From Dyella terrae (GTDB taxonomy: Bacteria; Pseudomonadota; Gammaproteobacteria; Xanthomonadales; Rhodanobacteraceae), in the NCBI RefSeq assembly GCF_004322705.1, contig NZ_SIZZ01000002.1, positions 186,001 to 250,000 on the forward strand: DNA of 64,000 nucleotides, written 5' to 3'. The notes under the pieces are model-generated. The model was given only the letters and a program-made list of their open reading frames with translations. It had not been told where the DNA came from and made no database searches. The translations under genes and the position numbers were made by a program. Shown here piece by piece: positions 1 through 64,000 of the stretch (the first letter of the stretch is position 1; each line of letters starts with the position of its first letter).

Positions 1-5
1 CCCTC

Positions 6-635
6 ATGGCCAAGCTCTACTTCTATTACTCGGCAATGAATGCCGGCAAGACCACGACGTTGCTGCAGAGCGCGTACAACTACCACGAGCGCGGCATGCG
101 CACGCTCATTCTCACGCCCGCGCTGGACAACCGTTTCGGTGAAGGCGTGGTGGCTTCGCGTATCGGCCTGAAAGCCCATGCCCGCCGCTTCGGTGGCGAG
201 GAGAACCTGCTGGCGCTGGTGGAGGCCGATATCGCCGCGCGCGGGCCGCTGCATTGCGTGTTCGTCGACGAGGCGCAGTTCCTGACCAAGGCGCAGGTCT
301 GGCAGATCACCGACGTGGTGGATCGCCTGAACATCCCGGTGCTGGCTTACGGCCTGCGCACGGACTTCCGCGGCGAACTGTTCGAGGGCAGCCGTTACCT
401 GCTGGCCTGGGCGGACAAGCTGGAGGAGATCAAGACCATCTGTCACACCGGCAGCAAGGCCACGATGGTCGTGCGCGTTGATGAACAGGGCCGGGCCGTG
501 ACCGAGGGTCCGCAGGTTGAGATCGGCGGCAATGACCGCTATGTCTCCGTGAGCCGCCCCGAATTCAAGAAGATCACCGAAGGACGCGGCCGTATCGAGC
601 TGCAACAACCGGTCCTGCCGCTGGGCGAGCCCTGA
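6..635 (+). CDS. tdk: Thymidine kinase (type II)
   Basis: Cytosolic salvage enzyme that phosphorylates thymidine to dTMP with ATP. The 209-residue product is of normal length. The P-loop [10 protein letters not shown] lies near residues 9-18, the DEAQF motif (Walker B plus catalytic region) near residue 88, and the C-terminal lasso region [12 protein letters not shown] is present. The zinc-binding region is eroded: a Cys remains in KTICHTG, but the partner position is Thr and the later pair reads YVSVSRPEF, where the E. coli-type enzyme has Cys and His. The ATG lies only 5 bases into the window, so its upstream signals are cut off. The catalytic core is intact, so activity is expected. Confidence 0.95.
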
Positions 636-697
636 GGCGTTCCGTACCCCATTTGTGCCGGGGCCGCGTTGGCCTGGCGAGCTAAAGGAAGACCCGC

Positions 698-1465
698 ATG
701 GCCAACCCGATCACCATCCCCGCCTGGCAGCGTCCGCACTGGCAGCCCAGTGACGAGGAAATCGTCCTGCAGTTCTACGTGTTCGGGCAGTTCGGCGACG
801 GGCGGGTCCCTTCCGAGGCCTACGGCAGCGACGGCTTGCCCTCGGGCATCGAGCTGACCAGCCACCATCACAACGCGCTGCGCCAGTGGGACGGCTATCC
901 GCTGAAGGGCGCGATCGGCCGCATGTTCAAGGACGATGCGCCGGAGGCCTACAAGGCCGCCATCGAGTCGCCGCAGGTGCTGGTGGTGCGCGGTCGCATC
1001 AAGGACACCGCCGATACCGGTTACATGCGCGACACGCTCGGCGTGCTCGCCGGTTTGCTGGACGTCGGTGCCGTAGCCATCCTCGATCCGCAAGTGCTCA
1101 CGCTCTACGGCGCCGACGAATGGCGCCATCAGTACCTGGTGCGCGACGGAGCGCCGATTCGCAATCACCTGCTGATACTGCGCGACGAAGACGAAGTGAA
1201 TCCGGGTCGCTACTGGATCCACACGCGCGGCATGCGCAAGTGGGGTCGTCCGGACATCAGCATCCGCAACGTGCCGGAAGGTGATTCCAACCGCGCCGGC
1301 ATGCTGGCGGAGCGTCTGGTGGACCTCGAAGCGCTTGGTGCCCACTTCGTCGACGGTCAGGAACTCGATGCCGAAGGCGTGCTGGGCGGCATGGTGGCCA
1401 AGCTGGGTGGCGGGGAAGAGGACGCGGACTTCAACAACACGTTCGTGGAATTCCGCTGGCCCTGA
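698..1465 (+). CDS. Conserved hypothetical protein, 255 aa
   Basis: I do not recognise the family with certainty. The product is soluble, with no signal peptide or membrane segment, and is rich in Asp, Gly and Arg. Visible stretches that look conserved are LTSHHHNALRQWDGYP near residues 54-69 and WIHTRGMRKWGRPD near residues 171-184. The start at 698 is supported by an AAAGGAAG ribosome binding site about 6 bases upstream. It follows tdk by 62 bases on the same strand, and its stop codon lies one base from the end of the convergent mutM. Composition matches the neighbours. The function is unknown. Confidence 0.8.
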   Translation: MANPITIPAWQRPHWQPSDEEIVLQFYVFGQFGDGRVPSEAYGSDGLPSGIELTSHHHNALRQWDGYPLKGAIGRMFKDDAPEAYKAAIESPQVLVVRGRIKDTADTGYMRDTLGVLAGLLDVGAVAILDPQVLTLYGADEWRHQYLVRDGAPIRNHLLILRDEDEVNPGRYWIHTRGMRKWGRPDISIRNVPEGDSNRAGMLAERLVDLEALGAHFVDGQELDAEGVLGGMVAKLGGGEEDADFNNTFVEFRWP

Positions 1466-1466
1466 G

Positions 1467-2294
1467 TCACTTTTGGCAGGACGGGCACCAAAAGGTTGAA
1501 CGCTGCCCCAGCACCACCTGTCTGATCGCCGTGCCGCACACGCGGCACGGCTCGCCTTCGCGGCCGTAGACCATGAGTTCGCGGAAGAAATAGCCGGGCT
1601 TGCCGTCCGGGTTGATGAAGTCGCGCAGCGTCGTGCCGCCGCGTTCGATGGCCCACGCCAGGATGCGTTTCACTTCAGCGGCAAGCCGCGCATAACGCGC
1701 CCGGGATACGGTGCCTGCCGCCTTGCGCGGATCGATGCCCGCGGCGAACAACGCTTCGCTCGCGTAAATGTTGCCCACGCCCACGACGATGGCGTTGTCC
1801 ATCAGGAACAGTTTCACCGCCGCCTTGCGACCGCGCGAGGCGCGCCATAGCAGGTCGCCGTCGAAATCATCGGTGAGCGGCTCCGGTCCCAGGTCGGACA
1901 ACAGCTCGTGCGTTCCCCCGGGGGATTGCCACAGCACGCAGCCGAAGCGCCGCGCATCGGTGTAGCGGAGAATGCGGGGGCCTTCCGTGCTCGTTGCTTC
2001 GAGTCCGATATCCACATGATCGTGCTTGCCGACCAGCGCATCCGGCGGCAGCACGCGCAGCACGCCGGTCATGCCCAGGTGGATCAACGCGCTGCCGACC
2101 TGCGTATGCAGCAGCAGGTATTTCGCCCGCCGTTCGACAGCCTCGATACGCTGGCCGGGAAGCAGCGTCGAGATCTCTTCCGGGATGGGCCAGCGCAAAT
2201 CGGGGCGACGCAGAATCACGCCGGTGACGCGGCGGCCGATCAGGTGCGGGGCGATGCCGCGTCGGGTGGTTTCGACTTCGGGAAGTTCGGGCAC
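1467..2294 (-). CDS. mutM: Formamidopyrimidine-DNA glycosylase
   Basis: Bifunctional DNA glycosylase/AP lyase that removes 8-oxoguanine and formamidopyrimidines. It begins with the family signature [14 protein letters not shown], where Pro2 is the nucleophile and Glu3 the catalytic acid. It ends with the C-terminal zinc finger, CRVC near residue 250 and CPSC at the extreme end. The 275-residue length is typical. The start codon is GTG, chosen because it places Pro at position 2. It lies 12 bases downstream of gnd on the same strand and is probably co-transcribed with it. Confidence 0.96.
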
Positions 2295-2306
2295 GGTGTC
2301 TCGGTA

Positions 2307-3764
2307 TCAGTGCGTAGGTTGGATGGAGGGTGTGCTGCCTTCGGGCCACTCGGCGTGGAAGCTACCGGCTTTGTCCACGCGCTCGAAGGTGTGCGCGCCG
2401 AAGTAATCGCGTTGCGCCTGAATCAGGTTCGCGGGCAGGTGCGCGGCGCGATAGCTGTCGTAGTACGCGATCGCCGAGGCAAATCCCGGCACCGGGACGC
2501 CCGCCTGCACGGCAGCGCTCACCACGTCACGCAGCGCCTGGTGATAACGCTCGGCGATATCGCTGAAGTACGAGTCGAGCAGCAGGTTGGCGATGTCGGC
2601 GTCGCGCGCGTACGCATCGGTGATCTTCTGCAGGAAGCGGGCGCGGATGATGCAACCGGCGCGGAAAATTTTTGCGATGGTGCCGTAGGGCAGGTTCCAG
2701 TGGTACTCCGCCGATGCCGCGCGCAGCTGCGCAAAGCCCTGCGCGTAGGACACGATCTTGCTCAGGTAGAGCGCGCGACGAACGGATTCGACATATTCAT
2801 CGCGATCGCCGCGATACCACGCGGGAGCGGGGCCTTTCAGTACTTTGCTGGCGGCCACGCGCTCGGTTTTCAGCGCCGAAATCAGGCGCGCGAAGACGGA
2901 TTCGGTGATCAGCGGCAGCGGCACGCCAAGATCCAGCGCGCTCTGGCTCGTCCACTTGCCGGTGCCCTTTTGCGCGGCGCGATCGAGGATGACATCGACC
3001 AGATCCTTGCCGGTGTCCGGGTCCTTCTTGGCAAAGATATCGGCGGTGATGTCGATCAGGTAACTATCGAGTTCGCCCTTGTTCCACTCGGCATAGACGT
3101 TGGCCAGCTCGCCGTTCTTCAGGCCCAGCACGTGCTTGAGCACGGCATAGCTCTCGGAGATCAGCTGCATGTCGCCGTACTCGATGCCGTTGTGGACCAT
3201 CTTCACGTAGTGGCCCGCGCCGTTTTCACCCATGTAGGCGACGCAGGGCTCGCCGTCAGGGGCGCGCGCGGCGATTTCGGTGAGGATGGGCGCGACCAGG
3301 TCATACGCATCGCGCGGGCCGCCGGGCATGATCGACGGGCCGTGCAGGGCGCCTTCCTCGCCGCCGGAAACACCGGTGCCGATGAAATGCAGGCCGCTGG
3401 CGCTGAGGTCGCGCTCGCGGCGGATCGTGTCCTGGAAGAACGTGTTGCCGCCGTCGATCAGCACGTCACCTTTGTCGAGCAGAGGCTTGAGCTCGGCGAT
3501 GGTGGCGTCGGTGGGTTCGCCGGCTTTCACCATCAGCAGGATGCGCCGCGGCTTCTGCAGGCTGTCGACGAACTCTTGCGGTGTGTACGTGGGAACGAGC
3601 CGGCGATCGGGATTTTCGGCCATGACCTCGTCAGTCTTGCCGCGGCTGCGATTGAAGATCGCCACCGTATGCCCGCGGCTCTCGATGTTCAGCGCCAGAT
3701 TGCGTCCCATGACGGCCATGCCGACGACACCGATTTCCGGCTTTCCGACCGTGGACTGACTCAT
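2307..3764 (-). CDS. gnd: 6-phosphogluconate dehydrogenase, decarboxylating
   Basis: Oxidative pentose phosphate pathway enzyme converting 6-phosphogluconate to ribulose 5-phosphate, CO2 and NADPH. The N-terminal Rossmann motif reads [15 protein letters not shown] with the NADP-contacting FNRSR following. The substrate-binding [21 protein letters not shown] and the catalytic region [15 protein letters not shown] are present. The ATG at 3764 is preceded by a GGAG at good spacing. A longer frame to 3797 has no such support. The product is 485 residues. It sits between the Gld-type ABC genes and mutM on the minus strand. Confidence 0.97.
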
Positions 3765-3824
3765 GGCGTGACTCCGAAGGCGAGGGATGCCCTGCAATAT
3801 GGGGAGTCGGATGTGTGGGGCAAG

Positions 3825-4316
3825 TCAGGGTGAAGCTGCCTGGACGCCCTGGGATGGGCGCGGCGTGAACCGTACGGAGATCAGCGCAACGCGTTCGCCG
3901 ACACGCACATAGCGTTGCGGGCCGGTGACGGACGTTTCGCCGAAATCCAGGCGCTGGCCGTTGAGGCTGAGGCTGGCGACCGGCGGGGCCAGCCCAATAC
4001 GGGCGGGATCGAAGTCGCTGGCTGGCCGCCAGCTGAGCACGGCGGCTGCTGCCGTCTGGGTGAGCTCGTCCAGGCGTCCGGCATCGACCGCCACCGTGGT
4101 GCCATCCACCGCCTGCCAATGGCCGTCACGGCGCGCGTAGTGCTCGTCAGGCGTGCCCGGGATCGCCAGGTCGATACGCTCGACGTCGGCCGGGGCGATG
4201 GACAGCAGCAACCCCGGGTCGCGACGCTGATCGACCTTCCATTGCCAGATCGCCAGGCCAGCGAGCAACACCGCAGCGCCGCCGATAAGCCAGCGCTGGC
4301 TCGCACGGCGACTCAT
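3825..4316 (-). CDS. DUF4340-like protein of a Gld-type ABC system
   Basis: A 163-residue protein with one N-terminal membrane segment (about residues 9-26) followed by a periplasmic domain. The pattern WKVDQRRDPGLLLSIAPADVERIDLAIPG resembles the DUF4340 proteins encoded beside GldG-type genes. Its ATG overlaps the stop of the GldG-like gene by 4 bases (ATGA), so the two are translationally coupled. It is shorter than many DUF4340 proteins. The role is presumably an accessory extracytoplasmic subunit of the transporter, but the substrate cannot be deduced. Confidence 0.7.
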   Translation of the reverse strand: MSRRASQRWLIGGAAVLLAGLAIWQWKVDQRRDPGLLLSIAPADVERIDLAIPGTPDEHYARRDGHWQAVDGTTVAVDAGRLDELTQTAAAAVLSWRPASDFDPARIGLAPPVASLSLNGQRLDFGETSVTGPQRYVRVGERVALISVRFTPRPSQGVQAASP

Positions 4317-5668
4317 GCGCGGCGTCGCCGCCAGGCGATGAAGCTGCCGGCGATCAGCAGCAAGAGCGGCAAGCCGATCAGGAATCCAAGCGTGACGGCG
4401 TTGAGCTGGCCCTGCGTGATCTGCAACGCACGATCCGGTGCGCCGCGCGGCGGCATGTTGACCAGGGCGTCGTCGCCGAGCAGCCAGTCGAACACGCGCT
4501 CACCCAGCGCACGGTTGCCGCCATTGCCAAGGAAGGTGTTGGACAGGAAATCACCGTCGCCGATGACGACGGCGCGCTGCTCGCCCTTGTCGGGGCTCGG
4601 CGACAGGCGCGTCATCGCGAAACCGAAATCCAGCGGACCCTTGAGCTCGCCCGCATCGGCGTCGAAACGGATGTCCGTCGGCTTGTCGTTTTCGATCGGC
4701 TGGAATTCGGTCCAGCTTTGCGGGCCCGAGCGCAGGAACGGTTTCACCTGCCAGCCACTTTGCGTGACCTGCGCCAGCGCGGAGGCCTGCGGGAACAGCG
4801 TGGTGAGGGTAAGGCCACGCGTGATGGCGTGTGGCGGGTAGTCACCCAGCGCGATCATGCGCGGGTCCTTCAGGCCCAGCGCGGCGCCCTGGCCATCGAC
4901 CAGCACGCCGGGAAGGATGCGCACACCCAAGGCGGAGGCCAGCGGTTGCAGGCCAAGATCGTCGTTGGTCGGTTCGCTCAGCCACAGCAGATTGCCGCCG
5001 TTGTCGACGTAGTCCGTGAGCGCCTTCACTGCGCCGGGAGGCAGCGCAAGCGACGGGCTGGCGAGTACGACCAGGTCGGTGTGCAGCGGTACACCGGTCA
5101 CCTGCGAGAAGTTGAGTGGCACGGCGCGCATGCCACGACCTTCCAGTTGCGACATGAACGTGCCCAGGTCAGCGTTGGCCACGCCGTCAGCGCGTCGCTC
5201 GCCATCGCCGGTGACGAAGGCGACGATGCGCTCACCACCGCGCGCCAGACGCTCCAGCGCATTGGTGAGGCTGCGTTCGGACAGTTCGTCCAGGCGCTGT
5301 TCGCGGCCCTCGTAATGCACGATCAGCGCGCCGTCGACCGTGATGCCCAGCTCGCGCATCGCGGCGGGATCCTGTTGCGGATCGACGAAGCGCAACGAAA
5401 GATCGGGCTTGGCGCGGCGATAGCGCTCAATGAAACTCGCCACCGTCTGGCGCAGGTCGCTTTGCGGATTCGCGTAGCTGACGATCTCGACCGGGCCCTT
5501 CAGATGATCGAGTACCGCGCGGCTTTCGGTCGAAAGGCTGGCGCGACCGTCCTTGCTCCAATCGGCGATCACGTCATGTCGCGAGGACAGATAACCCACC
5601 GCGCCCGCACCGACCAGCAAGGCCAGCGCAAAGAACCAGCCATCCAGACGTCCCCATGTGCCGCGCAT
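4313..5668 (-). CDS. GldG-family ABC transporter auxiliary protein
   Basis: A 451-residue protein with one N-terminal membrane segment (about residues 10-28), a large periplasmic region and one C-terminal membrane segment (about residues 425-445) ending in a basic tail, WRRRRA. The motif LSTESRAVLDHLKGPVEIVSYA and the later YVDNGGNLLWLSEP match the GldG/ABC auxiliary family. It is encoded between the permease and the DUF4340-like protein, with TGATG and ATGA overlaps, so it belongs to one operon. It probably forms the extracytoplasmic part of an export complex whose cargo is unknown. Confidence 0.82.
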   Translation of the reverse strand: MRGTWGRLDGWFFALALLVGAGAVGYLSSRHDVIADWSKDGRASLSTESRAVLDHLKGPVEIVSYANPQSDLRQTVASFIERYRRAKPDLSLRFVDPQQDPAAMRELGITVDGALIVHYEGREQRLDELSERSLTNALERLARGGERIVAFVTGDGERRADGVANADLGTFMSQLEGRGMRAVPLNFSQVTGVPLHTDLVVLASPSLALPPGAVKALTDYVDNGGNLLWLSEPTNDDLGLQPLASALGVRILPGVLVDGQGAALGLKDPRMIALGDYPPHAITRGLTLTTLFPQASALAQVTQSGWQVKPFLRSGPQSWTEFQPIENDKPTDIRFDADAGELKGPLDFGFAMTRLSPSPDKGEQRAVVIGDGDFLSNTFLGNGGNRALGERVFDWLLGDDALVNMPPRGAPDRALQITQGQLNAVTLGFLIGLPLLLLIAGSFIAWRRRRA

Positions 5669-6456
5669 CAGCCACGCTCCTTGTCGGCAGCGAGCCGGCG
5701 CGATGCCAGCGCCAGCGCCACCACGATCACCAGCACGAACCAGAGCACGTCGGCGACCGAGACCAGACCACGCAGCATCGCTTCCAGATGCATGCTCATG
5801 GCCAGCCAGTTGATCACGCCGTTATCGATGCCCGCTTTTTGTGCCGCGAGATTGATCGTGAACAGCGCGAGACCGATCATCAGGCTGGCCGCGGCCGCCA
5901 TGGCCGGATGCGACACGAAGGCAGAGCAGGCCACGCCAATGGCCCCGAGCGCGGCGAGTGCCAGCACGAGACCCAGCGTGGCGGCGGCGAACTTGCCCCA
6001 GTCCAGCGTCGTGCCGTGCGCGAGGCTCAGTGGCATCGCCAGCGTCAGCGCCAGCCAGGCCAGCAGCCACATGAGTACTGCCATGTACTTGCCCAGCACG
6101 ATGCGCGTGGGCGAGAGGCCCATCGACGACATCAGCGGCAGCGTGCCCTGGGCGCGGTCACCAGCGAGCGTGTTCATGGTGATCAGCGGCACCACCAGCA
6201 GCGCCAGTTCGGTGAGACCGAAGGGCAGGATGCCGAGCGTCAGCGCGCTGCTCAGCAAGGGCACGGCGACGATGTCGGTGTAGCCCGGGCCACCCGGCAG
6301 CGCTGCCAGTTGCACCTGATTGGCGAGGAAACTGCCCAGCAGCAGAGTGAAGCGCCAGGCCAGCATCGCCAGCGACAACGCCCCCAGCACCCACGCCAGC
6401 GGGCGCACGAGCAGGCGTCGCCCTTCGAGCCGGGTCACCGCGAAAACGGAACTCAT
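5668..6456 (-). CDS. ABC transporter permease (GldF/ABC-2 type)
   Basis: A 262-residue hydrophobic protein with about six membrane segments. The N-terminus reads FAVTRLEGRRLLVRPLAW, and the signature-like region ITMNTLAGDRAQGTLPLMSSMGLSPTRIVLGKYM follows the second segment, as in ABC-2 permeases of the GldF/NosY kind. It overlaps the ATPase gene upstream by 4 bases and the GldG-like gene downstream by 1 base. It forms the membrane channel of the same exporter. Confidence 0.87.
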   Translation of the reverse strand: MSSVFAVTRLEGRRLLVRPLAWVLGALSLAMLAWRFTLLLGSFLANQVQLAALPGGPGYTDIVAVPLLSSALTLGILPFGLTELALLVVPLITMNTLAGDRAQGTLPLMSSMGLSPTRIVLGKYMAVLMWLLAWLALTLAMPLSLAHGTTLDWGKFAAATLGLVLALAALGAIGVACSAFVSHPAMAAAASLMIGLALFTINLAAQKAGIDNGVINWLAMSMHLEAMLRGLVSVADVLWFVLVIVVALALASRRLAADKERG

Positions 6457-7196
6457 GCGGCCTGTGCTCCCGCGCCGTGCATGGCGATGTCGAAGAAAGT
6501 CTGCTCCAGCGCGGTGTGATCGCCCGCCGGCACGGCGCCGTCATGGCGCAGGTGACCTTCGTGCAGGATGGCGACGCGCGTGCAGATGGCCGTCACTTCG
6601 GCCAGAAGATGCGTCGAAAGAATGACGGCAGCGCCGCGCGCGGCTTCTTCGCGGATGACTTTGCGCAGCGACGCTACCTGCACCGGATCGAGCGCATTGG
6701 CGGGCTCATCCAGCACCAGGACGTCCGGACTGTGGATGAGCGCGCAGGCGAGGCCCAGGCGCTGGCGCTGGCCTTGCGACAGCACGCCGGCGAGTCGACG
6801 AAGCAGAGGCGTCAGTTCCAGCCGCTGTATGACCGCGTCGCAGGCCTGCGTGAGCGCCGCGCTGCGCAGGCCTCGCAGTTGTGCATGAGTGCGCAGATGT
6901 TCGTGGACGGTCAGTTCCTGCCACAGCGGGGCACGTTCCGGCAGCCAACCGATGGCCTTTTGCGCCAGCTCGGGCATTTCCAGAAAATTCTTACCACCCA
7001 GTTCGATGGTTCCGCTGTCGGGCCTCAAGGCCCCGGCAATCATCGACAAGGTCGTGGACTTGCCTGCGCCGTTGACCCCAAGCAGGCCAAGGATCTCGCC
7101 CCTGTCCAGCGCAAGGCTGAGACGCTCGACGGCGGGACGCCCGGCGCGGTGCCGGCGAAGCTGATCAAGCTTTAACAGGGGTTGTGGCAGAGTCAT
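6453..7196 (-). CDS. ABC transporter ATP-binding protein (GldA type)
   Basis: ATPase subunit of the four-gene export system. Walker A reads GVNGAGKST, the signature is LSQGQRQRLGLACAL, Walker B is VLVLDEPANALD, and the H-loop is STHLLAEV. The ATG at 7196 gives a 247-residue protein. An in-frame TTG at 7232 would add 12 residues but has no support in the family. No clear ribosome binding site is visible before 7196. It is the first gene of the operon. Related ATPases serve ABC-2 exporters and gliding or envelope functions; the exact role here is unknown. Confidence 0.88.
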   Translation of the reverse strand: MTLPQPLLKLDQLRRHRAGRPAVERLSLALDRGEILGLLGVNGAGKSTTLSMIAGALRPDSGTIELGGKNFLEMPELAQKAIGWLPERAPLWQELTVHEHLRTHAQLRGLRSAALTQACDAVIQRLELTPLLRRLAGVLSQGQRQRLGLACALIHSPDVLVLDEPANALDPVQVASLRKVIREEAARGAAVILSTHLLAEVTAICTRVAILHEGHLRHDGAVPAGDHTALEQTFFDIAMHGAGAQAA

Positions 7197-7277
7197 TGCA
7201 TGATTGTCAGGGTGCCCCCATGGTTTAAACAACCGGTGGGGAGTGTTCTTGCGCGCAAAAACTTTTCTTCTGCGATC

Positions 7278-7291
7278 TTGACTTAGGTCAA
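7278..7291. promoter_or_regulatory. FNR/Anr-like palindrome upstream of the desaturase
   Basis: TTGAC-TTAG-GTCAA is a perfect inverted repeat (extended by one base on each side) in the 161-base gap between the divergent ABC operon and the desaturase gene. It resembles the FNR/Anr box TTGAT-N4-ATCAA with one symmetric change per half site. It lies 66 bases before the desaturase ATG. No good -10 box is visible at the spacing expected for a class II FNR promoter, so the regulator is inferred only. Confidence 0.5.
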
Positions 7292-7357
7292 GTTCCCATG
7301 CTGGTGGGTACGGAAACCCTCGATTAGACTGGTCCTTAAACCCTCTGAGTGTTTCCC

Positions 7358-8551
7358 ATGCTCGACGCAGTGCTCAATTTCCTCTCCAACGGCCTTTTGA
7401 ATGCCGGCTGGGGTTTCAAGCTGGTCTACATGCTGGTGGTGACTCAGCTCACCATCTTCACGGTGACCTTGTACCTGCACCGCAGTCAGACGCATCGCGG
7501 CGTGGACTTCCACCCCGTGCTGGCCAACTTCTTCCGCTTCTGGAACTGGCTCACCACGGGCATGGTGGTGAAGGAGTGGGTGGCGATCCATCGCAAGCAC
7601 CACGCCAAGGTCGAGACCGAGGAAGATCCGCATAGCCCGCAGATCTTCGGCATCAAGAAGGTGTTCTGGGATGGCGTGTCGCTCTATCGCGAAGCCAGCT
7701 ACAACCGCGCCGATATGGAAAAGTACGGCCGCGGCACGCCGGAAGACTGGTTCGAGCGTCACCTGTTCGGTGGTCACCCGTACTGGGGCCCGACCCTGAT
7801 GCTCATCATCAATCTGGCGCTGTTCGGCGTCATTGGTGCGGCGCTGTGGGCGGTGCAGATGATCTGGATCCCGTTCTGGGCCGCCGGCTTCGTCAATGGC
7901 ATCGGCCACTGGTGGGGCTACCGCAATTTCGAGAGCGCCGACACCGCGACCAACCTGTCGCCGTGGGGCTTCTGGATCGGCGGCGAAGAGCTGCACAACA
8001 ATCACCATGCCTTCCCGAGCTCGGCAAAGTTCGCCCTGCGCAAGTGGGAGTTCGATATCGGTTGGGCGGCTATCTGCGGATTGCGTGCTGTCGGTTTGGC
8101 CAAGGTGCTGCGTGTGGCCCCGACGCTGGACGTTCGCCCGAACGTGCACCTGCCGGATGCCGAAACGCTCAAGGCCGTGCTGACGCACCGCTTCCAGGCG
8201 ATGACCGACTACTACCGCGGCGTGATCGTGCCTACCCTGCGTGACGAAGCTGCGCACGCCGGCGAAAGCATCAAGGCGATCCCGCGCCGCATGCGCCATG
8301 CCCTCAAGGATGGCGGTCGCTGGCTGGACAACGAAAGTCGCGAGCGCATGCAGGCCGTGCTTGCCAAGCGCCCGACGCTCAAGACGGTGTGCGAGTTCCG
8401 TACCCGCCTGGCTGACCTGATGGAGCAGCGTGGTGCCGACCAGGCACTGAAGGGCCTGCAGCAGTGGATCAGCGAAGCCGAGCAGAGTGGTATCCGTGCC
8501 CTGCAGGAGTTCGCCCAGCGCCTGAAGACCTATTCGGTCGCTTCGGCCTGA
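7358..8551 (+). CDS. Membrane fatty acid (acyl-lipid/acyl-CoA) desaturase
   Basis: Di-iron integral membrane desaturase introducing a double bond into acyl chains, using O2. The histidine boxes are HRSQTH near residue 42, HRKHH near residue 80 and HNNHH near residue 210. Hydrophobic segments surround them. The C-terminal 130 residues are a charged, helical extension beyond the desaturase core. ATG 7358 is chosen over an in-frame GTG nine bases upstream; neither has a strong ribosome binding site. A palindromic FNR-like site precedes it and a strong terminator follows. The role is probably membrane fluidity and unsaturated fatty acid supply. Confidence 0.92.
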   Translation: MLDAVLNFLSNGLLNAGWGFKLVYMLVVTQLTIFTVTLYLHRSQTHRGVDFHPVLANFFRFWNWLTTGMVVKEWVAIHRKHHAKVETEEDPHSPQIFGIKKVFWDGVSLYREASYNRADMEKYGRGTPEDWFERHLFGGHPYWGPTLMLIINLALFGVIGAALWAVQMIWIPFWAAGFVNGIGHWWGYRNFESADTATNLSPWGFWIGGEELHNNHHAFPSSAKFALRKWEFDIGWAAICGLRAVGLAKVLRVAPTLDVRPNVHLPDAETLKAVLTHRFQAMTDYYRGVIVPTLRDEAAHAGESIKAIPRRMRHALKDGGRWLDNESRERMQAVLAKRPTLKTVCEFRTRLADLMEQRGADQALKGLQQWISEAEQSGIRALQEFAQRLKTYSVASA

Positions 8552-8571
8552 TATTGCCCTTCGGGGACCGA

Positions 8572-8599
8572 AAAGCCCGCCTTCATGGCGGGCTTTTTT
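8572..8599 (+). terminator. Rho-independent terminator after desaturase
   Basis: A 10-bp stem AAAGCCCGCC / GGCGGGCTTT with loop TTCAT runs into a T tract, 20 bases after the desaturase stop codon. Confidence 0.9.
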
Positions 8600-8654
8600 G
8601 TGGCCCGCCGGATCGGGTGGATGTTTGGTATTCTGCACGTGATGTTAGTTCTAC

Positions 8655-8683
8655 TTGACATCGAGTCAATGTGGTTTTACATT
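8655..8683 (+). promoter_or_regulatory. Sigma-70 promoter with overlapping operator-like repeats
   Basis: TTGACA-N17-TACATT is a near-consensus sigma-70 promoter 28 bases before the small membrane protein gene. Two inverted repeats overlap it: TTGAC-N5-GTCAA across the -35 box and AATGT-N6-ACATT across the -10 box. This is a plausible operator for the XRE repressor encoded in the same two-gene unit (inference). Confidence 0.7.
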
Positions 8684-8710
8684 GCGATCCACCTGAAGGG
8701 AGGGATCGTC

Positions 8711-9136
8711 ATGCCGTACCGGGAAAAAATTGCCTGGCTGTCATTGATCGCCATGGGTGTCACGTTCGTGCCGTACTTCGCCATCGTTGCCTCGGGTCGC
8801 TTCGCGGATAACCCGCTGCCCAACCTGCCGCTGATGGCCTGCTTCGCTGCCACCACCATCACCCAGATGATCATCCTGGGCGTGGGCCACCTGTACCTGC
8901 GTTCCGCCTCGCCAGAGGATGCGCGTACCCCGCCGGACGAGCGCGACCGCGCAATCACCCAGCGCGCCATGACCACGGCCTACTACGCGTTGATGGCCGG
9001 CGTGATCCTGGTTGGCTGCATCATGCCGTTCAAACAGGTGGGGTGGTCCATCGTCAACGCGGCGATCCTGTCGATCGTGCTGGCGGAAATCATTCATTAC
9101 AGCGTGGTCGTCGTCAGCTATCGCAGGCAGGTCTGA
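8711..9136 (+). CDS. Small integral membrane protein paired with an XRE regulator
   Basis: A 141-residue protein with four predicted membrane segments (about residues 8-28, 38-60, 87-106 and 112-133). A charged cytoplasmic loop containing SASPEDARTPPDERDRAITQ joins segments two and three. The start at 8711 follows a strong AGGGAGGG ribosome binding site; upstream in-frame codons run back through the preceding terminator and are not used. Its stop overlaps the XRE gene start (TGATG). Such membrane protein/XRE pairs are common, but their function is mostly unknown. Confidence 0.85.
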   Translation: MPYREKIAWLSLIAMGVTFVPYFAIVASGRFADNPLPNLPLMACFAATTITQMIILGVGHLYLRSASPEDARTPPDERDRAITQRAMTTAYYALMAGVILVGCIMPFKQVGWSIVNAAILSIVLAEIIHYSVVVVSYRRQV

Positions 9137-9363
9137 TGGACGGCATCCTTTCCAATCAGATCCGCACGCTGCGTTTTCATCACGGTGAGATGTCACAGAG
9201 CGAGTTGGGCCAGCGCATTGGCGTGACGCGTCAGACGATCGCGGCGATCGAGGCAGGCAAGTACTCGCCGTCGCTTGAAGCCGCGTTCCGTATTGCCGAA
9301 GTATTTGGCGTGTCGTTGAGCGACGTGTTTCAGTGGGAGAGGGCAGGCAGCGGGGCCGGATGA
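9136..9363 (+). CDS. XRE-family (Cro/CI-type) transcriptional regulator, 75 aa
   Basis: A compact DNA-binding protein. The helix-turn-helix spans about residues 19-40, with the SQSELGQRIGVTRQTIAAIE core, and is followed by SPSLEAAFRIAEVFGVSLSDVFQW. It resembles the short XRE proteins (YozG/YgzD-like) that consist of the HTH domain alone. The true start is the ATG overlapping the stop of the upstream membrane protein gene. Likely an autorepressor acting on the promoter at 8655-8683 (inference). Confidence 0.9.
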   Translation: MDGILSNQIRTLRFHHGEMSQSELGQRIGVTRQTIAAIEAGKYSPSLEAAFRIAEVFGVSLSDVFQWERAGSGAG

Positions 9364-9418
9364 CAGTTCTGCCTTGAGGGGCGCGATGGATGCCGGTGCT
9401 CGCGGTAGGATGCGCCCC

Positions 9419-9952
9419 ATGCGCCTCCTCTTTCCCAGCCTTCTTTCCGACGCCGACTGGGGTCATCTCGCGCCGGCCGTGCAGCAACTCCATGGCACGC
9501 CACAAAGCCTGCGCGCGACGGGCACGGCCGATGTCGAAGGCAGCACCGCGTGGCATGCGCGTCTGTTGCGCCGCATCCTTGGGTTGCCCGAGCCCGGCCA
9601 GGACCAGCCGATCACCTTCATCATTGATCGCCAGGCCGGCAGTGAAACCTGGACGCGCGGCTTCGAGCGCGGCCAGATGCAATCCACGCTGATGCGAGGG
9701 CCGGAGGGTTTATTGCTCGAGCGACTCGGCCCGGTGACGTTGCGCTTTCGCCTCCGGTGCGACGGCGACGGTATCGACTGGCAGCTGCTGGGTGCCCGCC
9801 TTCTTGGCATGCCGCTGCCGCGATTTTTACTCGGCGAGGTGTATTCGCGCAGCGGCGCGAAAGACGGTCGCTATTATTTTCATATTGATGCACGGCCGCC
9901 CTGGTTTGGACGTCTGATTGCGTATCGGGGCTGGCTGGAGATCGCGCCGTGA
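9419..9952 (+). CDS. DUF4166-like protein
   Basis: A 177-residue soluble protein with MRLLFPSLLSDADWGHLAPAV at the N-terminus and ADVEGSTAWHARLLRRILGLP further on, as in DUF4166 domains, which are often fused to or encoded beside saccharopine-dehydrogenase-like proteins. The ATG at 9419 is preferred because the domain starts there. Starts at 9386 or 9410 remain possible. Its stop overlaps the DCC gene start (GTGA). The function is unknown. Confidence 0.75.
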   Translation: MRLLFPSLLSDADWGHLAPAVQQLHGTPQSLRATGTADVEGSTAWHARLLRRILGLPEPGQDQPITFIIDRQAGSETWTRGFERGQMQSTLMRGPEGLLLERLGPVTLRFRLRCDGDGIDWQLLGARLLGMPLPRFLLGEVYSRSGAKDGRYYFHIDARPPWFGRLIAYRGWLEIAP

Positions 9953-10359
9953 GGTCATCCGACAAACCCGTCATCGTGTTCGACGGCGTCTGCGTCCTGT
10001 GCAATCGATGGACGAGTTTCATTGTCCGCCACGACCGCGAAGGTCGGTTTCGCCTGGCCGCCATGCAGGGCGTACAAGGTCGCGCGATGCTGGAAGCGCA
10101 CGGATTGGATGCCCTGTCGCCGCGTTCGTTCCTGCTGGTGCAGGACGGTGTCGGTTACCAGGATACGGACGCCATCGTGCGCGTGCTGCGCCAGCTGGGT
10201 GGGCCGTGGAGCATCGCAAGCGGGGCTCTGCGCCTGACGCCGCGGTCCCTGCGCGATGCCATCTATCGATGGATTGCCCGCCATCGCTATCGCCTCTTCG
10301 GCAAGCGTGACGTGTGCTACCTGCCCGACCCCGGGCAGGCGTGGCGATTCATCGACTGA
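9949..10359 (+). CDS. DCC-family thiol-disulfide oxidoreductase (DUF393)
   Basis: A 136-residue thioredoxin-fold protein. The signature FDGVCVLCNRW near residues 10-20 contains the redox CxxC and the preceding Asp typical of the DCC family. The C-terminal region has RYRLFGKRDVCYLPDP with another conserved Cys. It starts with GTG, preceded by a GGAG at 8 bases and overlapping the DUF4166 stop codon. It converges with, and overlaps by 11 bases, the saccharopine-dehydrogenase-like gene. A cytosolic redox protein of undefined substrate. Confidence 0.9.
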   Translation: MRSSDKPVIVFDGVCVLCNRWTSFIVRHDREGRFRLAAMQGVQGRAMLEAHGLDALSPRSFLLVQDGVGYQDTDAIVRVLRQLGGPWSIASGALRLTPRSLRDAIYRWIARHRYRLFGKRDVCYLPDPGQAWRFID

Positions 10360-11470
10360 CGGTCAGGTCCTCAACGCCGGATTTCAGGGCGAAGCCTTTG
10401 AAGTCCGACACGATGTCATCGAGCGACATCAGGCCCATGCAGGGCATCGCGCCCGTTTCGGCGACCTGGCCATCGGCCATCCGGCGCGCAAGCACGACCA
10501 GTGGCGTGATCGGTACCTGCGGGCCGTCTCCGGCATCGGCATCGAGCCACCAGCGCAGGGTCAGTGGCGCGCCATCCGTCCCCGTGCCACGCATCTCCAC
10601 CACCATGCCGCCAACGTCCGAGCCGAAAGACAGGAACCACTCGCTCATGCGCCGCAGGCGTGCCGCGTGGTTTGCCAGGTTGTCGATCAAGCCGAAGCGA
10701 ACGAGCCATGCCATCAGCCAGGTCGCGCCTTGCAGGAAAGTCAGTTCCAGGCCGGCGCGGAACACGACCGTGCGGACGCCGCGGTAGCGTTCGGGGAACA
10801 GGTCCAGGTCAGGCACGTCACAGGCGCCGGTCCAGCGGCGGCCGAATCGAAAGGCCTGCCATCGGCTGTCCATCCAGCCGTGCACCTGCTGCCAGCGTCC
10901 GTCGCGCCATGCGCGGATGGGTTTGCCGCAGTAGCCAAGAATCGCGGCCACGGTGGCGTCGCCGCGCGGCGTGCGATTGCCGGGATTGATGGCGTGCTCG
11001 ATGGTCTGAAGTTCGGCGAAGCGCGGAAGGAAGGTGTCGACCACGGCAGCGCTCAGGGCGGGCACGCTCGATGCGCCTGACACGATGAGGCAGCCAGCAT
11101 CGCGCGCGCGTCGGTCCAGCGCGGTGATCCCGTTGACGAACTGGCGCGCGTCCGCCAGGTCGATGTAATGGCTGCCGCAAGCGATGCAGGCGTCGGCGAC
11201 GTCGTAATCCTGGCCCTGGAAAGGTCCCGCTGCGTGGATCACCAGCTGCGGGTGAAGCGCGGCCAGTGCGTCGGCAAATGCAGGCGTGCCAATGTCCAGC
11301 TTTGCGACGTCGATCAATGGATCGCCCAGCTCATCGCGAAGCGCTTCCAGTGCCGGCAGGCGTCTTCCGGCAAGCACCAGTTTGAATCGTGGGTCATGCG
11401 CCAGCCGGCGCACCGCGCGCGAGCCGAAGACGCCGGTTGCTCCCAGTACGACCACGCGCATGCCAGCCAT
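10349..11470 (-). CDS. Saccharopine dehydrogenase-like NAD(P)-binding protein
   Basis: A 373-residue protein beginning MRVVVLGATGVFGSRAVRRLA, a Rossmann dinucleotide-binding motif. It continues with VIHAAGPFQGQDYDVADACI and YIDLADARQFV, typical of the saccharopine dehydrogenase NADP-binding family. The start at 11470 has an AGGGA element upstream; 11461 is an alternative. It is convergent with the DUF4166-DCC pair. DUF4166 domains are elsewhere linked to this family, so the three genes probably serve one process, whose substrate is unknown. Confidence 0.85.
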   Translation of the reverse strand: MAGMRVVVLGATGVFGSRAVRRLAHDPRFKLVLAGRRLPALEALRDELGDPLIDVAKLDIGTPAFADALAALHPQLVIHAAGPFQGQDYDVADACIACGSHYIDLADARQFVNGITALDRRARDAGCLIVSGASSVPALSAAVVDTFLPRFAELQTIEHAINPGNRTPRGDATVAAILGYCGKPIRAWRDGRWQQVHGWMDSRWQAFRFGRRWTGACDVPDLDLFPERYRGVRTVVFRAGLELTFLQGATWLMAWLVRFGLIDNLANHAARLRRMSEWFLSFGSDVGGMVVEMRGTGTDGAPLTLRWWLDADAGDGPQVPITPLVVLARRMADGQVAETGAMPCMGLMSLDDIVSDFKGFALKSGVEDLTVSR

Positions 11471-11582
11471 TCCCTGTCCCTTGTTCCCTTGCGCGACGCG
11501 CAGGCGGCATGGTGCTGAAGTTGGCTGGGTTAGGGAAGGGCTTCGAGGCAACCGACGCATGTGAAGCAAAAACCGGCGAAAC

Positions 11583-11611
11583 AAAAAACCCGCCACGAGG
11601 GCGGGTTTTTT
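11583..11611. terminator. Bidirectional Rho-independent terminator
   Basis: AAAAAACCCGCC and GGCGGGTTTTTT flank a 5-base loop, giving a hairpin with A and T tracts on both sides. It lies between the 3' end of rpmG and the 5' side of the dehydrogenase gene, so it terminates rpmBG transcription leftwards. Confidence 0.85.
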
Positions 11612-11630
11612 GTTGAGGCATTCAAGACTG

Positions 11631-11652
11631 GATCCCTGCTTTCGCAGGGATG
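11631..11652. repeat. REP-like hairpin
   Basis: ATCCCTGC-TTTC-GCAGGGAT is an 8-bp stem followed by GACC, between rpmG and its terminator. It has the look of the common proteobacterial repeat built around GGATCCC-GC-TTTC-GC-GGGATGA. It may contribute to the 3' end of the rpmBG transcript. Confidence 0.5.
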
Positions 11653-11668
11653 ACCTACCGGAGGCAGG

Positions 11669-11836
11669 TCACTTGATCTTGCCTTCCTTGTAGATCACGT
11701 GCTTGCGAACGACCGGATCGTACTTCTTGAACTCGAACTTTTCCGGGGTGTTCTTCTTGTTCTTCTGCGTGGTGTAGAAGTGGCCGGTACCGGCCGACGA
11801 GATCAGACGAATCTTGTCTTGCTTGCTATTAGCCAT
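11669..11836 (-). CDS. rpmG: 50S ribosomal protein L33
   Basis: A 55-residue ribosomal protein that translates as [20 protein letters not shown] and ends [11 protein letters not shown], matching L33 of the gammaproteobacterial cysteine-free type, which lacks zinc-binding cysteines. The ATG follows an AGGA about 9 bases upstream. It lies 10 bases downstream of rpmB, the usual order, and is followed by a hairpin and a bidirectional terminator. Component of the large ribosomal subunit. Confidence 0.97.
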
Positions 11837-11846
11837 GGCTCAATCC

Positions 11847-12083
11847 TCAGACCTTCTCGCCGCGGGCACGCAGGTCGGCAATCACGGCCTCGATGCCCTT
11901 CTTGTCGATCGTGCGCAGCGCCTGGCTGGAGACGCGCAGTTTGACCCAGCGGTTTTCGCTGGCGACCCAGAAGCGACGCTCATGCAGGTTAGGCAACCAG
12001 CGGCGACGGGTCTTGTTGTTGGCATGCGAGACGTTGTTACCAGTCTGCACACCCTTTCCGGTGACTTGGCATACACGGGCCAT
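11847..12083 (-). CDS. rpmB: 50S ribosomal protein L28
   Basis: A 78-residue ribosomal protein beginning [20 protein letters not shown] with the conserved [11 protein letters not shown] and [16 protein letters not shown]. The start at 12083 is fixed by a perfect GGAGG five bases upstream. Longer in-frame extensions run through the untranslated leader. It is the first gene of rpmB-rpmG. The leader contains a perfect 7-bp hairpin at 12214-12231. Confidence 0.98.
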
Positions 12084-12213
12084 GATGACCTCCGTAATTG
12101 GGTTTACCGCCCGTTGGCCAGGGCGACAGCGGCCCAGCGACGCAGTGCGCCACGCGATGCTGGAAGGTGAAGCTTTCGGGGTCTGCCGTAAGGGCCGCAT
12201 CGCGTTGCGGACG

Positions 12214-12231
12214 GACCCGGAGAACCGGGTC
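12214..12231 (-). promoter_or_regulatory. Leader hairpin upstream of rpmB
   Basis: GACCCGG-N4-CCGGGTC is a perfect 7-bp stem with a 4-base loop (TTCT on the minus strand) in the untranslated region about 130 bases before rpmB. A role in ribosomal protein autoregulation is possible but not shown. Confidence 0.4.
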
Positions 12232-12323
12232 GGCATGGCCGAGCCGCGTATTCTCCCAGAAAATGTAGCGGTGACGCAACTTTAGGGCGGAAGGCCGCCC
12301 CTGGGGGGGCGGTGAACGGAGGA

Positions 12324-12420
12324 GTCGCCCGCGTTGCGGGCTGTAAACGGGGAAAAAGCCAGGATCCCCGGAGTTTCCCGCTTTTACCGTTCACTGTTTA
12401 CAGCGAGCGTAGCGAGTGAC
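12324..12420. repeat. Heptamer palindrome, copy E1
   Basis: The left arm is a GCCCGC-GTT-GCGGGC hairpin followed by CTG and heptamers TAAACGG GGAAAAA. The right arm, read on the minus strand, is an imperfect CTCGC hairpin followed by CTG and TAAACAG TGAACGG TAAAAGC. The arms point at each other around a 20-base centre. It belongs to the same family as the elements near 33.7, 52.4, 56.4 and 63.9 kb. Confidence 0.85.
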
Positions 12421-12519
12421 CCCACAGCGCCCCATTTAGGGGCGCGACTTCCCCCGTCGTTCTATGGAACAATCAACCCCTTTGCTGTTTCCGCACTTAC
12501 GCTCAAGAGGATTTCCCAA

Positions 12520-13011
12520 ATGGCAGACGTCACCGCCAATGGCCAGGGCAACCAGCCGCAGCTGGTCCTGCAGAAGATCTATGTGAAGGACGTCTCGTAC
12601 GAGGCTCCCAATGCCCCGCAGATCTTCCAGGAGATTGGCGAGACCGACCAGCAGCCGCAGGTACAGCTGAACCTGGGCCAGAAGGCCACGGACCTCGGCA
12701 ACGACATGTACGAAGTGGTGCTGAGCCTGACGCTCACCTGCACCCTCGGCGAGCGCACCGCCTACCTGGCCGAAGTGCAGCAGGCCGGCGTGTTTGGCGT
12801 CAGCGGCTTCGCCGAAGCTGACCTGGCCGGCATCATCGGCAGCTACTGCCCGAATCTCCTGTTCCCGTACGCGCGCCAGGTGATCTCCTCGCTCGTGCTG
12901 GAAGGTGGTTTCCCGCCGTTCCTGCTGCAGCCGATCAACTTCGACGCCCTGTATGCCGAGCAGCAGCGCCGCATGACGGGCGGTGACGAAACCCCGGTGC
13001 TCAACAGCTGA
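12520..13011 (+). CDS. secB: Protein-export chaperone SecB
   Basis: A 163-residue cytosolic tetrameric chaperone that holds preproteins unfolded and delivers them to SecA. Conserved segments are IYVKDVSYEAPNAPQIF, YEVVLSLTLTC, and the C-terminal PYARQVISSLVLEGGFPPFLLQPINFDALY. ATG 12520 is preceded by AGAGGA; longer frames read through the E1 palindrome and are not used. gpsA follows after 9 bases, the usual gammaproteobacterial pairing. It fits with the type II secretion operon in the same window, whose substrates need Sec export. Confidence 0.98.
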   Translation: MADVTANGQGNQPQLVLQKIYVKDVSYEAPNAPQIFQEIGETDQQPQVQLNLGQKATDLGNDMYEVVLSLTLTCTLGERTAYLAEVQQAGVFGVSGFAEADLAGIIGSYCPNLLFPYARQVISSLVLEGGFPPFLLQPINFDALYAEQQRRMTGGDETPVLNS

Positions 13012-13020
13012 GCCCACTCC

Positions 13021-14046
13021 ATGGCTGACATGTCGACCCTGGCCGTCCTTGGTGCCGGCTCGTGGGGCACGGCGCTGGCGGCCCTGGCCGCCCGCAACCG
13101 CGTTCCCACGAAACTTTGGGGCCGTGATGCGGCAGCGCTGGCGACGATGGCGCAGAGCCGTCGCAACTCGCGCTACCTGCCGGATATCGAGCTGCCGGCT
13201 GAACTCGACTATCAGGCCGATCTGGCTGCCGCCGTGCGCGGTGCCGATACGGTCCTGATCGTTGTGCCCAGCCATGCCTTCGCCTCGATGCTGGACGAGA
13301 TCGCTCCGCTCCTGGGCACGGACACCAACATCGCGTGGGCCACCAAGGGCTTCGAGCCCGGTACCGGCCGGTTCCTGCATGAACTGGTGGCTGAGAAGCT
13401 GCCGGGTCGCGCGTGCGCGGTCGTCACCGGTCCGTCGTTCGCAAAGGAAGTGGCCCTGGGCATGCCCAGCGCCGTCACCGTCCATTCGGATGACGAGGCA
13501 TTTGCGCAACAGCTCGCCTCGATGCTTCACGCGCCGAATTTCCGTGCCTACACGGGGTCCGACGTGCTCGGCGCTGAGCTGGGCGGTGCGATGAAAAACG
13601 TGCTGGCCGTCGCTACCGGCGTGGCTGACGGCATGGAGCTGGGCCTCAATGCCCGCGCCGGCCTGATCACGCGAGGCATGAACGAGATGCTGCGCCTGGG
13701 CGTGGCGCTTGGTGCGCGACCGGAAACCCTGATGGGCCTCTCCGGTCTGGGCGACCTCGTACTGACCTGCACGGGCGACCTGTCGCGCAACCGCCGACTG
13801 GGCCTGGCCCTGGGTCGCGGCATTGCCATCGACGACGCCGTGCGCCAGATCGGGCAGGTGGTGGAAAGCGTGGTCACTGCCGACGAAGTCGCGCGCCTTG
13901 CCCACAAGCATGGCCTGGATCTTCCTATCAGCCAGGGTGTGCGCGCCGTCCTGCACGGCGAGGTGACCCCGGTGGAAGGCCTCAAGGCGCTGATGTCGCG
14001 CGAGCAGAAGCCCGAATACCCGCAAGGCCTGTTCGGTCCTTTCTGA
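13021..14046 (+). CDS. gpsA: Glycerol-3-phosphate dehydrogenase [NAD(P)+]
   Basis: Reduces dihydroxyacetone phosphate to sn-glycerol 3-phosphate for phospholipid synthesis. The N-terminal Rossmann motif is [17 protein letters not shown]. The [15 protein letters not shown] stretch and the helix [20 protein letters not shown] with the catalytic lysine are present, followed by [22 protein letters not shown]. The 341-residue length is typical. The ATG at 13021 and a second at 13030 are both possible. Translation probably depends on coupling with secB, as no strong ribosome binding site is seen. Confidence 0.97.
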
Positions 14047-14062
14047 ATCCGATGAACGCAGC

Positions 14063-14088
14063 GGGCGCGTCGCGAGAGCGACGCGCCC
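14063..14088 (+). terminator. Hairpin terminator after gpsA
   Basis: GGGCGCGTCGC and GCGACGCGCCC form an 11-bp perfect stem with a GAGA tetraloop 17 bases after the gpsA stop. The following GTCTGTT is only weakly U-rich. Confidence 0.7.
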
Positions 14089-14245
14089 GTCTGTTCGCGC
14101 CTTCGTCAGGCTCGCCCCATCCTGAGACGCCGCGCGCCCGCACAAACTGAATCGCACTAAGAAAAAAACCTAGGCGAGGCTTGCCCATCCGGGCATTGGT
14201 CTTGCTAATCTCGGTCTTTTGATCGCCCCATCGGACCGCACGCGC

Positions 14246-17200
14246 ATGCAGCAACCGGACGACAAACAGTTGGGCGAAACCACGGCGTCGTCGGGTGACG
14301 ACCCGGGCGAGACCTTGCCGCCGGTCTGGCGCAAACTGCTGGCCGAAAGCGCGCAAGCGCATTCGCACGAACGCAGCGTGCTGGGCTTCTTCTTCGATGT
14401 CGTTCCCGAAGAGGGCCAGCCTTACGGTCGTCTGGACGTCGCGCCCGTCTTGCTCGTCATCGGCGACCAGGGCCGCTATACGCGACCGGCACCGCTCGAC
14501 AGTCGCCATCTCACGCAGCAGCCGCTCGAACCGCACGAACAGCGCCTGGCCGCCACCGTGCTGGGCCTTCCGCAAACCGTGCGCAAGACGCGCAACTATG
14601 CGCGCCTGTCCGGCCATGTCGGCGACACCTTGCTGGCGGAAATCCTCGATACCGCGCCGTGCTTCCTCGGTGGCCTCGCCGGCCTGCGCCTGTCGCGCGG
14701 ACGCTCGCATCAGCTGAACTGGCACTGGCACCTGGAGAAGGACGGCAGCCAGCGCCTGTTGCCGTCACTGCCCGTCAATCACCGCCTGCTGCGCATTGAT
14801 GCGTTGTGGTTCCTGGATGCCGAGCGCGCCGAGCTTGGCCATCTCGAGGCGGCGCCTGAAGAAACCCACTGGCTGGACCTGCCCGCGCTCAAGCACGAAG
14901 ACAGTCGCCATTTGCGCGATGCCCTGCCGGCCAGTCGCCTCTCGCACCGCGTGCCGCTGCCGCAGGTGTTCGACGCATTGCAGCGCGCGGAGCTGACACC
15001 CAAGCCCGTCCTCACCCTGCACGCCCTCACGCGCCACGCCCGCCTCGCCGCTGGCACGCCGCCGCTGGCGTATGCGCGCCTGGCCTTCGACTACGCGGGT
15101 GAACGCCTGCCCGGTCGAGGCGGCGAACCCCTGGTGCGACGCGTGCGCAACGGTGCGCTGGTCGAAATCACCCGCCGTCGCGCCGAAGAACTCACGGCGA
15201 TGGAGCAGCTCGAACGCGCCGGCCTCACGCCGGGCGTCGACACCGAGGGCTTGCCCTGGGACCTGGCCGACACCTTGCCCGAGGATGCGTGGCTGTTCCC
15301 CGGCAAGGGCTACGCCGGTGCGCTGGAAGTGAACACCCCGGCGCGATGGCTGGCGCTGCGACCGAAACTGGAAGTGGAAGGTTTCCAGCTCGACTACGCG
15401 CCCAGCTTCCCCTTCGAAGTGCTGGAGGGTCCCGTGCGTTGGTACGGCAACGCGGTGGAAGACACCGACGACCATGCCTTCGACCTGGAAATCGGCATCG
15501 AACTGGAAGGCAAGCGCCACAACCTGCTGCCCGCCGTGGCGCAGGCCCTGGCCGAGCACCAGCTCAACCTCAGCCCCACGCCGAACGAGCCCGAGGATGC
15601 CGTGTGGTACGCCCCGGTCGACGAACGTCGCCGCGTGCCCGTGCGCCTGAAAGAACTGCGCGGCCTGCTGGCGCCGCTAGCCGAATACCTCGAACGACCG
15701 CGCAAAAAACTCCACCTGCCGCGCGTCCAGGCCGGCCGCCTCGAAGAAATCGTCGAAGCACTGCCCGCCGGTGGTGCGCTCGAAGCGCCCGAGCAACTGC
15801 GCGGCTTTACCGCGCGCCTGCGCGATGCCGCCGAGCGTGCCAGTGACGCTGTGCCGGAAGGTCTCACCGTCGAACTGCGCCCCTACCAGCGCGAAGGCCT
15901 GCGCTGGCTCAATGCGCTGGCCGAGGCGGGTGTCGGCGGCGTGCTGGCCGACGACATGGGCTTGGGCAAAACACTGCAGTTGATCACCCATCTGCTGGCG
16001 CTCAAGCAGCGTGGGGCGCTGGCGCGGCCGGCGCTGATCGTGGTGCCGACCAGCTTGATTCCGAACTGGCTTTCCGAAGTCGCGCGCTTTGCGCCATCGC
16101 TGAAAGTACTTGCCCTGCACGGCCCGCAGCGTGGCGGCGACTTCTCGCAGCTGGGCGCGCAGGACATCGTGCTGACCAGCTACGCGCTGATTCCCCGTGA
16201 CGTGGTGACGCTGCGCAAACAGGCGTTTTCACTCATCGTGCTCGACGAAGCGCAGCAGGTGAAGAACCCACGCACCCAGGCGCGTCGCGCCGTGCTGAGC
16301 CTGCGCGCGCCGCGCTGCATCTGCCTCACCGGCACGCCGCTGGAAAACCACCTGGGTGAACTGTGGTCGCAGGTCGATCTGGCCGTGCCGGGTTTGCTCG
16401 GTGATGAAGGCGCGTTCCGTCGTCACTATCGCGTGCCGATCGAAAAGCAGCACGACACTGACGTGCAGGATCGCCTCAACCGCCGCCTCGCGCCGTTCAT
16501 CCTGCGCCGCACGAAAGCCCAGGTGGCTTCCGAACTGCCGCCCAAGACCGAGATCACACGGCGCGTGGTGCTCGAAGGCAAGCAGCGCGAACTGTACGAA
16601 GGCCTGCGCCTGTCGCTCGCCGAAGAGCTGCGCGAGGTCATCGCGCAGCGCGGCATCGCCCATAGCGGCATCGTGGTGCTGGATGCGTTGCTCAAGCTGC
16701 GTCAGGTTTGCTGCGATCCACGCCTCGTGAAGCTCGAGGCAGCGCGCGGCGTGCGCGAATCGGCCAAGTTCGAACTGCTGATGGACATGCTGCCTGCGCT
16801 GCTCGCCGAGGGGCGCAAGGTGCTGCTGTTCTCGCAGTTCACCGAAATGCTCAAGCTGATTGCGCACGAGCTCGATCGCCGCCGCATCAGTTACGTCACG
16901 CTGACCGGCGAAACCCGGGACCGTGCCGAACCTGTGCGCCAGTTCCAGGAAGGCGACGTGCCGCTGTTCCTGCTGTCGCTCAAGGCCGGTGGCGTGGGCC
17001 TTAACCTCACTGCCGCCGATACGGTCATCCATTACGACCCGTGGTGGAACCCGGCCGCCGAGGCGCAGGCCAGCGACCGCGCGCATCGCATCGGCCAGGA
17101 CAAGCCGGTGTTCGTTTTCCGCCTGATCACCTCGGGCACGGTCGAAGAGCGCATTGAGGAACTGAAAGCGCGCAAGGCCGAACTCGCCGAAGCCGTCCTC

Positions 17201-17272
17201 GAGGGCGGTGGCACGCGCGAGCGGCTCAGCTTCGACCAGGACGACCTGGATGCGCTGCTGGCGCCGGGTTGA
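14246..17272 (+). CDS. SNF2/RapA-family DEAD-box-like helicase
   Basis: A 1008-residue protein. The first 530 residues are of no family I recognise. The last 470 are a complete SNF2 ATPase: ADDMGLGKTLQ (motif I), VLDEAQQVKN (motif II), LTGTPLENHLGELWS (motif III), LLSLKAGGVGLNLTAAD and YDPWWNPAAEAQASDRAHRIGQ (motifs V and VI). The ATG at 14246 is preferred over an in-frame TTG at 14219. It acts on DNA or nucleoprotein complexes, probably as a translocase. No methylase or nuclease genes typical of defence islands lie next to it, so a housekeeping role is as likely as a defence role. Confidence 0.92.
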   Translation: MQQPDDKQLGETTASSGDDPGETLPPVWRKLLAESAQAHSHERSVLGFFFDVVPEEGQPYGRLDVAPVLLVIGDQGRYTRPAPLDSRHLTQQPLEPHEQRLAATVLGLPQTVRKTRNYARLSGHVGDTLLAEILDTAPCFLGGLAGLRLSRGRSHQLNWHWHLEKDGSQRLLPSLPVNHRLLRIDALWFLDAERAELGHLEAAPEETHWLDLPALKHEDSRHLRDALPASRLSHRVPLPQVFDALQRAELTPKPVLTLHALTRHARLAAGTPPLAYARLAFDYAGERLPGRGGEPLVRRVRNGALVEITRRRAEELTAMEQLERAGLTPGVDTEGLPWDLADTLPEDAWLFPGKGYAGALEVNTPARWLALRPKLEVEGFQLDYAPSFPFEVLEGPVRWYGNAVEDTDDHAFDLEIGIELEGKRHNLLPAVAQALAEHQLNLSPTPNEPEDAVWYAPVDERRRVPVRLKELRGLLAPLAEYLERPRKKLHLPRVQAGRLEEIVEALPAGGALEAPEQLRGFTARLRDAAERASDAVPEGLTVELRPYQREGLRWLNALAEAGVGGVLADDMGLGKTLQLITHLLALKQRGALARPALIVVPTSLIPNWLSEVARFAPSLKVLALHGPQRGGDFSQLGAQDIVLTSYALIPRDVVTLRKQAFSLIVLDEAQQVKNPRTQARRAVLSLRAPRCICLTGTPLENHLGELWSQVDLAVPGLLGDEGAFRRHYRVPIEKQHDTDVQDRLNRRLAPFILRRTKAQVASELPPKTEITRRVVLEGKQRELYEGLRLSLAEELREVIAQRGIAHSGIVVLDALLKLRQVCCDPRLVKLEAARGVRESAKFELLMDMLPALLAEGRKVLLFSQFTEMLKLIAHELDRRRISYVTLTGETRDRAEPVRQFQEGDVPLFLLSLKAGGVGLNLTAADTVIHYDPWWNPAAEAQASDRAHRIGQDKPVFVFRLITSGTVEERIEELKARKAELAEAVLEGGGTRERLSFDQDDLDALLAPG

Positions 17273-17328
17273 GGCCACGGGGCAGCGTGGTCGCGAGATC
17301 GCCTTCCACACGCCACTGGGACAAGCGC

Positions 17329-17955
17329 ATGGTCGATGAAACCCCTTTGCAGCATTGGAACGCGGTCTGGGACAGCAAAACGCCGGATGCCGTGAGCTGG
17401 TACCAGCGTCGTCCCGACGTTTCGTTGTCGCTGATCGCCCACGCGCAGCTACCGCGTGACGCCCGCATCATCGATGTCGGCGGCGGTGCATCGACCCTGG
17501 TCGATCATCTGCTCGCCGAAGGCTTCGATCGCATCAGCGTGCTGGACATAGCTGACGGCGGCATGCGCCGGGCACGCGAACGCCTGGGTGCCGTCGCATC
17601 ATCGGTCCAGTGGCTGGTGCAAGATGCCCGATACGTGGACGCTCCGGCATCCTTCGATCTTTGGCACGACCGGGCGGTTTTCCACTTCCTTACGGATTCC
17701 GCCGATCGCACGACCTACCTGCAAGGTCTCGCGCGGAGCCTTGCACCCCGTGGACAGCTTATCGTCGCCACGTTCGCGCTTGACGGTCCGGAACGATGCA
17801 GCGGATTGCCCGTGATGCGCTACGACGTCGACACGCTGCACGACGCCTTCGGGCGCGAGGCCTTCGAGTTGCTCGAAACGGCAACCGAATCGCATCGTAC
17901 GCCGTGGGACGCCGAACAGCGCTTTACCTACGTGCGCTTGCGCCGACGCTACTGA
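17329..17955 (+). CDS. Class I SAM-dependent methyltransferase
   Basis: A 208-residue cytosolic methyltransferase. It starts with the family-typical TPLQHWNAVWDSKTPDAVSWYQ. Motif I reads IIDVGGGASTLVDHLL near residues 48-63, the acidic motif II SVLDIADGGMRRAR follows, and DLWHDRAVFHFL is motif IV. The ATG at 17329 starts 57 bases after the SNF2 stop; the longer frame would overlap that gene. The substrate is unknown. Similar proteins are annotated as general or thiopurine-like methyltransferases. Confidence 0.88.
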   Translation: MVDETPLQHWNAVWDSKTPDAVSWYQRRPDVSLSLIAHAQLPRDARIIDVGGGASTLVDHLLAEGFDRISVLDIADGGMRRARERLGAVASSVQWLVQDARYVDAPASFDLWHDRAVFHFLTDSADRTTYLQGLARSLAPRGQLIVATFALDGPERCSGLPVMRYDVDTLHDAFGREAFELLETATESHRTPWDAEQRFTYVRLRRRY

Positions 17956-17958
17956 GCC

Positions 17959-18297
17959 TTAGGACGCGGGCGTCGCCCGCGTGCGCAGCAAGGCATCCAC
18001 CGCCTGTTGCCATTCGGGCGTGCCGGGCCTCAGTTGCGGCGCTTCCTGGCCGAGTCGCCGTTGCACGGCGTTGTTCCATTCCACCGAACCATAGTCCGGG
18101 CCATGCGCCTGGCTGTCACTCACGCCCAGGCGCTGGTCGACCCATTCGAACCATTCCTTCGAACCCAGCGTGGCGTTGACGGGTGCGGCGGCTTCCGCCT
18201 GGGGCTTGGGCGGTTCATTCGGATGCGGCGTCGACGGCGATGAACAGGCGGCGACGATGGCGGCAAGCGGAATCGTTAGGAAAATGATACGGCGCAT
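17959..18297 (-). CDS. Predicted lipoprotein, 112 aa
   Basis: The N-terminus MRRIIFLTIPLAAIVAACSS is a lipoprotein signal with a VAAC lipobox (Cys18). A Pro/Ala-rich linker follows. The mature domain then has two similar segments, TLGSKEWFEWVDQRLGVSDSQ and DYGSVEWNNAVQRRLGQE, with a third weaker one, RPGTPEWQQAVDALL. This suggests a threefold repeat of about 30 residues. It is convergent with the methyltransferase, 3 bases away. The function is unknown. Confidence 0.8.
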   Translation of the reverse strand: MRRIIFLTIPLAAIVAACSSPSTPHPNEPPKPQAEAAAPVNATLGSKEWFEWVDQRLGVSDSQAHGPDYGSVEWNNAVQRRLGQEAPQLRPGTPEWQQAVDALLRTRATPAS

Positions 18298-18379
18298 GCG
18301 GATGCTCCGTTCGGTGGACCATCGTCGAGCTTACGTCGGTCCGTCGCCCCGCTGGTGAATCGAACCTGACGCCGTGGCG

Positions 18380-18760
18380 TCACGCACCTGGCGCAACGAC
18401 GGTGCCCTGATGGAACAACGCACGCCACGTGCCGTCCCCGCGCTTCCACAGCGTGGTACGCCGCGTCATGCGTTCGGCCTGGTGCAGCGTGTAGGTGAGC
18501 AGGTAGACGTCGTTCGCCAGACGCACGACGTGGAAGTCCGATGCGTCGAGATCTTCGACCACGGGACTACGGTGACGCTGCTCAAGCACGTCCAGCACGT
18601 GCGAGCGCGAATACACATGGCCGGAAGCACCGATCTCGAAAAAGGACGGATCGGTCATGCGCTCGAAGTCGGCACGCGCGGTGCCGAATTCCGGACGATG
18701 AAAGATCGGCTCACGCGCGATCAGTTCGTCCATCACCTGATCGGGCGAAGGCTCACTCAC
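18380..18760 (-). CDS. NTF2-like (SnoaL/DUF4440) protein
   Basis: A 126-residue single-domain protein with the SnoaL/DUF4440 pattern MDELIAREPIFHRPEFG, FFEIGASGHVYSRSHVLDVL and the C-terminal MTRRTTLWKRGDGTWRALFHQGT. The start is taken as GTG at 18760, overlapping the stop of the HAD gene by 4 bases (GTGA). A start at the ATG 27 bases further in is possible. Members of this fold are small enzymes or ligand binders. No catalytic assignment can be made. Confidence 0.8.
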   Translation of the reverse strand: MSEPSPDQVMDELIAREPIFHRPEFGTARADFERMTDPSFFEIGASGHVYSRSHVLDVLEQRHRSPVVEDLDASDFHVVRLANDVYLLTYTLHQAERMTRRTTLWKRGDGTWRALFHQGTVVAPGA

Positions 18761-19440
18761 GGCCGGGCGGCCACTTCGTCGATGTGGCGCAGCAGGTCGG
18801 CCGGATCGTCGTACACGCGGAACGCCCCTGAGCGCGCCAGCTCTTCCTCGCCATAACCGCCCGACAGCAGGCCCACGCCCAGGCCGCGCGCACGCTGCGC
18901 TGCCAGCATGTCCCACACGCTGTCGCCGATGACGAGCGACTGCTGGATGTCGACGCCGAGTCGTTCGGCCGCCGCAAGGAACAGATCCGGATCGGGCTTG
19001 GCATGCTTGACCTGGTCGCGCGTTACCACCGGCACCTTCGACGGGTCGACGCCGAGCGCCTTCAGATTCGGCGCGGCCGTTTCCATGCGTCCGCTGGTCG
19101 CGATCGCCCACGGATAACCCTGGTCGGTGAGATACGCCAGCAATTCCCGCGCGCCGGGAAGCGGCCGCACCGAACCTTGCGTGTGCTGGCGATTGAACGC
19201 ATCGGCATGGCGTTGCTGCAGGCGCTTGAGGCGTTCTTCGGTGATATCGAGCCCGGTTTCGCGCAGCAGGATATTCGTGAACAGTCCGCCGCTCATGCCG
19301 ATCTTGCGATGAATGCGCCACACCGACAGTTCGACGCCTTCGGCATCGAGCGCCTCTTTCCACGCCAGCACGTGCTGGTAAACGCTGTCGACCAGCGTGC
19401 CGTCAAGATCGAACAGGAAAGGGGTGCTGTGGCGATGCAC
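18757..19440 (-). CDS. HAD-superfamily phosphatase (Gph-like)
   Basis: A 227-residue HAD subfamily I hydrolase. Motif I is FLFDLDGTLVDS with the nucleophile Asp, motif II AIATSGRM, motif III with Lys in KHAKPDPDLF, and motif IV VIGDSVWDML. The C1 cap has an extra helical region, LKRLQQRHADAFNRQH. GTG at 19440 is preferred because a GGAG lies 8 bases upstream. The frame could open further upstream at 19482. It is translationally coupled to the NTF2-like gene. The substrate is not deducible; phosphoglycolate or sugar phosphates are typical. Confidence 0.88.
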   Translation of the reverse strand: MHRHSTPFLFDLDGTLVDSVYQHVLAWKEALDAEGVELSVWRIHRKIGMSGGLFTNILLRETGLDITEERLKRLQQRHADAFNRQHTQGSVRPLPGARELLAYLTDQGYPWAIATSGRMETAAPNLKALGVDPSKVPVVTRDQVKHAKPDPDLFLAAAERLGVDIQQSLVIGDSVWDMLAAQRARGLGVGLLSGGYGEEELARSGAFRVYDDPADLLRHIDEVAARP

Positions 19441-19509
19441 GGGGTGGCTCCGCAAAGGGGTGCGCCAGTATGAACCACGCACGCGTCGCCCGCCGCCGTC
19501 ATCGGGTCT

Positions 19510-19731
19510 TCACGTCAAGCAAACGTTGGCGTGATGCCGCGCGTTTGCGTGAACGCGCGACGCGGGCTCCTGCCGTGGAGGCATGTGGCCAACCGGTAGT
19601 CGGGTGCTCACCGACATCGGCACCACGGGCGCACCCAGGGCATCGGACGCAATGGCCAGGGAAAGGAGCGTAATCGCGACCGCGCTGGCGGCGTAGAGAA
19701 GTCGCGGGCCGTGCCTGAACATCCACTTCAT
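19510..19731 (-). CDS. Small exported or membrane-anchored hypothetical protein, 73 aa
   Basis: An unrecognised short gene, supported by an AAGGA ribosome binding site 7 bases before the ATG at 19731. The N-terminus MKWMFRHGPRLLYAASAVAI is a basic stretch followed by a hydrophobic segment (about residues 11-34) with a possible signal peptidase site after SDALGA. The remainder is rich in Pro, His and Arg and ends in a cysteine three residues before the stop. It stands alone between the HAD gene and kdpE. Codon use matches the neighbours. It may be a real small secreted protein. Confidence 0.5.
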   Translation of the reverse strand: MKWMFRHGPRLLYAASAVAITLLSLAIASDALGAPVVPMSVSTRLPVGHMPPRQEPASRVHANARHHANVCLT

Positions 19732-19920
19732 GGTGAATTCCTTGACGTCTTCGGCGCCCGGTACCGAACGCGACCGGGCGTGCGCGCGTGCATGCGCGCC
19801 GCGGCGACACATCCACGCTTTCAGTGTGGGAATCGCGTACGCAGACGGGCAATCAGGCCGGGCTTAGGCGAGGCGCCACGGTCGCGCTGTGTCGTGCTGA
19901 CGGGGACTAACGTCGTGAAC

Positions 19921-19932
19921 CGTCAATTGACG
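19921..19932. promoter_or_regulatory. Perfect 12-bp palindrome CGTCAATTGACG
   Basis: It lies 8 bases beyond the kdpE stop codon and about 190 bases upstream of the 73-aa gene start. It could be an operator for that gene. No -10/-35 pair at a clear distance supports this. Confidence 0.3.
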
Positions 19933-19939
19933 ATGAGGA

Positions 19940-20644
19940 TCAGGATGACGTGCCGGGCATGAAGCGATAGCCGACGCCAGGCTCGGTTTTCAGCCAGCGC
20001 GGTTCGGTGGGGTCGTCGCCCAGCTTCTGCCGCAACTTGCCCAGCACGATGCGCAGGTAATGCGTGTCATGCACATGCGTCGGGCCCCAGATGTCACGAA
20101 GCAATTGCTGCTGCGTGACCACACGGCCGGCATGCTGGACCAGCATGGCCAGCACCGCATACTCCTTGCGCGTCAGCGACAACGGCGCGCTATCCAGCGT
20201 CGCCTCGCGCAAGGCAAGATCGATCACCAGCCGGCCGTCGTCAAAGCGCTGGGGCGCGCGCGTTACCTCACCGCTTCGCGTGCGCAGCAGGACGCGAAGC
20301 CGGGCCATCAGTTCCTGGATGCTGAAGGGCTTGGTGACGTAATCGTTGGCACCGGCGTCGAGCGCACGGACCTTTTCTGCTTCCGCGTCGCGCACCGAAA
20401 GCATCAGCACCGGCACCTGGCTCCATTCACGCAACTCGGCCAGCACCTCGTGGCCCTCCTTGTCCGGCAGGCCGATATCCAGGATCACCAGGTCCGGCGA
20501 GCGCGTGGCGGCCAGCGCCAGTCCTTCGCTCCCGGTGGCCGCCAGAAGCACGTCATAACCCTCGGCGCGCAAGCCGATATCAAGGAACTTGCGGATCTGC
20601 GCTTCGTCGTCGATGACCAGGACGCTGGGCGTGGCGTGACTCAT
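19940..20644 (-). CDS. kdpE: Two-component response regulator KdpE
   Basis: An OmpR-family regulator of the kdp operon, phosphorylated by KdpD under K+ limitation. The receiver domain (residues 1-120) has the phosphorylation site VILDIGLPD and the conserved YVTKPF lysine. The winged-helix domain follows, with LTRKEYAVLAMLVQHAG and VHDTHYLRIVLGKLRQKLG. The ATG at 20644 overlaps the kdpD stop (ATGA) and gives 234 residues; longer frames read back into kdpD. It is the last gene of the operon. Confidence 0.96.
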   Translation of the reverse strand: MSHATPSVLVIDDEAQIRKFLDIGLRAEGYDVLLAATGSEGLALAATRSPDLVILDIGLPDKEGHEVLAELREWSQVPVLMLSVRDAEAEKVRALDAGANDYVTKPFSIQELMARLRVLLRTRSGEVTRAPQRFDDGRLVIDLALREATLDSAPLSLTRKEYAVLAMLVQHAGRVVTQQQLLRDIWGPTHVHDTHYLRIVLGKLRQKLGDDPTEPRWLKTEPGVGYRFMPGTSS

Positions 20645-23307
20645 CAGGCTTCTTGGGGCGGTGCCGGCAGGGGCAGGGTGATGCGAATGGTGGTGCCACC
20701 GCCGTCGCCGGGCAAGGCCTCGACGCTGCCGCCGTGCGCGCCGATCATCCCGCGGCATATGGCCAGGCCCAGGCCCGTGCCCTGCGGTGCCCTGTCGCCA
20801 CGCGAGACGGAAAAGAACATATCGAAGATGCGGGCGCGTTCGTCCTCGGGAATGCCCGGGCCGCGGTCGGTGACGTCGATGCGCAGCTGCTCGCCGATGC
20901 GCGACGCCTGGACGCGGACGGGCTGTCCCGGCGGCGAGAAGCGCGCCGCGTTCTCCAGGATGTTGAACAGCGCCTGCTCAATGAGCGCCGGATGGGCGTA
21001 AAGCAGCAGGGTTTCCGGTGGCAGCGCCACGTCGACGCGCAGGTCGGGAAAAAGCTTGTGCAGGCGATGCACGGCCGCGCCCACGATTTCGGCGACGTCG
21101 GTCCAGTCACGATTGAGCTTGAGCGTGCCGTGGCCCAGGCGGGTCATGTCGAGCAGGTTCTGGATGTAGCGATCCAGGCGCTGCCCCTCGCCCAGGATGG
21201 CCTCGAGGAGTTCGTGGCGCTCATGGGGCGGCAGTTGTGCGTCGTAGCTCAGCAGCGTGCCTGCCGAGCCAATCATCGAGGCAAGCGGCGAACGCAGATC
21301 GTGCGAAACCGACGACAGCAACGCGTTGCGCAGGCGTTCCGTCTCGCCTTGCACGCGCGCGCCTTCCAGCTCATCGGCCAGTCGCGCGCGCTCCAGGGCC
21401 TGCGCGATGTCCTGCACCATGGCCAGCGCGAGACCGCGCTGATCCGGCGAAAGCTCACGGATGTCCTTGCCGAAGCGAAGGGCAACCACGCCGACCGCCG
21501 CACCGCCGCTGCCCAGCGGCAGCACCCAGCAAGGCGCCGCATTCAGCGTATCAGTGAAGCGCCCGGCGGCTTCGCTGTGCTGTTCGGCCCAGTCGGCTGC
21601 GGCCAGGTCCTGGGGCGTGAGCGCCATGTCGCGCGGCGACGCGATAGCGATCTGCAGTACGCGTGACGGGTCGCGATGCAGGATGGCTGCATCGCAGCGC
21701 AAAGCATGCGCGAGCGCCACGACGCCAGCATCACGCACGGCCGGCGCGTCGGTGCTGGCCGTCAGACGCTGTCCCAGGGACAGCAGTGCGCGCGTATGCG
21801 CGTGCGCCGCACGCATCGACTCCACCTGGCTGGCCAGTCGCGTGGCCAGCCGGCTGCAAATGAGGGCTGCGAGCAGGAACAGGCAGACCGCAAGCACATC
21901 GTCGAAGCTGGAAATGGCCAGCGTGTAACGCGGCGGCGCGAAGAAAAAGTTGTAGCCAAGAAAACACAGGATGGCTGTATAGACCGCCACCGCCATGCGC
22001 GTGCGCACCGCGACCACCAACACGGCCGTAAGGAAAATCAGCGACAGATTGGCGACCGAAAGGTAACGGTCGGCGATAAACGAAAGCCCAAAGGCCACCA
22101 GCGTGGCCATCGTCGCGTAGACGTACTCGCCGCGACGACCACGTCCGCCTGTCATGTGCAGGCGCCGGCGCGATTGCGCGCGCTCGGCGGGCGTCGCGAT
22201 GATGGTCAGTTCAAGGTGCGCACCCTTGCGCAACAGCATTTGCGTCAGCGATCGACCCAGCATGCGCGCCAGCGGCCGTTCGCGCGTGCGTCCGAGGATG
22301 ATCTGGCCGATGCCTTCGCGATCCGCGTGCGCGATCAGTTCGTCCGCGACGACATGGCCGCGCAAGACGATGGTGTCGCCACCAAGGCGCCGCGCCAGGC
22401 GCATCGCCGCGTCAAGTCGCTCTCGCCGTGCCGTATCCAGCGATGCGCCGGTGTCGACAAACGCGACGCTCCATGGCGCGCCGCGTCGCTCGGCGATGCG
22501 CCGCGCCACGCGCACCAGGTATTCGCTCTGGCCATGCCCGTCGATGGCGGCCAGTACGCGCCGCCGCACCGGCATGGCGCTACCTTTTGCCAGCATGTGA
22601 TCGCGAAGGTCGCTGTCGACATGGCCGGCGACGGTGTCGACCGCCAGTTCACGCAGCGCCGCGAGATTGGTTGGCGAGAAGAAGGCATCGAGCGCGGCGG
22701 CTGCCGTTTCCGGCACGTAGACCTTGCCCTGTTTCAGGCGCTGGATCAGCTCGCGCGGCGGGAGGTCCACCAGCACGATATCGCGCGCGCGATCAAGGAA
22801 GACATCCGGCACGGTCTCGCGAACATGCACGTTGGTGATGCGACGGATCTGGTCGTTGAGGCTTTCCAGGTGCTGCACATTGAGCGCGGTATACACCTCG
22901 ATGCCCGCGTCCAGCAGCTCGGCGATGTCCTGCCAGCGACGTTGGTGGCGTCCGCCGGGAAGATTGGTATGCGCCAGTTCGTCGACGAGCAACACGGCGG
23001 GTTTGCGCGCCAGCGCCGCGTCGAGATCGAACTCGGTGAAGTCGCGTCCACGGTAGTTGACCGTGCGACGCGGCAAGATTTCCAGGCCTTCCATCAACGC
23101 CGCCGTTTCCGGCCGGCCGTGGGTCTCGACAAGACCCACGACCACGTCCACACCCTGGCGCTTGAGCTCGCGCGCCGCCGACAGCATGGCAAAGGTCTTG
23201 CCCACGCCCGGCGCCGCGCCCAGGAAAACCTTCAGCCGATGGTTCGACGCCGCCGCGACCTGATCGAGCAGGGCATCGGCGCGGGCATCGCGGGAGGAAA
23301 CACTCAT
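20644..23307 (-). CDS. kdpD: Sensor histidine kinase KdpD
   Basis: An 887-residue membrane sensor. The N-terminal KdpD domain starts with a Walker A motif GAAPGVGKT (residues 30-38). It is followed by a Usp-like domain (about residues 250-370), four membrane segments (about 395-490), a GAF-like region, HisKA with SSVSHDLRSPLASMIGSAGT, and a HATPase domain with NILENAARFSP, DRGPGIPEDE and GTGLGLAICRGMIGAHGG. It senses K+ and turgor and phosphorylates KdpE. The start is 42 bases downstream of kdpC. Confidence 0.97.
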   Translation of the reverse strand: MSVSSRDARADALLDQVAAASNHRLKVFLGAAPGVGKTFAMLSAARELKRQGVDVVVGLVETHGRPETAALMEGLEILPRRTVNYRGRDFTEFDLDAALARKPAVLLVDELAHTNLPGGRHQRRWQDIAELLDAGIEVYTALNVQHLESLNDQIRRITNVHVRETVPDVFLDRARDIVLVDLPPRELIQRLKQGKVYVPETAAAALDAFFSPTNLAALRELAVDTVAGHVDSDLRDHMLAKGSAMPVRRRVLAAIDGHGQSEYLVRVARRIAERRGAPWSVAFVDTGASLDTARRERLDAAMRLARRLGGDTIVLRGHVVADELIAHADREGIGQIILGRTRERPLARMLGRSLTQMLLRKGAHLELTIIATPAERAQSRRRLHMTGGRGRRGEYVYATMATLVAFGLSFIADRYLSVANLSLIFLTAVLVVAVRTRMAVAVYTAILCFLGYNFFFAPPRYTLAISSFDDVLAVCLFLLAALICSRLATRLASQVESMRAAHAHTRALLSLGQRLTASTDAPAVRDAGVVALAHALRCDAAILHRDPSRVLQIAIASPRDMALTPQDLAAADWAEQHSEAAGRFTDTLNAAPCWVLPLGSGGAAVGVVALRFGKDIRELSPDQRGLALAMVQDIAQALERARLADELEGARVQGETERLRNALLSSVSHDLRSPLASMIGSAGTLLSYDAQLPPHERHELLEAILGEGQRLDRYIQNLLDMTRLGHGTLKLNRDWTDVAEIVGAAVHRLHKLFPDLRVDVALPPETLLLYAHPALIEQALFNILENAARFSPPGQPVRVQASRIGEQLRIDVTDRGPGIPEDERARIFDMFFSVSRGDRAPQGTGLGLAICRGMIGAHGGSVEALPGDGGGTTIRITLPLPAPPQEA

Positions 23308-23349
23308 GGGCTGGAGAAGGCCGCGTCGGGGGTGTGCATACGGTATGCC

Positions 23350-23919
23350 TTATCGGCCGTCCAGCGCCATATTCAGCGCCAGCACGTTGACGCGCGGCTC
23401 ACCCAGTACGCCAAACTGACGGCCACTTGTCGCGCGATCCACCATGGCCTGCACGTTGGCCTCCGTCATGCCCCGGACGCGCGCGACCCTGGCGATCTGA
23501 TACTGCGCGGCAGCGGGCGAAATGTCCGGATCCAGGCCACTTCCCGACGCGGTCACCAGATCCACCGGCACCGGCGCCGCATTGCCCGGATCGACTGCGC
23601 GCAACGCGTCGATACGCTGCTGGATAGCCTCCGTCAGGGCGGGATTGCTCGGGCCCTGGTTGGAGCCGGATGACGATGCACCGTTGTTGGCCATCGGCGC
23701 GGTGGCTGACGGCCGTCCCCAGAAGTACTTCGGCTCGGTGAAGGATTGCCCGATCAGCGACGAGCCGACCGCTTTGCCGTGCTCCATCACCAAACTGCCA
23801 TTGGCCAGGCGGGGGAACAGCAGCTGGGCCGCACCGGTGACGGCGAGCGGATAGGCGATGCCAGTGACGATGCTCAGCAGCACTAGCATCATGATGGATT
23901 GTCGAATGAGCTTGCCCAT
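23350..23919 (-). CDS. kdpC: K+-transporting ATPase subunit KdpC
   Basis: A 189-residue single-span accessory subunit of the Kdp P-type ATPase. A membrane segment (about residues 11-32) is followed by the periplasmic domain with [20 protein letters not shown] and, near the C-terminus, [20 protein letters not shown] and [11 protein letters not shown], all family signatures. In this operon kdpC is separated from kdpB by a porin gene and a small gene rather than following it directly. Confidence 0.96.
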
Positions 23920-23930
23920 GGCGAATGTCC

Positions 23931-24737
23931 TCAGAACGTGCCCTGGAGGGTGACGAAGACGCGACTGCCGCCGACGTCACGGCACGTCGACGCCTGCATG
24001 AAACTGCACGTCTTGCCGTAGAAGTCGTGGTTGTCCGCATACGACAGGCCAGCGGTGACCGCGACATGCGTGCTGATCTGGTATTTCGCGGCGACACTGG
24101 CGTCGCTGTAGCCCGGATCCCTCGCACCGTTCGCCAACGGCGTCACCAGCGTGGTGGTGTAGTGCGTGTGGCCCGCGTGAAGCAACAGGCTCCACGCATC
24201 GCTCAGGGGCACGGAAGCGTCCACCTGGAGATAGGAGGTGCCGCGGGAGTCGCCACGGTAGCCCTGCTCCACATCGACGCCGAAGTAGTCGGTAAGCGCC
24301 TGGTTGTACTTCAGCGTCACATACTTCCAGGTGAGGCTGACATTGGCCTCGGCCGTATCGAAGGAGCGGCGGTGCATGCCGGGCAGGCTCAGTTCGGCAC
24401 CCGGGTACAGGTAGCCGTACACGCCGGCGCGCCATGACCAGTCCTTGCCGAACGACGTGCCGTAGCTGGCGTAGACGTCCCACTCCATGGAGCCATGCGG
24501 GTAACTGTGGTCACTGACGCTGGACGCCCAGGTGCCGGCGGCGAAGCCATTATCAAGGCTCAGGTCGGCGCCGCCCTGGATCGCCGGATGGGCCCAGGTC
24601 TGGGTGAGTCCGCGAAACAGATAGTCGGAAGTGACGGCGACATTGCCCGTCACGGTGGTCTCGGCATCAGCCGAGGTGCTGGCCAGACATCCGAGCGCGG
24701 CAAGAAGGGAAAGCGGAAGGGAGGAACGGTAATTCAT
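23931..24737 (-). CDS. TorF-family putative porin (Gcw_chp) within the kdp operon
   Basis: A 268-residue outer membrane beta-barrel precursor. The signal peptide covers roughly residues 1-25 ([20 protein letters not shown], then a cleavage near SADA-ET). The barrel begins [20 protein letters not shown], the signature of the TorF/Gcw_chp family, and ends with an aromatic residue (TLQGTF), as barrel proteins do. It lies between orf68 and kdpC on the same strand, 11 bases from kdpC. The ATG at 24737 is preferred over an upstream start that would overlap orf68. It probably lets cations or small solutes cross the outer membrane under K+ starvation (inference from context). Confidence 0.88.
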
Positions 24738-24777
24738 GAAGGACTCCGGCGCGCGCTGCGCGCTGCAGAAGGTGAAA

Positions 24778-24984
24778 TCAAATGCCGGCGTAACCGCCAA
24801 GCACGTAGTCGTCGTCAGCGGATGCGTCATCGCGCTGGCGCGGCGGCAGGGGAATCACGTTGGACGCGTTCGGCGCAGGCAGCGCAATCACGACGTCGCA
24901 AGGCGAGTCGTCCGACGACAGGCGCAGTTCCATCGCGGGATGCGCGGCGTCGGGGAGCGAAACGGAAAGTGTGAGGGTGTGCAT
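24778..24984 (-). CDS. Small protein in kdp operon, 68 aa
   Basis: An unrecognised small gene between kdpB and the porin gene. The ATG at 24984 has a GGAG 6 bases upstream. The product has no hydrophobic segment long enough to span a membrane. It contains an N-terminal beta-like region (MHTLTLSVSLPDAAHPAMEL), a Pro/Asn-rich middle, an acidic run (DDASADDDY) and a Gly-rich end. It sits 27 bases after kdpB and 40 before the porin, so it is co-transcribed. The function is unknown. Confidence 0.65.
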   Translation of the reverse strand: MHTLTLSVSLPDAAHPAMELRLSSDDSPCDVVIALPAPNASNVIPLPPRQRDDASADDDYVLGGYAGI

Positions 24985-25011
24985 GAGGATCTCCAGCAAA
25001 GGTCGGTGCGA

Positions 25012-27084
25012 TCAGGCGAGCCCGATCAGCACCAGCAACATGTCGATCAACTTGATGCCGGCGAACGGCACGACCATGCCGCCAAGGCCATAGACCAGCA
25101 GGTTGCGGCGAAGCAGGGCAGCGGCGCCCAGCGCGCGATACTTCACGCCTTTCAGTGCCAGCGGGATCAGGCAGATGATGATCAGCGCGTTGAAGATCAC
25201 CGCCGACAGGATGGCGCTCTGCGGCGTGGCCAGGTGCATGACGTTGAGAGTGTCAAGCGCGGGGTAGGTCGTGGCGAAGGCCGCCGGAATGATGGCGAAG
25301 TACTTCGCGATGTCGTTGGCGATCGAGAACGTCGTCAACGCACCGCGCGTGATCAGCATCTGCTTGCCGATCGCCACCACTTCGATGAGCTTGGTCGGAT
25401 TCGAATCCAGGTCGACCATGTTGCCGGCTTCTTTCGCGGCCTGCGTGCCGGTGTTCATGGCGACGGCCACGTCCGCCTGCGCCAGGGCGGGCGCATCGTT
25501 GGTCCCGTCGCCACACATCGCCACCAGGCGGTTTTCCGCCTGAATCTTGCGGATCAACTTGAGCTTGGCTTCCGGCGTGGCTTCGGCGAGAAAGTCATCG
25601 ACACCGGCTTCAGCAGCAATGGCAGCGGCCGTCAGCGGATTGTCGCCGGTGATCATCACCGTCTTGATCCCCATGCGGCGCATTTCAGCGAAGCGTTCGC
25701 GAATGCCGCCCTTGACGATGTCCTTCAGCTCGATCACGCCCAATGCGGTCGACCCTTCGGTGACAATCAACGGCGTTGCGCCCCGGCGGGCCACTTCCTC
25801 GGCGACTCGCTTCACGAGCGGCGGGAGATGGCTGCCACCGGCCTCCAGATACTTCTCCACTGCATCGAGCGCGCCCTTGCGGATGTGACGTTCGCCGATA
25901 TCCACGCCACTCATGCGGGTCTGTGCCGTGAAGGGCACGAACACCGCATGGTCCTGTTCAATCTGGCGCTCGCGCAGGCCGAAACGCTCCTTCGCCAGCA
26001 CCACGACGCTGCGGCCTTCGGGTGTTTCGTCCGCCAGCGAGGCGAGTTGCGCGGCATCGGCGAGGATCGATTCCTCGACACCCGGCGCCGGCAGGAACGC
26101 CACCGCCTGGCGATTGCCCAGCGTGATCGTTCCGGTCTTGTCGAGCAGAAGCACGTCCACGTCGCCGGCCGCCTCAACTGCGCGACCGGACGTGGCGATC
26201 ACGTTGGCGCGGATCATGCGCTCCATGCCGGCAATGCCGATGGCGGAGAGAAGCGCGCCAATGGTGGTGGGGATCAGGCAGACCAGCAGCGCGACCAGCA
26301 CGGTGAGCGTGATCGGATGGCCGTGGCCAGCGGCCTGCACGCTGTAGATCGAGTAGGGCAGCAGCGTGGCGCAGGCCAGCAGGAAGATCAGCGTGAACTT
26401 CGCCAGCATGATCGTGAGGGCGATTTCGTTCGGCGTCTTGCGACGCGATGCGCCTTCGACCATCGCGATCATTCGGTCGAGGAAGCTCTCGCCCGGATTG
26501 CTGGTGATGCGCACGACCAGCCAGTCGGAGAGCACGCGCGTGCCACCGGTGACGGCGCTGCGATCGCCGCCCGACTCGCGGATCACCGGTGCGGATTCAC
26601 CCGTGATGGCGCTCTCATCGACGCTTGCTGCACCGACCACCACTTCGCCATCGCCAGGCAGCGTCTCGCCGGCTTCGACCAGCACCAGGTCGCCGCTGCG
26701 AAGGTCACTGGAGGTGACGAACACCACCGAGGAATCCTTGTGCGGCGCCGACAGCTTCTTGGCCAGTACGTCCTTGCGCGAGCTGCGCAGCGACTCGGCC
26801 TGCGCCTTGCCGCGTCCTTCGGCAATGGCTTCGGCGAAGTTGGCGAACAGCAGCGTGAACCACAGCCAGATGCTCACCCAGAAGATGAAGCTGGCGGGCG
26901 CCTCGCCGTGCCCGGCCAGCGCCTGGCCCCACAGCAGCGTGGTCAGCACGCTGCATACGAAGACCACGAACATCACCGGATTGCGGAACTGCTGCTTCGG
27001 CGACAGCTTGCGCACGGCGTCGGCCATGGCCTTGAGAATCAGTTCGCGATCGAAACCGCGCATTGCATGCGAATGCGATGACAT
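25012..27084 (-). CDS. kdpB: K+-transporting P-type ATPase subunit KdpB
   Basis: A 690-residue catalytic subunit of the KdpFABC pump. The phosphorylated aspartate is in [12 protein letters not shown] (Asp315), the actuator TGES is at residues 161-164, and the hinge [20 protein letters not shown] and the [20 protein letters not shown] region are intact. About seven membrane segments surround them. It starts 18 bases after the kdpA stop. It couples ATP hydrolysis to high-affinity K+ uptake through KdpA. Confidence 0.98.
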
Positions 27085-27102
27085 GAGTCGATGCCTCGTG
27101 AA

Positions 27103-28905
27103 TCAATGAGCCGACATCAGGAACTCGGCGATCGGGCCAAGTGCCAGTGCGGGAAGGAAGGTAAGTGCGCCGACCACGATGACGATGCAGGCGAGCAGGA
27201 CCACGAAGAGCGGCGTATGCGTCGGCAGCGTGCCGGCGGAGGCAGGTACATGGCGCTTGGCGGCGAGCGAACCGGCCATGGCGAGCATGGCGATGGCCAG
27301 GAGGAAGCGCGCCAGGAACATGCAGATGCCAAGCAGGACGTTCCAGAAGGGCGTATTGGCGGACAGGCCACCGAAGGCGCTGCCGTTGTTGTTCGCGGCG
27401 GAGGTCACGGCATAAAGCATTTCGCTGAAGCCGTGCGCACCCGGATTGGCGACGCCCGCAACACCCGCAGGCGTCATTACAGCAACGGCCGTACCCACCA
27501 CCACGAGCGCGCAAGGCACCAGCACGGCGAGGCTGGCCATTTTCATTTCGTGCGCTTCAATCTTCTTGCCGAGGTACTCCGGCGTGCGGCCGACCATCAG
27601 TCCGGCGATGAAAACGGCCACCACCGCGAAGGCCAGCATGCCGTAAAGACCCGAGCCGACGCCGCCGAAGATCACCTCGCCCAGCTGCATCAGCCACATG
27701 GGAACGAGGCCACCGAGCGGCGTGAGCGAGTCGTGCATGTTGTTGACCGCGCCACAGGAAGCGGCCGTGGTAATCGCGGTGAACAAGCCGCTGGAGGCGA
27801 TGCCAAAACGGGTTTCCTTGCCCTCCATGTTGCCGCCCGACTGCAAGGCGCTGGCATGGGTATCGAGCGCCAGGCCGTGCATGGCGGGGCTGGCGGCCTG
27901 CTCGGCGGCAATGACGCCAGCGGTGAGCGGGATGAAGATCAGCAGCATGGTGGCGAGGATCGCCCAGCCCTGCCGCCGGTCTCCCACCATGCTGCCGAAG
28001 GTGTAGCAAAGTCCCGCCGGGATCAAAAAGATCGCCAGCATCTCGAGGAAATTGCTGAAAGGTGTCGGGTTTTCGTACGGATGCGCGGAGTTGGCGTTGA
28101 AAAAGCCACCGCCATTGGTACCCAGCTGCTTGATCGCGATCTGCGACGCGGCGGGGCCCATCGGCAGGGTTTGCGAACTCACCGGTGACGTACGCGTGAC
28201 ATCGTGGCCCTGCGCATCCTTGACGACATTGCCGTTAGCATCCTTGACGGTTTCGGTCATGGTCGTGGCCTGCACCGTCGGGACATCGACGTAGTCACGC
28301 AGGTTCTGCACCACGCCCTGCGATGCCAGCAGCAAAGCCAGGATGAACGAGAACGGCAACAGGATGTAGACCGTGCTGCGCGTCATGTCGACCCAGAAGT
28401 TGCCGACGCTGTCGGCGCTGCGACGGGCGAAGCCACGCACCACGGCCACTAGCACGGCAATGCCCGTCGCCGCCGAGAGGAAATTCTGTACGGCCAGGCC
28501 GAGCATCTGCGTGAGATAGCTCATCGTGCTTTCGCCGCCGTAACCCTGCCAGTTGGTATTGGCGACAAAGCTGATGGCGGTGTTCATCGCCGAGTCCGGC
28601 GTCACTGCACCAAAGTGCTGCGGATTCAGCGGCAACCACTGCTGCACGCGCTGCAGCGCATACACCACCAGCAAGCCAGCCATGTTGAACAGCAGCATGG
28701 CGAACGCGTAGCGACGCCAGCCCATCTGCTCGCCCGCATCGACGCCGCTGAGGCGGTACAGAGCCTTTTCGATCGGCGCACCCTTGCGTGTCACGCCGTT
28801 GGCCTGCTCGGCGAAGACCAGGGCCATATACGCACCGACGGGCTTCACCAGCAGCAACAGCACGACCAGGTAGATCGCCAGTTGGAGCAAGTCATTGGAA
28901 GTCAT
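27103..28905 (-). CDS. kdpA: K+-transporting ATPase subunit KdpA
   Basis: A 600-residue channel-like subunit with about ten membrane segments that binds and translocates K+. Visible signatures include SFVANTNWQGYGGEST (first selectivity loop region), KQLGTNGGGFFNANSAHPYENP, SCGAVNNMHDSLTPLGGLVPM and SAANNNGSAFGGL. These contain the four selectivity-filter glycines of the SKT superfamily. Its ATG overlaps the kdpF stop by 3 bases. Typical length. Confidence 0.98.
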   Translation of the reverse strand: MTSNDLLQLAIYLVVLLLLVKPVGAYMALVFAEQANGVTRKGAPIEKALYRLSGVDAGEQMGWRRYAFAMLLFNMAGLLVVYALQRVQQWLPLNPQHFGAVTPDSAMNTAISFVANTNWQGYGGESTMSYLTQMLGLAVQNFLSAATGIAVLVAVVRGFARRSADSVGNFWVDMTRSTVYILLPFSFILALLLASQGVVQNLRDYVDVPTVQATTMTETVKDANGNVVKDAQGHDVTRTSPVSSQTLPMGPAASQIAIKQLGTNGGGFFNANSAHPYENPTPFSNFLEMLAIFLIPAGLCYTFGSMVGDRRQGWAILATMLLIFIPLTAGVIAAEQAASPAMHGLALDTHASALQSGGNMEGKETRFGIASSGLFTAITTAASCGAVNNMHDSLTPLGGLVPMWLMQLGEVIFGGVGSGLYGMLAFAVVAVFIAGLMVGRTPEYLGKKIEAHEMKMASLAVLVPCALVVVGTAVAVMTPAGVAGVANPGAHGFSEMLYAVTSAANNNGSAFGGLSANTPFWNVLLGICMFLARFLLAIAMLAMAGSLAAKRHVPASAGTLPTHTPLFVVLLACIVIVVGALTFLPALALGPIAEFLMSAH

Positions 28906-28994
28906 TCAAACCACTCCGGCTTGAGCAGGGCCACGCACAGGTAACCCAGCAAGGCCACGGCGATGACCGCGGCCAGGGCATAGAAAATGTTCAT
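28902..28994 (-). CDS. kdpF: K+-transporting ATPase subunit KdpF
   Basis: A 30-residue single-span peptide, MNIFYALAAVIAVALLGYLC followed by a short tail ending LLKPEWFE, the KdpF pattern. It stabilises the Kdp complex. The ATG at 28994 has a GGAG 7 bases upstream, and the stop overlaps the kdpA start (ATGA). Confidence 0.93.
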   Translation of the reverse strand: MNIFYALAAVIAVALLGYLCVALLKPEWFE

Positions 28995-29008
28995 GGGGAA
29001 ACTCCGCG

Positions 29009-29101
29009 TCAGGGACGGCGACCGAGTCGGTCGCAGATCAGCAGGAAACCGATCGATGCGGCGAGCAGGACGAACGAAAAGAGCAGGTAGATGACGTCCA
29101 T
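29009..29101 (-). CDS. Small single-span membrane protein upstream of kdpF
   Basis: A 30-residue peptide with one membrane segment (about residues 4-23, DVIYLLFSFVLLAASIGFLL) and a basic end containing CDRLGRR. It lies 14 bases upstream of kdpF and is the first gene of the operon. It is not KdpF itself, which follows. No strong ribosome binding site is visible, so support rests on position, hydrophobic pattern and the clean start and stop. It may be an additional small subunit or regulator of the pump. Confidence 0.6.
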   Translation of the reverse strand: MDVIYLLFSFVLLAASIGFLLICDRLGRRP

Positions 29102-29276
29102 GGAATCAAGGCGCCGTGTGGGTTGGGAACGGTGCCCATTGTCGAAAGCGGCGCATAACAAAGGGGTAGCGAAATCCAGCGTTGGCGTATAGAACGCGTA
29201 AATTCTTGGGTGCCCGATCGCACCGCCGCCTCGCCAGCGCAACACGTTCGCAAGGACGGCCCGCTAGTCTTCAACC

Positions 29277-30458
29277 ATGCCGACTCCCAAGCCCCATGCC
29301 GCCTGGCACGTTTTCCTGGCCTTCCTGTCCCTGGGCCTGACGTCGTTCGGTGGACCCATCGCGCACCTGGGATACTTTCGTCGCGCGTTCGTGACGCAAC
29401 GTCAGTGGCTGGACGAAACCCATTTCGCGCACTTGCTGGGCCTGTGCCAGCTTCTGCCAGGGCCGGCCAGCAGCCAGCTGGGTTTCGCCATCGGCCTGCA
29501 TCGCGCCGGATGGCGTGGCGGGCTGGCGGCGTTTGCGGGGTTCACGCTTCCGTCGGCCTTGCTGATGTTCGCGTTCGCGCTGTGGCTGCCGCGTGGTCCG
29601 TGGGGTGGCGCGGTCATCCACGGCTTGAAGCTGGTGGCCGTCGTGGTGGTCGGGCAGGCGATGGCCGGGATGTGGCGCAACCTGATCCCCGACGCGCCGC
29701 GTCGATGCATCGCCGTGCTGGTGGGAGCAGCGTTGTTGTTCTGGCCACAGCCGTGGATGTCATGGCTGGCCGTGTTGCTGGCGGCGGGACTCGGCCTGGC
29801 CCTGCGTCGCGACATGTCATGCGGTGAAGTAGCCGTAGCGCCGGCAGCGCGCGGCAGCGGAAGCTGGGCGTTGATCGGTTACGCGCTGATGCTGGTCGCC
29901 AGCTTCGCATTCATCGCGCATGGTCCGCTTTGGCAACGCACGACGGCAGCCTTGTACCAGGCGGGTGCGCTGGTCTTTGGGGGTGGCCATGTCGTGCTGC
30001 CCTTGCTCAAACAATCGCTGGTGGTGCCCGGACTGATTGACGAGAACAGTTTCCTCGCCGGTTACGGTGCTGCCCAGGCGGTGCCGGGGCCGATGTTCTC
30101 GCTGGCGACCTTCCTCGGCCAACGCATCGCTGGATGGCCGGGGGCGTTGGCTGGATTGCTGGCGATGTTCGTGCCGGGACTGCTGCTGGTCGTCGGCGTG
30201 TTGCCGTGGTGGCACCGATTCGCCGCGCACGACCGGTGGCGCCACGCGGCGGCTGGCGTGCATGCCGCCGTGGTTGGCTTGTTGCTGGCGGCCTTCTGGA
30301 ATCCGGTCTGGATAGGGGCCATCCATGCGCCGGGCGACGTGGGCATCGTGGCCATCGCCTGGCTGGCGGCATGGCGTTGGCGGCTGCCGGCCTGGGCTGC
30401 GGTGTGCTGGTGCGTGTTGGCCGCCTGCGCGCTGAATGCCCTGGTTCCGTCGTATTGA
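29277..30458 (+). CDS. chrA: Chromate transporter ChrA
   Basis: A 393-residue inner membrane protein with two homologous CHR domains, that is, the long two-domain form. The first domain has LGLTSFGGPIAHLGYFRRAFV and LCQLLPGPASSQLGFAIG; the second has GALVFGGGHVVLPLLKQSLV and GYGAAQAVPGPMFSLATFLG. These are the CHR signatures. It exports chromate or related oxyanions. It is divergent from the kdp operon and has no chrB next to it. The ATG at 29277 lacks a strong ribosome binding site. Confidence 0.93.
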   Translation: MPTPKPHAAWHVFLAFLSLGLTSFGGPIAHLGYFRRAFVTQRQWLDETHFAHLLGLCQLLPGPASSQLGFAIGLHRAGWRGGLAAFAGFTLPSALLMFAFALWLPRGPWGGAVIHGLKLVAVVVVGQAMAGMWRNLIPDAPRRCIAVLVGAALLFWPQPWMSWLAVLLAAGLGLALRRDMSCGEVAVAPAARGSGSWALIGYALMLVASFAFIAHGPLWQRTTAALYQAGALVFGGGHVVLPLLKQSLVVPGLIDENSFLAGYGAAQAVPGPMFSLATFLGQRIAGWPGALAGLLAMFVPGLLLVVGVLPWWHRFAAHDRWRHAAAGVHAAVVGLLLAAFWNPVWIGAIHAPGDVGIVAIAWLAAWRWRLPAWAAVCWCVLAACALNALVPSY

Positions 30459-30535
30459 ACCTTTCATGCGATCCTTCGTCTGACGGGACGCGGCAAGGTC
30501 GCCGCGAATGATCCCATCCACAGGAGTCCGGATTG

Positions 30536-31585
30536 ATGCGTAAGTTGCGTTCGCTTGTTGCCTTGATGCTGCTTGCCTCTGGCTCTGCCATGGCGCAGGA
30601 CGCGGCACCTGCACCGGCAGGTTCGGTCGCCAATCTCGATGCAGTGGTCGTCAGCGGCATCCAGCCGGGCCCGGGCCTGTGGAAAGTCACCAAGGGTGAC
30701 CACGTGATGTGGGTGCTCGGCACCCTGTCGCCCTTGCCTGAGCGCATGCAGTGGAAGACCGACGAAATCGACGACGTCATCGCGCACTCGCAGGAAGTGC
30801 TGACGGCGCCGGCATTCGGCCTCAAGGCCAAGACGGGCTTTTTCGGCAAGCTGTTCCTGCTGCCGTCACTGATCGGCGCGCGCAAGAACCCCGATGGCAA
30901 GAGTTTGCAGGAAGAGGTTTCGCCGGAAGACTACGCGCGCTGGACGCGCCTCAAGCAGCAATACATTGGCAGCGATCGCAGCATCGAGGACTGGCGGCCC
31001 ATGTTCGCGGCTTTCGAGCTTTACGAAAAAGCCATCAAGCGCAATGGCCTCAATAGTTCCGGCGGCGTCAAGGACACCGTGCGCGACCTGGCCAAGAAGC
31101 ACAATGTGAAGGTCACAGCCACGCGTTACCAGATGGAAATCGAGGAGCCGCGCGCCGCGGTGAAGATGTTCAAGAGCGCGTCAATGGAAGACCGGCCGTG
31201 CTTCACCCAGACGCTGGACACCGTTGAGCACGGCCTGGGCCAGGTGACGGCGCGCGCCAATGCCTGGGCCGTTGGCGATATCGACGCCCTGCGCAGCCTG
31301 CCGATGAAGGATGGCCGCGAAGCCTGCATCCAGGCGATCACCGGCGCGAGTTTCGCGGAAAAGCTGGGCTTCAAGGACGTTGAGCAACACGTCCGCCAGT
31401 TGTGGTTCGAATCGGTCGATCGCGCTCTGTCCAGCAACGCGCAGACGTTTGCCTTGCTGCCGATGGACGAAGTCCTTTCCGCGAACGGCTACCTCGCCCA
31501 GCTCAAGGCGCGTGGCTATACGGTGCAGTCGCCGCAGGAGCAGGACGAAGCCGCCGACCAGGCAGCCGACAACGGCGGGAACTGA
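30536..31585 (+). CDS. Exported TraB/GumN-family protein lacking the metal-site His
   Basis: A 349-residue periplasmic protein. The signal peptide is cleaved near residue 20 (MRKLRSLVALMLLASGSAMA). The domain start, LWKVTKGDHVMWVLGTLSPLP, aligns with the TraB/GumN pattern in which the usual GTIH metal ligand is here GTLS. The downstream RYQMEIEEP and TGASFAEKLG regions fit the fold. ATG 30536 follows an AGGAG nine bases upstream. The C-terminus is acidic and Gln-rich. Probably a non-metal or inactive relative; function unknown. Confidence 0.8.
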   Translation: MRKLRSLVALMLLASGSAMAQDAAPAPAGSVANLDAVVVSGIQPGPGLWKVTKGDHVMWVLGTLSPLPERMQWKTDEIDDVIAHSQEVLTAPAFGLKAKTGFFGKLFLLPSLIGARKNPDGKSLQEEVSPEDYARWTRLKQQYIGSDRSIEDWRPMFAAFELYEKAIKRNGLNSSGGVKDTVRDLAKKHNVKVTATRYQMEIEEPRAAVKMFKSASMEDRPCFTQTLDTVEHGLGQVTARANAWAVGDIDALRSLPMKDGREACIQAITGASFAEKLGFKDVEQHVRQLWFESVDRALSSNAQTFALLPMDEVLSANGYLAQLKARGYTVQSPQEQDEAADQAADNGGN

Positions 31586-31609
31586 CGCACGTCCTTCCCG
31601 CCGCAGGGA

Positions 31610-32554
31610 TCAGGCGCTGGCGTTGTCCAGCAGTGCGATCTCGTCGCGGTGCAGTTCAAGCGTCGTGGCGCCGAGCAGCTCGTCGAGCTGATCGAGGCTG
31701 GTGGCGCTGGCGATCGGTGCAGTAATGCCCGGTCGCGCCATCAGCCATGCCAGTGCCACTTGCGAGGGCCTGGCGTTGTGCGCCGCCGCCACCTTGTCCA
31801 GCGCATCCAGCACCGCGAGTCCCTTGGGATTGAGGTATTTCGCCACGCCGCCGCCCCGCGCCACGCTCTTGGCCAGATCGGCCTGCGTGCGGTACTTGCC
31901 GCTGAGGAAGCCGCTGGCCAGTGCGTAGTAGTTGATTACGCCAAGGCCGTGCTTCAGTGCGAGCGGTTCGAGTTCCTTCTCGTAACCTGCGCGGCTGACC
32001 AGGTTGTATTCCGGCTGCAGGGTTTCGTAGCGCGGCAAGGTGTATCGCGCGGCGACCTGCAGCGATTCCTCAAGGCGATCGGCGTTGTAGTTGGACGCGC
32101 CAATCACGCGTACCTTGCCCTCCTCGATCAGTCGCGAGAATTCGCCGAGCGTTTCGTGCAAAGGCACGGTCGCATCGTCCTGATGCGCCTGGTAAAGGTC
32201 GATGACATCGGTTTGCAGGCGCTGGAGCGAACCCTCCACGGCCTGGCGGATATTGATCGGCGACAGGCCCGGATGTTCGTTCCACTTGGCGACCTTGGTG
32301 GCGATGACCACATGGTCGCGCTTGCCGCTCTGGCGCAGCCACTTGCCGATGATGGTTTCCGATTCGCCGCCGCGATTGCCCGGCACCCACGCCGAGTAGG
32401 CGTCGGCCGTATCGATCAGGTTGAAGCCCGCATCGACGAAGGCATCGAGCAGGGCAAAGGAGCGCTTTTCATCGACGCTCCAGCCGAAGACGTTGCCACC
32501 GAAAGCGAGCGGGGCGACGGTAAGCGACGACTTTCCAAGGGGGCGCTGTTGCAT
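31610..32554 (-). CDS. Aldo/keto reductase
   Basis: A 314-residue NADPH-dependent TIM-barrel oxidoreductase of the YajO/Tas/Kvbeta-like group. Catalytic residues are visible as Asp and Tyr in LIDTADAYSAW, Lys in VIATKVAKW, and His in YQAHQDD. The cofactor end has IGASNYNADRLEE and VALAWLMARPGITAPIASA. The ATG at 32554 has an AGGA 10 bases upstream. It is convergent with the TraB-like gene and followed on the same strand by a second oxidoreductase. The substrate is unknown. Confidence 0.93.
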   Translation of the reverse strand: MQQRPLGKSSLTVAPLAFGGNVFGWSVDEKRSFALLDAFVDAGFNLIDTADAYSAWVPGNRGGESETIIGKWLRQSGKRDHVVIATKVAKWNEHPGLSPINIRQAVEGSLQRLQTDVIDLYQAHQDDATVPLHETLGEFSRLIEEGKVRVIGASNYNADRLEESLQVAARYTLPRYETLQPEYNLVSRAGYEKELEPLALKHGLGVINYYALASGFLSGKYRTQADLAKSVARGGGVAKYLNPKGLAVLDALDKVAAAHNARPSQVALAWLMARPGITAPIASATSLDQLDELLGATTLELHRDEIALLDNASA

Positions 32555-32622
32555 GACGTGTCATTCCTGGGCGGCAAGAGATGAAGCATGCCAGAGGGCA
32601 CGTCGAAAGGATGTTGCGGCGA

Positions 32623-33645
32623 TCAGTCCGGGTCGCCCAGATGAACCAGGAGCTTGCCGAAGTTGCGACCCTTGAGCAGACCGATGAAGGCGTCGGGCGC
32701 ACTGGCGAGCCCCTCGACGATGTCTTCGCGATAGCGCATCGAGCCATCACGCAGCCACCCACCCATTTCCTTCAGGAACTCCGGATACGAACGCACGAAC
32801 TCCGACTGGATGAAGCCACGCAAAGTGATGCTGCGTGTCAGCACGCTGCGCATGAGCGCGGGAAGGCGATCGTTCTCTCCTTTGTTCGAGCCGTCGTCGT
32901 TGTAGCTGGCAATCAGTCCGCACAGCGGCACGCGGGCGTAAGTATTGAGCAGCGGCCACACGGCATCCCACACGGCGCCGCCGACATTCTCGAAATAGAC
33001 ATCGATGCCATCGGGGCAGGCCTGCTTCAATTGCCCGGCGAAATCCGGCGCGCGGTGATCGATGGCGACATCGAAGCCCAGTTCATCGCGCACATAGGCG
33101 CACTTGTCGGGGCCGCCGGCGATACCGACGGCACGCGCGCCGTGCAGCTTCGCGATTTGCCCCACCACGGAACCGACGGCCCCACTGGCGGCCGCCACCA
33201 CCAGCGTTTCACCCGCCTTGGGCTTGCCGATTTCGCGCAAGCCGGACCACGCCGTGAAGCCCGGCATCCCGTAGACGCCAAGCGCCGTGGACACCGGCGC
33301 CTGCGTGGGATCGAGCTTGCGCACGATCTGCTTCGGCGATGCCAGTGCATGCGTTTGCCAGCCTGCGTAGGCGAGCACGATGTCGCCGGCCTGATACGCA
33401 GGATCCCTGGAGGCGATGACCTGGGCGACGGTGCCACCTTCCATCACCTCGCCGATCTCTACCGGTTTGGCGTAGGACTTCGCGGTGCTCATCCGGCCAC
33501 GCATGTACGGATCCAGCGAGAGGTAGAGCACGCGAAGCAAAACCTGGCCTTGGGACGGCTCGGCGAGTTCGACGTCCTCGAGCCGGAAATCGGCCGGCGT
33601 GGGTTCACCCTTGGGGCGGGCGGCGAGCAGGATGCGCTGGGCCAT
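32623..33645 (-). CDS. NADP-dependent oxidoreductase, MDR family (CurA/YncB-like)
   Basis: A 340-residue zinc-free medium-chain reductase of the prostaglandin/leukotriene B4 reductase group, acting on enones and related aldehydes. It begins AQRILLAARPKGEPTPADFRLE and has LSLDPYMRGRMS, the nucleotide-binding VVAAASGAVGSVVGQIAKLHG and CGLIASYND. The ATG at 33645 is chosen by family length. The longer frame to 33708 adds no conserved residues. No clear ribosome binding site. Its upstream region is filled by repeat copy E2. Confidence 0.92.
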   Translation of the reverse strand: MAQRILLAARPKGEPTPADFRLEDVELAEPSQGQVLLRVLYLSLDPYMRGRMSTAKSYAKPVEIGEVMEGGTVAQVIASRDPAYQAGDIVLAYAGWQTHALASPKQIVRKLDPTQAPVSTALGVYGMPGFTAWSGLREIGKPKAGETLVVAAASGAVGSVVGQIAKLHGARAVGIAGGPDKCAYVRDELGFDVAIDHRAPDFAGQLKQACPDGIDVYFENVGGAVWDAVWPLLNTYARVPLCGLIASYNDDGSNKGENDRLPALMRSVLTRSITLRGFIQSEFVRSYPEFLKEMGGWLRDGSMRYREDIVEGLASAPDAFIGLLKGRNFGKLLVHLGDPD

Positions 33646-33724
33646 GGCGGTGGGGCGGCGAGTTGAGGGTGTTGGGAGGGTGGTCGCTCTATGGGTAGCA
33701 GACCGCAAGTCGCGCCGCCGTTAA

Positions 33725-33889
33725 GTCGCCTGCTGCGCGGGCTGCGGGGCCGGCTGCTGCGCAGCCTGTAAAGCCGCCCGCTTCGCGGGCTGTAAACAGG
33801 GAACAGGGAAAAGCCTCAGGCCCTGTTCGCCGCGGATCTCCGCTTTTCCCCGTTTACAGCTCGCGTTAGCGAGCGGCTTTACAGGCTGC
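33725..33889. repeat. Heptamer palindrome, copy E2, with nested hairpins
   Basis: The core has 17-bp perfect terminal inverted repeats (33761-33777 and 33873-33889). Inside them are a GCCCGC-TTC-GCGGGC hairpin with heptamers TAAACAG GGAACAG GGAAAAG on the left, and a GCTCGC/GCGAGC hairpin with TAAACGG GGAAAAG on the right (minus strand). Further hairpins of the same kind (GGCTGC-TGC-GCAGCC at 33752-33766) extend it leftwards. The stop codon of the small gene at 33866 lies in its right arm. Confidence 0.85.
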
Positions 33890-34057
33890 GACAGCGGCCG
33901 GCTTCACAGGAGGCGCAGCCTCCGGCTTCACTGCTCTGTATGCAGCCGGCTTCACAGGAGGCGCAGCCTCCGACTCCACCCCGGCAAGCCGCCGGGCGAG
34001 CTCCGGATCCGTAATGTGCCCGTGCATAAACAGCAAACCCGTAAACAAGGAAGCCAT
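33866..34057 (-). CDS. Small protein with repeat-derived C-terminal tail, 63 aa
   Basis: I do not recognise this protein. The ATG at 34057 has GAGG 7 bases upstream, which supports translation. Residues 1-27 (MASLFTGLLFMHGHITDPEL followed by ARRLAGV) look like a genuine short protein with a hydrophobic N-terminus. Residues 30-63 are low complexity: two 16-residue units starting EAAPPVKPAA, encoded by two identical 28-base repeats. The last eight codons and the TAA stop lie inside palindrome E2. The tail therefore appears to have been created or replaced by repeat units. Confidence 0.6.
   Translation of the reverse strand: MASLFTGLLFMHGHITDPELARRLAGVESEAAPPVKPAAYRAVKPEAAPPVKPAAVAACKAAR
33897..33972. 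repeat. Two identical 28-bp direct repeats containing a hairpin
   Basis: Copies at 33897-33924 and 33945-33972 are identical and 48 bases apart, keeping the reading frame of the small gene. Each contains GGAGGC-GCA-GCCTCC, followed on the minus strand by TGTGAAGCC, which resembles the CTGTAAAGCC that follows hairpins in E2. Confidence 0.85.
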
Positions 34058-34164
34058 GACGACACCTCACGAGTGACTGCCAACTGGCAGGGCGCTCAAG
34101 GTAGCCAGGTCCCAGGTCCCGAAAAAGCGATATATTCGCAAGTCAGGCTTGAGGGGATTTCAAC

Positions 34165-35079
34165 ATGTCGCGGATATCGCTGGACCTGTTGCAGCAGTTC
34201 GTCATGGCCGCGCGGCTGGGAAACCTGTCGCGTGCCGCCGAGCAGTCCAACCTGACCGTCAGCGCGCTCAGCCACCAGATCCGCCAGCTGGAGCAGCGCG
34301 TGGAGCGCAAGCTGTTCGATCGTGGCCCGCGTGGCGTGCAACTCACGGCGGAAGGGCGCCGCCTGCTTGAGGCCGTCGCGCATCACTTCGAGGGCATCGA
34401 TCGCGCCATGGCGACCTACCGCTGCCGACGCGAAGAGGCGCTGACCATCAATACGATTCCCGGCGTCATGTCGAGTTGGCTGGTGCCCCGGCTTGCCCGC
34501 CTGGTGGCGGCGCATCCGGAGCTTGAGCTCAACCTGCAGTCGAGCGTCGAGCTGGTCGACTTCGAGCGCGATCCCGTCGATGCCACTTTGCGTTATGGCA
34601 TGGGCACCTGGCCCGGCGTGCAGACCGAACACCTCTTCGGCGAATGGATCGCGCCCGTGGCCGCGCCGTCGCTGATGGCGCGCATGTCTCACCTCAATGC
34701 CACCAGCGTGGAAGAGTGGCCGCTGCTGGGCGATCCGGGTGGCCGCTGGGCGGGTTGGTTTGCGCGCTTTGGTGGTGCACCGCCCAAACGCTTCGTCGCG
34801 CAATTCGACAACACCGACGCGCTGCAGCGCGCCGCGCTCGAAGGCATGGGCGTCGCCCTCGGGCGCATGGTCACGGCGCGACCGCTCGTCGAGGCCGGTT
34901 TGCTGCAGGTGCTGGGCAATCAGTACATGCGCATTCCGGAGGCCTATTACCTCGTCTATCCGGCGCGTTCGCGCGATCACGCGGGCCTCAACATTTTCCG
35001 CGACTGGATCCGTGGCGAAGCCAAATGCTATGCCGCGGCGATGGCGAGTGCCGCCGAAGGACGCGGCGAGGCGACATAA
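34165..35079 (+). CDS. LysR-family transcriptional regulator (GcvA-like)
   Basis: A 304-residue regulator. The N-terminal helix-turn-helix spans about residues 18-37 (GNLSRAAEQSNLTVSALSHQ) and is followed by IRQLEQRVERKLFDRGPRGV, close to GcvA. The ligand-binding domain has TINTIPGVMSSWLVPRLARL and the GcvA-type ATLRYGMGTWPGV. ATG 34165 follows GAGGGGA. It precedes, on the same strand and 67 bases away, the formaldehyde dehydrogenase gene, a possible target. The inducer is unknown. Confidence 0.92.
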   Translation: MSRISLDLLQQFVMAARLGNLSRAAEQSNLTVSALSHQIRQLEQRVERKLFDRGPRGVQLTAEGRRLLEAVAHHFEGIDRAMATYRCRREEALTINTIPGVMSSWLVPRLARLVAAHPELELNLQSSVELVDFERDPVDATLRYGMGTWPGVQTEHLFGEWIAPVAAPSLMARMSHLNATSVEEWPLLGDPGGRWAGWFARFGGAPPKRFVAQFDNTDALQRAALEGMGVALGRMVTARPLVEAGLLQVLGNQYMRIPEAYYLVYPARSRDHAGLNIFRDWIRGEAKCYAAAMASAAEGRGEAT

Positions 35080-35113
35080 CGCTACCCCTCTCCGTCGCGA
35101 AACCCCACAATAG

Positions 35114-36259
<1,146 letters not shown>

Positions 36260-36310
36260 GCTCGCCCGGGCGGGTGTCTCATCCGCCCGCGCCTGGCAAC
36301 TCTGCCGAAC

Positions 36311-36337
36311 GCCCGATGGCACCGTGCGCCATCGGGC
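36311..36337 (+). terminator. Hairpin downstream of frmA
   Basis: GCCCGATGGC / GCCATCGGGC, a 10-bp perfect stem with a 7-base loop, 52 bases after the frmA stop. There is no T tract. A shorter GGGCGG/CCGCCC hairpin lies just before it. Confidence 0.55.
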
Positions 36338-36347
36338 TACACACTTG

Positions 36348-36373
36348 CAGGATGGCCCCTCCGGGCCGTCCTG
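36348..36373 (+). terminator. Second hairpin downstream of frmA
   Basis: CAGGATGGCCC / GGGCCGTCCTG pair with one G-T wobble around a 4-base loop, and the sequence continues TACTC. It is probably part of a compound termination or RNA-stabilising region. Confidence 0.5.
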
Positions 36374-36438
36374 TACTCACAACGCCCCCACAATCCGCCG
36401 GCTAGCCTGCCGCCGAACCCTTCATCCGAGCCTCACGC

Positions 36439-37338
36439 ATGTCGAAGCGCCATCTTTCCGCCGTATTGGTTACCGCCTTGCTGGCCGCCTGCAGCGGCAA
36501 CTCCATACCCGCGAGCACGGCGGCCGCGCAGGACCAGCCGGCAAGCGGCCTGGTGCCGCCGACCAGTGCCACCGACTACACTGCCTCGCAGATCGATGCC
36601 GTGCTGGCCGGTGACTGGCGATCGGAAAAGAACCGCGCCCGCGATGTCTATCGTCATCCGAAGGAAACCTTGCAGTTCTTCGGCCTGCGTCCGGACATGA
36701 CGGTTATCGAAATCACCCCCGGGGGCGGCTGGTACAGCGAAGTGCTGGCGCCGCTGCTGCAGGACAACGGCCATTACATCGCCGCCATCGCACGGCCCGC
36801 CGGTGAAGGCGAGGCCCGTCGTGATGCCAGCGGCCTGCACACCAAATTCGCCGCGGACCCGGCGCATTACGGCAAGGCCCAGATCATCGAGTTCGATCCG
36901 AAGGCGCCGGTTATCGGCGAGCCGGGCAAGGCGGATCTCGTGCTGACGTTCCGCAATGTGCACAACTGGGTCGAAGCGGACACGGCACCGGCCATGTTCA
37001 AGGCCTTCTTCGCCTCGCTGCGTCCGGGCGGCACGCTGGGCGTTGTCGATCATCGCGCGCTCGATACGGCGCGCGTCGAGGACATCAAGGAATCCGGCTA
37101 TCTGCCCACGGCATACGTGATCAAGCTGGCGACCGAGGCGGGTTTCAAGCTTGAGGCGCAAAGCGAGGTCAACGCCAATCCGAAGGACACCAAGGATTAC
37201 CCGAAGGGTGTCTGGACCTTGCCGCCGACACTGACGCTGGGCGAGCAGGACAAGGCCAAATACCTGGCCATCGGCGAGTCTGATCGCATGACGCTGCGTT
37301 TCGTCAAGCCGGAGGCCGCGTCCGTCGCGAGTCACTGA
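36439..37338 (+). CDS. Exported lipoprotein with methyltransferase-like domain (COG4798 type)
   Basis: A 299-residue protein. The N-terminus [20 protein letters not shown] is a lipoprotein signal with an LAAC lipobox (Cys18). The mature part has a SAM methyltransferase fold: [25 protein letters not shown] at motif I, then [12 protein letters not shown] at motif IV and [11 protein letters not shown]. The location outside the cytoplasm is odd for a SAM-dependent enzyme, but this is a known predicted family. It is 6 bases before rluE on the same strand. The substrate is unknown. Confidence 0.82.
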
Positions 37339-37343
37339 AGCGC

Positions 37344-37880
37344 ATGCTGATCGCGCTCAACAAGCCGTTCAACGTGCTGTGCCAGTTCACCCGCGAAGGC
37401 GACAAGCGCACGCTGGCTGAATTCGTGCAGCAGAAAAACGTCTATCCGGCGGGACGGCTCGATTACGACAGCGAAGGCCTGTTGCTGCTTACGGATGATG
37501 GTGGGCTGGCGCACCGGCTCACCGATCCGCGCCACAAGCAACCCAAGACGTACCTCGTGCAAGTCGATGGCGCGGCCACCGACGAGGCCGTGCAGGCCCT
37601 GCGACGCGGCGTCGTTCTGAACGATGGCCCCACGCAGCCGGCCGGTGCCGAGCATGCGGTCGAACCGGACTGGCTGTGGCCACGCGATCCGCCCGTGCGG
37701 TTTCGCAAGGCCATTCCCACCAGCTGGCTGAGCATCACCCTGCGCGAAGGTCGCAATCGCCAGGTGCGTCGCATGACGGCCGCCGTGGGATTCCCCACGC
37801 TGCGACTCATTCGCGTCAGCGTGGGCGGTTACGCGCTCGACGGACTACCGCCCGGCGAAACGCGCGTGCTCGCGCCCTGA
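37344..37880 (+). CDS. rluE: 23S rRNA pseudouridine synthase RluE
   Basis: A 178-residue RsuA/RluE-family enzyme without an S4 domain, which modifies U2457 of 23S rRNA in E. coli. The catalytic motif is [16 protein letters not shown] (Asp near residue 40), with KTYLVQVDG, and [25 protein letters not shown] at the C-terminal signature. It starts at ATG 37344, right after the lipoprotein methyltransferase, with no strong ribosome binding site of its own. Convergent with tatD, 6 bases apart. Confidence 0.94.
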
Positions 37881-37886
37881 GTCGGC

Positions 37887-38672
37887 TCAGATACCGAAGA
37901 AGGCGCGTGCCGTCGCCGTGCTGTTCGCCGCCGTCACCTCCACCGACTCGCCACGATCGCGCGCGACTTCGTGGCAGATGTGGCGCAGGTACATCGGTTC
38001 ATTGCGGCGATGGCTCGGCGCGGGTTTCACCGTGCGCGGCAGCAGGTACGGCGCATCGGTTTCGATCATCAGGCGATGGGACGGAATCCGTTTCACCAGC
38101 TCACGCAAATGCGTGCCTCGCCGCTCATCGCAGATCCAGCCGGTGATGCCGATATGGCAGTCGAGCGCCAGGTAATCGCGCAGCGCGTCGCCTGAATCGG
38201 TGAAGCAATGCACCACGGCGGCCGGCACCTTTTCGCGATAGCGGCGCAGCAGGTTCACGAAATCTTCGTGCGCATCGCGCTGGTGCAGGAACAGTGGTTT
38301 GCCCTTGTCCACGGCAATCTGCAGCTGACGTTCGAACACGGCCAGTTGCACGTCGCGCGGCGAATAGTTGCGGTTGTAGTCCAGGCCGGTTTCGCCGACG
38401 GCGCGCACCTCCGGTTGATCCGCCAGCTCGCGCAGCAGCGCATCGGTGGCGTCGTCATAGTCGATGGCATGGTGCGGGTGGACGCCGGCGGTGGCGTACA
38501 GCTCGCCCGGGAGGCGTCGGGCCAGGTCCAGCGCATGGGTACTGCCCTCTTTCGAGGCGCCGGTGACCACCATCTGCACGACGCCGTGGTCACGGGCGCG
38601 TTGCATGACGGCGTCAAAATCGTGATGAAACGATTCATGGGTGAGGTTGGCGCCGATGTCGAGCAGTTCCAT
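37887..38672 (-). CDS. tatD: TatD-family metal-dependent DNase
   Basis: A 261-residue TIM-barrel metallohydrolase. It begins MELLDIGANLTHESF, as TatD proper does, rather than the DxHxH start of YcfH. Further signatures are TAGVHPHHAIDYD, GETGLDYNRNYS, FLHQRDAHEDF, VVHCFTDSG, ITGWICDERRG and IETDAPYLLPR. The ATG at 38672 fits the family start; an in-frame GTG at 38696 is less likely. The enzyme degrades DNA 3' ends and has been linked to DNA repair. Confidence 0.94.
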   Translation of the reverse strand: MELLDIGANLTHESFHHDFDAVMQRARDHGVVQMVVTGASKEGSTHALDLARRLPGELYATAGVHPHHAIDYDDATDALLRELADQPEVRAVGETGLDYNRNYSPRDVQLAVFERQLQIAVDKGKPLFLHQRDAHEDFVNLLRRYREKVPAAVVHCFTDSGDALRDYLALDCHIGITGWICDERRGTHLRELVKRIPSHRLMIETDAPYLLPRTVKPAPSHRRNEPMYLRHICHEVARDRGESVEVTAANSTATARAFFGI

Positions 38673-38929
38673 ACGCGTATCTGATGCAGAAAACACCTAT
38701 TGTCTCAGAGGCGAGTGCTCTGTGCCGGTGTCGGCGAATCGAAGGCCGTGTCGGGGCAGGATGAAGGCCAGACCAGCGGAGACTTTCAGATTTTGATGCG
38801 AATCCTCCCAATTCAGACGACGAGGTCCCACGCTAGGTGAGGGTTGTGCTACCAATGCACCCCTGGTTCGGGATGGCAAAGCGGTCCCGTGGCCCATGAC
38901 GGGCGCAGTCAACGATACGAGGTGGCGAC

Positions 38930-40663
38930 ATGTCGGCAGCGGTCAAGCCGGCGACCAGCATGGAGAGTCAGCAGGAGCCGGGCCGCGAGGCCGCCGTGTG
39001 CGACTTGCTGGTCATGCGAGGGCGCCTGAAAGACACCGATCTGGCGCGCGCCAGGCGCCTGCATGAAGAGTCGCCGGAAGGGACGTTGACGGCCCTGCTG
39101 GCCCGCCTCGGGCTGGTGTCCGAGCGCGATCTGGCCGATGCCTGGTCGGAGCTGCTGCACACGCCGCTCATGGCGGCGCGCGAGGCCCCCGACTTGCCGC
39201 CGGCCGAACTGGACCTCTCGCTGCGGTTCCTGAAGCACCACCACGTGGTTCCGGTCCGCCAGGGCGACGATGATCTGGCCCTGGTGGTGTCCGACCCCGC
39301 CGACCCTTATCCCCTTCAGGCGGTCGAGTTGGCCGCGGGCCGCCCCGTCAGCTTGCGCATTGGTCTTCGATCGGAGATCGATGACCTGATCGAGCGGTAT
39401 TACGGCAGCGGGCGTTCGGCGATGGGCACCATCGTGGAAAATCTCGATGGCGGCATCGCCGCCGAAGACGACGTCGAGCACCTGCGCGACCTGGCATCCG
39501 AGGCGCCCGTCATCCGCCTGGTGAACCTGATCCTGCAACGCGCCGTGGAACAGCGTGCGTCCGACGTGCATATCGAGCCCTTCGAAAACCGCCTGAAGGT
39601 GCGCTACCGCATCGACGGCGTGCTGCACGAAGTGGAGGCGCCGCCCTCCAGCTCGACGGCTGCGGTGATTTCGCGCGTCAAGATCATGGCCAAGCTCAAT
39701 ATCGCCGAACGGCGCCTGCCGCAGGACGGTCGCATTCAGTTGCGCGTGCAGGGCAAGGAGCTGGACCTGCGCGTGTCCACCGTGCCGACCAGCTTCGGTG
39801 AATCGGTGGTGATGCGTATCCTCGACCGCGAATCGGTGGTGTTCGATTTCTCGGAGCTGGGTTTCACCCCGCGGTTCCAGTCGCGCTTCGTCGACGTGCT
39901 TGAGCGTCCGCACGGCATTCTTCTGGTGACGGGTCCGACCGGTTCGGGCAAGACCACGACGCTCTACACCGCGCTCTCGAAGATCAACACGCCCGACGTG
40001 AAGATCATCACAGTCGAGGATCCGGTCGAGTACCAGATCGAAGGCATCAACCAGATCCAGGTGAAGCCGCAGATCGGCCTGGATTTTGCCGGTGCCCTGC
40101 GCTCGATCGTGCGCCAGGATCCGGACGTGATCATGATCGGCGAAATGCGCGATCTGGAAACCTGCCGCATCGCCATCCAGTCCGCGCTGACCGGCCACCT
40201 GGTGCTGTCGACCCTGCACACCAACAGCGCTGCGGGCGGCATCACCCGCATGCTCGACATGGGCGTGGAGGATTACCTCCTGGGCTCGACCGTCAACGGC
40301 ATCCTTGCGCAGCGCCTGGTACGCCGGCTCGATCCGGAAACCGCAACTTCATACGAAGCCCTGCCCGAGGTGATCGAGCAGTTCGAACTGCACAAATACA
40401 CCGACGAGCGCCCGATCCGTCTGTGGAAGCCCGGCAGCAGCGCCGCCAATCCGACAGGTTATCGCGGCCGCCGCGCCATCATGGAGTTCCTCGTGATGAC
40501 CGACAGCCTCCGTCGCCTGGTCATGCAGCGCGCCGATGCCGGCGAAATCGAACGCCAGGCCCGTGCCGAAGGCATGCGCACCATGTATGAGGACGGCATC
40601 GCCAAAGCCGTTACCGGCATCACCACCATCGAAGAAGTCCTCCGCGTCACTCAGGAAACCTAA
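38930..40663 (+). CDS. gspE: Type II secretion ATPase GspE (XpsE)
   Basis: A 577-residue cytoplasmic motor ATPase of the type II secretion system. The N-terminal MshEN-like domain (residues about 20-160) contacts GspL. The core has Walker A GPTGSGKTTT, the Asp box ITVEDPVEYQIEGINQIQ, Walker B and RQDPDVIMIGEMRD, and the His box GHLVLSTLHTNSA. The tetracysteine zinc motif usually found before the C-terminal GYRGR is absent: no Cys lies between LVRRL and GYRGRRAI. First gene of the xps operon. It is preceded by a 257-base region in which I see no gene or clear promoter. Confidence 0.96.
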   Translation: MSAAVKPATSMESQQEPGREAAVCDLLVMRGRLKDTDLARARRLHEESPEGTLTALLARLGLVSERDLADAWSELLHTPLMAAREAPDLPPAELDLSLRFLKHHHVVPVRQGDDDLALVVSDPADPYPLQAVELAAGRPVSLRIGLRSEIDDLIERYYGSGRSAMGTIVENLDGGIAAEDDVEHLRDLASEAPVIRLVNLILQRAVEQRASDVHIEPFENRLKVRYRIDGVLHEVEAPPSSSTAAVISRVKIMAKLNIAERRLPQDGRIQLRVQGKELDLRVSTVPTSFGESVVMRILDRESVVFDFSELGFTPRFQSRFVDVLERPHGILLVTGPTGSGKTTTLYTALSKINTPDVKIITVEDPVEYQIEGINQIQVKPQIGLDFAGALRSIVRQDPDVIMIGEMRDLETCRIAIQSALTGHLVLSTLHTNSAAGGITRMLDMGVEDYLLGSTVNGILAQRLVRRLDPETATSYEALPEVIEQFELHKYTDERPIRLWKPGSSAANPTGYRGRRAIMEFLVMTDSLRRLVMQRADAGEIERQARAEGMRTMYEDGIAKAVTGITTIEEVLRVTQET

Positions 40664-40716
40664 ACCAAGGCGTCCTGCGCGCGGCAATCCGCTTCGAGCT
40701 ACGACGCACTCCATTC

Positions 40717-40748
40717 GCGCTGTTCACCATTCACTGTTCACCCTTTCC
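40717..40748. repeat. Half heptamer element E6 between gspE and gspF
   Basis: Read on the minus strand it contains TGAACAG TGAATGG TGAACAG, three heptamers of the type seen in the full palindromes, ending 5 bases before the gspF ATG. No partner arm is visible. Confidence 0.65.
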
Positions 40749-40753
40749 CACTC

Positions 40754-41971
40754 ATGACCCAATTCCACTACCGCGCCGTCACCGATTCCGGCGACATCGT
40801 GCAGGGCGATATGGAAGCGTCGACCATCGACGAGGTCATCGCACGCCTGCAGGACCAGGGGCATACGCCGCTGGAGGCGCGCCCGGCGACGGAAGTGGGC
40901 AGCGCCATGGGCATCGCAGGGTGGTTCAAGCGCGGCCCGTTCACCGGCGACCAGCTCGCCCAATTCACGCACCAGCTGGCCACCTTGCTGGGGGCCGGCC
41001 AGCCGCTGGATCGCGCGCTGGGCATCCTGATGGATCTGCCCGAAGCCGAGCACGCCAGGCGCATGGTCGAGCGCGTGCGCGACCGCGTGCGCGGCGGTGT
41101 GCCCTTGTCGCAGGCCTTCGATGAAGAACACGGGGTATTTCCCAAGCTGTACATCAGCCTGGTACGTGCGGGCGAAGCGGGTGGCTCGCTGGAAGAAACC
41201 CTCAGGCGCCTGGCCGAATACCTGGAGCGCTCCCAGCAATTGCGCGGGAGCATCATCAATGCGCTGATCTACCCGGCTTTCCTGATGGTCGGCGTGCTCG
41301 GTTCGCTGGTGCTTCTGCTCGCTTACGTCGTGCCGCAGTTCGTGCCGATCTTCGAAGACATGCAGGTGCCGGTGCCGTGGATCACCCAGGTCGTGCTGGC
41401 GCTGGGGCAGCTGCTGCAATCGTGGTGGTGGCTGATTCTGATCGTCGTCGTCGGTGGCGCGGCGCTCTGGCGCGCGCGGCTGCGTGACCCGGAAGCCCGC
41501 CTGGCCTGGCACGCGAGGCTGCTCCAGGTGCGCGTGGCCGGCCCGCTCATGCTCAAGGTAGAAACAGCCCGCATCGCAAGAACTCTCGGCACCCTCGTGA
41601 AGAACGGCGTGCCGCTGCTGTCGGCGCTCACCATTGCGCGCCAGGTCACCTCCAACCGCGCGCTGGACCAGGCGCTGGAGCAGGCTGCGGAACAAGTGAA
41701 GGGTGGCTCGGGTCTGAGCCTTGCGCTGGCGCAATCGCAGCGCTTTCCGCGGTTGGCCCTGCAAATGGTGCAGGTGGGCGAGGAGGCCGGCCAGTTGGAC
41801 ACGATGCTGCTCAAGGTGGCCGATACGTTCGAGCTGGAAAGCCGGCGCGCCATCGATCGCCTGCTCGCCGCCCTGGTGCCGGCGCTGACCATCGTGATGA
41901 CGGTGCTGGTGGCCATCATCATGGCCGCCATCCTGCTGCCCCTGCTCAGCCTCACCAGCAATATCCAATAG
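40754..41971 (+). CDS. gspF: Type II secretion inner membrane protein GspF
   Basis: A 405-residue platform protein with two T2SSF domains and three membrane segments (near residues 170-190, 220-240 and 372-398). It begins FHYRAVTDSGDIVQGDMEA. Signatures include QFTHQLATLLGAGQPLDRAL in the first domain and ARIARTLGTLVKNGVPLLSAL in the second. The 90-base gap after gspE is unusual in this tight operon and holds a repeat remnant. No ribosome binding site is visible before the ATG. Confidence 0.96.
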   Translation: MTQFHYRAVTDSGDIVQGDMEASTIDEVIARLQDQGHTPLEARPATEVGSAMGIAGWFKRGPFTGDQLAQFTHQLATLLGAGQPLDRALGILMDLPEAEHARRMVERVRDRVRGGVPLSQAFDEEHGVFPKLYISLVRAGEAGGSLEETLRRLAEYLERSQQLRGSIINALIYPAFLMVGVLGSLVLLLAYVVPQFVPIFEDMQVPVPWITQVVLALGQLLQSWWWLILIVVVGGAALWRARLRDPEARLAWHARLLQVRVAGPLMLKVETARIARTLGTLVKNGVPLLSALTIARQVTSNRALDQALEQAAEQVKGGSGLSLALAQSQRFPRLALQMVQVGEEAGQLDTMLLKVADTFELESRRAIDRLLAALVPALTIVMTVLVAIIMAAILLPLLSLTSNIQ

Positions 41972-42025
41972 GGCCCGGCCCTTGTCGCCGCCCCCCACTC
42001 CCCATCGATGACACGAGGTACATAC

Positions 42026-42448
42026 ATGCAGAACAGGCAGATTCGCGGCACCGCCGTTCGCGGCTTCACCCTGCTGGAAATGCTGGCGGTGATCGTGCTG
42101 ATTGGCATCATCGGTGCGGTGGTGGTCACGCAGGTCGGCAAGAACGTCGACAAGGGCAAGTACGGCGCCGGCAAGGCGCAGCTGACCACGCTGGGCCAGA
42201 AGATCGAGAACTACGCCCTCGACAACGGCGCGCCGCCACCCCAGTTGGAAGACCTCGTCACCAAGCCCGCCACGGCACGGAACTGGCAGGGTCCGTACGC
42301 CAAGGAATCCGACCTGAAGGATCCGTGGGGCCATCCGTTCGGCTACAAGGCGCCCGGTGACCATGGCAGCTTCGACCTGATCTTCTACGGCCAGGATGGC
42401 CAGCCCGGCGGCGAAGGCTATAGCGCCGACGTGGGCAACTGGCAGTAA
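42026..42448 (+). CDS. gspG: Type II secretion major pseudopilin GspG
   Basis: A 140-residue major pseudopilin. The prepilin peptidase site is RGFTLLEMLAVIVLIG, cleaved before Phe. The C-terminal calcium-binding region has DPWGHPFGYKAPGDHGSFDL and the loop around FYGQDGQPGGEG. ATG 42026 has a GAGG 7 bases upstream; an in-frame ATG at 42008 is less well placed. Assembles the pseudopilus that pushes substrates through GspD. Confidence 0.96.
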   Translation: MQNRQIRGTAVRGFTLLEMLAVIVLIGIIGAVVVTQVGKNVDKGKYGAGKAQLTTLGQKIENYALDNGAPPPQLEDLVTKPATARNWQGPYAKESDLKDPWGHPFGYKAPGDHGSFDLIFYGQDGQPGGEGYSADVGNWQ

Positions 42449-42450
42449 GC

Positions 42451-42984
42451 ATGTTCCTGACGGCAGACATGGGCCATTCGGGCGAGGCACCCTTGTCGGG
42501 TGTATCGCTTCGTGTTCGCGCGTCGCGCCGTCCCATGCGTGCGCGTCGCAGCGTGCGCGGCTTCACGTTGCTCGAAATCCTGGTGGTGATCCTGCTGATC
42601 GGCATTGCGGCGGCCGCCGTGTCGGTGTCGGTTACGCAGGGCCTTGCCAGTGCGCGCGTCAACGCCGCCAGCGGCGAAATGGCGGCGGCGCTGCGTGCGA
42701 CGCGTGCGCGCGCCATCGTCAGCGGCCAGGCGCAGGTGTTCGAAGTGGATACGGTGCACCACGTTTATCGTGGTGCCGACAAGCGCGACGTGCGACTGCC
42801 GCAAGGCATGAAACTGAGCATCACCAGCGCGAAGGAAGACCAGCCCAACGCGACCACGGGTCGCATCCGGTTCTTTCCCGATGGCAGTTCCACCGGTGGC
42901 CACATCACGTTGCAACGCGAACGTCGGCAGTGGCTGGTGAACGTGTCGTGGCTGACGGGTGCCGTGTCCGTGGTCGCGACATGA
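42451..42984 (+). CDS. gspH: Type II secretion minor pseudopilin GspH
   Basis: A minor pseudopilin with the prepilin motif RGFTLLEILVVILLIG. The frame opens at ATG 42451, two bases after the gspG stop, and gives 177 residues with a leader of about 36 residues, longer than usual. An internal ATG at 42535 would give a short leader like the other pseudopilins, but neither has a good ribosome binding site. The C-terminal RIRFFPDGSSTGGHITLQ fits the GspH domain. Its stop overlaps the gspI start. Confidence 0.9.
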   Translation: MFLTADMGHSGEAPLSGVSLRVRASRRPMRARRSVRGFTLLEILVVILLIGIAAAAVSVSVTQGLASARVNAASGEMAAALRATRARAIVSGQAQVFEVDTVHHVYRGADKRDVRLPQGMKLSITSAKEDQPNATTGRIRFFPDGSSTGGHITLQRERRQWLVNVSWLTGAVSVVAT

Positions 42985-43418
42985 TGACCATGCCGTCCCT
43001 GCGACCCGCGCGCGGCTTCAGCCTGCTGGAAGTCGTCGCGGCGATCTTCCTGCTGGCCATCGCGTTCACCGCACTGATGCAGGTGGCGGGCGGTTCGATG
43101 AGCCTGTCGCAGAACGCTGCCGATTACACCCGCGCTTCTATGTGGGCGCGCACCTTGCTCGACACGGCCGACGTCGGCACCGACCTGACGCCCGGCCAGA
43201 GCGACGGTCGCTTCGACGATCAGTATCGCTGGCACCTCGTTGTCGCGCCGTGGCGTCCCGCCGATGTCGATCCGGGCATGCCGTCGCCATTGCAGATGGT
43301 GAAGCTCGATCTGGATGTCCGCTGGGGCGCGCCGCATCGCGAACGCTCCGCGCATTTCAGCACGTTGCGCTTCGTGCAGCCCGCATCGAACAGCCCGGGT
43401 GTGCGGGGTGCGCCGTGA
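42981..43418 (+). CDS. gspI: Type II secretion minor pseudopilin GspI
   Basis: A 145-residue minor pseudopilin with the prepilin motif ARGFSLLEVVAAIFLLAIAF near residues 10-29. The body, with ASMWARTLLDTADVGTDL and DQYRWHLVVAPW, fits GspI. The start is within ATGATG at the gspH stop (4-base overlap, or the second ATG). It is part of the tip complex with GspJ and GspK. Confidence 0.93.
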   Translation: MMTMPSLRPARGFSLLEVVAAIFLLAIAFTALMQVAGGSMSLSQNAADYTRASMWARTLLDTADVGTDLTPGQSDGRFDDQYRWHLVVAPWRPADVDPGMPSPLQMVKLDLDVRWGAPHRERSAHFSTLRFVQPASNSPGVRGAP

Positions 43419-44086
43419 AGGCGCGCGTGCGGGGGTTTTCCTTGCTCGAAGTCCTCGGCGCGCTGGTGTTGCTGGCGCTGTTGTTGCTGGGCGTGTACTC
43501 GGGTATTCGCACGGCCACGCACAGCGTCACCAGTGGCACGCAAGTGATCGGCGAACTGGATCAGTTGCGTTCGGCGCAGCAGTTCATGCGACAGGAATTG
43601 CAGCAGGTCCAGGCCGTGCCGCAGGGGCGCAACGACCGCGGCGAAAATCTCTACTTTGCCGGCGATGCGACGACCATGCGTTTCGTCGCGCCGTTGCCCG
43701 GCTATCTGGGCAAGCTCGGTCCGCAGTTGCAGGAATGGAAACTGGTGTCGGACGGCAAGGGATTCCAGCGCCTCGAGGCACGTTTCGCGCTGATTCCACC
43801 GGATGGCAGCCCGCCACAGGCACTGGGCGAGCCGGAAATCCTGATGGACGGCATTCGCGAAGGCCATTTCAGCTATCGCACGCCCGACACGTTCCAGCAG
43901 CGCGGCAGCTGGTCCGGGCACTGGGACGACCAGCGACTGCTGCCCAGCATCGTGCGCGTCGAACTCAGCTTGCGCGGACACTACGACTGGCCGCGCCTCG
44001 ATGCCCCCCTGCGCGTGGACCCGACCGCGGCGTTCGGCCAGGGCCAGGGATTGTTGCAGGGCCTCAATCGTCCGGTGGTGCAATGA
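43415..44086 (+). CDS. gspJ: Type II secretion minor pseudopilin GspJ
   Basis: A 223-residue minor pseudopilin starting with GTG that overlaps the gspI stop (GTGA). The prepilin motif VRGFSLLEVLGALVLLAL lies close to the N-terminus. The body has QQFMRQELQQVQAVP and MRFVAPLPGYLG as in GspJ. It forms the pseudopilus tip with GspI and GspK. A longer upstream reading in this frame is a shadow of gspI. Confidence 0.93.
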   Translation: MKARVRGFSLLEVLGALVLLALLLLGVYSGIRTATHSVTSGTQVIGELDQLRSAQQFMRQELQQVQAVPQGRNDRGENLYFAGDATTMRFVAPLPGYLGKLGPQLQEWKLVSDGKGFQRLEARFALIPPDGSPPQALGEPEILMDGIREGHFSYRTPDTFQQRGSWSGHWDDQRLLPSIVRVELSLRGHYDWPRLDAPLRVDPTAAFGQGQGLLQGLNRPVVQ

Positions 44087-44949
44087 CGAACGCGCCAGCC
44101 ATGGCATGTCGCCCCCAGCGCGGTGTCGCGCTGCTTGTGGTGCTTTGGGCATGCACGCTGCTCGCGATCCTGCTGGGTAGTTATGCCGCGCTCGCGCGCA
44201 CGGAGGGCTTGCAGGCGCGCTATCAGTTTTCGCAGGCCCGCGCGCATTACGCCGCGGAGGCGGGCGTGATGCGGGCGATCTACGCTTTGCAGGATCCGTC
44301 GCCGGCTACGCGCTGGATGCCGGACGGGCGCGATTACACCTTCACGTACGAAGACGCCCGGGTGACGCTGCGCGTGGTCGATGAAAGCGGGAAAGTTGAC
44401 ATCAACAGCGCGTCGCCGGATGTCCTTGGCGGCTTGTTCCGCGCTGCCGGCGTGCCGGACGGCCAGGCCAGCGAGCTGGCCAACCGGGTGGTGGAGTGGC
44501 GCAGTTTCGGCGTCCTTCCCGGTAGCCAGACGGGCGCCTACGGCATGGCCGGACGAGATTACAAGCCGCGACATGGGCCTTTTGCCAGCGTGGAGGAGTT
44601 GCAGATGGTGTTGGGCATGGAGCCGGCGATCTACCAGAAGATCGCCTCGCAGGTGACGCTGTGGTCGGGCCGCAACGCGCCCGAACCAACGTTCGCACCG
44701 CCCCTGGCGCTGATGGCCGTGCCGGGCATGACGCCGGCCCAGGCGCAGACCCTGCTGGCGGCAAGGGCTCAGCAAGGTGTAAACGCCACCCTAGGCGGCG
44801 GTCGGGGAGTGACGCATAGTATTTACTCAGAGGCGACCCTGCCGGATGGAACGCGCTCGATCTTGCGTGCCACGGTGCGGTTGCAGGGAGCCAGGTCCGG
44901 AGCACAGCCATACGCCGTGCTGCGCTGGCGGGAGGGTGAAGGGGAGTGA
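44083..44949 (+). CDS. gspK: Type II secretion minor pseudopilin GspK
   Basis: A 288-residue minor pseudopilin, the largest, capping the tip. The N-terminus PQRGVALLVVLWACTLLAIL has the K-type prepilin pattern, followed by ARAHYAAEAGVMRAIYAL. The SAM-like/helix-hairpin region has DESGKVDINSASPDVLGGLF and SVEELQMVLGMEPAIYQKI. ATG 44083 overlaps the gspJ stop (ATGA). The gene ends in a GTGA overlap with gspL. Confidence 0.94.
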   Translation: MTNAPAMACRPQRGVALLVVLWACTLLAILLGSYAALARTEGLQARYQFSQARAHYAAEAGVMRAIYALQDPSPATRWMPDGRDYTFTYEDARVTLRVVDESGKVDINSASPDVLGGLFRAAGVPDGQASELANRVVEWRSFGVLPGSQTGAYGMAGRDYKPRHGPFASVEELQMVLGMEPAIYQKIASQVTLWSGRNAPEPTFAPPLALMAVPGMTPAQAQTLLAARAQQGVNATLGGGRGVTHSIYSEATLPDGTRSILRATVRLQGARSGAQPYAVLRWREGEGE

Positions 44950-46109
44950 ATAAGACGAACGCGCTGCAACCGCAGTTCGAGCGCCTGCGCCGTGCCTGGC
45001 GTGCCTCGCCATTGCCGCGATTCCTTGGATGGTGGGGGCAGGAGCTGGCGGCCATGCTGCCCGATCGCTGGCGCCACGCCCTGCAGTCGGGCGCCATCTG
45101 GTTCCTGATCGAGCCGACGCCCGGCGGATGGCAGGTGCGTCGCTCCGGCCACGCCGAGGTGCTGGCCCGGTGGAGTGACGAGGGGGACGCCACCGTCCAG
45201 CAGGTCGCATTGAACGACGCCTTGCGCGGCGTTGATCGCGAAGACCTGCGCCTGGCCCTGTGCCTGCCCGCCGGCATGGTGCTGCGTCGTTCGCTGAGCC
45301 TGCCGATGGCCGCGCGCGACACGCTGCATCGCGTGGGCGCCTTTGAAATGGATCGCCAGACGCCGTTCCGCATCGACCAGGTGCGCTACGACATCCGCGA
45401 ACTCGATTTTCCACCCAGTGGCGGCCGCCTGATGGCCGAACTGGTCGTGGTGACGCGCGCTGTGCTCGATCCGCTGCTGGCGCGCCTGGAGCACCTGGGC
45501 ATCGCCGTCGATGCGGTGGATGTCGCCGATGGTGTTACCCGCCACGGCACCAATCTGTTGCCCCCCGAACTTGCGCCGCGTCGCGCCAACCCGCGTCGCC
45601 GCATCAATCTCATCCTGGCCACTGCCTGTGTCCTGCTCGTGGGGCTGGTGCTGGCGCAGTGGCTGCACAATCGCCGCGAAGTGCTGGCGCAAATGCAGAG
45701 CCAGGTGGAAACCCTGCGCGGTGAAGCGCAGCAGGTGGCAGCCTTGCGCCAGCAATTGCAGGACAACGCCGGTGCGGCGGGCTTCCTTGCCGCGCGCAAG
45801 CGAAACACCGTGTCGGCGCTGGCCGTCATGAAAGACATCAGCGAGCGACTGCCAACAAGCGCATGGCTTGAACGCCTGAGCATCGACAACACCGGCCAGA
45901 TCGGCTTCCAGGGGCAAAGTCCCCAGGCCGCGCGCCTGGTCGATGCGCTGAAGGGATCCCAGGTGATTACCGACGTGAACTTCCAGGGCACGATCCAGGC
46001 GGATCCGTCGACGGGCAAGGAGCGCTTCTATTTGGTGGCACGCATGCGCAAACCTGATGCGGGCAGGGTCGAGCCGGCCCCGGCCGCAAGCGCGCGGGGT
46101 GCGCCATGA
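44946..46109 (+). CDS. gspL: Type II secretion protein GspL (XpsL)
   Basis: A 387-residue bitopic protein linking GspE to the platform. The cytoplasmic actin-like domain (about residues 1-215) has LALCLPAGMVLRRSLSLP and VGAFEMDRQTPF. A membrane segment follows (about 221-240, INLILATACVLLVGLVLA), then a coiled coil and a PilN/GspL-like periplasmic domain with ISERLPTSAWLERLSI. The GTG start overlaps the gspK stop. PilN-like features are typical of Xanthomonas-type GspL. Confidence 0.92.
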   Translation: MNKTNALQPQFERLRRAWRASPLPRFLGWWGQELAAMLPDRWRHALQSGAIWFLIEPTPGGWQVRRSGHAEVLARWSDEGDATVQQVALNDALRGVDREDLRLALCLPAGMVLRRSLSLPMAARDTLHRVGAFEMDRQTPFRIDQVRYDIRELDFPPSGGRLMAELVVVTRAVLDPLLARLEHLGIAVDAVDVADGVTRHGTNLLPPELAPRRANPRRRINLILATACVLLVGLVLAQWLHNRREVLAQMQSQVETLRGEAQQVAALRQQLQDNAGAAGFLAARKRNTVSALAVMKDISERLPTSAWLERLSIDNTGQIGFQGQSPQAARLVDALKGSQVITDVNFQGTIQADPSTGKERFYLVARMRKPDAGRVEPAPAASARGAP

Positions 46110-46750
46110 AGATGCCCATCATGAGCCCGCGCGACAGCCGTATCGCCGCCATCCTCCTGTTGCTGGTGGTGTTGATCGCCGGCTACTTCGTCTTGCTGCA
46201 CGGTTGGTTCGTGTCGCCGTTGCTGGACATCCGTTCGCAGATGGCCGATTTGCGCGATACGCAGTCGCGCTTCGCCGCCGCCATCGCCGAGAAACCGGAA
46301 CTGCAGAAGCGCATCGCCATGCTGGGGCAGGGCCAGGCGGCCAGCCAGGCTTTCCTGCCGGAAGACAATCCCAGTGCTGCCGCAGCTGGCCTGATGCAGC
46401 GCGTGGTCGATGTGGTCGCGGCGCATCCGGAAGGCGGTAGCTGCGATGTCACCCAGAAAATGCCCGTTCCCAATCCGACCGCCGCGGCCAACGAGCCGTA
46501 TCGCAAAGTGGCCGTGAGCATCAGCCTGCGTTGCGACGTGCAGCCGCTGGCCGGCGCGCTGCAGCAGCTGGAGCAGGGCTCGCCTTATCTGTTCATCGAT
46601 GACATGAGCATCTACCGCAACCCGGTGGCGGCGCAGCAAAACAACGCGCTGCCGCTCGAAGTGCAGTTCACGCTGAGTGGCTATATCCGCCAGACCAAGG
46701 CGGCAGGTGCGGCGAATGCACCCGTCGCGACGCCGGGAGACGACTCGTGA
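46106..46750 (+). CDS. gspM: Type II secretion protein GspM (XpsM)
   Basis: A 214-residue bitopic protein. One membrane segment (about residues 13-33) is followed by a coiled coil (QMADLRDTQSRFAAAIAEKPE) and a periplasmic ferredoxin-like domain with LRCDVQPLAGALQQLEQGSPYLFIDDMSI, as in GspM-b proteins. ATG overlaps the gspL stop (ATGA). Partner of GspL in the inner membrane platform. Confidence 0.91.
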   Translation: MKMPIMSPRDSRIAAILLLLVVLIAGYFVLLHGWFVSPLLDIRSQMADLRDTQSRFAAAIAEKPELQKRIAMLGQGQAASQAFLPEDNPSAAAAGLMQRVVDVVAAHPEGGSCDVTQKMPVPNPTAAANEPYRKVAVSISLRCDVQPLAGALQQLEQGSPYLFIDDMSIYRNPVAAQQNNALPLEVQFTLSGYIRQTKAAGAANAPVATPGDDS

Positions 46751-47517
46751 ACGCCGCCGGCCAGCGTCGCCTGACGCCCGTCCTTGCCGGGACGGTCATT
46801 GGGCTTGCCGTGGTGTGCCTCGTCCTCATGGCCGGCGTGGGACGTGGCGTGCACTGGGACAGCCCCAGGACCCCCGCTGAACTGCCCGATGCGCGCGCCG
46901 GCAACCTCCCGGTACCCGTGCCCCTGGCGCAGTTCGCCGCGGTCTGGCAGCAGCCCCTGTTCAATCCCGATCGCAAGCCGGTGACGCGCGCGGCCAAGGG
47001 CGGCGCCAATCTCGGTGACATGCAGTTGACCGGCATCATCATGACGCCGGGCCTGCGCATGGCGTTGCTGCACGCCAAGGGTGGCGACAGCGACATTCGT
47101 GTTCGTGAAGGTGAGACCCTGCCCGATGGCAGCTGGAAACTGGTCGAACTGAAGCCGCGCGCAGCGGTGTTCGAATCCGGCAGCGGTCGCACCGAGCTGG
47201 AGCTGCCCGCCGGCGCACCGATCGATGCCCCCAAGCAGGTTGCCGCGACCCAGGCTTCGGCCAGCGTCCCTGCACTGGGCTTGCCGGCAGGCGCCATGCA
47301 GCGCGTGGCGCCGGGCACCGGCAATCACATGACATTCCAGGCCGGCGGTGACGGTACCGCGCGTGCGACATCGGCGGCTCCGTCGCCCGATAGCAACGCG
47401 CCACGCCCGCCGCAAAGCGACGAATCGCTGCAAGCCGACCGTATTCGACAACTCAAGGCCGCCATCCAGAAGCGCCGTGCCGAGCAAGCTGCCGGCACAC
47501 CAGAAGGAGCACATTGA
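46747..47517 (+). CDS. xpsN: Type II secretion protein GspN/XpsN (GspC-like)
   Basis: A 256-residue bitopic protein. One membrane segment (about residues 11-32) precedes a periplasmic HR-like domain with WQQPLFNPDRKPV, LGDMQLTGIIMTPGLRMALL and VREGETLPDGSWKLVEL, the pattern of GspC/XpsN, followed by a Pro/Ser-rich tail. The GTG start overlaps the gspM stop. Position between M and D matches XpsN of Xanthomonas, which connects the inner membrane platform to the secretin. Confidence 0.88.
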   Translation: MNAAGQRRLTPVLAGTVIGLAVVCLVLMAGVGRGVHWDSPRTPAELPDARAGNLPVPVPLAQFAAVWQQPLFNPDRKPVTRAAKGGANLGDMQLTGIIMTPGLRMALLHAKGGDSDIRVREGETLPDGSWKLVELKPRAAVFESGSGRTELELPAGAPIDAPKQVAATQASASVPALGLPAGAMQRVAPGTGNHMTFQAGGDGTARATSAAPSPDSNAPRPPQSDESLQADRIRQLKAAIQKRRAEQAAGTPEGAH

Positions 47518-47520
47518 TTT

Positions 47521-49860
47521 ATGTCCCGCCCATTCCTTACGTCCGCTCTTCGACTCAGTAGCCTGGCGGTGGCCCTCGGATTAGCCGGCTGCCAGGCGCT
47601 GCCCAAGCCACCGGATGACGGCATGCTCCAGCGCGAAGCGATGGCGGGCACCGAGAAGCCGGCCCCGAAGCCGCATCCGATCAATACCGGACAGCCGCCG
47701 CCGCCGGAAACGGTCATCCCGTCGCAGATCAACGCCGGCACCGGCACCTTCATCCGTCCCAGCGCACTGGCGACGCCGAAGCCGCAGGCTGCCGGTGAAG
47801 GCGCGGTGACCTTCAACTTCGAGAACCAGCCGGTGCAGGCCGTGGTGAAAGCCATCCTTGGCGACCTGCTCAAGCAGAACTACGTCATCACGCCAGGCGT
47901 GCAGGGCAATATTTCGTTCTCCACCTCGCAGCCGGTCGATTCGACGCAGGCGTTGCCGATTCTCGAAACGCTGCTGTCGTGGACGGGCAACGCGCTGGTG
48001 CTGCGCAATGGCACCTACACCGTGTTGCCGTCCAAGGACGCCGTATCCGGCGGGATCGTGCCGAGCCTCGGCGCCATGGCGCCGCGCGCGGGCCTGCAGG
48101 CGCGCCTTTTTCCGCTGCGCTTCATCTCGGCGAACGAGATGCAGAAGCTGGTGAAGCCGTTCGCGCGCGCTGATTCCGTTCTGCTGGTTGATCCCTCGCG
48201 CAATCTGATCGTCTTGTCGGGCACGCCGCAGGAGCTGGAAAACTACCAGCGCACGATCACCACCTTCGACGTCGACTGGTTGCGTGGCATGTCGGTGGGT
48301 GTATTCAACCTGCAGCACGCAAATGTGGCCGACCTGATGCCCAAGCTCGACGGCATGTTCGGCGCAAAGGGCGATACGCCGCTGGCGGGCATGTTCCGCT
48401 TCATTCCGATCGAGCGCACCAACGCCCTGGTCGTCATCACCACGCAGTCCGACTACCTGCGTGAGATCGGTGGCTGGATCACGAAGATCGACAACGGTGG
48501 TGGCAACGACCCGCAGTTGTTTGTCTATGACGTGCGCAACATCAAGGCCTCGGATCTCGCCCAGTACCTTGCGCAGATCTATACCAACAACGCCGGTAAC
48601 GGCGGCGGCGGTGGCGCGAAGGTGGGCCCGGGCCTGTCGTCGGGGACGCTTGGCAGTGCCGATAACGCCATGGGTTCGGCCAGCGGCATGGGCAGCACGG
48701 CCGGCAGTTTCGGCAGCAACACCAATGGCGGCCTGGTCGGCACCAACGGCAGCATGCCGGGGCTTAATGCCGGCGCGGGCTTTGGCAACAACAACAGCGG
48801 CTTTGGCTCTTCCGGCACCAGCATCGGCTCGCCATTTGGCGCGTCGCCGAATAACGGCGGCGGACAGTCGGGTGGACAGCAGTACGTTTCCGAAGACGGC
48901 AGCGTGCGCATCAGCTCGGTCGATTCGAACAACCAGCTGCTCGTGCGTGCGCGTCCTTCGCAGTGGGAGGAAATCGAATCGGCCATCCGCCGCCTCGACA
49001 ACACGCCGCTGCAGGTGCAGATCGAAACGCGCATCCTCGAAGTGAAACTCACCGGGCAGTTCCAGTTTGGCGTGCAGTGGTACCTCGAAGGCCTGATCGG
49101 TGGTTCGCCGGATGGCAATGGCGGTTACACGCCGGGCCAGCCGGGCAACCAGCAGCAGTGGGCGATTGGCGGCGGTGGCGCCACGTTCAGGCCGGGCACC
49201 GATTCGTTCTTCTACTCGTTCATCAACAAGAATCTGCAGGTCGCCGTGCACGCCATGGAGACCAACGGCAATACCAAGACCCTGTCCGCGCCATCGCTGG
49301 TCGTGCTCAACAACCAGACTGCGCAGATCCAAGTGGGCGACCAGGTGCCGATCAACCAGACCAGCGTGAACCCGGGCGTGGGGACGGCGACGTATAACCA
49401 GGTCAATTACCTCAACACGGGCGTGATCCTGAGCGTGCAGCCGCGCGTGAATCCGGGTGGCCTCGTGTACCTGAACGTCCAGCAGCAGGTGAGCTCACCC
49501 ACGACGCCAGCCGGTGCCACTAATCCCACGATCTCCCAGCGATCCATGGCGACGCAGGTGGCGGTGCAAAGCGGTCAGACGGTGTTGTTGGGCGGCCTCA
49601 TCCAGCAGAACGAAGACAACACCGACACCGGCGTGCCGGGCCTGAACCACGTGCCCATTTTCGGTCGCTTGTTCGGCACCACGAGCCGCGGCAAGGCACG
49701 CACGGAACTGATCGTGCTGATCACCCCGAAGGTGATCACCAATGGCGAAGAGGCCAAGCAGGTAACGGACGAGTACCAGCTCAAGTTCGAATCGCTTGCG
49801 CCGCTGCACGCGGTGCCAGTGGGCACGACGCCAGCTGTCACCGCGCCGGTCACCCACTAA
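47521..49860 (+). CDS. gspD: Type II secretion outer membrane secretin GspD (XpsD)
   Basis: A 779-residue secretin. A lipoprotein signal ends LGLAGCQ near residue 23. The N0 domain (VTFNFENQPVQAVVKAILGDLL) and N1-N3 domains follow. A striking Gly/Asn/Ser-rich insert covers about residues 355-456. The secretin core has VQIETRILEVKLTGQFQFGVQW, VGDQVPINQTSVNPG, and the signature TVLLGGLIQQNEDNTDTGVPGLNHVPIFGRLF. It forms the outer membrane channel. Being encoded last, after N, is the Xanthomonas-type order. Confidence 0.96.
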   Translation: MSRPFLTSALRLSSLAVALGLAGCQALPKPPDDGMLQREAMAGTEKPAPKPHPINTGQPPPPETVIPSQINAGTGTFIRPSALATPKPQAAGEGAVTFNFENQPVQAVVKAILGDLLKQNYVITPGVQGNISFSTSQPVDSTQALPILETLLSWTGNALVLRNGTYTVLPSKDAVSGGIVPSLGAMAPRAGLQARLFPLRFISANEMQKLVKPFARADSVLLVDPSRNLIVLSGTPQELENYQRTITTFDVDWLRGMSVGVFNLQHANVADLMPKLDGMFGAKGDTPLAGMFRFIPIERTNALVVITTQSDYLREIGGWITKIDNGGGNDPQLFVYDVRNIKASDLAQYLAQIYTNNAGNGGGGGAKVGPGLSSGTLGSADNAMGSASGMGSTAGSFGSNTNGGLVGTNGSMPGLNAGAGFGNNNSGFGSSGTSIGSPFGASPNNGGGQSGGQQYVSEDGSVRISSVDSNNQLLVRARPSQWEEIESAIRRLDNTPLQVQIETRILEVKLTGQFQFGVQWYLEGLIGGSPDGNGGYTPGQPGNQQQWAIGGGGATFRPGTDSFFYSFINKNLQVAVHAMETNGNTKTLSAPSLVVLNNQTAQIQVGDQVPINQTSVNPGVGTATYNQVNYLNTGVILSVQPRVNPGGLVYLNVQQQVSSPTTPAGATNPTISQRSMATQVAVQSGQTVLLGGLIQQNEDNTDTGVPGLNHVPIFGRLFGTTSRGKARTELIVLITPKVITNGEEAKQVTDEYQLKFESLAPLHAVPVGTTPAVTAPVTH

Positions 49861-49869
49861 GCGACCTAC

Positions 49870-49902
49870 GAGGAACGCCCCCGACACCGGCGGGCGTTCC
49901 TC
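49870..49902 (+). terminator. Hairpin after gspD
   Basis: GAGGAACGCCC and GGGCGTTCCTC form an 11-bp perfect stem around an 11-base loop, starting 9 bases after the gspD stop. There is no T tract. It probably marks the end of the xps operon. Confidence 0.6.
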
Positions 49903-49920
49903 GCCGGTATCATGCCGGCG

Positions 49921-52422
49921 ATGAGTACCCCTGTTTTTCCCATCGCGGCCATCCTTCCCGGTATTCGGGCATCGCTCGCCGCGCACCCGCGCCTGGTGCT
50001 CGAGGCGCCGCCTGGTGCCGGCAAGACCACGCAGGTGCCGCTGGCGCTGCTGGATGAAAGCTGGCTGGGCGGGCGCAAGATACTCATGCTGGAGCCGCGC
50101 CGCATCGCCGCGCGTGCGGCCGCGCAGTTCATGTCGAAACAACGTGGCGAGGAGCTGGGCCAGACGGTCGGTTATCGCATCCGCTTTGAGTCGAAGATCA
50201 CGGCCGCGACGCGAATCGAGGTCGTCACCGAAGGCATCCTCACGCGCATGATCCAGGACGATCCGGAGCTCGGCGCTTACGGTGCGATCCTGTTCGACGA
50301 GTTCCACGAACGTCATCTGGCGGCCGACCTTGGCGCGGCGCTGGCGCTGGACGTGCAGTCGACGCTTCGACCCCAGCTGCGCATCGTGGTGATGTCGGCG
50401 ACGCTGGACGGCGAGCGCATCGCGCAGTGGCTGGGCGCGCCGCGCATCACAAGTCCTGGCCGCAGCTTTCCCGTGCGGATGGACTATCCGCCGGCACGCG
50501 CGCAGGAATCCGTTGAACATCATCTTGCCCGCGTCACGCGGCAGGCGCTGCAGGAAAACGACGGCGACGTGCTTGCGTTCCTGCCCGGCCGACGCGAAAT
50601 AGCGCGTGCCGAAGCCGTGCTGACGCAGTCACTCGATCGCGACGACGTGGATGTGGTCGTGCTGCATGGCGAGCTGTCGCTGGCCGAGCAGCAGGCCGCA
50701 CTGAGTCCGGCCGAACCCGGCATGCGTCGCATCGTGCTTGCCACCAACGTGGCGGAGTCGAGCGTGACCTTGCCGGGCATTCGCGCCGTGGTCGACAGCG
50801 GCCTGGCACGCGAACCGCGCTTCGATCCGAGTTCGGGATTCACGCGGCTCGAAACGGTGACCATTTCGCAGGCGTCGGCTGACCAGCGCGCGGGCCGTGC
50901 AGGTCGTGTCGCCGAAGGCACCGCGTATCGCCTGTGGCCGCAGAGCAAGCGCCTCGATGTGGCGCGCACGGCGGAGATTGCGCAGGCCGAACTATCTGGA
51001 CTCGCGCTGGAGCTGGCGTCCTGGGGCAGTGCGGATCTGCCGTGGCTGGATGCGCCGCCCGTCGGCGCTCTGGCGCAGGCCCGCGCATTGCTGGTCATGC
51101 TTGGCGCCCTCGATGCGCTCGGTGGCATCACCGCGCTGGGACGCCGCATGCTTGAGCTGGGCGCCACGCCGAGGCTTGGTGCGGCAGCATTGCGCGCGCC
51201 GCCGGAACTGCAGGCCCTGGTCGCCGATCTTCTCGCCCTGATGGATGCGCGTTCACCCTTGCGGGGCGAGCGTGCCCGTAGCGACGACTTCCGCGAACGC
51301 CTGCTGGCGTTGCACGCCTGGCGCGATCGCCATGCGGCGGGTGCGCGAGGTGGCGCCGATGCCGGCGCACTGGCGGCGATCGAGCAGGCGAGCAAGGGAT
51401 GGCGAAAGCGTCTGGACGTCCGTTCACCCGCCAGTGGCGTGCCGGACAGTCACGCCGTGGGCGACCTGTTGATGCACGCGTTTCCGGATCGCGTCGCGCG
51501 TCGCGACGACAACCATCCGTTGCGCTACACCCTGGCCAATGGCCGCGGCGCGCGATTGCACGAGCAGACGGCCTTGCTGGGCGAGCCCTGGCTGGTGGCT
51601 CTGGACTTGCGCTTCGACGCGCGCGACAGCCTGATTCTCGCGGCAGCACCATTGGACGTGCGTGCACTCGAGCGTGACTTCAGCACGCTGTTCCGACGCG
51701 AGCGCACCGTGCGCTGGAACGATGACCGCAACGTCGTCGAAGCCTTCGATGAGCAGCGCTTCGCCGCGATCGTGATCGCGCGTCGCAGTGTGCCGCCACA
51801 GCCCGAGGATGCCTTGCCCGCGCTGTTGTCGGCGATTCGCGACAAGGGCATCGATGCCTTGCCCTGGAGTGAAAACGCCCGCCGGTTGCGTACGCGCATG
51901 CAGGCCTTGCGCGCGTGGATGCCCGAGCTCGGATTGCCGGACGTGTCCGACGAAGCCTTGCTGGCTTCGCTGGAGGCCTGGCTTGGTCCGTATCTCACGG
52001 GCAAGCGGCGCATCGACGCGATCGGCGTCGACGACCTGTCGCAGGCGCTGGCCTCCATGGTCGATTACGACCAGCGTCGTGCGCTGGACGAACAGGCGCC
52101 GGAGAGCATGACCGTGCCCAGCGGCATGACGCGCCGCATCGAGTACGCGCCCGGCGAACCGCCCGTCTTGGCGGTCAAGTTGCAGGAGTTATTCGGCCTG
52201 GCCGACACGCCACGCGTGGGTGGCGGACGCATTCCGGTGACCTTGCATCTGCTGTCACCGGCGGGACGCCCCATCCAGGTGACCCAGGACCTCAAGGGCT
52301 TCTGGGAACGCACGTATCCGGAAGTGAAGAAGGAACTGAAGGGGCGATATCCACGGCATCCATGGCCAGATGATCCGTGGACGGCGGTGGCGACGCACCG
52401 GGCGAAGCCGCGCGGGACGTGA
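49921..52422 (+). CDS. hrpB: ATP-dependent helicase HrpB
   Basis: An 833-residue DEAH/RHA-type helicase. Walker A is EAPPGAGKTTQVPLAL, the DExH box reads LFDEFHERHLAADLG, motif III is MSATLDGERI, motif VI is QRAGRAGRVAEG. The C-terminal HrpB domain has SVPPQPEDALPALLSAIRDKG and the final RYPRHPWPDDPWTA. The start is taken at ATG 49921, where the family similarity begins; ATG 49912 is nine bases upstream. The function is RNA-related but not firmly known. The gene ends directly at palindrome E3. Confidence 0.95.
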   Translation: MSTPVFPIAAILPGIRASLAAHPRLVLEAPPGAGKTTQVPLALLDESWLGGRKILMLEPRRIAARAAAQFMSKQRGEELGQTVGYRIRFESKITAATRIEVVTEGILTRMIQDDPELGAYGAILFDEFHERHLAADLGAALALDVQSTLRPQLRIVVMSATLDGERIAQWLGAPRITSPGRSFPVRMDYPPARAQESVEHHLARVTRQALQENDGDVLAFLPGRREIARAEAVLTQSLDRDDVDVVVLHGELSLAEQQAALSPAEPGMRRIVLATNVAESSVTLPGIRAVVDSGLAREPRFDPSSGFTRLETVTISQASADQRAGRAGRVAEGTAYRLWPQSKRLDVARTAEIAQAELSGLALELASWGSADLPWLDAPPVGALAQARALLVMLGALDALGGITALGRRMLELGATPRLGAAALRAPPELQALVADLLALMDARSPLRGERARSDDFRERLLALHAWRDRHAAGARGGADAGALAAIEQASKGWRKRLDVRSPASGVPDSHAVGDLLMHAFPDRVARRDDNHPLRYTLANGRGARLHEQTALLGEPWLVALDLRFDARDSLILAAAPLDVRALERDFSTLFRRERTVRWNDDRNVVEAFDEQRFAAIVIARRSVPPQPEDALPALLSAIRDKGIDALPWSENARRLRTRMQALRAWMPELGLPDVSDEALLASLEAWLGPYLTGKRRIDAIGVDDLSQALASMVDYDQRRALDEQAPESMTVPSGMTRRIEYAPGEPPVLAVKLQELFGLADTPRVGGGRIPVTLHLLSPAGRPIQVTQDLKGFWERTYPEVKKELKGRYPRHPWPDDPWTAVATHRAKPRGT

Positions 52423-52537
52423 GGTCGCGTGCTGGTGCACGCGGTGAACGGTGAACAGTAAACGGTGCAAGGCAAGCACGGGCAAACATGCAGGTCGCCC
52501 TTACCGTTCACCGTTTACAGCCCGCGCAGCGGGCGAA
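52423..52537. repeat. Heptamer palindrome, copy E3
   Basis: It fills the whole convergent gap between the hrpB and glk stop codons. Left arm: a GTGC-TG-GTGCAC hairpin-like start, then heptamers TGAACGG TGAACAG TAAACGG TGCAAGG. Right arm on the minus strand: a GCCCGC-TGC-GCGGGC hairpin, CTG, then TAAACGG TGAACGG TAAGGGC. The hairpins could act as a shared terminator. Confidence 0.88.
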
Positions 52538-52538
52538 C

Positions 52539-53561
52539 TCACTCGCCAGCGGGTACCAGTGGCAGGCCGCTCTCAAGCACCGCGAATGCCGCTGCGCCAA
52601 GCAGGCCCGGCTCCGGATGCGTCATGGCGATCGTCGGCACCTGCACCATCGTTTCCTGGAAACGACCCTTCGCTTCGAAGCGCGAACGGAAGCCGCCGTG
52701 CTTGAGCCACGGAAGCAGGATGGGCAGCACGCCGCCGGTGAGGAACACGCCTTCCCAGCCGCCCAGGCTCAGCACCAGGTCACCGGCGACGCTGCCGAAG
52801 ATGCCGGCCAGCGTTTCGACCGTGCGAATGCACAGGGCATCGGTCCCGGCGTTGGCGCGGTCGGTGATGTCTTCCGGCGTGTAGTCCTCGGCGGGCAAAC
52901 CGTGGATGTCGGCGAGGGCGAGGTAAAGGTTCACCAGGCCATTGCCGCAGATCATGCGTTCGTTGGAGACGCGACCAAAGCGCGCGTTGAGGCGATGCAG
53001 GATTTCGACGTCTTCCGCCGTGTGCGCGGCAAAGCCGGCATGGCCGCCTTCGGTTTCGAGCACTGTCCAGCGGCCCTCACGCAGCAGCAGACCTGCAACG
53101 CCCAGGCCCGTGCCCGGGCCCATCACCACGAAAGTCTGCGTGTGATGGGCACCGAGATGCGGCAACGCTTGCGGACCGACGGCTTCAAGCTGGTCGTGCC
53201 GCAGCAACGGCACGGCCATGCCCTGCGCGGCGAAATCGTTAACCAGTCGCACGGAGTCGAGTTTCAACTCGGCCTGCAGGCCATGCGCCGACACCGCCCA
53301 GGGATTGTTGGTGACCTTCACCGTTTCGCCATCGGCAATACGGCCGGCCGCTGCAATCACGGCGCGCGTCGCATGGTTGCCCGTGTCCGCGAAGTACTGG
53401 CGGATGGTCTCAGCCAGCGACGGGAAATCTTTCACGCGGTAACGGCGCACGCTGTCGAGCAGCAGCGGCGTGGGGCGGGTGGGATCGGCGAGAGCGAAGC
53501 GAACGTTGGTGCCGCCCAGGTCAGCGAGCAGCGTGATGGCGGCGTTGGCGGTAGATCTCAT
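52539..53561 (-). CDS. glk: Glucokinase
   Basis: A 340-residue bacterial glucokinase, phosphorylating glucose with ATP. The phosphate-binding motif LLADLGGTNVRFALAD lies near the N-terminus. The catalytic Asp is in VRLVNDFAAQG, the second ATP motif reads FVVMGPGTGLGVAGLL, the zinc-less sugar-binding ETEGGHAGFA follows, and LSLGGWEGVFLTGGVLP is at the adenosine site. ATG 53561 has AGGA 7 bases upstream; the longer frame reads through the promoter region. It lies next to a beta-glucosidase whose product is glucose. Confidence 0.95.
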   Translation of the reverse strand: MRSTANAAITLLADLGGTNVRFALADPTRPTPLLLDSVRRYRVKDFPSLAETIRQYFADTGNHATRAVIAAAGRIADGETVKVTNNPWAVSAHGLQAELKLDSVRLVNDFAAQGMAVPLLRHDQLEAVGPQALPHLGAHHTQTFVVMGPGTGLGVAGLLLREGRWTVLETEGGHAGFAAHTAEDVEILHRLNARFGRVSNERMICGNGLVNLYLALADIHGLPAEDYTPEDITDRANAGTDALCIRTVETLAGIFGSVAGDLVLSLGGWEGVFLTGGVLPILLPWLKHGGFRSRFEAKGRFQETMVQVPTIAMTHPEPGLLGAAAFAVLESGLPLVPAGE

Positions 53562-53762
53562 GAACAATCCTGGCAACGGGTCAGGTCGCACCGCCACGTG
53601 GCGTGGGCCTGGGGTCGGTCCCTGTTGTCCGCCGCGCTTGGCGGCGGGTGGGGAAACGTCTGAGTGTACGTCAGTAGACGACCGAAGGATGACAGGCTGC
53701 AAACGAATTCAGGAACTGCGGGACCCTACTGTTCCGAATGTTCGTGATGTCTAAGGCTTTGC

Positions 53763-55115
53763 TTAGTCATCAAGAGCCGTGCCGTGGCTCTCGATGACCT
53801 GCGTGTAGAACCTGGCGGTGGCTTTGGGCGTACGTTTCTGGGTAGCAAAGTCCACGTGGTACAGGCCGAATCGCTTGGAGAAACCCAGTGACCACTCGAG
53901 GTTGTCCATCAGCGACCAGGCGTAGTAGCCGCGCACATCGACACCGGCCTGAATGGCGTCGTGTACGGCCTTGAGGTGTTTGCGCAGGTAGTTGGTGCGC
54001 AGCGGGTCGTCGAGTACGGCTGCTTCGGCCACCGGCGGATCGTAGAAGGCCGAGCCGTTTTCGGTGATGTAGAGCGGGATATCGCCGTAGCGGTCCTTGA
54101 ACCAGGTCAGCGTGTCGGTCAGGCCCTGCTCGAACACTTCCCAGCCCGTTTCCGTGTAGGTCTTGTTCGGTTGGCGCACGGGCGACGCCTTCAGCGGATA
54201 CTGATTTTCATCGTGTTTCACGACGGCGCGCGTGTAGTAGTTGATGCCGACGAAGTCGACCTTCTGCTGAGTCAACTTGAAGTCGTCGGCCGGGAATTCC
54301 GGCCAGGCATCGCCGAAGATCTCCTTCAGCTCCGGCGGATAGCTGCCCAGCAGGGCCGGGTCGGCGAATTGCTCGTTCATGTAGGCGTGCGCCCGACGCG
54401 TGGCGGCAAGGTCCTGCTCGCTTTGCGAATGCGGATACTTCGGCTCGATATTGAAGACGACGCCGATCTCATGCTTGCCATGCGCGCGGTAAGCCTGGAT
54501 GCCGGCGCCGCTGGCGCGCATCAGGTTATGCGCGGCGATCGGCGCTTCGTATTTGCTGCGATGTCCGGGCGCGAGCGCGCCGTGCAGGTATCCGCCGTCA
54601 GTCACCACCCAGGGCTCATTGAGCGTGGACCAGCGCTGCACGCGTCCGTCCAGCGCCTTGAACATCACTTCGGCGTATTCAGCGAACCAGTGCGCGATGT
54701 CGCGGTTGAGCCAGCCGCCGCGGTCGTCCAGCGCCGCCGGAAGATCCCAGTGAAACAGGGTGGCGTTGGGTGCGATGCCCTGCTCGAGCAGCTCGTCGAC
54801 CAGGCGCTTGTAGAAATCCAGGCCCTTCTGGTTCACCCGGCCGGTGCCCTCGGGCAGCACGCGCGCCCAGGCGATGCTGAAGCGATAGCCCTGCAGGCCC
54901 AGCGCCTTCATCAGCTGGACGTCGTCCTTGTAGCGACGGTAGTGGTCGCAAGCGACGTCGCCGGTATCCCCGCCCACCATCATTCCCGGCGTATGCGCGA
55001 AGCGTTCCCAGATGCTGGGGCCGGCGCCGTCAGCCAGCGGGGAGCCCTCGATCTGGTAGGCGGAGGTCGCGGCGCCCCAGAGGAAGCCATCGGGGAAACG
55101 GTAGGTCTGGGTCAT
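53763..55115 (-). CDS. GH1 beta-glucosidase
   Basis: A 450-residue family 1 glycoside hydrolase. It begins FPDGFLWGAATSAYQIEGSP. The acid/base Glu167 is in STLNEPWV and the nucleophile Glu352 in LYITENGSAF; FHWDLPAALDDRGGW and SLMDNLEWSLGFSKRFGLYHVDF are further signatures. No signal peptide is present, so it acts in the cytoplasm on imported cellobiose or other beta-glucosides. ATG 55115 has GAGG upstream. It is divergent from the UgpC-type ATPase, with a LacI-type palindrome between them. Confidence 0.95.
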   Translation of the reverse strand: MTQTYRFPDGFLWGAATSAYQIEGSPLADGAGPSIWERFAHTPGMMVGGDTGDVACDHYRRYKDDVQLMKALGLQGYRFSIAWARVLPEGTGRVNQKGLDFYKRLVDELLEQGIAPNATLFHWDLPAALDDRGGWLNRDIAHWFAEYAEVMFKALDGRVQRWSTLNEPWVVTDGGYLHGALAPGHRSKYEAPIAAHNLMRASGAGIQAYRAHGKHEIGVVFNIEPKYPHSQSEQDLAATRRAHAYMNEQFADPALLGSYPPELKEIFGDAWPEFPADDFKLTQQKVDFVGINYYTRAVVKHDENQYPLKASPVRQPNKTYTETGWEVFEQGLTDTLTWFKDRYGDIPLYITENGSAFYDPPVAEAAVLDDPLRTNYLRKHLKAVHDAIQAGVDVRGYYAWSLMDNLEWSLGFSKRFGLYHVDFATQKRTPKATARFYTQVIESHGTALDD

Positions 55116-55147
55116 GGGGAGAGCCCTCGATGCCGCATCGCGGCTTG

Positions 55148-55163
55148 ATGTAAACGTTTACAT
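55148..55163. promoter_or_regulatory. LacI/GalR-family operator
   Basis: ATGTAAACGTTTACAT is a perfect 16-bp palindrome with the central CG typical of LacI-family operators. It lies 33 bases before the beta-glucosidase ATG and 127 before the ATPase gene. No LacI-family gene is present in the window. Confidence 0.8.
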
Positions 55164-55289
55164 TGGAGAATATCCGAATGTTCCCCGCTTGTGCAGTCCG
55201 ACCGGCGGGTCAGGGTTTGCCCCGGTTTCCGGGCTGGCTCGTCGGCTGTCAGTGTGGTCCGATGACTCGGCCACGGGAGAGGATCAGGC

Positions 55290-56366
55290 ATGGCCCAAGT
55301 GCGTCTGGACAAGCTGCGCAAGGTGTATCCCAACGGCCATGTCGGCGTGGCGGACGCCAGTTTCGACATCGCCGACGGCGAGCTGCTGGTCCTGGTAGGG
55401 CCCTCCGGCTGCGGCAAGACCACGCTGCTGCGCATGATCGCCGGCCTGGAATCCATCAGCGGCGGCACGCTTAGCATTGGCGATCGGGTGGTCAATGACG
55501 TGGCGCCCAAGGATCGGGATATCGCCATGGTGTTCCAGAACTACGCGCTTTATCCGCATATGACCGTCGCAGAGAATCTTGGCTTTGGCCTGCGCCTGCG
55601 CGGCACGCCGACGTCGGAAGTGGACCGGCGCGTGGCGGACGCGGCGCGCATGCTTGAACTGGAGCAGCGCCTGGATTCACGCCCGGCGGCGTTGTCGGGC
55701 GGTCAGCGCCAGCGTGTCGCGCTCGGTCGCGCGCTCGTGCGCAATCCATCGGTGTTCCTGCTCGACGAGCCGCTCTCCAACCTCGACGCCAAACTACGGC
55801 TGTCCATGCGCGTGGAGATCGCGCGCATCCACCGCAAACTCGGCGCAACGATGGTCTACGTCACCCACGACCAGATCGAGGCGATGACACTGGGCCAGCG
55901 CATCGTGGTGCTCAACGGCGGCGTGATCCAGCAGATCGACACGCCCATGAACCTCTACGACAAACCGGCCAATCTCTTCGTCGCCGGTTTCCTGGGCAGC
56001 CCGGCGATGAACTTGTTTCGCGGCACGCTGCGCGCTGACGGGCGTCTGGAAACGCCCGAAAGCACCGTGGCCCTGGGCGAACTCCCACCGACGAGCGCGC
56101 TGGCGAACTGGCTGGACAAGGAAGTGGTCGTGGGCGTGCGCCCGGAAGATCTGCAACCTTCCGACCACGGTTCGCTTTCAGCCCAACTCGAAGTCATCGA
56201 GCCTGTGGGCAATGAAGTCTTTCTCAATCTGCGCCACGGCACGACGGAGCTGGTTTCGCGCGTTGCGCCCCGTTCGCTGCCGTTGCCGGGTGCATCGATG
56301 ACGTTCGGGTTCGCGCCCGAGAAGCTCCACTTCTTCGATGCAGCCTCCGGGCAGCGTATCGGGTGA
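55290..56366 (+). CDS. ugpC: UgpC/MalK-type sugar ABC transporter ATPase
   Basis: A 358-residue ATPase of the carbohydrate uptake CUT1 class. Walker A is VGPSGCGKTTLLRMIAGLE, the signature LSGGQRQRVALGRALVRNP, Walker B VFLLDEPLSNLDAKLR, and the H-loop YVTHDQIEAMTLG. The C-terminal TOBE/regulatory domain has VGVRPEDL and FAPEKLHFFD. No permease or binding protein genes lie nearby, so it probably energises transporters encoded elsewhere, as MsmK-type ATPases do. GAGAGGA precedes the ATG. Palindrome E4 follows the stop codon directly. The gene symbol is by similarity. Confidence 0.9.
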   Translation: MAQVRLDKLRKVYPNGHVGVADASFDIADGELLVLVGPSGCGKTTLLRMIAGLESISGGTLSIGDRVVNDVAPKDRDIAMVFQNYALYPHMTVAENLGFGLRLRGTPTSEVDRRVADAARMLELEQRLDSRPAALSGGQRQRVALGRALVRNPSVFLLDEPLSNLDAKLRLSMRVEIARIHRKLGATMVYVTHDQIEAMTLGQRIVVLNGGVIQQIDTPMNLYDKPANLFVAGFLGSPAMNLFRGTLRADGRLETPESTVALGELPPTSALANWLDKEVVVGVRPEDLQPSDHGSLSAQLEVIEPVGNEVFLNLRHGTTELVSRVAPRSLPLPGASMTFGFAPEKLHFFDAASGQRIG

Positions 56367-56367
56367 A

Positions 56368-56467
56368 GTCGCGCGCGTTGCGCGCTGTTAACGGTGAACA
56401 GTAAACGGTAAGAGCCAGAGCGGCCCCCGCTCTTACCGTTCACCGTTTACAGCCCCGAAGGGGCGAC
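56368..56467. repeat. Heptamer palindrome, copy E4
   Basis: It begins one base after the ugpC stop. Left arm: a GCGCGC-GTT-GCGCGC hairpin, then heptamers TTAACGG TGAACAG TAAACGG TAAGAGC. Right arm on the minus strand: a GCCCC-TTC-GGGGC hairpin, CTG, then TAAACGG TGAACGG TAAGAGC. The arms pair over most of their length through the CTCTTACCGTTCACCGTTTAC stretch. This is the best-preserved copy. Confidence 0.9.
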
Positions 56468-56501
56468 CCTCCGCTCTTGTCTCACGCTGCTTGCAATTTA
56501 T

Positions 56502-56520
56502 TCGAATGCGAGTCATTCTC
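56502..56520 (+). promoter_or_regulatory. Fur box upstream of haem receptor
   Basis: TCGAATGCGAGTCATTCTC matches the 19-base Fur consensus at 12 positions, including AATG and TCATT in the two halves. It lies 106 bases before the receptor ATG and fits iron-repressed expression of the haem operon. Confidence 0.7.
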
Positions 56521-56562
56521 ATCTAAGAGCTCACACCCCCGATAACGAACCGGCCGCCAGCC

Positions 56563-56579
56563 GCAGGCGCAACGCCTGC
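56563..56579 (+). promoter_or_regulatory. Leader hairpin 1 of the haem operon
   Basis: GCAGGCG-CAA-CGCCTGC, a 7-bp perfect stem with a three-base loop, directly abutting the second hairpin in the untranslated leader. Confidence 0.6.
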
Positions 56580-56619
56580 CTTTGCCAGCAACGCCGTGTG
56601 CAAACACGCCTGGCAAAGG
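56579..56619 (+). promoter_or_regulatory. Leader hairpin 2 sequestering the receptor ribosome binding site
   Basis: CCTTTGCCAG (56579-56588) pairs perfectly with CTGGCAAAGG (56610-56619), and an inner GTGT-GCAA-ACAC stem caps the loop. The 3' arm contains the AAAGG of the ribosome binding site used by the receptor ATG at 56626. This could be an RNA thermometer or a site opened by another factor (inference). Hairpin 1 shares the base at 56579, so the two may compete or stack. Confidence 0.6.
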
Positions 56620-56625
56620 AACACC

Positions 56626-58935
56626 ATGTCCATGTTTCGCCTTACACCGCTTGCCGCGGTGATTTTCGCCGTCCTGGTCGCGCCGGTGCGCGCCGACGAC
56701 AGCGCCGCCACTGCCGAGAACACCACCGAACTGCCGAAAGTGCAGGTGACGGCGATCAGCTCGTCGCTGCAGCTCAACACGCCCGGCACGGTCACGCAGA
56801 TCAGCCGTCAGCAGATGGACGAGCATCTGGTGAGCAATATCCGCGACCTCGTGCGCTATGAGCCGGGTGTGTCGGTGATCGGTACGGCCGGTCGCTTTGG
56901 TCTGGACAGCTTCAATATCCGTGGACTGTCGGGTAACCGCACGCGTATCGAAATCGACGGCGTGAGCATGCCTTCGTCGTTTGGTGCGGGCGTCGGTGGC
57001 GGCAGCTTCCGTGCGGGCCGCAACTTCGTGGATCTCGACACCGTGCGTCAGGTGGAGATCGTACGCGGTCCGGCGTCGGCCATTTATCCGTCCGATTCGC
57101 TGGGTGGCATGGTGAGCTTGCGCACGAAGGATCCGGTCGATTACCTCACCGATGGCCGCCACGTTTATCTCTCGCTGAAAGAGCAATACGACACCACCGA
57201 CCGCAGCTTGAGCTCCGCGGCGACGCTGGCGGGTGGCAACGCGCAGAACGGTATCGTCTTTATCTTCAACCACCGCGAAGGCCACGAGACCGACAACAAG
57301 GGCGACATCGGCGGCTACGGCGCCGCGCGCACGCGTCCCGATCCGTTGACCTATGGCCTGGACAGTTTCCTGGCCAAATACGTGCACACCTCCGCGAAGG
57401 GACGGCTGGATCGCGTCACCGTCGAAGGCTCGCAGCTGCGGACGAAAACCAACAGCTGGTCCGCCATGGGCGGCGCGGTGGGTTACTACCACTCGCAGGA
57501 CGAGAATCGTCGTGTGCGCGGCAGCGTCGGGCAGGAATACACCGCGATCGACTCGCCGATCGTCAGTTCACTGGAATGGAACGTCTACGCGCAGAACGCC
57601 CGCAGCACCACGGATACGCAGACCGAAACGGCAGCCTACCGCCGCAATTTCAACAACATGCCACTGCGCGAACGCGTCATGGGCGGCAAGCTTGTCGCAG
57701 TGAAGCGGCTGGGTGACGACAGCGCGGTCGCCCAATCCATCAGCTACGGTGTCGAGCTTTCGCGCACCACCGCTGATTCGTGGGCCAGCGGCTATGGGCA
57801 GAGCAAGGCGACAGGAGCCACGGGCACCACCACGCCCTACATGCCGGGCCGCTATCCGATGCATCTGATCCCCAAGAGCGACACCGATCGCTGGTCGGTC
57901 TTTGCCGAAGACGAGATCACGCTGCTCGACTCGCATTTGCAGATCACGCCCGGTGTACGCGTGGACCGCTACGAGTACAAGCCGGACAACGACGCGCTGT
58001 ACCAGAAGTACAACCCCACCTTTGTCGCGCAGAACTACGAGAAGACGCATACCTCGCCGAAGCTCGGCGTGATCTGGCGCATCAACGACGTCTACAGCGT
58101 GTACGGCAACTACGCGCAGGGATTCCGCCCGCCGCTTTACAGCGAGATCGCCGGCGCGTGGAACGAACAACCGATCGCCAGCATCAACATCGCGTATCTG
58201 CCAAACAACAACCTCAAGGCTGAAACCAGCAAGGGCCTGGAGCTGGGCTTCCGCGGCCACGGCACGGCCGGCTGGTTCAACGTCGCTGCGTACTACAACA
58301 AGTACCGCGACTTCATCTGGTCCGGTTATGCCTTGCCTGCCGCGCAGGTGCCAGACTGGGCGTATCAGATGGCGCCCGGCGCGCGCGTCAACATGTTCTT
58401 CCAGGCGGTCAACGCGCCGCGCGCGGTGATCAAGGGCGCCGAAGCCAGCGGTGCGTTGCGGCTGGAGACCTTCGCCGATGCCTTGCAGGGATGGCAGCTC
58501 AAGGGCAGCGCGTCGATCACCAGCGGCAAACTGATCGAACCGGGCAGTGATGGCTACAGCCCGCTCAATACGGTCGATCCGGCCAAGCTGGTGCTGGGCG
58601 TTTCGTACGACGCGACGCAATGGGGCGCCGAGCTGGTCGGCACCGGTGTGCGTCGTCATACGCAACTTTCGCTGCCGACGGCCTTCCGCCCGCCGGGCTA
58701 CGCCACGATCGATCTGTACGGCCACTACGAGCCAGTCAAGAACCTCACCCTCTACGCCGGCGTGACCAACCTCGCCGACCGCAAGTACTGGGACTGGGGC
58801 AACCTCAATAGCGGCGTGCTGGGCAACCTGATTACCGGCAACGGCGCCAACGATGCCGGCACCGGTGGCATTCCCGCCGATCGCCTCACCATGCCCGGTC
58901 GCACTTTCAGCATCGCCGCACGCATCGCTCTGTGA
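56626..58935 (+). CDS. hmuR: TonB-dependent haem receptor (HmuR-like)
   Basis: A 769-residue outer membrane receptor. The signal peptide ends near residue 24 (APVRAD). The plug has TVTQISRQQMDEHLVSNIRD and RGLSGNRTRIEIDGV. The barrel includes YGNYAQGFRPPLYSEI and NNNLKAETSKGLELGF, the counterparts of the FRAP and NPNL boxes of haem receptors, although no His lies between them. It ends FSIAARIAL rather than in Phe. ATG 56626 has AAAGGA 5 bases upstream, inside a leader hairpin. First gene of the haem operon. Confidence 0.9.
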   Translation: MSMFRLTPLAAVIFAVLVAPVRADDSAATAENTTELPKVQVTAISSSLQLNTPGTVTQISRQQMDEHLVSNIRDLVRYEPGVSVIGTAGRFGLDSFNIRGLSGNRTRIEIDGVSMPSSFGAGVGGGSFRAGRNFVDLDTVRQVEIVRGPASAIYPSDSLGGMVSLRTKDPVDYLTDGRHVYLSLKEQYDTTDRSLSSAATLAGGNAQNGIVFIFNHREGHETDNKGDIGGYGAARTRPDPLTYGLDSFLAKYVHTSAKGRLDRVTVEGSQLRTKTNSWSAMGGAVGYYHSQDENRRVRGSVGQEYTAIDSPIVSSLEWNVYAQNARSTTDTQTETAAYRRNFNNMPLRERVMGGKLVAVKRLGDDSAVAQSISYGVELSRTTADSWASGYGQSKATGATGTTTPYMPGRYPMHLIPKSDTDRWSVFAEDEITLLDSHLQITPGVRVDRYEYKPDNDALYQKYNPTFVAQNYEKTHTSPKLGVIWRINDVYSVYGNYAQGFRPPLYSEIAGAWNEQPIASINIAYLPNNNLKAETSKGLELGFRGHGTAGWFNVAAYYNKYRDFIWSGYALPAAQVPDWAYQMAPGARVNMFFQAVNAPRAVIKGAEASGALRLETFADALQGWQLKGSASITSGKLIEPGSDGYSPLNTVDPAKLVLGVSYDATQWGAELVGTGVRRHTQLSLPTAFRPPGYATIDLYGHYEPVKNLTLYAGVTNLADRKYWDWGNLNSGVLGNLITGNGANDAGTGGIPADRLTMPGRTFSIAARIAL

Positions 58936-58948
58936 GCGAGGAGACAAC

Positions 58949-60037
58949 ATGCTCAACGAAAACGTGAATCCCTCCGTCGTGGAACTTCCGCCAGCCCAGC
59001 TGCGCGATGCATGGGCGGCCCTGAAGCAAGCCGAGCCCAACCTGCGCGCGCGTGATCTTGCCGAGAAGCTTGGCGTGAGCGAAGGCGAAGTGGTGGCCAG
59101 TCGCTGCGGCGAGGGCGTCGTGCGGCTTGAAGGCCCTTGGGCGGACCTGATCCGCGACCTCCCCTCGGTCGGCTACGTGATGGTGCTGACGCGCAACGAT
59201 AGCTGTGTGCACGAGAAGAAGGGCAGCTTCAACAACGTCGATCTCGGCCCGATGATGGGCGTGGTGCTGGACGAAGCGATCGATCTGCGCATTTTCCTCA
59301 AGCACTGGAAGTACGGCTTTGCGGTGCGCGAGGAGTCACGCGGTCGCGTCCTCAACAGCCTGCAGTTCTTTGATAGCGATGGCACCGCGGTGCACAAGAT
59401 CTACCAGACCGAACAGACCGACGCGGAGGCGTGGTCGCGGCTGGTGGCGAAGTTCAATGCGGCTGTGCAGACGCCGCTGTTCGAAGCGCGGACCGTCGCC
59501 GACCCGCTGCCGGAAGTGCTCAAGGACAACGCGATTGATGTCGCGGCCCTGCAGGACGGCTGGCGGGCGATGCGCGATCCGCACGATTTCTTTGCACTGC
59601 TGCGGCGCCAGCAGGTGACGCGTGCGCAGGCATTGCGCCTGGTGGGCGATGAATTCGCACATCGTGTCGACAACAGCGCCGTGCGCGTCATGCTCGAACA
59701 GGCTTCGGTCAGCGAACTACCGATCATGGTGTTCGTCGGCTCGCCGGGCGTGGTGCAGATCCACACCGGGCCCGTGCATCACATCAAGCCCATGGGACCA
59801 TGGCTCAACATTCTCGATCCTGACTTCAACCTGCATCTGCGCGAAGACCACATCGTGCAGAGCTGGGTCGTGCGCAAGCCGTCGCCGGAAGGCGCCGTGA
59901 CCTCGCTGGAGTTGTACGACGCGAAGGGGCAACAGATCGTGCAGTTCTTCGGCAAGCGCAAGCCGGGCATTCCGGAGCGCGAGGACTGGCGTGTGCTGGT
60001 GGCGTCGCTTCCGCGAGCGGAGGTGGATCATGGCTAA
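58949..60037 (+). CDS. hmuS: Haem-degrading/haem carrier protein (HemS/ChuS family)
   Basis: A 362-residue cytoplasmic protein built of two similar halves (about residues 1-175 and 190-362), as in HemS and ChuS, which bind haem and release its iron. Segments include LREKLGVSEGEV-like ARDLAEKLGVSEGEVVAS, LTRNDSCVHEKKGSF in the first half, and FVGSPGVVQIHTGPVHHIK with DPDFNLHLREDHI in the second, where a conserved His ligand is expected. ATG 58949 follows GAGGAG. The stop overlaps the hmuT start by 8 bases. Confidence 0.94.
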   Translation: MLNENVNPSVVELPPAQLRDAWAALKQAEPNLRARDLAEKLGVSEGEVVASRCGEGVVRLEGPWADLIRDLPSVGYVMVLTRNDSCVHEKKGSFNNVDLGPMMGVVLDEAIDLRIFLKHWKYGFAVREESRGRVLNSLQFFDSDGTAVHKIYQTEQTDAEAWSRLVAKFNAAVQTPLFEARTVADPLPEVLKDNAIDVAALQDGWRAMRDPHDFFALLRRQQVTRAQALRLVGDEFAHRVDNSAVRVMLEQASVSELPIMVFVGSPGVVQIHTGPVHHIKPMGPWLNILDPDFNLHLREDHIVQSWVVRKPSPEGAVTSLELYDAKGQQIVQFFGKRKPGIPEREDWRVLVASLPRAEVDHG

Positions 60038-60905
60038 GCTGGGTCTGTCGCTTCTGCGGCGCATGGCTTTCCTCGGCATCGCTGCGATCGTCGCCTTGAC
60101 CAGTTTCCGCGCCGCTGCCGAAACGCCGGTTCGCGTCGTCGCGCTGGGCGGCGACATCACCGAAACCATCTATGCACTGGGCGCCGAATCAAGCCTGGTT
60201 GGCGTCGACAGCACGAGCCTGTGGCCCGAAGCGGCGCAGAAACTGCCCAATGTCGGCTATGTGCGGCAGTTGAGCGCCGAAGGCATCCTCGCCCTGCATC
60301 CGCAGTTGATCATTGCCACGCACGACGCGGGCCCTGCGGCGGTGATCGAGCAGTTGCGGCAGGCTGGTGCGCGTCTGGAAATGTTGCCGGTGTCGCGCAG
60401 CCCCGACGATGCGCTCGCGAAGGTTCGCCGCATCGGCGAGCTGCTGGATCGCAAGGCGCAGGCCGAGGCGCTGGCGCAGCGCATGAGCGCTCACTACCAG
60501 TCGCTGGGTGCCAGCGTCGCGTCGATGAAGCGTCATCCGCGCGTGGTGTTCCTGATGTCCGCCGGCGCAGGAAGCCCGATGGCGGCAGGCAGGCACACGG
60601 CGGCCGATCGCGTCATCGCGCTGACCGGCGGTACCAATGTTGCCGCCCGCTTCGAAGGCTACAAACCCGTCTCGCCCGAAGCGATGGTGGCGCTCGCGCC
60701 GGACGTGATCATGCTGATGCGTGAACGCGCGACGGATGTCGGTGGTGTCGAGGGTGTACTGAAACTCCCCGGTGTCACACAGACGCCTGCGGGCAAAGCC
60801 CAGCGCATCCTGTTCATCGACGGCCAGGCCTTGCTGGGCTTCGGTCCGCGCAATGCCGCCGAGGCCGTCGAACTGCAGCAGACGCTCGCCGGGGCCGCGC
60901 CGTGA
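60030..60905 (+). CDS. hmuT: Haem ABC transporter substrate-binding protein
   Basis: A 291-residue periplasmic binding protein with a signal peptide cleaved near residue 30 (TSFRAAAET). The class III binding fold begins VRVVALGGDITETIYALGAE, with VGYVRQLSAEGILALHPQLIIA and the C-terminal LPGVTQTPAGKAQRILFIDG, all typical of HmuT. ATG 60030 has GGAGG just upstream and overlaps hmuS. It carries haem to the HmuUV transporter. Confidence 0.94.
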   Translation: MAKLGLSLLRRMAFLGIAAIVALTSFRAAAETPVRVVALGGDITETIYALGAESSLVGVDSTSLWPEAAQKLPNVGYVRQLSAEGILALHPQLIIATHDAGPAAVIEQLRQAGARLEMLPVSRSPDDALAKVRRIGELLDRKAQAEALAQRMSAHYQSLGASVASMKRHPRVVFLMSAGAGSPMAAGRHTAADRVIALTGGTNVAARFEGYKPVSPEAMVALAPDVIMLMRERATDVGGVEGVLKLPGVTQTPAGKAQRILFIDGQALLGFGPRNAAEAVELQQTLAGAAP

Positions 60906-61960
60906 ATTCGGCCGTCATGCCAGCGCCGGTGATTCGCCAGGCGCGATCACTGGCGCTGGTGGCGCTCACCGGATTGCTGGTGCTGACGTCCTTGTGGGGG
61001 CTCAACAGCGGCGCCATGGACATCTCCATCGCCCAGGTCACGGGTGCCATCGGACGATGGATCGCGGGTGATGCATTGAGCAGCGAGGACCATGTCGTGC
61101 TGATGCTGCGCTTGCCGCGAGTTGGCATGGCTGTACTGGTGGGCGCCGCGCTTGCCTGCGGTGGCACGACGATGCAGGGCCTGTTTCGCAACCCGCTCGC
61201 CGATCCCGGGCTGATCGGCGTGTCGGCCGGCGCGGCGCTGGGTGCGGTGGGGATGATCGTGCTGGGGCATCGTCTCGGTGCATGGCTGCCGGAAGGATCC
61301 GCGTCGTATCGCGTGGCCGCGGCGGCGTTCGTGGGCGGGCTGGCCGCCACGGCGCTGGTCTACGCGATCGGTCGACGCCGGCAAGGCGTGGCGACCTTGT
61401 TGCTGGCCGGCGTGGCGATCAATGCGATGGCGATGGCCGGCGTCGGCATGCTGACGTTCCTCGCCAGCGAAAACCAGTTGCGCGATCTCACCTTCTGGAC
61501 GCTCGGCAGCCTCGGCGGCAGTGACTGGTCGAAGATCGGTCTGGTGGCGCCGTTGATCCTCGCGCCGCTGCTGGTGCTGCCACAACTGGCGCGCGCGCTT
61601 AATGCGTTGCTGCTGGGCGAGCACGAAGCGACGCTGATGGGCTTTCGTCCCGGGCGATTGCAGCCCTTGCTGGTGGTGCTGGTCGCGTTGATGGTCAGCG
61701 CGGCGGTCGCCATGACCGGCGTCATCGGCTTCGTGGGCCTGGTCGTGCCGCATGTGCTTCGGCTGATCTGGGGGCCCGATCACCGTCTGTTGCTGCCTGC
61801 TTCGGCGCTGGGCGGTGCAGCCTTGTTGGTGGCGGCCGACACGCTGGCGCGCGTCGTCGTGGTGCCGGCGGAATTGCCTATCGGCGTCCTGACGGCGCTG
61901 ATCGGTGGGCCGTTCTTCCTGTGGCTGTTGTTGCGCCATCGCGTAGGAGAAGGTGCATGA
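60902..61960 (+). CDS. hmuU: Haem ABC transporter permease
   Basis: A 352-residue FecCD-family permease with about ten membrane segments. Signatures include LRLPRVGMAVLVGAALACGGTTMQGLFRNPLADPGLIGVSAGA split over the first helices, LGSLGGSDWSKIG, and the coupling region GFVGLVVPHVLRLIWGPDHR. The GTG start overlaps the hmuT stop (GTGA). The stop overlaps the hmuV ATG. Confidence 0.95.
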   Translation: MNSAVMPAPVIRQARSLALVALTGLLVLTSLWGLNSGAMDISIAQVTGAIGRWIAGDALSSEDHVVLMLRLPRVGMAVLVGAALACGGTTMQGLFRNPLADPGLIGVSAGAALGAVGMIVLGHRLGAWLPEGSASYRVAAAAFVGGLAATALVYAIGRRRQGVATLLLAGVAINAMAMAGVGMLTFLASENQLRDLTFWTLGSLGGSDWSKIGLVAPLILAPLLVLPQLARALNALLLGEHEATLMGFRPGRLQPLLVVLVALMVSAAVAMTGVIGFVGLVVPHVLRLIWGPDHRLLLPASALGGAALLVAADTLARVVVVPAELPIGVLTALIGGPFFLWLLLRHRVGEGA

Positions 61961-62775
61961 ACGTGGCGATCGACTGGCTGGCCTCGCATGAACACGCCGG
62001 CGAACTGGCGGTCAGTGGCATACACCTGACGCGCGGCGGGCGTCGCATTCTGCAGGATGTGAGCCTGCGCGCGCGGCCGGGTCGCGTGCTGGTCCTGATC
62101 GGGCCCAACGGCGCGGGCAAGAGCAGCCTGATCAACCTGTTCGCGGGCCTGCTTGCGCCCTCGATGGGTGCGGTGACGCTCGACGGACAGCCCTTGCAGC
62201 GCTGGTCGACGCATGCACTGGCGCGACGCCGGGCCATGCTCTCGCAGCACGTGCAGCTGGGCTTTTCGTTCCTGGCCGAGGAAGTGGTGCATCTGGGCCG
62301 CAGCGCCCATGCGTCCGCAGGCGGCGACAGCGCCGAGCGCGACATTGTCGACGCGGCGATGCGCGCGGCACACGCCTGGCATCTGCGCGGCCGGGCCTAT
62401 CCGGAGTTATCCGGCGGCGAAAAGCAGCGCGTGCAGCTGGCTCGCGTGCTGGCCCAGGTGTGGGATGCGCCGGAAGCCCATCCCTGGTTGTTGCTGGACG
62501 AGCCTGAGGCTGGCCTGGACATCGCCCACCAGCATTTCGTGCTCCAGCGCGCCCGCGTGATGGCCACGCGTGGCTTTGGAGTGATCGCCGTGCTCCATGA
62601 CCTGAACCTGGCCCTGCGCTATGCCGACGATGTCGCCGTGCTGTCCCAGGGCCGTCTGCTGCGCCACGGCAGCCCGGCCCATGCCCTGGATCCTGAGGTG
62701 TTGTCGACGGTCTACGGCCTGTCATTGCGCCGCCAGCGGCTGGATGACGGGAACTGGGTGCTGCTTCCCGCCTGA
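61957..62775 (+). CDS. hmuV: Haem ABC transporter ATP-binding protein
   Basis: A 272-residue ATPase. Walker A is LIGPNGAGKSSLINLFAG, the signature LSGGEKQRVQLARVLAQ, Walker B WLLLDEPEAGLDIAHQ, and the H-loop VLHDLNLALRYAD. ATG 61957 has AGGAGAAGG upstream and overlaps the hmuU stop (ATGA). It is the last gene of the haem uptake operon and lies 102 bases before hemB. Confidence 0.95.
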   Translation: MNVAIDWLASHEHAGELAVSGIHLTRGGRRILQDVSLRARPGRVLVLIGPNGAGKSSLINLFAGLLAPSMGAVTLDGQPLQRWSTHALARRRAMLSQHVQLGFSFLAEEVVHLGRSAHASAGGDSAERDIVDAAMRAAHAWHLRGRAYPELSGGEKQRVQLARVLAQVWDAPEAHPWLLLDEPEAGLDIAHQHFVLQRARVMATRGFGVIAVLHDLNLALRYADDVAVLSQGRLLRHGSPAHALDPEVLSTVYGLSLRRQRLDDGNWVLLPA

Positions 62776-63870
<1,095 letters not shown>

Positions 63871-63885
63871 GGCCGGGGCATTGAC

Positions 63886-64000
63886 GCGCCCCTGTGAGGG
63901 CGCTCACTGCGCGTCGCTGTAAATGGTGAACAGGGAAGAGCGGCTCACGGCCACCTTGGCCCGCATTTCCTATTCACCATTCACCATTCATAGCCCGCTT
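63886..64000. repeat. Heptamer palindrome, copy E5 (cut by the window edge)
   Basis: A GCGCCC/GGGCGC hairpin 15 bases after the hemB stop is followed by CGCTG and heptamers TAAATGG TGAACAG GGAAGAG. The right arm on the minus strand has TGAATGG TGAATGG TGAATAG, four bases short of exact repetition at its end. The terminal hairpin of the right arm runs off the window. Confidence 0.75.

What the first reader, a model, noticed from the sequence alone, without database searches (positions are those of the whole stretch)
12324..12420. Dispersed family of heptamer-repeat palindromes in intergenic regions
At least five full elements (12324-12420, 33725-33889, 52423-52537, 56368-56467, 63886-64000) and one half element (40717-40748) share an architecture: hairpin, CTG, then 2-4 tandem heptamers TRAACRG in each of two inverted arms. 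The hairpin sequences differ between copies while the stem pairing is kept, which implies selection or spread as structured units. The number of heptamers varies by arm, as expected of slippage. Classic REP elements do not carry a 7-bp tandem core. No REP-associated transposase is in the window. I do not know a named family with this form.
Basis: seen in the sequence. Interest (0 to 1): 0.72.

Follow-up and report, generated by a model that had tools for sequence, protein, structure and literature searches.

The report
Stop-codon-anchored heptamer palindrome repeat family
This bacterium carries about ninety copies of a short mirror-image DNA repeat, built from small hairpins and 7-letter units and often joined directly to a gene's stop codon; related species carry mirror-image repeats made of different 7-letter units, once at the very same spot, so the layout seems to matter more than the letters.

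Summary
The arm motif occurs 11 times in the window (up to 2 mismatches; 0.04 expected) and 244 times in the genome (up to 1 mismatch). I parsed 86 paired elements and 25 solo arms. An arm is a TRA trinucleotide, mostly RKYCG, a 4-6 bp hairpin, CTG, then 2-5 TRAACRG heptamers and often TAAGAGC. Two arms face each other across a variable centre.

Stem pairing is kept across different stem sequences. The hairpin unit often starts exactly at the upstream gene's stop codon (23 of 49 parsable cases; 0.3 expected). Most elements lie at gene ends. Six elements on one contig share their centre, so whole units were copied; the best dispersed pair is 90% identical, so the spread is old. The only Y1-type transposase match is a decayed gene away from the elements.

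Five congeners lack TRAACRG elements at all six window sites, but at pilB-pilC two carry GGGAATA palindromes, one an AGTGAGA-like array, one a weak array, and one is empty.

Best reading: a REP/REPIN-like, stop-anchored palindrome family, a new variant of a known kind. The GTAG tag and RAYT link are not met. The nearest described heptamers (Xanthomonas GGGAATC) were linked to G-quadruplexes, which TRAACRG cannot form.

The parts
12324..12420 (.). Element 1: GTCG head, hairpin (12328-12340), CTG, one good heptamer plus a degenerate one, centre, two heptamers on the minus strand (12387-12400), hairpin. It lies between divergent genes (L28 on the minus strand, SecB on the plus strand), not at a gene end.
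   Evidence: (RNA fold z -3.0)
33725..33972 (.). Element 2, an array: hairpin units 33751-33771, 33775-33795, 33854-33875, 33904-33924, 33952-33972 around a degenerate heptamer core; between divergent genes (zinc-type dehydrogenase on the minus strand, LysR regulator on the plus strand)
   Evidence: (33770-33880, z -7.1)
40720..40740 (-). Solo heptamer array (TGAACAG TGAATGG TGAACAG) between pilB-like (T2SSE) and pilC-like (T2SSF) genes; no hairpin, no partner arm. Congeners carry other heptamer palindromes here, or nothing.
52420..52541 (.). Element 3: fills the space between the stop codons of two convergent genes (HrpB-type helicase, glucokinase); heptamers 52445-52465 (+) and 52504-52517 (-)
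   Evidence: (z -4.7)
56364..56467 (.). Element 4: starts at the stop codon of an ABC transporter ATPase gene; heptamers 56388-56408 (+) and 56436-56449 (-)
   Evidence: (z -5.7)
63868..64000 (.). Element 5: starts at the stop codon of an ALAD (hemB-type) gene; heptamers 63920-63933 (+) and 63970-63990 (-); right end cut by the window
   Evidence: (z -3.3)

Best explanation
The elements are a non-autonomous, REP/REPIN-like family of palindromic repeats that spread in this species' lineage and is now ageing in place. The building unit is TRA + RKYCG + short hairpin + CTG, and it ends where the next TRA begins. Units follow a TRA: a gene's stop codon, the TRA after another unit, or (by analogy) the TRA that opens each heptamer. 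Two arms of one to a few units plus heptamers face each other across a fast-changing centre, so the whole can fold as two small hairpins beside a long heptamer stem.

Shown: unit anatomy, kept stem pairing, stop-codon fusion in many cases, 3'-end bias, copying of whole units in one subfamily, absence at the same sites in five congeners, and no intact Y1 transposase gene found.

Inferred: past movement as a single strand by a Y1/HUH-type transposase that joined units 3' of TRA and was later lost or acted from outside; and that in RNA a hairpin about five bases after the stop codon slows ribosome release or protects the 3' end, as reported for E. coli REPs within 15 nt of a stop codon.
For: Copy number and dispersal: 244 pattern hits; the 83 held stretches contain 224 of them. 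R1 model: 146 arms at E up to 0.01, only 150 candidates being scored.

Anatomy: 197 arms, 86 pairs, CTG tag on 152 of 197, spacer between heptamer runs median 37.

Pairing.

Whole-unit copying: six elements on contig C4 share 28-39 bp of centre at about 85-89% identity, some in opposite orientation; five of the six have the same left and right hairpin classes and one has them exchanged. Three more (C4:81570, C1:2288864, C2:171452) share 12-16 bp stretches of that centre and the hairpin classes; C2:889934 and C2:1046898 share 30 bp at 97%.

Gene ends: 79 of 86 are mainly outside called genes; of these convergent 34, same-strand 40, divergent 5. Stop-to-heptamer distance peaks at 20-23 and 44-50. 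The outermost parsed unit starts exactly at the stop codon in 23 of 49 cases, 0.3 expected (max 3 in 1000 rounds of shifted stops); 9 more start 24-25 nt after it, one unit length. A separate count by motif: TGA+RKYCG-like at offset 0 in 30 of 98 stops near elements and 10 of 113 far from paired ones; 6 of those 10 have an unpaired arm beside them.

Ancestral stop: at the 52423 (left gene) and 63886 sites congener C-termini end at the same place (read by eye).

Lineage-specific: 0 TRAACRG elements in 30 site-by-genome comparisons, 6 sites x 5 congeners; the loose regex gave 4 matches, one inside a gene and three in GGGAATA arrays.

No mover: one decayed Y1_Tnp gene with three in-frame stops, no unit within about 1.5 kb; 9 of 25 genes lying between close elements were checked and none matches a transposase in Pfam.

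REP parallels.
Against: No transposase is linked to the family: of 30 Y1_Tnp loci of relatives, taken by score, 27 show no unit-like match and 3 a single loose one that lacks the head; the highest-scoring of these look IS200-like rather than RAYT-like (my reading of the scores). No excision or insertion event was seen. The best dispersed pair is 90.1% identical, so transposition is inferred from shared centres only. Left and right hairpin classes are not associated overall (9 of 57 the same, 9.9 expected), and arms within one element are no more alike than arms of different elements, which does not suggest each pair descends as a fixed unit. The head is RKYCG, not GTAG. Two of the five full window elements (12324, 33725) lie between divergent genes. 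In 52 of 101 arms near a stop no complete unit could be parsed, and 26 of the 49 parsed are not fused.
Confidence: 0.55

Rival explanations
1. They are RNA 3'-end structures kept by selection (termination, mRNA protection or translation control) and built in place at gene ends by slippage and duplication, rather than transposed.
For: Gene-end bias and stop-codon fusion; strong folds; kept pairing; by eye the tuf/tRNA-Trp spacer holds some palindrome or hairpin in most of the 88 genomes read; different heptamers at one site with unrelated centres; 10 of 86 centres hold a run of at least five A or T, and one (C1:587939) reads like an intrinsic terminator.
Against: Six dispersed elements share a centre, which in-place growth does not give; no terminator-like site at the two elements scanned (52300-56600); 12324 and 33725 lie between divergent genes.
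Confidence: 0.2
2. They are ordinary REPINs whose cognate RAYT sits in other strains or has been lost: a plain new member of the RAYT-REP kind.
For: Inverted arms with spacer, kept stems, 3'-end location, stop-supplying termini; a decayed Y1_Tnp gene is present.
Against: No GTAG tag; no Y1_Tnp gene flanked by units in 31 loci looked at; the heptamer core is not part of REPINs as described in the passages seen.
Confidence: 0.15
3. They are simple heptamer tandem repeats expanded by slippage, kept for a nucleic-acid property such as a G-quadruplex.
For: GGGAATC heptamers with 70-75 inverted pairs per Xanthomonas genome and G4 formation in vitro; heptamer number varies per arm; one 22-unit tract at C1:1135706.
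Against: The consensus TRAACRG has no G-tract of three, so no G4; arms are inverted pairs joined to hairpin units, often at stop codons, which slippage does not explain.
Confidence: 0.07

Closest known systems
GGGAATC (GGGNATC) heptamer repeats of Xanthomonas (Rehm et al. 2015, PMC4692102; abstract and passages seen)
   Same: Tandem heptamers, variable unit number, mainly intergenic, 70-75 inverted pairs per genome, often within 50 bp of a stop codon; the GGGAWTV type is abundant in several relatives here, 151 hits in G003 and 79 in G004.
   Different: Heptamer TRAACRG is not G-rich and cannot form a G4; hairpin units and stop-codon fusion are not mentioned in the passages seen; the TRAACRG pair was frequent in only one of 61 genomes.
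GTAG-tagged REPs and their dimers (Di Nocera et al. 2013, PMC3733652; abstract, sections 5, 7, 16 and passages seen)
   Same: Short hairpins with alternative complementary stem residues, inverted dimers and clusters, convergent and same-strand gene ends, REP termini that provide stop codons.
   Different: Head is RKYCG, with GTCG a minority and GTAG not among the 20 commonest heads; the stop provided is mostly TGA or TAA, not TAG; a heptamer core lies between the units; no transposase gene flanked by them was found.
REPINs (Bertels and Rainey 2011, PMC3116915; passages seen)
   Same: Two inverted conserved arms with a spacer, compensatory stem changes, tandem clusters.
   Different: No neighbouring RAYT; arms carry heptamer arrays; the best dispersed full-length pair is only about 90% identical.
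TAACTGA heptamer direct repeats of Beggiatoaceae (MacGregor 2015, PMC4679880; passages seen)
   Same: Intergenic tandem heptamers in many copies.
   Different: Direct repeats mostly just upstream of start codons, one inverted case of 170, no hairpin units mentioned.

Membership tests
GTAG REP superfamily | GTAG (degenerate: GYAG, GYRG, GTRG, GTMG) at the foot of the hairpin | tested here: not met
   commonest heads GGCCG 17, ATTCG 16, GGTCG 11, AGCCG 10, AGTCG 10, ATCCG 7; GTCG (allowed as GTMG) is 24 of the 90 heads in the 20 listed classes, GTAG 0
GTAG REP superfamily | short palindrome with interchangeable complementary stem residues | tested here: met
   135 of 166 arms with a perfect stem of at least 4 bp vs 36 (max 54) with swapped halves
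GTAG REP superfamily | many copies, intergenic, convergent or same-strand gene ends, termini giving stop codons | tested here: met
   exceptions at 12324 and 33725
RAYT-associated REP / REPIN | RAYT gene in the genome with flanking copies | tested here: not met
   one decayed Y1_Tnp gene, no unit within about 1.5 kb; 30 Y1_Tnp loci of relatives: 27 without, 3 with one loose match
REPIN | two inverted arms with spacer, folding as a hairpin | tested here: met
   86 pairs; folds of the five window elements
REPIN | excision or transposition intermediates | not testable with these tools
   no reads; one genome per species
Xanthomonas GGGNATC heptamer repeats | tandem heptamers in inverted pairs in intergenic DNA | tested here: met
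Xanthomonas GGGNATC heptamer repeats | G-tract heptamer able to form a G-quadruplex | tested here: not met
   commonest heptamers TAAACGG 153, TGAACGG 103, TGAACAG 91, TAAACAG 40
MITE of a DDE transposon | terminal inverted repeats, target duplication, autonomous parent | tested here: inconclusive
   inverted arms yes; 9 of 25 genes between close copies checked, no transposase; target duplication not measured
Rfam RNA family | match above gathering score | tested here: not met
   0 matches in the 64-kb window

The most novel reading that the evidence does not exclude
Heptamer-arm palindromes are a distinct class of bacterial repeat in this gammaproteobacterial family. The 7-bp period, the inverted pairing and the place just after a stop codon stay constant, while the heptamer sequence differs from species to species (TRAACRG, GGGAATA/C, GGGATTC, GGGACTC, AGTGAGA-like). 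They arise again at the same gene ends by a machinery, not RAYT, that measures seven bases and reads a TRA stop codon as its target.
Probability: 0.25. Interest if true: 0.82.

Novelty: new variant of a known kind. Interest (0 to 1): 0.6.

Why it matters
Heptamer repeats in Xanthomonas have been linked to G-quadruplex formation. A family with the same layout, built from a heptamer that cannot form one, points to the inverted 7-bp architecture and the position after the stop codon as what is kept. Six species of one genus at one site (pilB-pilC) give several different heptamers and one empty site, a natural series for asking how such repeats arise, what enzyme makes them and whether they act on translation or mRNA ends. 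The direct fusion of a hairpin to a stop codon can be tested with simple reporters.

Tried and rejected
RAYT at the elements: not supported. Autonomous element flanked by two copies: 9 of 25 genes between close copies were checked; 8 have Pfam domains other than transposases, 1 none. Known RNA family: none in the window. Within-element homogenisation of the two arms: not seen (within 2.37 differences, between 2.32; heptamer counts uncorrelated). Intrinsic terminator: none at the two elements in 52300-56600, though 10 of 86 centres hold an A or T run of five or more. Shared descent of the pilB-pilC palindromes: centres are alike only in G003 and G004 (score 64, shuffles at most 14); the other nine pairs lie within the shuffles. 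A 7-bp period at tuf/tRNA-Trp is not universal: best lag is 7 in 30 of 88, above all 60 shuffles in 24 of 88. (100% pairing) is circular because those 25 arms had been picked for pairing; only one search counts. One search gave mostly chance pairs (254, loose pattern) and was dropped. The conserved stretch 11671-12263 proved to hold a ribosomal protein gene (L28 by Pfam); no Rfam match reached its gathering score there. Organism name: not settled; the one named-genome scan used an ABC ATPase, a poor marker; its best hit was Luteimonas abyssi at 66%.

Limits: in large R1 scans only 27 or 17 candidates per genome were scored, so counts in relatives are lower bounds. Gene calls come from a small codon model trained on 18 ORFs of the window.

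Full report
What is there. The window is part of a 4.22-Mb genome in nine contigs. Genome-wide, CTGTRAACRGTRAACRG with up to one mismatch occurs 244 times; the 83 stretches I hold (265 kb) contain 224 of them, so the survey is nearly complete. A grammar parser found 197 arms, 86 inverted pairs and 25 solo arms; arms carry two (113), three (68), four (12) or five (3) heptamers, plus one tract of 22 units. The tag before the heptamers is CTG in 152 of 197. After the last heptamer comes TAAGAGC (57), GTAAGAG (19) or TAAAAGC (15) most often.

Hairpins. Outer stems are of several kinds (GCGGG 41, GGCG 36, GCCGC 14 and others). Without choosing arms for pairing, 135 of 166 tagged arms have a perfect stem of at least four pairs; swapping 5' halves between arms gives 36 (max 54), shuffling the bases 5.8 (max 13). 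So the pairing is kept while the letters differ. The left and right hairpin of one element are not associated in kind overall (9 of 57 the same, 9.9 expected). The earlier count on alignment A1 was made on arms picked for pairing and is not used.

Copying. The centres of most elements share little beyond their ends, but six elements on contig C4 (13901, 20972, 23188, 143641, 149810, 152405) share 28-39 bp of centre at about 85-89% identity, some in opposite orientation; five have the same left and right hairpin classes, one (23188) has them exchanged. Three more elements (C4:81570, C1:2288864, C2:171452) share 12-16 bp pieces of this centre, and C2:889934 and C2:1046898 share 30 bp at 97%. The six must descend from one whole element. 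The best full-length identity between dispersed copies is 90.1%, so copying is not recent. Local tandem duplications also occur (C4:83846-84090 and C4:263225-263475). Density is uneven: 96 paired elements per Mb on C4, 26 on C2, 13 on C3, 10 on C1.

Place. With gene calls from a codon model, 79 of 86 elements lie mainly outside genes; of those 34 lie between convergent, 40 between same-strand and 5 between divergent genes, while in the window as a whole 8 of 24 gaps of at least 60 bp are divergent. Distances from stop codon to heptamers cluster at 20-23 and 44-50, the lengths of one and two hairpin units. Parsing the units shows why: the outermost unit begins exactly at the stop codon, using it as its TRA, in 23 of 49 parsable cases, against 0.3 expected; nine more begin 24-25 nt after it. 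In 52 further arms near a stop no complete unit could be parsed. By motif alone, TGA followed by an RKYCG-like head stands at 30 of 98 stops near elements and 10 of 113 far from paired elements; six of these ten have an unpaired arm beside them, leaving four without. At 52420-52541 both convergent genes end in the element, and nothing else lies between them. Read by eye, congeners have the same C-termini for the left gene at this site and for the gene ending at 63870, so the element joined existing stop codons there. Two of the five full window elements do not fit: 12324 lies between L28 and SecB genes and 33725 between a dehydrogenase and a LysR gene, both pairs divergent.

Relatives. In 30 comparisons (six sites, five congeners) no TRAACRG element is present; four loose matches were one inside a gene and three in GGGAATA arrays. 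Gene order or content differs at the 33725 and 56368 sites. At pilB-pilC, G003 and G004 have a GGGAATA palindrome, G001 an AGTGAGA-like one, G005 a weaker array, and in G002 the stop codon overlaps the next start, an empty site. All five filled spacers, this genome's included, have seven as their best period, above all 60 shuffles; lag-7 scores 0.95, 0.90, 0.71, 0.67 and 0.67 for G004, G003, G001, G005 and G000. Their centres are unrelated except between G003 and G004, so these look like separate arrivals. GGGAWTV heptamers number 151 in G003, 79 in G004, and 8, 2, 1 and 8 in G000, G001, G002 and G005; the TRAACRG pattern numbers 244 in G000 and 0 in those five, although the structured R1 model gives two matches in G002 (best E 4.5e-8) and one in G001 (4.3e-6). 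Across the family R1 finds matches in 19 of 233 genomes, 6 of 26 genera, this one included; the eleven loci of relatives read show heptamer-like arms such as TAAAGGG, TAAATGG and TGAAGAG. In a class-wide sample only this genome matches, 1 of 369. These scans scored few candidates per genome and are lower bounds. The tuf/tRNA-Trp region matched in 187 of 230 genomes; in the 88 spacers read, a GTCG-hairpin palindrome, a GGG-type heptamer palindrome or a plain hairpin is commonly found, largely by genus (sorted by eye). This genome has the GGGACYC type there while all five congeners begin with the GTCG hairpin.

Mover. The only Y1_Tnp match in the genome is a remnant with three in-frame stops and no unit within about 1.5 kb. 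Of thirty Y1_Tnp loci of relatives 27 show no unit and three a single loose match without the head; they were taken by score, and few come from element-rich genomes. Nine of 25 genes between close copies were checked and include no transposase. Insertion 3' of a short target with a hairpin guide is the rule of IS200/IS605 elements (recalled), which is why I favour a past HUH enzyme; this is inference.

Comparison. Di Nocera et al. report that GTAG REP termini often provide a TAG stop codon and that in two genomes most convergent REPs lie within 20 bp of both genes; the present units do the same mostly with TGA and TAA but lack the GTAG tag and the RAYT link, so I do not file them as GTAG REPs. 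Rehm et al. describe GGGAATC heptamers, often in inverted pairs, and show G-quadruplex formation in vitro; TRAACRG cannot form these. The slippage proposal for heptamers (Mrazek) was seen only as quoted by MacGregor. REPs within 15 nt of a stop codon are reported to stall ribosomes in E. coli, 446 of 4,072 REPs being that close; here the stem starts about five bases after the stop in fused cases. TRAACRG-type elements were not found in print in the searches, which cover an open-access library only.

Verdict.

Noticed in passing
G000:C1:1135706-1135859 (L024): A run of 22 TRAACRG-type heptamers on one strand, followed by CGAACAG and other heptamers: a long one-sided expansion.
   Followed up: no
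L183, L184 (G004, G003), window site 52423: At the same convergent spacer congeners carry a different long palindrome (CCCTCTCC...GGGAGAGGG with GGGGTGAGGG); G001 and G002 (L185, L186) have a GTAGGAGC-type REP there.
   Followed up: partly
L236-L325, tuf to tRNA-Trp spacer: This spacer is a recurrent home of palindromes of at least three kinds across the family.
   Followed up: partly
window 56551-62721: This 6.2-kb stretch lies elsewhere in the genome in three of five congeners (G003, G004, G005), where its neighbours are adjacent; element 4 lies at its left end here.
   Followed up: no
G000:C4 (281 kb): 27 paired elements on C4, 96 per Mb against 10 on C1, and the shared-centre subfamily is mostly there; C4 may be a separate replicon or a younger region.
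   Followed up: no
L031:1450-2150: Decayed Y1-type transposase gene, the only one found in the genome.
   Followed up: yes
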